DNA from: a virus
Length of the DNA: 29,503 nucleotides
Reading direction: 5' to 3' (one strand)
Virus record (IMG/VR): IMGVR_UViG_3300049893_000169
Span: 1-29,503 of that record
Below the pieces are notes generated by a model. That model worked only from the letters and a program-made list of their open reading frames with translations, was not told where the DNA came from and did no database searches. A program made the translations under genes and the position numbers. Shown piece by piece: positions 1 to 29,503 of the stretch. Within the stretch, counting starts at the first letter, position 1, and every line of letters starts with the position of its first letter.

Positions 1-816
1 AATATGAGTGGCATGAATGGATTTAGAAGATTTGATTATGATTTAACTAATACTAATTTAAGTACATTTAATTTTAACAATAATGCAAACTTTACACCTG
101 ATGGACAAAGATTAGGTTTAGAGTATATTAATACATCATTACTTCCTGATACTGTAATAAATTTAGATTTATCTAATAACAATTTAAATATAATGACATC
201 AGGGTATACTAAATTCCCATCAAATTTACAATCTTTAATTTTAGTTAGTAATGGTATGGTAAATTTTAACCCAGAATGTCAACTGCCAGCTCCATTACAA
301 ACTTTACAACTTTCAAATAATTTGTTGTATGAATTTGATTTAAATTATCCATTGCCATTTGGTTTACCAAATTTATATTTAGCTAATAATTTGATTAAAT
401 CATTTAAAACAACATGTAATAGTAGTTTGTTTCAATTGAACTTAACTAACAACCAATTAACAAAAGCTGACTTTTTTAATTTATTAAATCCTTCTTTATA
501 TATTTTATATTTAGATAATAATGCATTTAGTGAGTTTGTAGTTAATGCTCCATTTCCTCCAAATTTGAATATATTATACTTGAATAATAATTTCATATCA
601 AGATGTTTATTCCAAGGAACTACTGGTCCAGCAAATATATTCTTATATGCTAATAATATGAGTGTAGCTAGCTGGACAGAAATGAATACTTGGGCTACTG
701 GTATAACAGGTTCAGGACCTGGAAGCAAATCTTTTTATGCTTATTCTAACCCTGGTTCAATATCAGCTTCACCAACAAATGCAACATTAATTTCAAAAGG
801 ATATAACGTATTCTAA
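1..816 (+). CDS. Leucine-rich-repeat protein, 5' end cut by the window
   Basis: The reading frame is open to the first base, so the ATG at 4 may not be the true start; at least 270 residues are visible. About eight repeats of roughly 20-26 residues follow the pattern L..LxLxxNxLxxF, for example LINLDLSNNNL-like units near residues 52-62, LQTLQLSNNLL near 98-108 and LYILYLDNNAF near 164-174. Each repeat usually begins with a proline-containing turn (LPAP, FPPN). The tail (about 225-270) is Ser/Gly/Thr-rich and not repeat-like. LRR solenoids bind proteins or glycans. In a phage next to structural genes this could be a host-recognition or decoration protein, but that role is inferred. No membrane segment is visible in the part present. 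The repeat assignment is secure and the function is not. Confidence 0.75.
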   Translation, partial: NMSGMNGFRRFDYDLTNTNLSTFNFNNNANFTPDGQRLGLEYINTSLLPDTVINLDLSNNNLNIMTSGYTKFPSNLQSLILVSNGMVNFNPECQLPAPLQTLQLSNNLLYEFDLNYPLPFGLPNLYLANNLIKSFKTTCNSSLFQLNLTNNQLTKADFFNLLNPSLYILYLDNNAFSEFVVNAPFPPNLNILYLNNNFISRCLFQGTTGPANIFLYANNMSVASWTEMNTWATGITGSGPGSKSFYAYSNPGSISASPTNATLISKGYNVF

Positions 817-827
817 ACTATATAACT

Positions 828-983
828 ATGACAGAAAATAAAATAATAAATCCGTACGAAAATGTAATTAAATATTTTGAAATTACTAAATCAACAGCAC
901 CTGAAGAAGCAATTGAATCTTTAGATGCTTTGATTGCAGAATTCAAAATTAAAGCTACTGAATACGAAGAAAGTAAAAACTAA
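828..983 (+). CDS. Small acidic helical protein, 51 aa
   Basis: A short open frame starting ATGACAGAAAAT and ending in TAA, 11 bases after the LRR stop. The product begins MTENKIINPYENVIKYF and contains SLDALIAEFK near residues 31-40. It is rich in Glu, Ile and Lys, predicted to be helical, and has no membrane segment or signal peptide. A similar ALDAYLQELP stretch occurs in the next small protein, so the two may be distant relatives. The start is preceded by TATAACT, like several other starts in this window. I do not recognise a family. Position between two genes on the same strand, clean start and stop, and phage-like density support it as real. Confidence 0.55.
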   Translation: MTENKIINPYENVIKYFEITKSTAPEEAIESLDALIAEFKIKATEYEESKN

Positions 984-1003
984 AAACCAACAACACAAAC
1001 TAT

Positions 1004-1147
1004 ATGGAACAATTAGTATTAAACGCAGAACAAATTAAAGCTTTAGATGCTTACTTACAAGAGTTGCCAATGAAATATGGCTCACCAATTGTAAACTTTC
1101 TTAACGAAGTAATTAAGCTTCAACAAGAAGAGCCTAAGGCAGAATAA
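1004..1147 (+). CDS. Small helical protein, 47 aa
   Basis: Open frame from ATGGAACAATTA to TAA, preceded by the G-free leader ACCAACAACACAAACTAT. The product begins MEQLVLNAEQIKALDAYL and ends QQEEPKAE. It is probably two short helices separated by a Pro/Gly turn (PMKYGSP). It sits directly before a strong rho-independent terminator, so it is likely the last gene of the unit that includes the LRR gene. No family is recognised. It is not a fragment of either neighbour. Confidence 0.55.
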   Translation: MEQLVLNAEQIKALDAYLQELPMKYGSPIVNFLNEVIKLQQEEPKAE

Positions 1148-1149
1148 TT

Positions 1150-1176
1150 AAAAGGGAGATTAAGTTCTCCCTTTTT
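1150..1176 (+). terminator. Rho-independent terminator
   Basis: AAAAGGGAGA pairs with TCTCCCTTTT around the six-base loop TTAAGT, and the 3' arm runs into a T tract. It closes the LRR/small-protein unit three bases after the 47-aa gene stops and separates it from the membrane-protein cluster at 1190. Confidence 0.85.
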
Positions 1177-1189
1177 AAAATTTAAACTT

Positions 1190-1471
1190 ATGAAAAAACT
1201 AATAAACTTTATTGCAGGTTTCTTTTTAGATAAACCTGATGCTCCTTCAATGAAGCGTTTAATCGCTTTATTCTTAGGTATCCTTTTAGGTGTAACCCTA
1301 TATCACAACTCATTTAGCGAGGCTCATGTAGCTCCTTCTGAGGCTTTAGTATATTCAGTAACTTTATTGATTGCTGCCCTATTAGGGTTAAAAGTAGTTG
1401 AGAAAGCTATTGATGGATATTTTGGAAAGAAAAACGGAACTGATGACGCAAGCGAAGAAACCAGCAACTAA
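1190..1471 (+). CDS. Two-helix membrane protein, holin candidate
   Basis: A 93-residue protein with a short amphipathic N-terminus (MKKLINFIAGFF), a first membrane segment around residues 22-38 (MKRLIALFLGILLGVTLY), a polar loop, and a second segment around 53-69 (LVYSVTLLIAALLGLKVV). The tail is charged and hydrophilic (KKNGTDDASEETSN). Size and topology fit a class II holin, which would form membrane lesions at lysis. It is the first gene after a terminator and overlaps the next gene by 29 bases. A second holin candidate lies at 15526 beside the endolysin, so this one could instead be another phage membrane protein. Confidence 0.5.
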   Translation: MKKLINFIAGFFLDKPDAPSMKRLIALFLGILLGVTLYHNSFSEAHVAPSEALVYSVTLLIAALLGLKVVEKAIDGYFGKKNGTDDASEETSN

Positions 1472-1745
1472 GAAAACGGCAACTAAAAAAGTAGTAGATA
1501 CTGCTTCAGGTGCAGTTAAGTTACCTGTTAGTTTTAATCAGTTTAGAAAGTACCCTATTGCTGCGGTAGCTTTTCTTTGTGTATTTGGTATTATCTATGT
1601 ATACAAAGATATGAAAGCTGGTTCAAGTAAAGGTATAGACAACTGTATTGAAGATAATCGTAATCTTCAAAAGACAGTAGATAAGAAAGATTCTATTATT
1701 TATAATATCATAGCACAACAAGCCATTATCAATGCAACCAAATAA
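1443..1745 (+). CDS. Single-pass membrane protein, inner-membrane spanin-like
   Basis: I place the start at the ATG at 1443 (MTQAKKPATKKTATKK) rather than 1398, because the upstream 15 residues only read through the previous gene's coding end in another frame. The 100-residue product has a Lys/Thr-rich cytoplasmic-type N-terminus, one membrane helix around residues 36-53 (YPIAAVAFLCVFGIIYVY), then a polar, probably coiled-coil tail (NRNLQKTVDKKDSIIYNII). This N-in, C-out topology fits an inner-membrane spanin or a virion or lysis accessory protein. It overlaps the upstream gene by 29 bases and the downstream gene by 14. No family match is claimed. Confidence 0.5.
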   Translation: MTQAKKPATKKTATKKVVDTASGAVKLPVSFNQFRKYPIAAVAFLCVFGIIYVYKDMKAGSSKGIDNCIEDNRNLQKTVDKKDSIIYNIIAQQAIINATK

Positions 1746-2088
1746 AGCAGGAGTAGTAATTATACTTACAATACTTGGGTTGATATTAATAATGTTGACC
1801 TCTATAACAGCACAGAAAGCTATCCGACCTCATGAGGTTAAAGGTTGGCATTCTATCAATATTGACTCTATGGTTACTGTAACCGTAAAAAAGAATAGTC
1901 AGTTTATAGAAAAGCGTGTTGGTGAATTAAAACACGCAGAGAAAGCTTGTGATAGTTTTAAAACTGTAGTAACTGAATTGAAACAAGAAAATACTAAACT
2001 AAATGAAAAGATTAACGGTACTGACGATGATGCTCCTGGTAAGCCTTTCGAGCTTAAGCCAATCGTATCCGAAAACAAAGATAATTAA
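1732..2088 (+). CDS. Membrane-anchored coiled-coil protein, Rz-like candidate
   Basis: A 118-residue protein with an N-terminal membrane helix at about residues 7-26 (GVVIILTILGLILIMLTSI) followed by a long polar region with heptad-like helices (AEKACDSFKTVVTELKQEN at about 68-87). This is the shape of an inner-membrane spanin: a short cytoplasmic end, one transmembrane helix and a periplasmic coiled coil. Its last 86 bases also encode the start of the next protein in the +1 frame, as in the nested Rz/Rz1 arrangement of lambda. It overlaps the previous gene by 14 bases. The assignment rests on topology and architecture only. Confidence 0.5.
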   Translation: MQPNKAGVVIILTILGLILIMLTSITAQKAIRPHEVKGWHSINIDSMVTVTVKKNSQFIEKRVGELKHAEKACDSFKTVVTELKQENTKLNEKINGTDDDAPGKPFELKPIVSENKDN

Positions 2089-2401
2089 CGGGGATACGGT
2101 CGTATTATTATTGAAGTCACAGGCTGATGATATTAACACTAAATTTAATAATTACAATGAAAAAATTAATAATCAAAAAGTTAAAATCGATAGCCTCTAC
2201 TTACTTAGCAAAGTTGGGAATAAAACTATAATTGATAGTTTAAAAGAAAAGTTGGATATTGCAATTATGGCTAATAACCAATTGTTTGGATATAATAAAG
2301 GGTTGAAGAAAGCATTTGAAGATATGAGTAACTCATTGGATAGTGCATTGATGAGAAGAGCAAGATACATTAAACGTAAATATATATTAGATAGATACTA
2401 A
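2003..2401 (+). CDS. Secreted coiled-coil protein starting inside the upstream gene
   Basis: A 132-residue protein with a clear N-terminal signal sequence (MKRLTVLTMMLLVSLSSLS, cleavage probably near SQS-YP), then a polar, largely helical region with coiled-coil character (KFNNYNEKINNQKVKIDSL; KEKLDIAIMANNQL) and a very basic C-terminus (RRARYIKRKYILDRY). The ATG at 2003 lies 86 bases inside the preceding membrane-protein gene in the +1 frame. The arrangement recalls Rz1 within Rz, but there is no lipobox cysteine near the signal cleavage site, so a lipid-anchored outer-membrane spanin is not supported. It could be a periplasmic partner of the upstream protein. Confidence 0.55.
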   Translation: MKRLTVLTMMLLVSLSSLSQSYPKTKIINGDTVVLLLKSQADDINTKFNNYNEKINNQKVKIDSLYLLSKVGNKTIIDSLKEKLDIAIMANNQLFGYNKGLKKAFEDMSNSLDSALMRRARYIKRKYILDRY

Positions 2402-2403
2402 TT

Positions 2404-2667
2404 ATGAACCAAGAACAATTTGATAGTGCTAAATCAATACTTGCTAAAATAGCAGACCTTGAAAAGAAAGCTGCTGATAAAAGCGAGTATAATACTGTAA
2501 AGATAATGGTATCTTCTAACGGCGTTTACTTTACTGAACTTGCTTCTATTATAGGAGTTGACAATGCTGATAAATTTAAATCAGACATAATAGATAATTG
2601 TAATAATTTCAAAAAGGGAATTGAAGAAAGTATAAATGATTTGAGAACACAATTTGATAAATTATAA
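2404..2667 (+). CDS. Small hypothetical protein, 87 aa
   Basis: The product is hydrophilic and helical at both ends (SAKSILAKIADLEKKAADK at the N-terminus; KGIEESINDLRTQFDKL at the C-terminus), with a short beta-like centre (TVKIMVSSNGVYFTEL). There is no membrane segment or signal peptide. The start follows the previous stop after two bases, and the next gene begins two bases after its stop, so it belongs to the same transcription unit. I do not recognise a family. Confidence 0.6.
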   Translation: MNQEQFDSAKSILAKIADLEKKAADKSEYNTVKIMVSSNGVYFTELASIIGVDNADKFKSDIIDNCNNFKKGIEESINDLRTQFDKL

Positions 2668-2669
2668 CT

Positions 2670-2816
2670 ATGCCTTTTAAATCGCAAGCACAACGTAAAT
2701 GGATGTACGCTAATGACCCTAAGATGGCAAAGCGTTGGGAGAAAGAAACACCTAAAGGTAAGCAGCTTCCAAAGAAAGCAAAGGCACAATCTAAAATGGC
2801 AAAAAAAAGAATGTAA
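2670..2816 (+). CDS. Small basic phage protein of the MPFKSxAQRKWM type, 48 aa
   Basis: The product begins MPFKSQAQRKWMYANDPKMA, a signature I recall from many small phage proteins (typically MPFKSKAQRRWMFANHPEMA...W...TP) that lie near structural genes and have no established role. The rest is Lys-rich (KGKQLPKKAKAQSKMAKKRM). It is likely to bind nucleic acid or the packaged genome because of its charge, which is inference. Its TAA stop shares one base with the ATG of the next gene (TAATG), suggesting translational coupling. Confidence 0.75.
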   Translation: MPFKSQAQRKWMYANDPKMAKRWEKETPKGKQLPKKAKAQSKMAKKRM

Positions 2817-3007
2817 TGGCAACATCTAAATCTAAAGCTAAATCAAAAGTAAACCAAGCAGGTAACTATACTAAACCTTCTATGAGAAAGTCTTTATTTG
2901 AAAAGATTAAAGCAGGAAGTAAAGGTGGTAATGCTGGTCAATGGTCTGCTCGTAAAGCACAAATGCTTGCTAAAGAATATAAAGCAAAAGGGGGAGGATA
3001 TAAATAA
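2816..3007 (+). CDS. Small basic phage protein, 63 aa
   Basis: Lys/Ser/Ala-rich protein with no membrane segment. The C-terminal half (RKSLFEKIKAGSKGGNAGQW then SARKAQMLAKEYKAKGGGYK) resembles short conserved phage and giant-virus proteins with the pattern K.G..GGkpGqWSARKAQ.la..YK..GGgY; that recollection is of family pattern only. The function of that family is unknown. It is coupled to both neighbours by single-base TAATG overlaps, within a run of small basic proteins that may act in virion DNA condensation or head assembly. Confidence 0.75.
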   Translation: MATSKSKAKSKVNQAGNYTKPSMRKSLFEKIKAGSKGGNAGQWSARKAQMLAKEYKAKGGGYK

Positions 3008-3276
3008 TGGCTATTGCAAAATCACAAAAGTCTTTAAAAGATTGGACAGAACAAAAATGGATGACATCTGGAACTTATGCAAATAAAAAGAAAGGTTCAT
3101 CTAAAGAAGTAAAGTCAAAAGGAAAGAAAAGATATTTACCTGAGAAGGCTTGGTCATCTTTAAGTAAGGGAGAAAAAGCAGCAACTAACAAAGCAAAAGC
3201 AGAAGGCACAAAAAAAGGTAAACAGTTTGTATCTCAACCCAAGAATGTAAAAGAAAAAACTAAAAAATTTAGATAA
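3007..3276 (+). CDS. DUF5872-like small basic protein, 89 aa
   Basis: The core reads KSLKDWTEQKWMTSG near residues 8-22 and RYLPEKAWSSLSKGEKAATN near residues 42-61, followed by KKGKQFVSQP. From memory this is the pattern of the DUF5872 family (ksl..WtkqkW.tksG, then rYLP.kA...Ls..E.aAtn.aK..G.k.gkQfv.QP), common in phages and large DNA viruses and of unknown function. The protein is strongly basic. The ATG shares one base with the previous stop, and its own stop does the same with the next ATG. Confidence 0.75.
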   Translation: MAIAKSQKSLKDWTEQKWMTSGTYANKKKGSSKEVKSKGKKRYLPEKAWSSLSKGEKAATNKAKAEGTKKGKQFVSQPKNVKEKTKKFR

Positions 3277-3623
3277 TGGCAAAAGCAAAATTAGACAAAT
3301 CAAAAATGCCTTGTAACAAGCCTAAAGCTGATACAGATGGTAAACACAAACGAGTAGTAAAAGCTTGTGCTAATGGTAAAGAAAAGATTGTCCATTATGG
3401 TGCTAAAGGATATAGTTCTAACTATAGCCCAGAAGCTCGTAAACAATATAAGAAGCGTCACGCTAAAGAAGCTAACAGTTCTAAATTAACTGCTGGCCAT
3501 TGGGCGTACCACGATTTGTGGAGTACTAAATCTAAAGTATACAGAGAAGGTAAAACTTCAGGCAAAGGAGAAAGATTTAAATCATCTGCTAAAACTAAAT
3601 CAACTGCTAAAAAGAAAAAATAA
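3276..3623 (+). CDS. Conserved basic phage protein with the MPCNKP...ARHAKE pattern, 115 aa
   Basis: Contains MPCNKPKADTDGKHKRVVKA at about residues 11-30, KEKIVHYGAKGYSSNYSPEA at about 35-54, then YKKRHAKE and a Trp-bearing segment (LTAGHWAYHDLWSTKS). I recall this layout from widespread short phage proteins (MPCNKP, KACe.GkeKiirFG, ARHakei...ls..yWa...W) with no known activity. The C-terminus is a Lys/Ser/Thr tail. Cys13 and Cys31 with His residues could bind metal, but no clear zinc-finger spacing is evident. It is part of the TAATG-coupled chain. Confidence 0.75.
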   Translation: MAKAKLDKSKMPCNKPKADTDGKHKRVVKACANGKEKIVHYGAKGYSSNYSPEARKQYKKRHAKEANSSKLTAGHWAYHDLWSTKSKVYREGKTSGKGERFKSSAKTKSTAKKKK

Positions 3624-3832
3624 TGACAACTATCCACGAGTTTCAATCTACTATATGGGTTGATACTCCCCACGGAGAAGGCATCGCAATATTAATGATA
3701 GATTATGGAATACATCAAAATACAATATGGGTGGTGGCAAATAAGAACGATGGAAGAGTTCGTCATTATGATTCAAATGATATTAAATACAGTACAAACC
3801 ATACATTAAAAATTAATAATGGCAAAGCTTAA
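3623..3832 (+). CDS. Small beta-rich hypothetical protein, 69 aa
   Basis: Predicted to be beta-stranded: IWVDTPHGEGIAILMIDYG, NTIWVVANKNDGRVRHYDS, then NDIKYSTNHTL. The TPhGeGiaiLmiDYG...NTIWVV...G.vrHydSNdI pattern is one I recall from small conserved proteins of Bacteroidota phages; no function is known to me. No signal or membrane segment. Its last 14 bases overlap the start of the next gene at the copy of a 22-bp repeat. Confidence 0.65.
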   Translation: MTTIHEFQSTIWVDTPHGEGIAILMIDYGIHQNTIWVVANKNDGRVRHYDSNDIKYSTNHTLKINNGKA

Positions 3833-4637
3833 AAAAGAAACTGTTGAAATGATGAAAAAGGTTGCTCGTATGGAGAAGCCTAAAATGCCTACTGTAGATG
3901 TTAGTTCAACAGAAGTAGTTACTCCTAAATATGAGTTACCTAAAGAACCTGTAGCTATACCAATGGGGAAAGGTGAATTGCCATTAGAAGATAAAAGAAA
4001 GATAAGAGCTACTACGCAAAAAGAAATGAATCCTAAAACAGATTTAGTTTCAGGTAAATATAGTAGAAGAGTTATACAACATGTATTAGATGCTGCTAAA
4101 AGATATAACTATGATCCATATACTGCATTGTCTGTAGCGTTACAAGAAACTAAGTTTGGGAATGAAGATGATAATTTAGGCCATACAACATATAACCCTA
4201 CATCAGTTAAATCATTATTGCCTAAAGAAATAAAACCAGGTAAAGACAAAGATACTAACTATAAATATGCTGCTGACCAATTAGTAAGAGCATTGTTAGA
4301 AAAGAAAAATTATGCTGAATCATTAGGTTATAAAGATGAAGAGCATTTAATACAAGCTTATAATGGGTTAGGTAATATATATCCTAAAACAGAAAAAGAT
4401 TATCACGGATATGAAATGTCAAAAATATATGGTGTAGATTTACCAAAGTCTGGAATCAATATGGACAAGAATCCTTTATATGGTAAACAAATTATAGATT
4501 TGAGAGAAAATGTAATTAAGAAAAACCCTGAGATTGCAAAAATTGCAAAGACATATTATAATCCAAATGCTCCTAAACAACATACAAAACAAGAACTTGT
4601 AGAAATTTTTAAAGGTAAAAAACGTGGCAAAGCTTAA
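3819..4637 (+). CDS. Lytic-transglycosylase-like virion protein, 272 aa
   Basis: After a basic, Pro-rich N-terminal 80 residues, a helical domain contains YTALSVALQETKFG (residues 101-114), with Glu110 in the place of the catalytic glutamate of lysozyme-like transglycosylases, and IQAYNGLG (178-185), similar to their AYNaG motif. Such enzymes cut peptidoglycan glycan strands. In podoviruses they are often carried in the virion to open the wall during DNA entry. The resemblance is at motif level. It starts with MAKLKKET, as does the next protein, at the two copies of a 22-bp repeat. There is no signal peptide, which fits an injected or virion-borne enzyme. Confidence 0.6.
   Translation: MAKLKKETVEMMKKVARMEKPKMPTVDVSSTEVVTPKYELPKEPVAIPMGKGELPLEDKRKIRATTQKEMNPKTDLVSGKYSRRVIQHVLDAAKRYNYDPYTALSVALQETKFGNEDDNLGHTTYNPTSVKSLLPKEIKPGKDKDTNYKYAADQLVRALLEKKNYAESLGYKDEEHLIQAYNGLGNIYPKTEKDYHGYEMSKIYGVDLPKSGINMDKNPLYGKQIIDLRENVIKKNPEIAKIAKTYYNPNAPKQHTKQELVEIFKGKKRGKA
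3820..3841 (+). repeat. 22-bp direct repeat, copy 1, at a stop/start junction
   Basis: Perfect match to 4625-4646: TGGCAAAGCTT followed by six A and GAAAC. The repeat encodes the last residues (GKA-stop) of the upstream gene in one frame and the first residues (MAKLKKET) of the downstream gene in another. Here the start codon is ATG. Confidence 0.9.
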
Positions 4638-5169
4638 AAAAGAAACAATAGATTTTATAAATAAAAACAGGAAATTTAATGTTCCTTTGAATCAAAAAAA
4701 AGATTCAATGAGAGAAGTTCAATCTATACCTAAAGATAGTGAACTTGTTGAATGGCTTAAACATAAAGTAAAGCAAGACCAAACTCCTCAAACAATGGCT
4801 GCTGAAAATAAAAAAATGACTAAGCCTATAGTAAATGCTGTAAGAACTGCATCAGCATTAGGTCAATTCTCTCCTGAACCAGTATCTAAATATGCTTCTA
4901 TGGCTTTAAATTCTGGATTGGGATTTACAGATGCTATTGAAAATTATCAAAAAGGTGATAAAGTTGCTGCTGCAAAAGATGTTGCATTTGCATTACCTAT
5001 AGGGTTATTATCAAATTGGAAAACACTTACAAAGGGAGCTAAAATGGCTTATAAATCTATGTTATCTCCAGCTGCATTAAAAGCACTTATGGCATGGGAA
5101 GCAGCAGGTGCAATTGATGATATACGCCAAAGTACAGAAAATGATGAAATGGATAATTATGTAAAATAA
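4624..5169 (+). CDS. Probable virion-associated protein with small-residue-rich helices, 181 aa
   Basis: The start codon is GTG, set by the 14-base overlap and by the repeat-encoded N-terminus MAKLKKET shared with the previous protein. The first 80 residues are polar and basic. Residues about 85-165 are Ala/Gly/Leu-rich helices (SALGQFSPEPVSKYASMALN; AAAKDVAFALPIGLLSNW; LSPAALKALMAWEAAGAIDD) that could insert in or cross a membrane. The tail is acidic. This composition is common in internal virion or ejection proteins, but no family is recognised. It shares a junction repeat with the transglycosylase-like gene, suggesting the two work or move as a cassette. Confidence 0.6.
   Translation: MAKLKKETIDFINKNRKFNVPLNQKKDSMREVQSIPKDSELVEWLKHKVKQDQTPQTMAAENKKMTKPIVNAVRTASALGQFSPEPVSKYASMALNSGLGFTDAIENYQKGDKVAAAKDVAFALPIGLLSNWKTLTKGAKMAYKSMLSPAALKALMAWEAAGAIDDIRQSTENDEMDNYVK
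4625..4646 (+). repeat. 22-bp direct repeat, copy 2, at a stop/start junction
   Basis: Identical to 3820-3841, 805 bp downstream. It again provides the upstream C-terminus GKA-stop and the downstream N-terminus AKLKKET, but the start codon immediately before it is GTG instead of ATG. Confidence 0.9.
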
Positions 5170-5192
5170 ATTAACAATTAAACAAATATAAA

Positions 5193-5390
5193 ATGGAAAA
5201 GAAAAAATCAACAAAAGTAGGATTCAAAGCATTAGCAAAAGGTGCAGCAAAAGAGTACATGAAAAAAGGTAAATCAGCTGCTAAAGCAAAAGAAATAGGT
5301 GCAGCAATTGCAGCTAAAGTAGGAATGAAAAAGTATGGAAAAGCTGGCATGATGAAAAAAGCTATGGCTGGCCGTATGAAAAAGAAATAG
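5193..5390 (+). CDS. Lys/Ala-rich basic protein, 65 aa
   Basis: Composition is dominated by Lys, Ala, Gly and Met (KALAKGAAKEYMKKGKSAAK; GMKKYGKAGMMKKAMAGRMK). It looks like a DNA-binding or DNA-condensing tail-like protein. Similar short KYGKAGMMK-type proteins are found among phage structural genes, though I know of no assigned function. It is preceded by an A-rich, G-free leader and followed by the inverted repeat and promoter-like element at 5398-5418, so it probably ends its transcription unit. Confidence 0.65.
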   Translation: MEKKKSTKVGFKALAKGAAKEYMKKGKSAAKAKEIGAAIAAKVGMKKYGKAGMMKKAMAGRMKKK

Positions 5391-5397
5391 TATAATA

Positions 5398-5418
5398 ACG
5401 GATATTTCCGTATATTTG
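5398..5418 (+). promoter_or_regulatory. Inverted repeat plus Bacteroidota-type -7 element
   Basis: ACGGA-TATT-TCCGT (5398-5411) is a perfect 5-bp inverted repeat. It abuts TATATTTG (5411-5418), which matches the Bacteroidota sigma factor -7 consensus TAnnTTTG. No convincing -33 TTTG is visible. Transcription would begin around 5424 and give a short A/C-rich leader before the ATG at 5441. The inverted repeat overlaps the -7 element, so it could be an operator or a weak hairpin. Confidence 0.5.
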
Positions 5419-5440
5419 CGAACAAACACAACACAACACA

Positions 5441-6043
5441 ATGGAAACACAATCTACATTAAAACCTGTAGGGTCAACTGTATTTGTTACTCTACCTGAA
5501 GCATTGCAATCTAAAATTAAAATGGAATGCGGTGTGGAATTATACATAGACCCATCGTTTGAACCAGAACAATGGGCAGTCACTAAGGGTATCGTTCATT
5601 CCGTAGGGGATAGATACCCTTTTGATATTAAGCCAGGCGAAGAAGTAATGATTAGCTATATGTTAGTAGCTGACTATTGGAATGTTGACGGAGAAAGAAA
5701 GTTCAACAGGGTTAAAAGATACAATGATGAAATAGTTTGGGAAGCTGATGATTGGATGATTATGGCTGTACTCAGAGATGGTGAATGGCAAGGAATTGGA
5801 CAATGGGTAGTATTAGATGATGCTAAAGTGGAAGAGGTGCAATCATCTTTAATTATAATACCAGAAGCATACCAAGCTAAAGTAAGACCAGGATGTGGTG
5901 TATTTGTATCAGGTGACTTACCAATACCAAAAGGTAACATAGCTTACTTCAATGAACAATATAGAAGTTATTATAACTTTCCAAATGGAAAGAAAAGAAT
6001 GGTAATGAAAAAAGAATTAATACTTGCACATGGCACAGAATAG
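5441..6043 (+). CDS. GroES-like co-chaperonin, probably two Cpn10-type domains
   Basis: The 200-residue protein shows the GroES layout twice. First part: VGSTVFVTLPEA (10-21), a variable loop (25-47) where the mobile loop would be, KGIVHSVGDR (49-58), IKPGEEVMIS (63-72), and EADDWMIMAVL (101-111), equivalent to the DDILAI end. Second part: SLIIIPEAYQ (136-145), RPGCGVFVSGD (149-159), KGNIAYF (164-170), and MVMKKELILA (187-196). GroES is about 97 residues with one such domain. A phage version would help the host GroEL fold capsid protein, as gp31 does in T4. It lies directly upstream of the terminase, portal and capsid genes. The assignment is from motif order, without a search. The leader is A/C-rich and lacks G. 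Confidence 0.6.
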   Translation: METQSTLKPVGSTVFVTLPEALQSKIKMECGVELYIDPSFEPEQWAVTKGIVHSVGDRYPFDIKPGEEVMISYMLVADYWNVDGERKFNRVKRYNDEIVWEADDWMIMAVLRDGEWQGIGQWVVLDDAKVEEVQSSLIIIPEAYQAKVRPGCGVFVSGDLPIPKGNIAYFNEQYRSYYNFPNGKKRMVMKKELILAHGTE

Positions 6044-6611
6044 ATATTCAAAAGAACAAGTGAAAGCAATGATAGTTAACCCTATGGTTGAGAAACCAAT
6101 GTTGGAAGCATATCCAATGTTGGAAACTATTATGCCTGCTACGTTTCAAGGCACAGCTGACGCAGATAAACAATTGAGATTTCTTTCTTGGGTTTATGAT
6201 TATAATTCTCCAGCAGTAAAAGAATATAGCGATGTAACAAGGAGAAAGATATGGGCAAAGAAAGAAGTAGGATTAACAGGAGCTTTAAGCTATGAGTTAA
6301 CAATTAACTTTTTAACTAAAGTAGTTAACAACAGGGTTTGGAGTTTAATTTGTAGTTTAGAATCTACTTTTATAGAGTATACCGAAAGGGTTAATAAAAA
6401 GATTGAAGATGATGATACGGGAAAAGAAATAGATATTTTAAAAGCCGTAGAGATTAAAAATAAACTACTAACTCAAATGCACGATATGATTGAAAAGATT
6501 GATAATCTTTATTCAAGACTATTTGCAGGAGATGATGATTTGAAAGATGAGTTTGATGAAAGAAACATATTTACTCCTGAGAAAGTAGCACAACAATTTA
6601 AGAAACGATGA
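6030..6611 (+). CDS. Helical protein before the large terminase, small-terminase candidate
   Basis: The start is the ATG at 6030 (MAQNRYSKEQVKAMI), giving 193 residues and a 14-base overlap with the previous gene; a TTG two codons upstream is less likely. The protein is mainly helical, with KEQVKAMIVNP near the N-terminus and a long charged region with coiled-coil character (ILKAVEIKNKLLTQMHDMIE). The next gene starts through an ATGA overlap. A mostly helical protein directly before the large terminase is the usual place for the small, DNA-recognising subunit, but no helix-turn-helix is obvious, so this is a positional guess. Confidence 0.45.
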   Translation: MAQNRYSKEQVKAMIVNPMVEKPMLEAYPMLETIMPATFQGTADADKQLRFLSWVYDYNSPAVKEYSDVTRRKIWAKKEVGLTGALSYELTINFLTKVVNNRVWSLICSLESTFIEYTERVNKKIEDDDTGKEIDILKAVEIKNKLLTQMHDMIEKIDNLYSRLFAGDDDLKDEFDERNIFTPEKVAQQFKKR

Positions 6612-8626
6612 TAAAGAATACAGGCGGACAGCTTTATAACATACAAGGATTAAATTGTTATGTGCCAAGAAAAGGGTACATCTATAATCCTTTTACCAAG
6701 AAGGAAGAATACTTTGGAATAGAGAAAAGGTCTACTCAAAGTCAGTATTGCTATTGGGAAGTAGATAAGCGTTTTGCCGAATACCAAAAGTGGGAACAAG
6801 AAGAAAAAGACAAAAGAAAGAAAGACCCACAATATATTCACCCAGACTTAGCTGAATTTAAAGAGTATTGTTGGATACGAAGACTTAGCGGTCATTGGTA
6901 TCAAAACAATAATGAAGCAGTATACATAACAGGTGTCCATTGGTTTTACTTATCGTGTTACCATTTGGATATTGGGTTACCTAAATTTAGAGATGTAGAT
7001 AGAGAGTTTTTTTATGCATGGGAATATGCAGTAGAAGATGATACAGCATTTGGATTAACCGAGGTTACTAAACGTCGTAGTGGTAAAACATATAGGGCTG
7101 GTTGTATTGCATTGGAGGCTGCTTCTCGCTCTGAAAACTTCTGGGCTGGTATACAATCCAAAACAGATGATGATGCTAAGGCTGTATTTAGAAAAGCTAT
7201 TGTTAACCCATATAGAAAGTTACCATCATTTTTTAGACCTGTAAGCGATTTGCCTAATACAGGTAAAGTTCCTGCAACAGGTTTGAGATTTAATAGCGGT
7301 AGAATTGAAGTTGACGGTGATGAGTTAATGAGTGGTATAGATTTTAAAGCATCAGTAGAAGGTGCATATGACGGACAGAAACTTGGGATATACATTGGTG
7401 ATGAGGTTGGTAAAACTGTCAACGTAGATGTAAACAAGCGATGGGATGTTGTAAGGTTTTGTTTGATGGATGATGAAGGTAGGATTATTGGTAAATCGCT
7501 CCATACTACAACGGTAGAGGAGATGGAAAGTGGTGGTGCTGAGTTTTTTGAAATGTGGAAAGGTTCTGACCAATTAAATAAGATAGGTAAACGTACCAAA
7601 ACAGGTATGTATAGATTCTTTACTCCTGCTGATAGAACAAGGTTTATTGACCAATATGGTAAAGCAAACCAAGAGAAAGCAAGAGAAGATATATTACAAG
7701 AACGATTGGCATTAAGAGAAGACCCAAGGGCTTTATCATCTGCTAAAAGAAAAGAACCATTAGACGAAAAAGAAGCATTCCAAGTAGATAGTTCTATATG
7801 TGTTTATAACCCTATTAAGTTAAATGACAGGTTAGATATATTAAAGTGGACGGACACTAAAGTCAAACGAGGAAACTTTGGCTGGGAGAATGGCGTTAGA
7901 GATACTAAAGTAGTATTTACAGAAAACCCTAATGGTAAGTTTATTGTAAGTTATTTACCAACAGGTTCTCAAGCTAATCAATTTAAACCATCAAGAGATG
8001 GGTTTATGCCATTGAATAACCAAAACTATACAGCAGGTATTGACCCTTATGACCATAAAGAAGTATCGGATTCTCACAGGTCTCGTATGTCTATGGGTAG
8101 TCTTTGTATAATGAAAAAGTACAACCCGTTAAATGAATCACCTGTAGATAACGGTCCGTGTTTGCTTTATGTGAATAGACCAGATAGCCCTGAGGTGTTT
8201 TATGAAGATTGCCTAATGGCATTGGCTTATTATGGAGTCCATGCACTAATAGAGAATCAAAAACCAGGTATTATCCATTACTTTGAAAGAAGAGGGTATA
8301 AGCCTTTTTCTTATTTTATTCCTGGCAATAAAGAACCAGGCATAGCTGCAACAAATAGAAACAATACATATATATCTGAGGTTACAGACCAATTCATTAA
8401 TGACCATATAGACACGGTTTATTTTGAAGAATTAATAGAAGATTGGTTACAGTTCAATCCAGAGAAAACAACCAAATATGATGCTGCCATGGCTTTTGGC
8501 TATGCTTTAACAATGATGGTTAATATTAACTTCTCACCAGATAAAGTAAAGCAAGAAGCTAAAATAGAAGACTATTTACCTTTCTTTAGAAAGAGTAACG
8601 GTAAAGGGTTATTCGGTAGATATTAA
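6608..8626 (+). CDS. terL: Terminase large subunit (TerL)
   Basis: A 672-residue packaging motor. The ATPase domain has Walker A KRRSGKT (155-161), Walker B LGIYIGDE (259-266) and a coupling-type motif SLHTTTVEE (298-306). The C-terminal RNase H-like nuclease has GID (477-479, Asp479), ALIEN (546-550, Glu549) and YDAAMAFGYAL (624-634, Asp625), the three acidic positions expected for metal binding. It pumps DNA into the prohead through the portal and cuts the concatemer. Length and the KRRSGKT variant fit crAss-like and related phage terminases. The start overlaps the previous stop by ATGA, and the portal gene follows after 59 bases. Confidence 0.92.
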   Translation: MIKNTGGQLYNIQGLNCYVPRKGYIYNPFTKKEEYFGIEKRSTQSQYCYWEVDKRFAEYQKWEQEEKDKRKKDPQYIHPDLAEFKEYCWIRRLSGHWYQNNNEAVYITGVHWFYLSCYHLDIGLPKFRDVDREFFYAWEYAVEDDTAFGLTEVTKRRSGKTYRAGCIALEAASRSENFWAGIQSKTDDDAKAVFRKAIVNPYRKLPSFFRPVSDLPNTGKVPATGLRFNSGRIEVDGDELMSGIDFKASVEGAYDGQKLGIYIGDEVGKTVNVDVNKRWDVVRFCLMDDEGRIIGKSLHTTTVEEMESGGAEFFEMWKGSDQLNKIGKRTKTGMYRFFTPADRTRFIDQYGKANQEKAREDILQERLALREDPRALSSAKRKEPLDEKEAFQVDSSICVYNPIKLNDRLDILKWTDTKVKRGNFGWENGVRDTKVVFTENPNGKFIVSYLPTGSQANQFKPSRDGFMPLNNQNYTAGIDPYDHKEVSDSHRSRMSMGSLCIMKKYNPLNESPVDNGPCLLYVNRPDSPEVFYEDCLMALAYYGVHALIENQKPGIIHYFERRGYKPFSYFIPGNKEPGIAATNRNNTYISEVTDQFINDHIDTVYFEELIEDWLQFNPEKTTKYDAAMAFGYALTMMVNINFSPDKVKQEAKIEDYLPFFRKSNGKGLFGRY

Positions 8627-8636
8627 CAATGATAAT

Positions 8637-8647
8637 GAGCGTAATAT
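8637..8647 (+). promoter_or_regulatory. Late-gene motif copy 1 (GAGCGTAATAT)
   Basis: One-base variant of the 11-bp motif GAGCGTATTAT, located 38 bases before the portal start in a 59-base gap, preceded by GATAAT. Four other copies lie upstream of other late genes. Possible phage promoter element. Confidence 0.55.
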
Positions 8648-8685
8648 ATTGATAATTTTAAACGCCGAGAGGGCAAAAATAAAAT

Positions 8686-11220
8686 ATGGAATCACCGCAA
8701 TTAATGGGTTCAGTAGGAATTAGTTTCCCTGATGAAAATGTTGACCCTAAAGTAAAAAGAGAAAAACCTTGGTTATTACAATATGCTCGTGCAGCATTTG
8801 CAGCTTATGGAGATACTCCATTTGGCTCAATTGGTTGGAGAAGCCGTGATAAGTACGAATGGGTTAAAACTTATGCTCAAGGCCGACAATCAACAGATAG
8901 GTATAAAAGAATCCTAACTCCTGACCAAGACCCTACAAATAACACATTAGTTGTAGACTGGTCTGTATTGCCTATTATCCCTAAGTTTAGAAGAATAGCA
9001 TTAAGCCTTTTAGAAAAGCAAAACTACAGTATTCAAATAGACCCTGTAGATGCTTTTGCTTCTACGGAGATTGATGCTAAGTTGCAAGCAATCAAAACAA
9101 AGATTCAAGTTAAAGACGCATTAAAAGATGTAGGCCTTGATGAATTAACCCAATCTCCATTGCTTACACAAGAGCCAGGAGAACCAGATGACTTAGATGG
9201 TTTACAAGTATTAGAACTTGGTATTCGCCATAGAACATCAATGGAAGCTGAACAAGCAGTTGAATTAACATTTGACCAAAATGATTTCCCTGAAATGAGA
9301 AGACAAGTAATTCAAGACTTGTTTGATTATGGGGTTGGTGTATATAAAGATTACAGAGATGGTAATTTAGTAGGAACTCGTAGAGTTGACCCTCGTAGAT
9401 TGATTATTAGTTATTGCACTTATCCTGACTTTAGAGATTTAAGATATGTAGGTGAGATTATGGAATGTCCTGTATCTCAACTTATTGCTATGAGCAATGG
9501 CGAGCTTACTAAAGCTGATATTGAGTTTTTATATCAATATGCTGTTACTTATCAATGGAGAACATCTCAACCAGTAGGTAATGCTTACTATGGTAGTTAT
9601 TCTGATTTTTGGAATAAAGGTAAAGTACAGGTATTAGATTTAGAAATTTATTCTACTGATGATATCGTAAGAGAAGAAAGAATTGACAAACGAGGTAATG
9701 TTATTTTTGGTAAAGCATCATTTGATGATTACAATAACAAGAAAGATAAATACAAAAGAAAACAAATCCAAGGTGGTTATAGAATCAAATGGGTTGTAGG
9801 TACTGACATTTGTTTTGACTATGGTCGTATGTATGATATGAAAAGAGACCCGTTAAATGTAGCTCGTATTAAATCAAGCTACCATATTAACGCTTGTGAT
9901 TTCTTTGATATGAAAACATTTAGCCGTATGGAAGCTATTATCCCATACGCAGATGCTATACAGCTATCATATGCAAGATTGCAACACGAACTCAACACAG
10001 CCGTACCTAAAGGGTTTATGGTTGACTTATCTGCTTTGGAAGAGGTAAGTTTATCTGGTGGGGGAGAAAAAATGACACCACGAGATATTCTTGACTTATA
10101 TTTCCAAAGAGGGGTTTTAGTTACTCGTTCTACTACGTTTAACGGACAAACCAATAGGATGAAAGCAGTTGAAGAATTGCAAGGAGGAGTTGGGTCAGCT
10201 ATCCAAGAGTATTGGACTTTAATCAATCAGAACATTGACATGATTCGTCAAACCCTTGGGTTAAATGAATTAACAGATGGTTCAACTCCTAATCCTAAAC
10301 TATTAACAACTGTCGCTAACTTAGCTGCTACAGGTACTAATAACGCATTAGGTGATATTAACAACAGCGATAGATTCTTAACAGAAAGCCTTGCTGAATC
10401 AGTTATTATTAGGGTTCAAGACATTATTAAAAATGGTCAAGGTCAAGACTTTGCTAAATCATTAGGAGCAGGAACTGTAGAGTTCTTGAAAATATCTCCT
10501 GAAATTTCTAAATATACATATGGTATTCAGATAGTAGATAAACCTACTGCTGAAGAAAAAGCTAAATTAGATGAGTTAATGAAAGTAGCTTTGCAATCTG
10601 GTCAAGTTACTATTGATGATATTATTCGTATGAATAACATTCAAAACATTAAACAAGCTGAATTGTTCTTGGCTTATAAAGTTAAAAAGAATAATGAGAA
10701 AAGACAGAAAGAAGCATTAGAAGCTCAACAACAAAATGGTCAGATACAACAACAATCTGCTATGGTTGCTGAACAAGCTAAACAACAAACTGCACAAATG
10801 CAAAATCAATTAGAAATTCAATTGGTTCAAGCTAAAGCTGAAATGGAAGCTAAACTTATCCAATTAAGAGGTGAGTTTGAATTAGAAAGAGAAAGAATTG
10901 CAGCAAGTGGTAGAGTTGAGTCTTCTTATGTACAAGCTAAAGAAAGAGATACTGCAAATATAAGAGATAATAAAACTAAGCTATTAAAAGAAAACTTAGA
11001 TGGTAAAATGGGTGTAATTGATATTGAAGCAGATTTAAAATCTACTGTAGAGCCACAAACTCAACAAGGTCAACAACTACCTATTAACTTAAATGCTTTT
11101 TCTTTTATGCCTAAAAGTCCACAACAACAAGCTCAAGGGCAGCCCCAACAAACTGAGGCTGCACCAGAGGAGCAAGGACCAGCAACAGGAATTGAAGCAT
11201 TGGAACAAGCATCTGCTTAG
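8686..11220 (+). CDS. Portal protein
   Basis: An 844-residue protein directly after the terminase. The N-terminal half carries portal-like segments: NTLVVDWSVLPIIPKFRRIA, as in crAss-like portals that follow an N..DWs.LPIiPKf pattern, then SLLEKQNYSIQIDPVD and MRRQVIQDLFDYGVGVYKDY. The last third, about 660-790, is a Gln/Glu/Lys-rich coiled coil (QQQNGQIQQQSAMVAEQAKQ), and the extreme C-terminus is Gln/Pro-rich and disordered. Twelve copies would form the DNA channel at one head vertex and dock terminase and tail. Length is within the 700-850 range of podovirus portals of this kind. The late motif lies 38 bases upstream. Confidence 0.88.
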   Translation: MESPQLMGSVGISFPDENVDPKVKREKPWLLQYARAAFAAYGDTPFGSIGWRSRDKYEWVKTYAQGRQSTDRYKRILTPDQDPTNNTLVVDWSVLPIIPKFRRIALSLLEKQNYSIQIDPVDAFASTEIDAKLQAIKTKIQVKDALKDVGLDELTQSPLLTQEPGEPDDLDGLQVLELGIRHRTSMEAEQAVELTFDQNDFPEMRRQVIQDLFDYGVGVYKDYRDGNLVGTRRVDPRRLIISYCTYPDFRDLRYVGEIMECPVSQLIAMSNGELTKADIEFLYQYAVTYQWRTSQPVGNAYYGSYSDFWNKGKVQVLDLEIYSTDDIVREERIDKRGNVIFGKASFDDYNNKKDKYKRKQIQGGYRIKWVVGTDICFDYGRMYDMKRDPLNVARIKSSYHINACDFFDMKTFSRMEAIIPYADAIQLSYARLQHELNTAVPKGFMVDLSALEEVSLSGGGEKMTPRDILDLYFQRGVLVTRSTTFNGQTNRMKAVEELQGGVGSAIQEYWTLINQNIDMIRQTLGLNELTDGSTPNPKLLTTVANLAATGTNNALGDINNSDRFLTESLAESVIIRVQDIIKNGQGQDFAKSLGAGTVEFLKISPEISKYTYGIQIVDKPTAEEKAKLDELMKVALQSGQVTIDDIIRMNNIQNIKQAELFLAYKVKKNNEKRQKEALEAQQQNGQIQQQSAMVAEQAKQQTAQMQNQLEIQLVQAKAEMEAKLIQLRGEFELERERIAASGRVESSYVQAKERDTANIRDNKTKLLKENLDGKMGVIDIEADLKSTVEPQTQQGQQLPINLNAFSFMPKSPQQQAQGQPQQTEAAPEEQGPATGIEALEQASA

Positions 11221-11224
11221 TAAT

Positions 11225-11235
11225 GAGCGTATTAT
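11225..11235 (+). promoter_or_regulatory. Late-gene motif copy 2 (GAGCGTATTAT)
   Basis: Exact copy, in the 38-base gap between the portal stop and the scaffold-like start, 23 bases before the ATG. It is followed by AAACCTAAACACAAAC, closely similar to the AACCTAAATAAC after copy 5, so the conserved unit extends beyond the core. Confidence 0.6.
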
Positions 11236-11258
11236 AAACCTAAACACAAACAAATACA

Positions 11259-12362
11259 ATGGAAAACACTACACAAGAAACAGCCCAAGTAGTTGAACAA
11301 ACTGCTGAGCAAACGGTTCAACAACCCGTAGAACAACCAATACAAGCTGCTGAAGTTGCACCTGTTGCAAATGATAAGATTGTATTAAAAGGAGTTTCAT
11401 CAGGGTTAGAATATAGAGAACCAGAAAGTATTTTTAAACAAGCTCCTCAAGAGCAAGTTCAAGAACAAACCCAAGTAGAACCACAACAAACTGCAAGTGA
11501 GCCTGTTGTGGAAAATGAGGGCGTAATATATAGGGACGAGCCACAAGAAGAAACTACAAAAGTTGAAGTTGACCCTTATGACTTGTTAGGAGTAAAAGAA
11601 GATGAGTATTTTAAGAAGTTAGTAGAAGCATATAAAAACCAATCTTTAGATGAGTTTTTAATTGCAACAAACATTGATTATGATGCTATGAGTGATGAGG
11701 AGATTTATGGTATGGAATTGCAAAAACAATTCCCTTCTTTAGATCCAGATGATTTTAATCTTTTACTTGAAAAGAAACTACAAAGAGAATTTAATTTAGG
11801 TTCGGGTGACGAATCTGATGAAAGGGTAGGTAAGTTGTTATTGAAACAGCAAGTTGACAGAATCCGAGATGGATTAAAAGCTGAGCAGGCTCAATACCAA
11901 CCAAAGTTCAACCCTAATAGTATAGAGGCAAAATTGCAAGAGCAACAAGCTCAACAGCAAAAGTTAGTAGAAGAATTTAACGGGTATGTTTCTGAACACC
12001 CAGCAACTAAACAACTTGAGACAAGTAGATTGTTGCAATACGGTGTAGGGGATACAAGGTTAAATTACGAAGTTAACCAAAACGTAGACTTAAAAAGTTT
12101 AGCTGTAGATAGCAATAAGTTTTTCTCTATGTTTGTTGGCGAAGATGGAAAAGTGGATATGAACAAATTCTATAAGGTAGCTAATTATGCTGCAAGTATG
12201 GAAGGGGTTGAAAAAGCACTAATCAATCTTGGTCGCTCTCAAGGAGAAAAAAGAATCTATGATGAGTTAAAAAACACAAAAGTGTCAGATAACATATCTA
12301 TTCCATCAGCAGGTAATCCACTAAAAATTAAATCAATAGATGGGAAACCATTTTCATTTTAA
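11259..12362 (+). CDS. Scaffold-like head assembly protein
   Basis: A 367-residue, very acidic and Gln-rich protein between portal and capsid genes, the usual place for a scaffold. The N-terminal 100 residues are low-complexity and disordered (VVEQTAEQTVQQPVEQPIQA; EQVQEQTQVEPQQTASEPVV). The centre is helical (PYDLLGVKEDEYFKKLVEAY; LLLEKKLQREFNLG), and Gln-rich coiled coil follows (EAKLQEQQAQQQKLVEEFNG). The C-terminal 100 residues look folded. A scaffold guides capsid shell assembly and then leaves or is degraded. The assignment rests on position, size and composition. Confidence 0.7.
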   Translation: MENTTQETAQVVEQTAEQTVQQPVEQPIQAAEVAPVANDKIVLKGVSSGLEYREPESIFKQAPQEQVQEQTQVEPQQTASEPVVENEGVIYRDEPQEETTKVEVDPYDLLGVKEDEYFKKLVEAYKNQSLDEFLIATNIDYDAMSDEEIYGMELQKQFPSLDPDDFNLLLEKKLQREFNLGSGDESDERVGKLLLKQQVDRIRDGLKAEQAQYQPKFNPNSIEAKLQEQQAQQQKLVEEFNGYVSEHPATKQLETSRLLQYGVGDTRLNYEVNQNVDLKSLAVDSNKFFSMFVGEDGKVDMNKFYKVANYAASMEGVEKALINLGRSQGEKRIYDELKNTKVSDNISIPSAGNPLKIKSIDGKPFSF

Positions 12363-12399
12363 ACAAAACAATTTATTAAAAACTTAAAAATTCAAAACA

Positions 12400-13851
12400 A
12401 TGCCTTATCCTAACAATACCACTGGTTCTACATTACCTTTTGGTTATTCAACTTCAGGAGCTGTAGACAAACCATACGTCTCCAATGGTAATTCCAGCTT
12501 AATCACTTCTACGTCTTTATTAGACCAACGTGATATTTACAAACAATTAGTAGACACTCAAGACGATGCTGAGTGGTTAGATTTCTTATGGTTAGCTGGT
12601 AAAAAAGAAACCACTTCTATGCCAATCTACTACAGTATGTATAATGACAAATTGTACAACTTGTTAGATTTAACAGGTGCTACAGTTACTGGTTCTGGTA
12701 CTACTACATTAGTTATTACTTTTGCTAATACTACAGCAGGTAATGCTTCTTATAACTTTATCTTAGACCGTGACTTAGTTAAAACAACTAACGGTAATGT
12801 AGGTCAAGTTTCTTTAAAAGGTGCTTCTGCTCGTCAAATCACTATTACATCTGTTGATGGTAGCAACTTAACTGCTGCTGCTGGTAACAAACTATCTGCG
12901 TTTTCAAATGCTCAACCTGAGGGTTCTGATGCTCCTGAACAACGTCGTTGGTTAGTTAACAAATTGACAAACCAAACTCAGATTTTCAGAAATACAATGA
13001 GAATTACTGACGTTCAAAATATGTCAAAAATTGAATTAGAATTCCAAGGTAAACCATATATCTTACCTTATGAAAACATTCAATCTTTACAAAAACACCG
13101 TGGTGATATTTCATTAGCATTGTGGTTAGGTCAAGCATCTTCTGCTACTTTCCAAGGTACTGCTTCTGTTAACTATCCTGCTGTTCAAGGTTATGCTACC
13201 CAAACTACTCGTGGTATGGATAGCTATATCACAAGCTATGGTATTAATGGTACAACTGGTACTTCTGGTGTATTTACTTTACCTGACTTAACTAACATTG
13301 AAGCTCAGTTAATCGCTGCTCGTTCTCCAATGGAGTATATGATTGCAGGTTCTAATGCAACTGTTGCTACTATCTCTGATTTCTTGAAAAACTTACCATC
13401 TTCTGGTGCTACTACAACTACTGTATCTGGTACTGCTTATCAAAATGGTGTTCAATCAGGTCGTATCAACATTGATGGTCGTGAAGTTGACTTAGAAGTT
13501 GAGAAATTCAAACATGGTGGATTTACTTTCAACTTGAAAGCGTTTAAAGTATTATCTAACCAAGATGTTATGGCTTACACAGGTTCAAGCGTAATTACAT
13601 CTGCTTACTTCATGCCAATGGGTAAAGTTAAAACTGTTGGTGGTGGAATGGCTGATTACTTCCGTTATCGTTACCAACCACAACCTACTCCAGGTTTAGG
13701 TTCTGCGGAAACTGCTGAAGTTATGACTGGTGCTCTTGCTCCAACTCCAACTAACCAAGAAATGAGTTTAACTACTACTTGGACTTCAAACATTGGATTG
13801 GAAGTATTTGCTCCTAACCGTTTTGCTAAAATCCAAGTTAGCGGATTCTAA
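12400..13851 (+). CDS. Major capsid protein
   Basis: A 483-residue protein following the scaffold, of the length typical for crAss-like HK97-fold capsid proteins. It is Thr/Ser/Gly/Ala-rich with many beta segments and no membrane region. Recognisable segments are RRWLVNKLTNQTQIFRNTMR (about 182-201) and MPMGKVKTVGGGMADYFRYR (about 406-425). Arginine is encoded mostly by CGT, and GGT/GCT/GTT codons dominate, unlike neighbouring genes that prefer AGA, which fits very high expression. It is followed by the strongest terminator in the window. The leader is A-rich and G-free, and expression probably begins at the motif at 11225. Confidence 0.85.
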   Translation: MPYPNNTTGSTLPFGYSTSGAVDKPYVSNGNSSLITSTSLLDQRDIYKQLVDTQDDAEWLDFLWLAGKKETTSMPIYYSMYNDKLYNLLDLTGATVTGSGTTTLVITFANTTAGNASYNFILDRDLVKTTNGNVGQVSLKGASARQITITSVDGSNLTAAAGNKLSAFSNAQPEGSDAPEQRRWLVNKLTNQTQIFRNTMRITDVQNMSKIELEFQGKPYILPYENIQSLQKHRGDISLALWLGQASSATFQGTASVNYPAVQGYATQTTRGMDSYITSYGINGTTGTSGVFTLPDLTNIEAQLIAARSPMEYMIAGSNATVATISDFLKNLPSSGATTTTVSGTAYQNGVQSGRINIDGREVDLEVEKFKHGGFTFNLKAFKVLSNQDVMAYTGSSVITSAYFMPMGKVKTVGGGMADYFRYRYQPQPTPGLGSAETAEVMTGALAPTPTNQEMSLTTTWTSNIGLEVFAPNRFAKIQVSGF

Positions 13852-13867
13852 TAAAAACAAAAGAAAA

Positions 13868-13897
13868 AAGGGGGATAGAAATATCCCCTTATTTTTC
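13868..13897 (+). terminator. Strong rho-independent terminator after the capsid gene
   Basis: GGGGGATA and TATCCCCT form a stem capped by the stable GAAA tetraloop, flanked by A on the 5' side and ATTTTTCTT on the 3' side. It lies 16 bases after the capsid stop and would end or attenuate the portal-scaffold-capsid transcript. Confidence 0.9.
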
Positions 13898-13932
13898 TTA
13901 CCTTTAACACAAACTAAAACACAAACAATTAT

Positions 13933-14811
13933 ATGGCACTTAAACATGTGGGCATCTACAATAATATTCCAGCGGAATATATGCCTAAATTACCTAAAAG
14001 AGGGACTATAGTTACTTATCGTTTCCTTGATTATTACAATGACCCTTTATCCGAAACAGATTTACCTGTATTTAAAGCTAAGCTTATGATACCTTGTTTT
14101 TCTCGTTTTTTTGATAAAACAAATAGCGAGTGGATTGAAATAGGGTTAGTATCTGGTGTTGATGCTTTTGGTAATGCAATTCCTACTATGATTAGAAGAG
14201 TATGGGTTGAACCACAAGCTAACGCAGGATATTTAAATTTAACAATTGGTAATGCTGCTGATGATGAATTATTCCAATATTTGGAATTAGCATCATTTAA
14301 TTTAGCTAACCCAAATAGAGATGAAAATGTTCATCCAATACTTGAAAGAGTTGACTTTGAAGCTGAAGCAAGAGAAGCTCGTAATGATTTAAGAAATAAA
14401 ATGGAAGCTATTAAGATTGCAGGTAATATTGCAAAAGAAGACTTACCACGTTTCTCATCATTATTGGGATATGAATTTGAAGGCTTAACAGAAGAAGAAG
14501 TACGTTTTAATATTGAAAGTTTTGCTCATGAAGATTCTGAATCTTTTATGGATAGAATTAAAGATAAACATTTTGATATTAAATCATATATATCATTAGC
14601 ATTAGATAAAGATGTTGTATATATAGATGAAGATGACAGAAAGTTGAAATGGTCTGATTCTAAAGGAGATATCATGAGATTAGTTGATGTTGACCAAGAT
14701 GAAGTAATTGACGCTTATGCTGCTTGGGCATCTAAAGAAAAAAATGGTAAAGACGTTCATCAAGAATTATTGTCTTTATTAAGTAAAACTAAAGCTAAAG
14801 CAAAAGCTTAA
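13933..14811 (+). CDS. Head-associated protein candidate, 292 aa
   Basis: The N-terminal ~130 residues look beta-rich (GTIVTYRFLDYYNDPLSETD; IPTMIRRVWVEPQANAGYLN), and the remainder is helical and acidic (FEAEAREARNDLRNKMEAIK; EEEVRFNIESFAHEDSESFM), ending in a Lys/Ala tail. It lies between the capsid terminator and a second terminator as a single-gene unit. I do not recognise the family. An auxiliary capsid or head-tail assembly protein fits the position. The leader (CTTTAACACAAACTAAAACACAAAC) is G-free, and no copy of the late motif is present before it, so it may be made by read-through. Confidence 0.6.
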   Translation: MALKHVGIYNNIPAEYMPKLPKRGTIVTYRFLDYYNDPLSETDLPVFKAKLMIPCFSRFFDKTNSEWIEIGLVSGVDAFGNAIPTMIRRVWVEPQANAGYLNLTIGNAADDELFQYLELASFNLANPNRDENVHPILERVDFEAEAREARNDLRNKMEAIKIAGNIAKEDLPRFSSLLGYEFEGLTEEEVRFNIESFAHEDSESFMDRIKDKHFDIKSYISLALDKDVVYIDEDDRKLKWSDSKGDIMRLVDVDQDEVIDAYAAWASKEKNGKDVHQELLSLLSKTKAKAKA

Positions 14812-14831
14812 GATTGTGTTTGTGTTGAAAT

Positions 14832-14864
14832 CTTGAACGGGGGAGTTTCTACTTCCCTTTCAAG
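14832..14864 (+). terminator. Extended hairpin after the 292-aa gene
   Basis: CTTGAA (14832-14837) pairs with TTCAAG (14859-14864), and inside it GGGAGT pairs with ACTTCCC with one bulge around a TTCT loop. There is no real T tract, so it may slow polymerase or protect an RNA end, in tandem with the true terminator at 14883. Confidence 0.55.
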
Positions 14865-14882
14865 TATTTCAATTAAAATTAT

Positions 14883-14914
14883 CCCTATGTGTTTAATACT
14901 CATAGGGTTTTTTT
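14883..14914 (+). terminator. Rho-independent terminator before the lysis genes
   Basis: CCCTATG (14883-14889) pairs with CATAGGG (14901-14907) around an 11-base loop and is followed by seven T. It ends three bases before the late-motif copy at 14917, which suggests that transcription stops here and restarts for the endolysin gene. Confidence 0.85.
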
Positions 14915-14916
14915 AT

Positions 14917-14927
14917 GAGCGTATTAT
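14917..14927 (+). promoter_or_regulatory. Late-gene motif copy 3 (GAGCGTATTAT)
   Basis: Exact copy starting two bases after the terminator T tract and ending five bases before the proposed endolysin ATG at 14933. It overlaps an upstream in-frame ATG (14915), which would make that start untranslated or part of the control region. Confidence 0.6.
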
Positions 14928-14932
14928 TTGTT

Positions 14933-15526
14933 ATGTTTGATAAACTTAAAGGTATTGTGCCTCAGGCACTTATTGACCAAATGCCAGCAAATGGTATTGA
15001 TACCCCATTAAGGGCTGCTCATTTCTTAGCACAAGTTGCTCACGAGTCAGGTGGGTTTAAATTTAAATCAGAAAATTTAAATTATAGTAAAGAGTCTTTA
15101 GTCAAAGTATTTCCAAAGTACTTTACAGCAGCATCAGCAGAAGCTTACCATAGACAACCTGAAAAAATAGCTAATAGGGTTTATGCAAATCGTATGGGTA
15201 ATGGTGATGAGAAAAGTGGAGATGGTTGGAAGTTTAAAGGCCGTGGATATATCCAGTTAACAGGTAAAGACAATTACAAACAATTTTCTCAAGATATAAA
15301 AAACAACGAAGTGTACGACAACCCAGATATAGTTGCCGATGATGAATTTGCAGGACTAAGTGCTATATGGTTCTGGAATAAAAATGGCTTAAGTAAAATA
15401 GCAGATACAGACAATTTGAGAGATGACAAAACATTAATCAAATTAACTACAAGAGTTAACGGTGGAACCCATGGACTGGCTGATAGATTAGAAAGATTTA
15501 ATAACTACAAAAAAATTTTATTGTAA
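14933..15526 (+). CDS. GH19-type endolysin (chitinase-like muramidase)
   Basis: I start at 14933 (MFDKLKGIVPQALIDQMPAN) because the in-frame ATG at 14915 lies within the regulatory motif; the longer form would add MSVLFV. The 197-residue protein has HFLAQVAHESGGF (30-42) with the likely catalytic Glu38, YANRMGNGDEKSGDGWKFKG (84-103), GRGYIQLTGKDNY (103-115) and TRVNGGTHGLADR (173-185). These are the signature segments of phage GH19 lysozyme-like endolysins, which cut peptidoglycan glycan chains. There is no signal peptide, so release depends on a holin, and candidates follow. It shares a TAATG junction with the next gene. Confidence 0.9.
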   Translation: MFDKLKGIVPQALIDQMPANGIDTPLRAAHFLAQVAHESGGFKFKSENLNYSKESLVKVFPKYFTAASAEAYHRQPEKIANRVYANRMGNGDEKSGDGWKFKGRGYIQLTGKDNYKQFSQDIKNNEVYDNPDIVADDEFAGLSAIWFWNKNGLSKIADTDNLRDDKTLIKLTTRVNGGTHGLADRLERFNNYKKILL

Positions 15527-15708
15527 TGGAAGTATCTACACACGACTCTTCAACAAACCATTATTGGTTATTAGCAAGTTTATTTTTAAATATTGTTGCT
15601 AATATTGACAAAACAAACATTACCTTTGCATTGGGTGTAATAGTATCAATACTTGCTATAATTAACTATGTTATCCAAATTAAAAAGAATCTTAAGCGTA
15701 AAAAATAA
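15526..15708 (+). CDS. Small membrane protein, holin candidate
   Basis: A 60-residue protein with two hydrophobic stretches, about residues 13-26 (HYWLLASLFLNIVANI) and 32-50 (ITFALGVIVSILAIINYVIQ), ending in a basic tail (KKNLKRKK). Size, topology and charged C-terminus fit a class II holin. It lies directly after the endolysin with a one-base TAATG overlap and three bases before the spanin candidate. This position makes it a better holin candidate than the protein at 1190. Confidence 0.65.
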   Translation: MEVSTHDSSTNHYWLLASLFLNIVANIDKTNITFALGVIVSILAIINYVIQIKKNLKRKK

Positions 15709-15711
15709 ATT

Positions 15712-16248
15712 ATGGGTACAAAAGCTATTTGTATATTCTTATTGGGCGTTATTATTAGCGTGCTTTATTCCTGTAGCCCTGTTAAAAGAGTGCTTAGTAG
15801 CCCTAAATATTATGACCAAGTTAAGAGGCAAGTTATCCTCCGTGGAGAATGCGCTAATGACACAGTTACGAAAGAAGTTATTATAGATAATGTACGCTAT
15901 AAAGATACAGTAATTCATGACAGCTTTAGAGTGTTAATGCCTGTAGAATGCCATTTAGATACCATAGTAAATGACTTTAGCGTTTATTTAGACAATGGGC
16001 AATTATGGGTTAAATGGTTGGGGAAAATACCTGTAAGAACCATTGAAAAAAAAACTACCCATGTCATTGTAGATAGAGCTAAAGAAGCTATTTTAATTGA
16101 TTCTTGTAAAGCTTTAGAGCTTAAATTATATGATAAAGAAAACCAGTTAGCAAGAAAAAATAAAACAATGTTAAAGCTATATTTAGGAATAGCTTTTTTA
16201 ATTTTATTTATGTTGAGAAAACCAATCCTTAGGGTTGTTGGTTTATAG
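15712..16248 (+). CDS. Unimolecular spanin candidate (lipoprotein with C-terminal membrane helix)
   Basis: The 178-residue protein begins with a lipoprotein signal MGTKAICIFLLGVIISVLYSC, with Cys21 in the lipobox LYSC, and ends with a membrane helix around 155-169 (KLYLGIAFLILFML) and a basic tip. Between them is a mostly beta-type periplasmic region, with Cys48, Cys81 and Cys130 as possible disulphide partners. An outer-membrane lipid anchor plus an inner-membrane helix in one chain is the definition of a u-spanin such as T1 gp11, which fuses the two membranes in the last step of lysis. The gene follows endolysin and holin candidates, completing a lysis cassette. No homologous sequence is recalled. 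Confidence 0.7.
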   Translation: MGTKAICIFLLGVIISVLYSCSPVKRVLSSPKYYDQVKRQVILRGECANDTVTKEVIIDNVRYKDTVIHDSFRVLMPVECHLDTIVNDFSVYLDNGQLWVKWLGKIPVRTIEKKTTHVIVDRAKEAILIDSCKALELKLYDKENQLARKNKTMLKLYLGIAFLILFMLRKPILRVVGL

Positions 16249-16255
16249 TCGTTTT

Positions 16256-16266
16256 GAGCGTATTAT
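16256..16266 (+). promoter_or_regulatory. Late-gene motif copy 4 (GAGCGTATTAT)
   Basis: Exact copy, 20 bases before the ATG at 16287, in a 38-base gap. Its 3' half forms a perfect inverted repeat GTATTAT-GTGAA-ATAATAC (16260-16278), which is not conserved at the other copies. Confidence 0.6.
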
Positions 16267-16286
16267 GTGAAATAATACCTATTTAG

Positions 16287-17006
16287 ATGACTAATATTTT
16301 TGACGTATATACATTTATAAATTTTATATGTGATAAAGACCGTAGAGGTTATTTGTCTCCTGACCAGGTATCTCAAGTATTAGACGCTGCCCAAACTAAT
16401 TTATTTCATTACTATTGGGGTTTACCAGCTACATCAACAGGCACTAAAGGTGGTGCACCTAATCCCGATTATGGTTCTAACCAATTAACTATAGATGCGT
16501 TAAGACCATTTAGAAAAAGACAAACAATTACAAATGCAGGCGTTACTGTAAATGGTGTAATTACAATAGGTACAACAATACCTGATTACGCTTATTTTAT
16601 AGGGTTAAACATATTAGATGGCACAACAGGTTTAGAAAACAATGTAGACCAATATCTTAACTCAGAGGTAGTAGATGCTTTAAAATCTACTCTTTATCCA
16701 GTTACACCTGATGCTCCTATATTTAGCTTTGATGGTAACTATATACAGTTGTATCCTCGTACGCAATTAGCTACTGGTAAGACTTTAGAAATACATTATT
16801 TGTGTCAGCCTACAACTCCTGTAATTGGATATACTATACCTCCAGGTTCAAATGCAATTGTATATGACCCTTTAACATCAACCCAATTGTTGTTTGGTAA
16901 AGAGTATTGGATGGAAATTATAGCAAGAGCATTGTCTTATATTGGTGTAAACTTGAGTGCTGAAGAAGTATCAGGATTAGCAAAAGAACAATTTGCAACA
17001 ACTTAA
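16287..17006 (+). CDS. Connector or ring-like tail protein, 239 aa
   Basis: Begins MTNIFDVYTFINFICDKDRR then GYLSPDQVSQVLDAAQTNLF, a helical start I recall from structural proteins of crAss-like and related Bacteroidota phages (vydFv.fi.nKDr.GylsP.qfn...q.A...lf). The middle is beta-rich and Thr-rich, and the C-terminal helix includes FGKEYWMEIIARALSYIGVN. The late motif lies just upstream. Position before two other small structural genes suggests the head-tail connector ring stack. No catalytic motif is visible. Confidence 0.65.
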   Translation: MTNIFDVYTFINFICDKDRRGYLSPDQVSQVLDAAQTNLFHYYWGLPATSTGTKGGAPNPDYGSNQLTIDALRPFRKRQTITNAGVTVNGVITIGTTIPDYAYFIGLNILDGTTGLENNVDQYLNSEVVDALKSTLYPVTPDAPIFSFDGNYIQLYPRTQLATGKTLEIHYLCQPTTPVIGYTIPPGSNAIVYDPLTSTQLLFGKEYWMEIIARALSYIGVNLSAEEVSGLAKEQFATT

Positions 17007-17016
17007 AAAGAATTAA

Positions 17017-17664
17017 ATGACTACTAAATCACAAATGATTGAAAGAATCCGAAGAGTGTTGTCAGGGGGTTACCCAAGCAATAGGGATAGGGTTAAAGAT
17101 GCAGAAATAGAAAAGCAATTAGAATCAGTAATAAACACTTTGCTTAAAGTAGAGATGTTTAATATGACGTTCAATGTTGATGGAGCTACTATTCCTGATG
17201 GAGTAATGATTGCTACATATGAAAACATTGAAGTAGTTGGAGGAATAGATGATACTTGTTTTGTTACACTTCCTGTAACGCCTATGTATCTTCCTGAGAA
17301 GATGGGTGTATTTAGTGTTTATCCTACAAGTTATCCACAACATGAATTTATACCAATACCTGCTGGACAATATTATATTTTACAACAAATTACAGAAGTT
17401 AATTCGTTGTTAGGTAGAGTGCCTTATGTATGGGACGGTAAAAAAATAACAATTTACAGAAATTTAATTGGTGATGGAATATTCACAGTTGATATGAAAT
17501 TAGCTATTGCAGACTTATCACAATATGGTCCTAATGACCCATTGCCTGTTTCTCCTGAATTGGAGGCACAAGCAATTGACGCAGTAGTTAAATTATACGT
17601 TGCTGAGATTAGAACTATCAGAGATGAAAGCTTCCAAGCATCACCAGAGGAATTTATAAAATAA
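17017..17664 (+). CDS. Connector or ring-like tail protein, 215 aa
   Basis: An N-terminal helical part (KSQMIERIRRVLSGGYPSNR; EIEKQLESVINTLLKVEMFN), a beta-rich centre (ENIEVVGGIDDTCFVTLPVT; WDGKKITIYRN) and a C-terminal helical part (ELEAQAIDAVVKLYVAEIRT). The helices-beta-helices plan is that of adaptor or ring proteins that sit between portal and tail in podoviruses, and the sequence style recalls crAss-like ring proteins. It is ten bases after the previous gene and six before the next, so all three are probably translated from one message. Confidence 0.65.
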   Translation: MTTKSQMIERIRRVLSGGYPSNRDRVKDAEIEKQLESVINTLLKVEMFNMTFNVDGATIPDGVMIATYENIEVVGGIDDTCFVTLPVTPMYLPEKMGVFSVYPTSYPQHEFIPIPAGQYYILQQITEVNSLLGRVPYVWDGKKITIYRNLIGDGIFTVDMKLAIADLSQYGPNDPLPVSPELEAQAIDAVVKLYVAEIRTIRDESFQASPEEFIK

Positions 17665-17670
17665 TAACTA

Positions 17671-18603
17671 ATGACACCTACAGGAGCTTTTGTAAGTTTA
17701 GACGAAATAATCAATGCGTGGTTGTTTAAGAATGGGAAAACCATTCACAACTACGCAAAGGTGCTTACATTTGCAGCAGAGGCAGTAAGAGAAATGTCTT
17801 ACACTTCTATGCAAATTGTTAATAATGTAATATTAGAAAGAGAAGATGACCAACAATGGTTTACACTTCCTGATGACTATTCGGATTGGTGTGCAGTAGG
17901 AATACGCGTAGGAAGCTATTGGAGACCACTTGGGGTTGAAACAGGTATTTTGCCTCAACCATATTTTGACGGCATTGGTGCGTACACAGAAGATGAATTT
18001 AGCCAAGTTCCTGGCCAAATGAATACATCAGGTAACTGGACCAACTGGGTTGGTTCTACAGGTGGTGTAGCTGACGATTTTTGGGACGAAGATTTTTTAA
18101 TTGATGACTTTGCTGCTCAAGCAAGAACAAGTCCTGTTTTGCCTCCTATTGCTGTGAGTAATAGTTCAATAACAAATACATACCTTCCTTATCAAGGATA
18201 TATGCCTTTCTTCTTCTCTGATTTATATAATGATTGGGGACAACAAAAAGGTAGATACTTTGGGTTTGGTGATGGTAATAGAGTAGACTCTGTTAACATT
18301 AATGAACAACAAGGTATTATAATGGTTCCTTTAGGGTTTCCTGGCAAGTTCTTATTCCTTTCTTATGTAGGTATAGGCAATGTTGACTCAATGAGTTTTA
18401 TCCCTAAGAAAGCACAAACTGCTATTGAAGCTTATATTACTTATAAAATGGCTTTGGTTAAACGTAACAGTTTACAAGAAGCAGGATTGAAAAAACAATT
18501 ATTTGACCAAGAGTTGAAATTGTTTAGAAGCAAAAACAATACTATGAGTATCACAGATGTTAAACGTAGCGTACAAAAAGCGTTTGGCAGAACAAGAGAG
18601 TAA
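17671..18603 (+). CDS. Connector or ring-like tail protein, 310 aa
   Basis: Begins MTPTGAFVSLDEIINAWLFK with helical segments (AKVLTFAAEAVREMSYTSMQ), then beta-rich segments (QQWFTLPDDYSDWCAVGIRV; GNRVDSVNINEQQGIIMVPL; FPGKFLFLSYVG) and a basic helical end (RNSLQEAGLKKQLFDQELKL). The plan resembles the previous gene, with a larger central insert (about 110-180) rich in Gly, Ser and Asp. A tail-ring or adaptor role is inferred from the plan, the position and similarity in style to crAss-like virion proteins. Confidence 0.65.
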   Translation: MTPTGAFVSLDEIINAWLFKNGKTIHNYAKVLTFAAEAVREMSYTSMQIVNNVILEREDDQQWFTLPDDYSDWCAVGIRVGSYWRPLGVETGILPQPYFDGIGAYTEDEFSQVPGQMNTSGNWTNWVGSTGGVADDFWDEDFLIDDFAAQARTSPVLPPIAVSNSSITNTYLPYQGYMPFFFSDLYNDWGQQKGRYFGFGDGNRVDSVNINEQQGIIMVPLGFPGKFLFLSYVGIGNVDSMSFIPKKAQTAIEAYITYKMALVKRNSLQEAGLKKQLFDQELKLFRSKNNTMSITDVKRSVQKAFGRTRE

Positions 18604-18605
18604 TT

Positions 18606-19694
18606 ATGACTATAACAAGTTTATTAAATAAAATTTTTAAAGCAAACCAAACTCCCAACAATACTGTAAATTGGTCGGGAGTTAATGGTTTGAAAACAAT
18701 TCAAGAAGATTTAGTAGAAGAAATAAGACAAAGGACTTTTTTAACTATTCCTACTATAGGTGATTTAGCTAATCAAGGGTTTAGTAATGCCGTTTTATGT
18801 TATGTTCAAAATGGAGCATTTTATAGATGGAGTGCTACAGGCACACCAAATGGTATAACAATATTTGCAGCAGTTGACGGAGGAGTTTGGATACAAGAAA
18901 CAATAGCAACTCCAGGTGCAGGTATAACATCATTAAATGGTTTAAATCAAGCTGTACAAACATTTGCAGTAGGAACATCAGGAATAGATTTTAATATATC
19001 AAGTGTATTATCAACCCATACTTTTAATTTACCAACTTCCTCAAATGTTAATAGAGGGGCTTTGAGTTCAACAGATTGGACTATGTTTAATGATAAACAA
19101 AATGCTATAACTCTTACAACTTTAGGCACAAGTGGTCCATCCACATTAGTTGGTTCAACTTTAAATATTCCCAATTACAACACTTCTTCATCTGTAAAAT
19201 CTTATGGAGCTTGGCAACATAATGTTACACAAACTGCTGCTGTAAATAACACGGGGTATGGTGTTAGGTTTGATGTAGGCGATATCATAGGTCAAGGTGT
19301 TGATATTCAGCCAGATTCTTTAGGAAATAATACATTGATTAAAATGAATAATGCTGGAACATATAACATTCAGTTTAGTTTTCAGTTTCAAAATATAGAC
19401 AATGCTGAACAAGATGTTACTATTTGGTTGAGAAAAAATGGACAAAATACAGCGGCAGACGTTGCAGGCTCAGGAGGTTTTATTTCTGTACCTAAAACCC
19501 ATGGTGGTGGTGGTGGCACGCCAGGTCATTCTATAGCCGCTTGGAATTATTTTGTAGAAGCTAATGCAGGAGATTACTTTCAATTAGTTTGGTCTACATC
19601 AAGTGCGGCTAATGTAACTATGCAATATTATGCAGCAGGTAGCCCACCGCCTTCATCAGCATCAGCAATTTTAACAGTAAATCAAGTCAATTAA
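18606..19694 (+). CDS. Fibre-like receptor-binding protein with TNF/C1q-like tip
   Basis: Residues 1-100 (LLNKIFKANQTPNNTVNWSG; GLKTIQEDLVEEIRQR; then a beta part ending GGVWIQE) are an attachment domain shared with the next two proteins. A fibre-like linker follows (GAGITSLNGLNQ; IPNYNTSSS). The C-terminal ~165 residues (KSYGAWQHNVTQTAAVNNTG; AGTYNIQFSFQFQNID; DVTIWLRKNGQNTA; AGDYFQLVWSTSS) have the strand pattern of trimeric C1q/TNF-like tips of phage receptor-binding proteins. It probably attaches to the tail through the N-terminus and contacts the cell with the C-terminus. There is no signal peptide or enzyme motif. Confidence 0.7.
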   Translation: MTITSLLNKIFKANQTPNNTVNWSGVNGLKTIQEDLVEEIRQRTFLTIPTIGDLANQGFSNAVLCYVQNGAFYRWSATGTPNGITIFAAVDGGVWIQETIATPGAGITSLNGLNQAVQTFAVGTSGIDFNISSVLSTHTFNLPTSSNVNRGALSSTDWTMFNDKQNAITLTTLGTSGPSTLVGSTLNIPNYNTSSSVKSYGAWQHNVTQTAAVNNTGYGVRFDVGDIIGQGVDIQPDSLGNNTLIKMNNAGTYNIQFSFQFQNIDNAEQDVTIWLRKNGQNTAADVAGSGGFISVPKTHGGGGGTPGHSIAAWNYFVEANAGDYFQLVWSTSSAANVTMQYYAAGSPPPSSASAILTVNQVN

Positions 19695-19695
19695 A

Positions 19696-19706
19696 GAGCG
19701 TATTAT
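19696..19706 (+). promoter_or_regulatory. Late-gene motif copy 5 (GAGCGTATTAT)
   Basis: Exact copy beginning two bases after the stop of the first fibre gene and ending 20 bases before the next ATG at 19727. It is followed by AACCTAAATAACATCAC, similar to the sequence after copy 2. Confidence 0.6.
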
Positions 19707-19726
19707 AACCTAAATAACATCACATT

Positions 19727-20167
19727 ATGTTTATTACAACATTACTAAATAAAATATTTAATGCCAACCATACACCTAACAATACGGTGAATTGGACAGG
19801 CACTAATGGACTTAAATTTATACAAGACGATATAGTAGAAGAGATTCGTGCCAGAGGCTGTATTGTTGTTCCAAGTACAACTGATTTAAACAATCAAGGT
19901 AAAAGCAATTCACAAAACGCTATAGTTCAAGGTATTGGGTTGTATACTTGGTACCCTGCTCCTTTAACTGCTATTTCATTTTATATAGTAGGTGCTAACG
20001 ATGGTGGATTTTGGGTATTACAACAACCAAATGTTAGATTTTTACCTGACTTAGGCGCTTCAGTTCCAGCAACAAACGCTTCAGGTATTGTTTTATACAA
20101 TAGCGGAAATGCATTAAAATATATAACCTCAACAGGTGCAATTAAAACAGTAACAGTAACTCCTTAA
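19727..20167 (+). CDS. Short fibre-like protein, 146 aa, shared N-terminal domain
   Basis: The first 95 residues (FITTLLNKIFNANHTPNNTV; GLKFIQDDIVEEIRARG; then ISFYIVGANDGGFWVLQ) match the attachment domain of the preceding 362-residue protein over its whole length. After it there are only about 45 residues (LGASVPATNASGIVLYNSGN; TSTGAIKTVTVTP), much shorter than the TNF-like tip of the neighbour. It could be an adaptor or plug, or the remnant of a fibre that lost its tip. The frame is intact with clean start and stop, and it has its own late motif, so it is probably used. Confidence 0.65.
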   Translation: MFITTLLNKIFNANHTPNNTVNWTGTNGLKFIQDDIVEEIRARGCIVVPSTTDLNNQGKSNSQNAIVQGIGLYTWYPAPLTAISFYIVGANDGGFWVLQQPNVRFLPDLGASVPATNASGIVLYNSGNALKYITSTGAIKTVTVTP

Positions 20168-20170
20168 TAT

Positions 20171-21058
20171 ATGGCAACTTTATCTACATTACAAAACTTT
20201 ATAGACAACATAAAACAAACTCCTTCAGGCAAAGTTGAATGGTCAGACATTTCATTAAAAGGTCTTGAAGAAGAAGTGCTAAACTTGTTTTCAACCAATG
20301 CTTTTCAATTAGCTGCAAATGTTATTAACTTACAAACCTTATCAGGTGTTGACTCTCAATTAGCTGTAGTTGAAGCTGATGCTGATGTTACCAAGAATGG
20401 TATGTACTTTTGGGCATCTACACAAGTTGTTGTTGGTTTTAACTATCCTGCAACTGGTGGTGGATATTGGAATTTAATTAAAAATGCAACTACTGCTCCT
20501 GTATCTCAAATAGTTGCTGGAACTAACATTACTGTATCTCCTGCTGGTGGTACTGGTGTTGTAACTGTAAACGCACCAAATTTAGCTACAACAAACCCTA
20601 CTAATTTGTTTGTTCCATATAGAATAAGTGGCACTCAATTTGGTGATAGTCCTATTAAATGGGATACTACATTATTCCCTGAGTTATCTACAAGATATTT
20701 AGGACAAGCAAAAGGTTTTTATTTTGCTTATAATATTGACCAATATATTTTTGGTAATACAACAAATAAAATGGAATTTAATGGTAATAATTTATTATAT
20801 AGTACCACTAATTCTGTTCTACAAGGTTTATATTTTGAAACAGCTAATGATGTATTTTTAATAGGAGGTGGACAATCTGCTGGTCCAAATAGTGCATCTT
20901 CAATAGGTGTTTGGCGTCCAAATACTACTGCCGATACATCTATGTTTGTAGGTAATTCAATAACAGTTGCTTCAAATGCTTCAACATTATCAGGTAGAAA
21001 AATTAAAGTATTCATACCTACTGTAGGATATAAATATATCCAATTATATGATAACTAA
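20171..21058 (+). CDS. Fibre-like tail protein, 295 aa, divergent shared N-terminal domain
   Basis: The N-terminus (LSTLQNFIDNIKQTPSGKVE; WSDISLKGLEEEVLNLF; then GGGYWNLI near residue 95) follows the same pattern as the two preceding fibre proteins, though more diverged. A short fibre segment follows (QIVAGTNITVSPAGGTGVVT, a motif frequent in phage fibres), then a beta-rich C-terminal domain (RYLGQAKGFYFAYNIDQYIF; GLYFETANDVFLIGGGQSAG) unrelated to the TNF-like tip. It probably contributes a different receptor-binding surface. It starts three bases after the previous stop. Confidence 0.65.
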   Translation: MATLSTLQNFIDNIKQTPSGKVEWSDISLKGLEEEVLNLFSTNAFQLAANVINLQTLSGVDSQLAVVEADADVTKNGMYFWASTQVVVGFNYPATGGGYWNLIKNATTAPVSQIVAGTNITVSPAGGTGVVTVNAPNLATTNPTNLFVPYRISGTQFGDSPIKWDTTLFPELSTRYLGQAKGFYFAYNIDQYIFGNTTNKMEFNGNNLLYSTTNSVLQGLYFETANDVFLIGGGQSAGPNSASSIGVWRPNTTADTSMFVGNSITVASNASTLSGRKIKVFIPTVGYKYIQLYDN

Positions 21059-21068
21059 ATAAAGCTTA

Positions 21069-24000
21069 ATGGCTCAAATAACAAAACTTTTTACAAAAGG
21101 TTTAGATACTGATACGGCTCCCCACTTGCAAGAGAAGGAGTCGTATTCTTCTGCTATGAATGTCCATATTGCTCTTGATAACATATATGGAGCAAGTGAT
21201 GGCACAGCTACATCAATGAACGATTATAATGATTTAGGTAATGATGGGCTATTAGAAGAATTTGCTGGCAATACCAATTGGTCTGATGTATTAGATACAA
21301 TTGGAGTATTTAACTATACTATGCCAGGAGCTAAATGTGTAGGTTATGCAGTAGACGAAACAGAAAATAATCTTACTCAAACAAGATGGATATATTTATT
21401 TTTATATACTCCGTATGCAAGTCCAACTTTGCCTGAAAATTCATGGGTAGTTAAAATTGCTGTAGAGTATAATACAGCAACTAATAAACCTGAAATAAAC
21501 CCTTCTAACTCTAAGATATTATTATCAGGGTTACAAGTAGAACCTGTTGATATATATGGCCCATTAGTAGATGGCATAGGGTTTAATCAAGAGACTATTG
21601 TCATTGCTAAAACAATAAATGATTTATTAATATTTACTGATGGAGTTCATCCTCAAAGGTACTTAAATGTCAACTTTGATTATAATACATTTTTTACTTC
21701 AACACAATTAACACAAGCTCAGTTTTCTTTAATTACAGAACCTCCTCAAGTTCCATTAGCTCCATTAAGAGAATGGATTGATGACGACCCTGTTTCACCT
21801 AATTGGGGTGTTGTATTTTATACAGGTGACCCAAGATATGGTACTACTGTACAAAAGAATGCATATCAATGTACATATAGGGTTACCAATACTGATAATT
21901 TAATATCAGTACTTGCTCCTTATTCTTTTACAAGTTTACCAGCTTATCAAGAAGATATTAACGTAGACCCATTTGTTGGTAATCGTATAACTGTTCAAAT
22001 ACCTAAAGACCAATCATTCTTACCTAATACAAAATCAATAGATATTGTATTTAAAGACTTGCAAACTAATGTCCATAGTATAGTAAGAACATTTGATATT
22101 AACGACCAAACAGTAAGAAGTTATTTTATACAAGGAACTTTTGGTCCTTATAACTATACAGATGCTGAAGCCATTGCAGCCCATAATGACCCAGGTAATC
22201 CATTCTATTTATATTTCAATGGTTGGTCAGGAACTGAAGTTTTAGAGACCATTGACTCTGTAACTTATGCAAAGCAATTTGACTCAATACCTGTTGCTTC
22301 AGAAGCATTAGAAATATCAAGTAATAGATTGTTTTTAGCAAATAATTTAGATGGATATACTGCTACAACAACTGTACCTGAAGTAACATTTGATTTAAAT
22401 AGCTACGCATATACAACTACACAAACAGCCAGTTATTGGAATTCTTATATTGCTATTGTGGGCGTTGATGAAACAGGTGGTGGCGGTGCTGCTACTAAAT
22501 ATTGGTACACACAAGTAGTTCATGATACTACTACCAATGATGTGTATTTAATTCCTACTGAATACAATACAACAGGATATTGGTTTAGTACAGATGGTGC
22601 AAGTTATGTTTACCCTGTAACTCCAAATCAAAATATACCACAATTTCTTTCTAAAAAAACTTTAAAATTTTTAGTTAATGTACCTGGGGGTGTATTTACT
22701 AATGACATAATTGATAACATTGTATATTCTACAAATCCTTCTTTAGCACAACCAGCATCTAATATTGTATGGAGTGGGTTAAAAGCGTTTAACAACAGAC
22801 CTTCTGCTCCTGGATATGTATTAAGAATTTTAGATGATGCTCCATATAAATCTGGTATTAAATATCAAGCATTTTTACCAAATGCAAGCTATGATTATGG
22901 AATACAATTTTATGATAGGGCATTAAGAAAATCAGGGGTTACTAAAATAGGTTCATTTGATGTTCCTATTTATAATTGTGACAACAAAACGCTTTATGAA
23001 AAAGCAGCAATAACAATGCCTTCTGGACCACAAAGCTCAGATATTATTCCCGATTGGGCATATTACTATTCTATAGTAATGAGTAAAAATAGTAAAGCAT
23101 CAAGTTTTGTATCATTTATACCAACAGCTGTTAAGTTTGCATATAAAAACGCAAATGGAGTTATAGTTTATGACCAAGACGAAAGAGACACTAAATTAAC
23201 TTATTATGGGTTAGCTATACCTTTAAGTACATTATCAGCAGACGGCATTGGATATGATTACACTCAGGGCGATATTTGTGAAATTCAAATTACAAGTGGT
23301 GGCCCTTCTTCTCCTTTGCCTACGGTAAATACATCTGTATCAGGCCCTGTGTTAGCTGTTCAAGATGGATATGCAATTGTGTTGATAGACAAAGATTTGG
23401 TATATCCATATGTGTCTTATCAAACTCGTACTATTCAAATGAATAATACAACACCTGCAACAGCAACTTTATTTAATTCTATTGTTGGTAATTGTCAGGC
23501 TCAATTTTATGTTACATTATTAACCCCACAAACAGAAACTAAACAGTTATATGAAGTTGCTTCATTCGGTTCAATTAACAGAAGCGGCGGTGCAGGTGCA
23601 TATGAATTTGGTAATTTCTATACTTCGTTTTATTTTGGTGGCTCTACAACATGTTATTTAATTGGCGATACTTATACCCAATCAAGAGATGGTTCAGGTG
23701 CATTAGTTGGATTATCTACTAATACATATGATAAAGGATTCCAATTCTGGGTAGAAAACATATCAAGATTATGTCCTTATGATAGGGTAGGACAAAAAAA
23801 ACTTACTAATCAAATAAGATATTCTAATGTTATTATACCTAATTCATCAATTAATGGGTTGTCTACATTTGATGCATTAGACCAAAAATCTGTAGACATA
23901 TCAGCAGGCCCTATTACTACAATTATTCAATCATCTAAAGAAGCTAATATGGCTGCTCGTATGTTAATACTTTGCAGAAATAATACATTTATTGCTTTAA

Positions 24001-25016
24001 TATCACAACAACAAATTTATAGCCAAGACCAAACAGCAGCATTTACTTCATCTGCTGATGTGTTGGGTAGCATTACACCTTTAACAGGGCAATGGGGTTG
24101 TATTAGCCCAAGAGCCGTTGTTAACTACAAAGGGGTTACATTTTGGGCAGATGCTATTAATAGAGATATAATTCAATTTGCAGGTGATGGTGCTACACCT
24201 ATAGGCCAACAAAAAGCAGCTTACTTATGGCAACAAGTGTTTAAGAATCTACCATATGAAAATACTATAGTAGAACCAGGCATTACTGACTTTATGAATA
24301 CTGCTAAATATATGAGTATGGGTATTAATCCTTATACTTCAGAAATATTTATTAGTGTACCTAAACCGCCTTCTGAATTACCATTAGTTCCAAAGTTATA
24401 TCCAGCTGATTGCGATGAGAATAGAATAAACCAATATATAATTGATAAAAATGTTAGTTATGTATATAACTATCAAAAAAATTGTTGGATTGGTGCATAC
24501 GAACAATATCCTAATTTATGGATAAGATTGGGTGATGATACTTACTCTATTGGAGATGGTAATTTGCCAGACACAGGTCTTAAATTATTTCAAGAATTTA
24601 ATGGCCAAATAGGTGAGTTTCAACAAGAAACTAATGGCTGTTGGGTAGCTTTCCCAATGTCGGAAGCTTATCCTAAAACATTAGAACCATTGAACATTAT
24701 ATTAATGGGGCAAATGACACTTAATACAGTTATTGTATATGGTAGAGACGTTGCTACTAATGTAAACAATAATCTAACCCAAATTACTAAAATATACGAT
24801 AGTGACTTCCAAATGAGAGAAGGAGAAATGTTCTCAACTGTTTATAGAAATAGATTAAGTAATGGGGCAACTACATCACCAGAGTTTATACAACAAAACG
24901 TAATAGGCGATAGGTTAAGAATGAAAGTTCCTTTTGTACAGATTAATTTCCAAACAGGACAACAAATTAATTTACAAGGAGCAAGGTTAGAATTAAAACC
25001 AAGTTCAGGACACTAA
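21069..25016 (+). CDS. Large muzzle or tail-hub-like virion protein, 1315 aa
   Basis: Begins MAQITKLFTKGLDTDTAPHL and continues KESYSSAMNVHIALDNIYGA, a start I recall from large tail proteins of crAss-like phages, where the muzzle closes the tail tip (pattern KGl..D..p.l...e.y..a.Nvr). The rest is almost entirely beta-rich, with many Tyr/Thr/Asn/Ser and repeated immunoglobulin- or propeller-like stretches (for example RMLILCRNNTFIALISQQQI and WGCISPRAVVNYKGVTFWAD). There is no membrane segment. It is the last gene on this strand before a terminator. The exact name depends on a structural match I cannot make. Confidence 0.7.
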   Translation: MAQITKLFTKGLDTDTAPHLQEKESYSSAMNVHIALDNIYGASDGTATSMNDYNDLGNDGLLEEFAGNTNWSDVLDTIGVFNYTMPGAKCVGYAVDETENNLTQTRWIYLFLYTPYASPTLPENSWVVKIAVEYNTATNKPEINPSNSKILLSGLQVEPVDIYGPLVDGIGFNQETIVIAKTINDLLIFTDGVHPQRYLNVNFDYNTFFTSTQLTQAQFSLITEPPQVPLAPLREWIDDDPVSPNWGVVFYTGDPRYGTTVQKNAYQCTYRVTNTDNLISVLAPYSFTSLPAYQEDINVDPFVGNRITVQIPKDQSFLPNTKSIDIVFKDLQTNVHSIVRTFDINDQTVRSYFIQGTFGPYNYTDAEAIAAHNDPGNPFYLYFNGWSGTEVLETIDSVTYAKQFDSIPVASEALEISSNRLFLANNLDGYTATTTVPEVTFDLNSYAYTTTQTASYWNSYIAIVGVDETGGGGAATKYWYTQVVHDTTTNDVYLIPTEYNTTGYWFSTDGASYVYPVTPNQNIPQFLSKKTLKFLVNVPGGVFTNDIIDNIVYSTNPSLAQPASNIVWSGLKAFNNRPSAPGYVLRILDDAPYKSGIKYQAFLPNASYDYGIQFYDRALRKSGVTKIGSFDVPIYNCDNKTLYEKAAITMPSGPQSSDIIPDWAYYYSIVMSKNSKASSFVSFIPTAVKFAYKNANGVIVYDQDERDTKLTYYGLAIPLSTLSADGIGYDYTQGDICEIQITSGGPSSPLPTVNTSVSGPVLAVQDGYAIVLIDKDLVYPYVSYQTRTIQMNNTTPATATLFNSIVGNCQAQFYVTLLTPQTETKQLYEVASFGSINRSGGAGAYEFGNFYTSFYFGGSTTCYLIGDTYTQSRDGSGALVGLSTNTYDKGFQFWVENISRLCPYDRVGQKKLTNQIRYSNVIIPNSSINGLSTFDALDQKSVDISAGPITTIIQSSKEANMAARMLILCRNNTFIALISQQQIYSQDQTAAFTSSADVLGSITPLTGQWGCISPRAVVNYKGVTFWADAINRDIIQFAGDGATPIGQQKAAYLWQQVFKNLPYENTIVEPGITDFMNTAKYMSMGINPYTSEIFISVPKPPSELPLVPKLYPADCDENRINQYIIDKNVSYVYNYQKNCWIGAYEQYPNLWIRLGDDTYSIGDGNLPDTGLKLFQEFNGQIGEFQQETNGCWVAFPMSEAYPKTLEPLNIILMGQMTLNTVIVYGRDVATNVNNNLTQITKIYDSDFQMREGEMFSTVYRNRLSNGATTSPEFIQQNVIGDRLRMKVPFVQINFQTGQQINLQGARLELKPSSGH

Positions 25017-25018
25017 AT

Positions 25019-25042
25019 AAAAAACCCCTCAAAAGAGGGGTT
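25019..25042. terminator. Bidirectional terminator between convergent genes
   Basis: AACCCCTC-AAAA-GAGGGGTT is a perfect 8-bp stem with a 4-base loop, in the 50-base gap between the plus-strand tail gene and the minus-strand unit. The minus-strand reading has a T6 tract directly after the stem, a classic terminator. On the plus strand the stem is followed by AATCATTTTAATT, a weaker tract. Confidence 0.9.
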
Positions 25043-25066
25043 AATCATTTTAATTATATTTAATTA

Positions 25067-25768
25067 TTATTTTACAAATTTAGCTGCATTCATTATTGCA
25101 TTATATTGCTTACTATTACCACCACGAGATATAAAGTCTAACTCAGTCCCAACTCCATCTTCTCCACCTCCTCCGCCATTAGGGTTATACATCCTTGACA
25201 TAGCATTAGCACCACTTGATGCAGCTTGTGCTAACCCAGATAAGCCTTGACTATACATTTGATTAGCTGCTCCCATTTTACCAGCATAAAGGTTTTGGTA
25301 TGCAGCATTTTTAGCATTAGCACTTTCTAATACAGCGTCTCTTTCAGCACTCATAGCACCACGAGCAGCTGCTACGTTTTGCTGTTGCTGTTGTTGGAAT
25401 TGTGCTTGTTGTAAAGCAAGGTCAGAAGCTGTAGCATTATACTGTTGTTGGCCCGCTCCAAGGGTTGCTAAATAATCAGAACCTGAGCCAGCACCTCTTT
25501 GTGCTTTGGCAGCTATATTAGCCAATCCTGTACCAGCCATAGCCATACCATACTTAACAGCAGGGCTAATAGCATTTTGACGTGCTTGAGCCTCAGCAAG
25601 TTGCTGTTCTATTTCTTTATTAATTGTTTTTACTTGTTGGCCTGCAATAGAGCTTAAAAGCCCTTTCTCAGCAGTTTTAGCATCTTGAGCACCTTTGATA
25701 GCTTGAACACCGCTACCAATCATACCTGCTGCTGTTAAGCCTAATGTTAATCCTCCACCTAATGGCAT
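25067..25768 (-). CDS. Ala/Gln/Gly-rich internal virion protein candidate, 233 aa
   Basis: Begins MPLGGGLTLGLTAAGMIGSG, a small-residue hydrophobic N-terminus that could insert in a membrane, followed by Ala/Gln-rich helices (NKEIEQQLAEAQARQNAIS; DLALQQAQFQQQQQQNVAAA; AAYQNLYAGKMGAANQMYSQ) and a Gly-rich tail. This composition is common in podovirus internal or ejection proteins released into the cell with the DNA. The gene is last in the minus-strand unit, 23 bases after the giant gene upstream of it, and runs into the bidirectional terminator. No family is identified. Confidence 0.6.
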   Translation of the reverse strand: MPLGGGLTLGLTAAGMIGSGVQAIKGAQDAKTAEKGLLSSIAGQQVKTINKEIEQQLAEAQARQNAISPAVKYGMAMAGTGLANIAAKAQRGAGSGSDYLATLGAGQQQYNATASDLALQQAQFQQQQQQNVAAARGAMSAERDAVLESANAKNAAYQNLYAGKMGAANQMYSQGLSGLAQAASSGANAMSRMYNPNGGGGGEDGVGTELDFISRGGNSKQYNAIMNAAKFVK

Positions 25769-25791
25769 AATATTATTTATTTAATTGTTTA

Positions 25792-28700
25792 TTAATCGTT
25801 GTTTTCGTCTAATTCTAAATTGTCAATATATGAACCACCATAGAATGCTGCTTCCCATATACTGTCTTCTCTAATGATATCCCCTAATACTTCAGCTATA
25901 TCATCTTCTTTCATACCTAATGTTCTCATAGCCTGTACTTTACGGTTCATTTTATAGCAAACATCTTTTAAAATATCTAAATCTTTAAAGTATGTTTTTT
26001 GTCTTACAGCACCTGCTTTACCAGAGTACAAAGGTTTGATTAAGTTATGAAGTAACTTTCTTGGGTTCTCTTCATAATACGTCCTTCCGTAGGCAGCAGA
26101 CTGTAATTCAATCAACATTTGTTTGTCTAATGGTTTACCTTCTGTAACCTCACCTGTTCTTTGATTTACCTTATCTTGACTCTTCTCGTACATTTTAAGA
26201 GCCTTAGTGATAAACGTAGGGGCCAAGGTTTGTACTGAATGGTATAACATTGCAGCACCTTTTTTCCCAAAGAAGTCAGCCTCTTCGTTATAGATAGGTA
26301 ACCCTGTGTATGGGTTTTGGTTTTTAACTAAATCTAAAACATTAGATACACCCATCTCAACACCTAAGTATTCATCATATAAAGAAGAAACACCACCTGT
26401 AAGTTTATTATAAAAACCTCTTTCTGGTCTATAGATGATACTTCTTGGGATAGCAGTAAACACAGCAAATGGATCTACAGAAGATACGTCTTGTCTCATG
26501 AATTTACCTTCACCTAATAGTTTAAAGTCTAATTGGTGGTTTTGTTCAAACTCTCTTGACACTTCTCTTAATGCCTCATCTATACTCATACCGCCATTTA
26601 CTTTAGCTTGGTACAATCTGTACATCTCAGCAGCAAGGTTTCTGTTTTTATTCATAAACCCTTCAGTAGTAAATCCTGGTTTAGTAGACACTTGTACTGA
26701 TTGATTGTTATCTGTTTCAGCGTTTTCATCATCATCGTCTCCACCGCCAAGACCTGCCATAGCAAGTAATGAAGAACCTAATCCACCAAAGTAAGGAACT
26801 ACTTGGCTCATTACACCGCTCCAACCAATAAGGCCTGCTAATGTATGGGCTCTTTGTTCTACATTTAATGCTTTTAAAAACTCGCTGTTTTCTTTCTCGT
26901 CCTCAAATACTTTAAACGCTTTGCTTTCATAAGTTTTATTAATAGTAGCAACATTACCTAATTGTTGTAAGAATATTCTCATAGACTCAGCAACAAACCT
27001 TGGGAAGTCACCACCAAATATTAATGTTAATGCATCTTTAGTTGCAGCAGCTCCTTTACCAGCAACAGACTTACCTTTATAAGTAGTCTTCTTAGGCATA
27101 TTAGCTACAATAGGAGCTACCCTGTCAGAAGTCACCATTGATATATTAGTTTGGTGTCCTGCCATTCTATTGATTTGAGCCATTTGCTCAGGCTTAATCT
27201 TGCTTATAATCTCATTGTATAATGGGTGAGCAGGATTAGGGTTAGCTAAAGTATTGTAAGAAAGACCACTTGGTAAACCAGCAGCTACCGCAAGCTTATT
27301 AGCAAGGTGATTTCTTGACGTAGTAAATGAAGTTAATTTAGGTAATATATCGGCCCATATATATGACTGAACAGCTCCATCTTTAACCCATCTTCCTAAG
27401 TTACATACATAGTTCTTATAGAAGTATGACCAACCTTCAGCTTCGCTTTTCTCAAACGCTTTCATTAATACTGTATCCTTAGAAATTTTACCAAAGGTTT
27501 CTTTAGCCCAATCAGTATTAACTGTTTGGAATAGACCTAATTTCTCAGCATCATCAATTGCAGTATCCCAGAAGTTATAGAATTTACTACCAAGGTTTTT
27601 ACCTGGCAATGACTTCATATATTCAAAGTCTGATTTAGATACACCATTCTTAATGTTAGCAAAGAATTTAGTAGCTGAACCATTTACCAATAAGAAAGAA
27701 CCGTTACCAAAGAAGTTTCTAATAGGTCCAAACAAAATATTAAATGCTGTTTTACCAATTAATACCCAACCCCTAATAGAATAGATAGTGCTTATTTCAG
27801 CATCAGTACCAAATGCAAACTCATATAACTCAGGTTTAACCCAAGTGCCAATGAATGGACCAAATCTTGTTTGAGGTGTACCTTCGTTAGTACCATCAAT
27901 ATTAACCCATCCGTCTTTTTTAAGTTGCTCTCTTTGCTTAGCAGTTATTTGAACATCATTATAAACAAAGCCATCACCTTTAGCCAATGTATAAACATCG
28001 TTTAAGAACTTCATTCTTGATGTCATATTAACCAAGTTACTAACTGTCATTTGATAGTTCATAACAGGGTCTTTAATCTCACCATATACATCTCTCATCC
28101 ACTCAGGGAACTCAGCCTCTGTTAAACGCTTTTTAAGGGTTGCCATTTGAATTTGAGAACCAGTATAAGGGTTAAGTGAGCTTGATGTTTCTGGAGCGTC
28201 TAATAGGTCTTGTAGTCCTTTTTCTGCTAAGTCATAGGTTGCAGCATCTAACACAGGAAACTCAGCAGCAAGCTTAGCTTGAAGTGGGTTTAATTGTGCA
28301 GTTACATCAGCTATGTCTTTTTGTATTTTAGCTATAGTTGCTTGTGCTTGTTGTTGGTTTTGTCTTTGTGGCAATTGTTGTTGCTTAAGAGCTAATCTGC
28401 TATTTAAAGCATTTAGTCTTGTCTCTAATTTATAAGCCGCTTTCTCGTCTCTATTGTATTCTTTCCATCTGTCGTATAAAGGTACATACCCAGCCATAGT
28501 TTGTGGCTCTTGATAGAAACCTTCTTGAACCCAAGTATAGAATCCTCTAACAGCTCTGTCTCTAACAGCAGGGTCTAAGTTATTAGCAAACTTCTCCCAA
28601 GCCTTTTCTTTCAAGGTAAACTTCTTGTATTGTCTTCTTAAATGGTTACCAAGACCTTTATCAAATGCTTCGGCAGTAGAAAGCTTCAACCAACCAGAAC

Positions 28701-29503
28701 GTATCATTGCTTCGCTTAATGCATCTATTCTGTTTCTCATACCTGTAATTATAGGTTGGAAATCAGCAGGCAATACATTGAAAGCAACAGGGTCGCCCGA
28801 TAAAGCTAAATTGATTAAATTTAATTTAGCCTCAACAGTCATACCTTTCATTGAAGGTTCATTAGCATATTTAGGACTTGACAATAAAGCTAATGCTACT
28901 TTAGTTTCTTTTTCTAACTCAGACTTTTGATTAGCCTCATATCCTACCATTGACTCTTTAGCCAATATGTATTCAGTACCTAACCCTAAAGATGCAACCG
29001 TTTGTCTTGTGATAAAGCTATTTACATTAGATAATATAGTTTTATTTTCAGGTTGGAATGGTTGGAAACTAATCTGAGTATATGGGTTAAGGTTTCTATA
29101 AGAGTTAGCTATATTGTTAATATGGCCTTGTTGTTGTGCATTTAAAGCAGGTACTTGTGCCGTATTAGGTGTAACCCCTACGTTGTTTACAGTCTGTGCA
29201 GGTGTAGCTGTTTGAGAGCCAGGAGCAACTGCTGCATTAGTTTGAGGAGCACCCAAACTAAACATAGGCATACTTTGATATGTTTTCTCAACCATATTAT
29301 TATTTATTGGAAGAGAATAAATTTTATCATAACCATCAGACCGTAAATTAAAATACATATTTGTTATTTCAATAGGAGCATCACCAATTTTTTTAAATAT
29401 ATTACCAAGTATACCTAATTCATTGTTTTCTGGAGAGCCATAAAATTTATGATATGTTGGTTCTTCTTTATCATTAACTTCGTCTTGTTGTTCGCCTGTA
29501 GTC
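25792..29503 (-). CDS. Giant polyvalent-like virion protein, 5' end outside the window
   Basis: The frame stays open from its stop to the right edge, giving at least 1236 residues. The ATG at 29358 is internal or optional, since 48 further in-frame codons precede it without a stop or another Met. Features in order: Pro/Gln/Asn-rich N-terminal part; a Gln-rich coiled coil (LALKQQQLPQRQNQQQAQAT); a hydrophobic segment with VLIGKTAFNILFGPIRNFFG; helical regions; RFVAESMRIFLQQLGN; a hydrophobic stretch VVPYFGGLGSSLLAMAGLGG followed by an acidic run; and a helical C-terminus. The KT..N....RN..GN motif recalls large polyvalent phage proteins (LPD38-type regions), which travel with the genome into the host. 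That link is from memory. No enzyme motif is evident in the part present. Confidence 0.65.
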   Translation of the reverse strand, partial: TTGEQQDEVNDKEEPTYHKFYGSPENNELGILGNIFKKIGDAPIEITNMYFNLRSDGYDKIYSLPINNNMVEKTYQSMPMFSLGAPQTNAAVAPGSQTATPAQTVNNVGVTPNTAQVPALNAQQQGHINNIANSYRNLNPYTQISFQPFQPENKTILSNVNSFITRQTVASLGLGTEYILAKESMVGYEANQKSELEKETKVALALLSSPKYANEPSMKGMTVEAKLNLINLALSGDPVAFNVLPADFQPIITGMRNRIDALSEAMIRSGWLKLSTAEAFDKGLGNHLRRQYKKFTLKEKAWEKFANNLDPAVRDRAVRGFYTWVQEGFYQEPQTMAGYVPLYDRWKEYNRDEKAAYKLETRLNALNSRLALKQQQLPQRQNQQQAQATIAKIQKDIADVTAQLNPLQAKLAAEFPVLDAATYDLAEKGLQDLLDAPETSSSLNPYTGSQIQMATLKKRLTEAEFPEWMRDVYGEIKDPVMNYQMTVSNLVNMTSRMKFLNDVYTLAKGDGFVYNDVQITAKQREQLKKDGWVNIDGTNEGTPQTRFGPFIGTWVKPELYEFAFGTDAEISTIYSIRGWVLIGKTAFNILFGPIRNFFGNGSFLLVNGSATKFFANIKNGVSKSDFEYMKSLPGKNLGSKFYNFWDTAIDDAEKLGLFQTVNTDWAKETFGKISKDTVLMKAFEKSEAEGWSYFYKNYVCNLGRWVKDGAVQSYIWADILPKLTSFTTSRNHLANKLAVAAGLPSGLSYNTLANPNPAHPLYNEIISKIKPEQMAQINRMAGHQTNISMVTSDRVAPIVANMPKKTTYKGKSVAGKGAAATKDALTLIFGGDFPRFVAESMRIFLQQLGNVATINKTYESKAFKVFEDEKENSEFLKALNVEQRAHTLAGLIGWSGVMSQVVPYFGGLGSSLLAMAGLGGGDDDDENAETDNNQSVQVSTKPGFTTEGFMNKNRNLAAEMYRLYQAKVNGGMSIDEALREVSREFEQNHQLDFKLLGEGKFMRQDVSSVDPFAVFTAIPRSIIYRPERGFYNKLTGGVSSLYDEYLGVEMGVSNVLDLVKNQNPYTGLPIYNEEADFFGKKGAAMLYHSVQTLAPTFITKALKMYEKSQDKVNQRTGEVTEGKPLDKQMLIELQSAAYGRTYYEENPRKLLHNLIKPLYSGKAGAVRQKTYFKDLDILKDVCYKMNRKVQAMRTLGMKEDDIAEVLGDIIREDSIWEAAFYGGSYIDNLELDENND

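What the first reader, a model, noticed from the sequence alone, without database searches (positions are those of the whole stretch)
18606..21058. Three tandem fibre genes sharing an attachment domain but with different tips
The first ~95 residues of the proteins starting at 18606, 19727 and 20171 follow one pattern (LLNKIF.AN.TPNNTVNW.G / GLK.IQ.D.VEEIR / GG.W). The C-termini are a TNF/C1q-like tip, a 45-residue stub, and an unrelated beta domain. This points to duplication with tip replacement, giving a phage several receptor-binding options on one tail site.
Basis: partly seen in the sequence, partly recalled or inferred. Interest (0 to 1): 0.6.

Follow-up and report, generated by a model that had tools for sequence, protein, structure and literature searches.

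The report
Three-gene tail-fibre slot, swapped between phages
A freshwater-type phage carries three neighbouring tail genes that begin with the same attachment domain; comparison with close relatives shows the first of them, with its receptor-binding tip, is repeatedly swapped between phages while the other two keep fixed roles, which is a clear new example of a known way for phages to change what they bind.

Summary
Genes A (18606-19694), B (19727-20167) and C (20171-21058) share a ~100-residue N-terminal domain (A/B 54%, E 1e-29; A/C and B/C 25-26%, E ~1e-5; 0 of 2000 shuffles). A ends in a C1q/TNF-like tip. In every relative spanning the slot (R3 - A - B - C - muzzle) exactly three such domains occur, as A-, B- and C-type paralogues, so the duplication is old and the three look like non-equivalent parts, not recent spares. 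B is no decayed stub: it is conserved over its whole length (143-179 aa). C keeps its C-terminal end. Exchange is concentrated in A: L083, 92% identical to the window over 3.8 kb, breaks 10 bases into A and continues into a different, split fibre cassette; L094/L095 and G4/G6 break at A's start, taking A's N-domain along; G6/G8 breaks behind it. One imported cassette is 66-71% identical to cyanophage and HMO-2011 virion proteins. So: an adhesin-exchange slot on an old triplicated anchor, known in kind. Unexpectedly, R3 and the muzzle gene carry conserved coding-region RNA hairpins about 45 nt after their start codons. Attachment, trimerisation and receptor binding were not testable.

The parts
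18606..19694 (+). Gene A, 362 aa: N-terminal shared domain (aa ~1-100), fibre-like linker (~101-199), C1q/TNF-like tip (~200-362). The exchangeable slot.
   Evidence: ORF; N-domain alignment; tip by tblastn and Foldseek; allele swaps
18606..18905 (+). Shared N-terminal domain of A (predicted helix-helix-short helix-four strands, pLDDT mostly 50-77)
19203..19691 (+). C1q/TNF-like tip of A (predicted beta jelly roll, pLDDT mostly 63-90)
19727..20167 (+). Gene B, 146 aa: shared N-terminal domain plus a conserved ~45-aa C-terminus; orthologues 143-179 aa in all spanning relatives
20171..21058 (+). Gene C, 295 aa: divergent copy of the N-domain, short middle, conserved C-terminal end; orthologues 487-686 aa through extra repeat-like sequence
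18606..18615 (+). Left exchange boundary: similarity to the 92%-identical strain L083 ends here
   Evidence: blastn 14807-18615 vs L083 1-3808, 91.9%; sliding identity
17671..18603 (+). R3, ring-like virion protein directly upstream of the slot (label from position and elemo phage gp26 homology; no match to crAss001 ring proteins)
21069..25016 (+). Muzzle/nozzle-like protein, 1315 aa, directly downstream of the slot
   Evidence: elemo gp25 hhalign E 9e-40; crAss001 gp44 N-terminal ~150 aa, probability 80%, E 1.5e-5
17716..17756 (+). Conserved 16-bp RNA hairpin inside the R3 coding sequence (codons 16-29)
   Evidence: 11 distinct sequences, 176/176 cells paired, 3 covarying pairs; codon-preserving z -4.4 to -8.0 in this clade; sense strand favoured
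21069..21167 (+). First 33 codons of the muzzle gene: nearly invariant at nucleotide level, two predicted RNA hairpins
   Evidence: rank 1 of 1006 windows W/L095; MFE -23.0 vs -9.8 +/- 2.8 in 2000 synonymous versions, none as low

Best explanation
The locus is the adhesin slot of a podovirus-like phage related to Flavobacterium 'elemo' phages, lying between the last ring-like gene and the muzzle-like gene. An old triplication gave three proteins with one attachment domain. SHOWN by sequence: the shared domain, the constant three-copy set, the C1q/TNF-like tip, and repeated replacement of A by recombination while the neighbouring virion genes stay the same. INFERRED: the N-domain docks each protein to the tail near the ring/muzzle junction, probably as trimers; A is the receptor-binding fibre, carried as one chain (window, L095, G6, G9) or as several proteins presumably joined end to end (L083, L094, L092, G4, G8); B is a short constant appendage or plug; C is a constant spike whose length varies. 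Swapping A changes which host surface is recognised without disturbing the rest of the tail.
For: Homology of the three N-domains. Exactly three per record in all eight records that span the slot (G004, G006, G007, G008, G009, G016, G017, G019, of which G006/G007 and G016/G017 are near-duplicates), with A- and C-type clades supported 97/100 and 100/100. Gene-by-gene identities: window/L083 R1-R3 92-98% but A 38%; L094/L095 TER-R3 89-99% but A 44%; G4/G6 R2-R3 92-96% but A 39%; L092/G4 R1-R3 68-79% but A 93, B 98, C 98%. DNA breakpoints at the start of A (window/L083, L094/L095, G4/G6) or 493 nt inside A (G6/G8). L083's next gene is 89% identical to the 403-aa protein of G4, which matches PHROG tail-fibre families; so do the 1279- and 1856-aa distal proteins. 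G8's cassette protein is 66-71% identical to virion proteins of cyanophages and HMO-2011. The A tip is kept on single-chain and split versions alike: 44-68% identity. Tip fold: PDB BxpB E 4e-7 and 4-1BBL/TNF; phage C1q proteins in BFVD E to 1e-19.
Against: No structural or experimental evidence that the N-domain binds the tail; it matches nothing in PHROGs, Pfam or PDB nor any crAss001 fibre or hub protein. The C model is poor (pLDDT 36), so fold identity of the C N-domain rests on sequence and on a matching order of helices and strands at low confidence. Several records are fragments; the right-hand end of the swap is unseen for the window/L083 pair because L083 ends 941 bases into the slot. 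A type-B clade is not separately supported.
Confidence: 0.8

Rival explanations
1. One reading: three interchangeable receptor-binding fibres on the same site, made by recent duplication and tip replacement, giving one phage several receptor options.
For: Shared N-domain and different C-termini in one genome; multi-RBP phages with shared anchors are known (PMC6872550).
Against: One each of A, B and C type in all spanning genomes and old clades; B has only ~45 residues after the N-domain and is conserved over its length; C's end is conserved; only A is swapped against a constant backbone.
Confidence: 0.12
2. A, B and C are subunits of one composite appendage: the related N-domains form a hetero-oligomeric collar (as the A2B docking hub of crAss001 does with other proteins) and only A extends into a fibre. 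This is a variant of the best explanation that differs in how the three are assembled.
For: Constant three-member set, short B, adjacency and conserved order; crAss001 uses a heterotrimeric fibre hub (PMC10172136).
Against: No sequence similarity of the N-domain to crAss001 THA, THB or gp22. C is long in relatives, unlike a hub subunit.
Confidence: 0.25
3. The proteins sit on the head, not the tail (head fibres).
For: Some matches of the swapped cassette proteins carry the PHROG category 'head and packaging'.
Against: The slot is between ring-like and muzzle-like genes in every genome that has it; the same cassettes match several tail-fibre families; that PHROG category is given to many undefined virion proteins.
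Confidence: 0.08
4. The apparent swaps are assembly chimeras of metagenomic contigs.
For: All relatives are uncultured contigs; L083 is only 4.7 kb.
Against: The split cassette occurs in several records from different samples (L083, L094, L092/L093, L053, G4) and the break recurs at the same point on different backbones; reading frames and gene order are intact.
Confidence: 0.04

Closest known systems
Modular receptor-binding proteins of Klebsiella podoviruses (KP32-, KP34-viruses) and the G7C anchor-branched system (PMC6872550)
   Same: Conserved N-terminal attachment module, exchangeable distal part, several RBP genes in tandem next to the tail genes, horizontal transfer as the motor of change.
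   Different: There the second RBP attaches through a short peptide to a T4gp10-like domain on the first; here all three proteins carry the same anchor domain and no gp10-like domain was found by Pfam. In three swaps here the anchor moves with the gene.
Shared host-recognition modules of Alteromonas phages A5, V22 and P24 (PMC10579305)
   Same: Tail-fibre cassette shared by very different phages; the G8 cassette is likewise shared with cyanophages and HMO-2011.
   Different: No chaperone was identified here; the 97-109-aa gene after long A fibres could be one but its tested copy matches no PHROG family.
crAss001 tail (gp34/35/40/43 rings, gp44 muzzle, gp38/39 hub, gp22 fibre; PMC10172136)
   Same: Order ring - muzzle and weak similarity of the muzzle N-terminus.
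   Different: In crAss001 the fibre gene gp22 lies near the portal gene, not between ring and muzzle; no ring, hub or fibre homology found.
Flavobacterium phage elemoA (Elemovirus)
   Same: Same order terminase - portal - capsid - ring-like - muzzle-like; homologous gp25 and gp26.
   Different: gp26 is followed directly by gp25; no A/B/C slot there.
C1q/TNF-like trimeric domains of phage fibres and Bacillus exosporium proteins (BxpB, BclA)
   Same: Predicted fold of A's tip.
   Different: Below 20% identity to the solved structures listed; ligand unknown.

Membership tests
Modular phage receptor-binding fibre (anchor plus exchangeable distal part) | Conserved N-terminal module shared among otherwise different fibre proteins | tested here: met
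Modular phage receptor-binding fibre (anchor plus exchangeable distal part) | Distal part or whole gene exchanged on a constant virion backbone | tested here: met
   Met for A; not seen for B and C on their own
Modular phage receptor-binding fibre (anchor plus exchangeable distal part) | Homotrimeric and virion-attached | not testable with these tools
   Only monomer prediction offered; no proteomics
Modular phage receptor-binding fibre (anchor plus exchangeable distal part) | Binds a cell-surface receptor | not testable with these tools
   Needs binding assays
C1q/TNF-like tip domain | Beta jelly-roll fold of the C1q/TNF superfamily | tested here: met
   Tip pLDDT mostly 63-90; Foldseek to BxpB and TNF-family ligands, E 4e-7 to 1e-5; no Pfam C1q hit by sequence
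Anchor-branched multi-RBP system (G7C, KP32) | T4gp10-like branching domain on the anchored RBP | tested here: not met
   No Pfam family at E <= 0.1 in A or B, none relevant in C
crAss001-type tail-fibre docking (gp22 on THA/THB hub) | Homologues of gp22, gp38, gp39 | tested here: not met
   hhalign of the N-domain profile against all three: probability below 1%; a fold-level likeness is not excluded
Crassvirales | Muzzle protein homologous to gp44 | tested here: inconclusive
   N-terminal ~150 aa only, 80% probability, E 1.5e-5
Crassvirales | Several paralogous ring proteins homologous to gp34/35/40/43 | tested here: inconclusive
   Three ring-sized genes in the right place, but no profile match to the crAss001 proteins
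Elemovirus-like flavobacterial phages | Homologous terminase, portal, ring-like and muzzle-like proteins in the same order | tested here: met
   TerL 30% over 94% of query, portal 27% over 86%; gp26, gp25

The most novel reading that the evidence does not exclude
The adhesin slot is bracketed by cis-acting RNA elements that lie inside coding sequence: a 16-bp hairpin in R3 and a double hairpin in the muzzle gene, both with their main stem starting about 45 nt after the start codon and kept against synonymous drift, which set the relative expression of ring, fibre and muzzle proteins (or serve as fixed joints when fibre cassettes are exchanged).
Probability: 0.35. Interest if true: 0.65.

Novelty: new member of a known kind. 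Interest (0 to 1): 0.45.

Why it matters
It gives a base-resolution picture of how an uncultured flavobacterial-phage-like group changes its adhesins: near-identical phages that differ in one gene cassette, with breakpoints at one start codon. It also separates what is exchanged (A) from what is fixed (B, C), which corrects the usual reading of tandem fibre genes as spare receptor options. The RNA hairpins in R3 and the muzzle gene, if confirmed, would be a new regulatory feature of phage late genes.

Tried and rejected
An A-based scan of viral contigs found nothing because its peptide patterns were too specific; MCP, R2 and N-domain scans worked. The N-domain is not in PHROGs, Pfam or PDB and not in bacterial genomes by pattern. 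I first labelled the neighbours as crAss rings; profile comparison to crAss001 does not support homology, so the label is positional. PDB profile search of the muzzle-like protein gave nothing. Idea that the invariant start of the muzzle gene is a homology arm left by exchange: unlikely as the sole cause, because both flanks of the 99 bases differ strongly between window and L095 or G6, which would need repeated conversion of just that stretch; RNA-level constraint fits better. Hairpin in A and B: thermodynamic signal present, but in shifted registers, so not claimed as one conserved structure. The C model was too poor for a fold search.

Full report
Observation. The three genes are present as described. 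Their first ~100 residues are homologous: A/B 53 of 99 identical (E 1e-29), A/C 26 of 100 (2e-5), B/C 25 of 102 (9e-6), and no shuffled sequence of 2000 reached the observed scores. A profile of 15 such domains from five genomes aligns throughout, with 11 invariant columns.

Setting. The window is a 29.5-kb virus record. Its genes run terminase, portal, capsid, three ring-sized genes, A, B, C, a 1315-aa muzzle-like gene, then genes on the other strand. Terminase and portal are closest, among named phages, to Flavobacterium elemo phages and Cellulophaga phages. The muzzle-like protein is homologous to the elemoA virion protein gp25 and weakly to crAss001 gp44; R3 to elemoA gp26. I use 'R1-R3' and 'muzzle' as positional labels, since ring homology to crAss001 was not found. 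In distant relatives R3 is usually followed directly by the muzzle gene, as in elemoA and the sister contig L098: the slot is an insertion point.

The set of three. A capsid-based scan gave 31 close relatives and an R2-based scan more. Every record that spans the slot holds exactly three N-domains in the order A, B, C. A- and C-type domains are separate clades with support 97/100 and 100/100; B is consistent with one group but not resolved. The duplications therefore precede the spread of this group. B is conserved over its full length (51-85% identity, 143-179 aa). C keeps N-domain and C-terminal end, while its middle varies from almost nothing (window, 295 aa) to long repeat-like tracts (487-686 aa).

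Exchange of A. Three near-identical pairs of backbones carry unlike A genes: window/L083 (R1-R3 92-98%, A 38%), L094/L095 (terminase to R3 89-99%, A 44%), G4/G6 (R2-R3 92-96%, A 39%). DNA similarity ends 10 bases into A for window/L083 and at A's start for the others. Here the N-domain is exchanged with the gene (45-53% identity). In a fourth pair, G6/G8, A's first 493 bases stay ~90% identical and the distal part is replaced. In the opposite sense L092 and G4 share A, B, C at 93-98% although their ring genes are only 68-79% identical; that shared tract runs into the first ~1.2 kb of the muzzle gene.

Forms of A. Single chain with C1q/TNF-like tip: window 362 aa, L095 433, G6/G7 999, G9 1064. 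Split cassette: ~250-aa anchor protein, 403-aa protein, then a 1279- or 1856-aa protein ending in the same type of tip (G4, L092/L093; partial in L083, L094, L053). The split proteins match PHROG tail-fibre families. Third form, G8: 228-aa anchor, 109 aa, more than 357 aa, 590 aa, without the C1q tip; its proteins have relatives in the same slot of the distant phage L026 and the 357-aa piece is 66-71% identical to virion proteins of Synechococcus myoviruses and Puniceispirillum phage HMO-2011.

Structure. A is predicted with two helices, a short helix and a small beta element in the N-domain, a disordered linker and a well-predicted beta jelly roll at 201-362. The tip matches BxpB of the Bacillus exosporium, TNF-family ligands and many phage C1q proteins. 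C is badly predicted, but the order of elements in its N-domain is the same. Trimers could not be modelled.

Mechanism. Shown: one old domain in three fixed copies; repeated replacement of A on constant backbones; fibre and C1q/TNF-type content of the A cassettes. Inferred: the domain docks the proteins to the tail near ring/muzzle; A is the receptor-binding fibre; B and C are constant appendages or collar parts. The claim of several receptor options at once remains untested and is less likely than division of labour.

Unexpected RNA signal. The first 99 bases of the muzzle gene are identical between window and L095 and between window and G6, against means of 71% and 67% elsewhere; they are the most conserved of 1006 and 347 codon-aligned windows. 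Rare codons there build two hairpins, MFE -23.0 against -9.8 +/- 2.8 for 2000 synonymous versions, none as low. In a scan of 540 coding windows of the record, two overlapping windows at the start of R3 rank first and second (z -5.9), the start of the muzzle gene third (z -4.8) and the start of A fourth (z -4.0). The R3 hairpin (17716-17756) pairs in all 176 cells of 11 distinct sequences, with double changes at three pairs (7-35, 9-33, 18-28), has codon-preserving z of -4.4 to -8.0 in this clade, and scores 65-71 bits on the sense strand and at most 23 on the other. The R3 and muzzle main stems start about 45 nt after the start codon; A and B also show structure at that distance, C, portal and others little. 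Rfam has no match. Counts are small and function is unknown, but structure at RNA level is well supported for R3.

Verdict. A well-documented adhesin-exchange locus: a new member of a known kind, with an old triplicated anchor domain as its particular feature, and an unexplained RNA feature next to it.

Noticed in passing
window 17716-17756: 16-bp RNA hairpin in the R3 coding sequence with compensatory changes in relatives; no Rfam family.
   Followed up: partly
window 21069-21167: First 33 codons of the muzzle gene are frozen at nucleotide level and fold into two hairpins built from rare codons.
   Followed up: partly
window 6608-18603: Mosaic genome: terminase to o203 are closer to the L041 group (capsid 75%) than to the G4 group (62%), but R2 is 80% to G4 and 53% to L041, so a head/tail module switch lies around 15.7-16.3 kb.
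   Followed up: partly
window 15712-16248: The 178-aa gene before R1 is unusually variable between near-identical strains (72-93% where most neighbours are 92-100%); possibly another surface protein.
   Followed up: no
L078:13628-13918 and L077:8255-8575: A 97-109-aa gene follows the long A fibres but is missing behind the short ones (window, L095); a candidate fibre chaperone with no family match.
   Followed up: no
window 25792-29503: Large minus-strand ORF running off the record, ~21-22% identical to 1954-2342-aa proteins of relatives; function unknown.
   Followed up: no
L014:8456-9006, L020:5345-5901, L027:8531-9089, L031:8653-9197: Distant relatives carry a pair of small proteins (86-98 aa) in the same R3-muzzle gap; possible docking or fibre-base proteins.
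   Followed up: no
G008 (record of L060): 61,581-base record whose ends overlap by 89 bases: probably a complete genome of this group.
   Followed up: no
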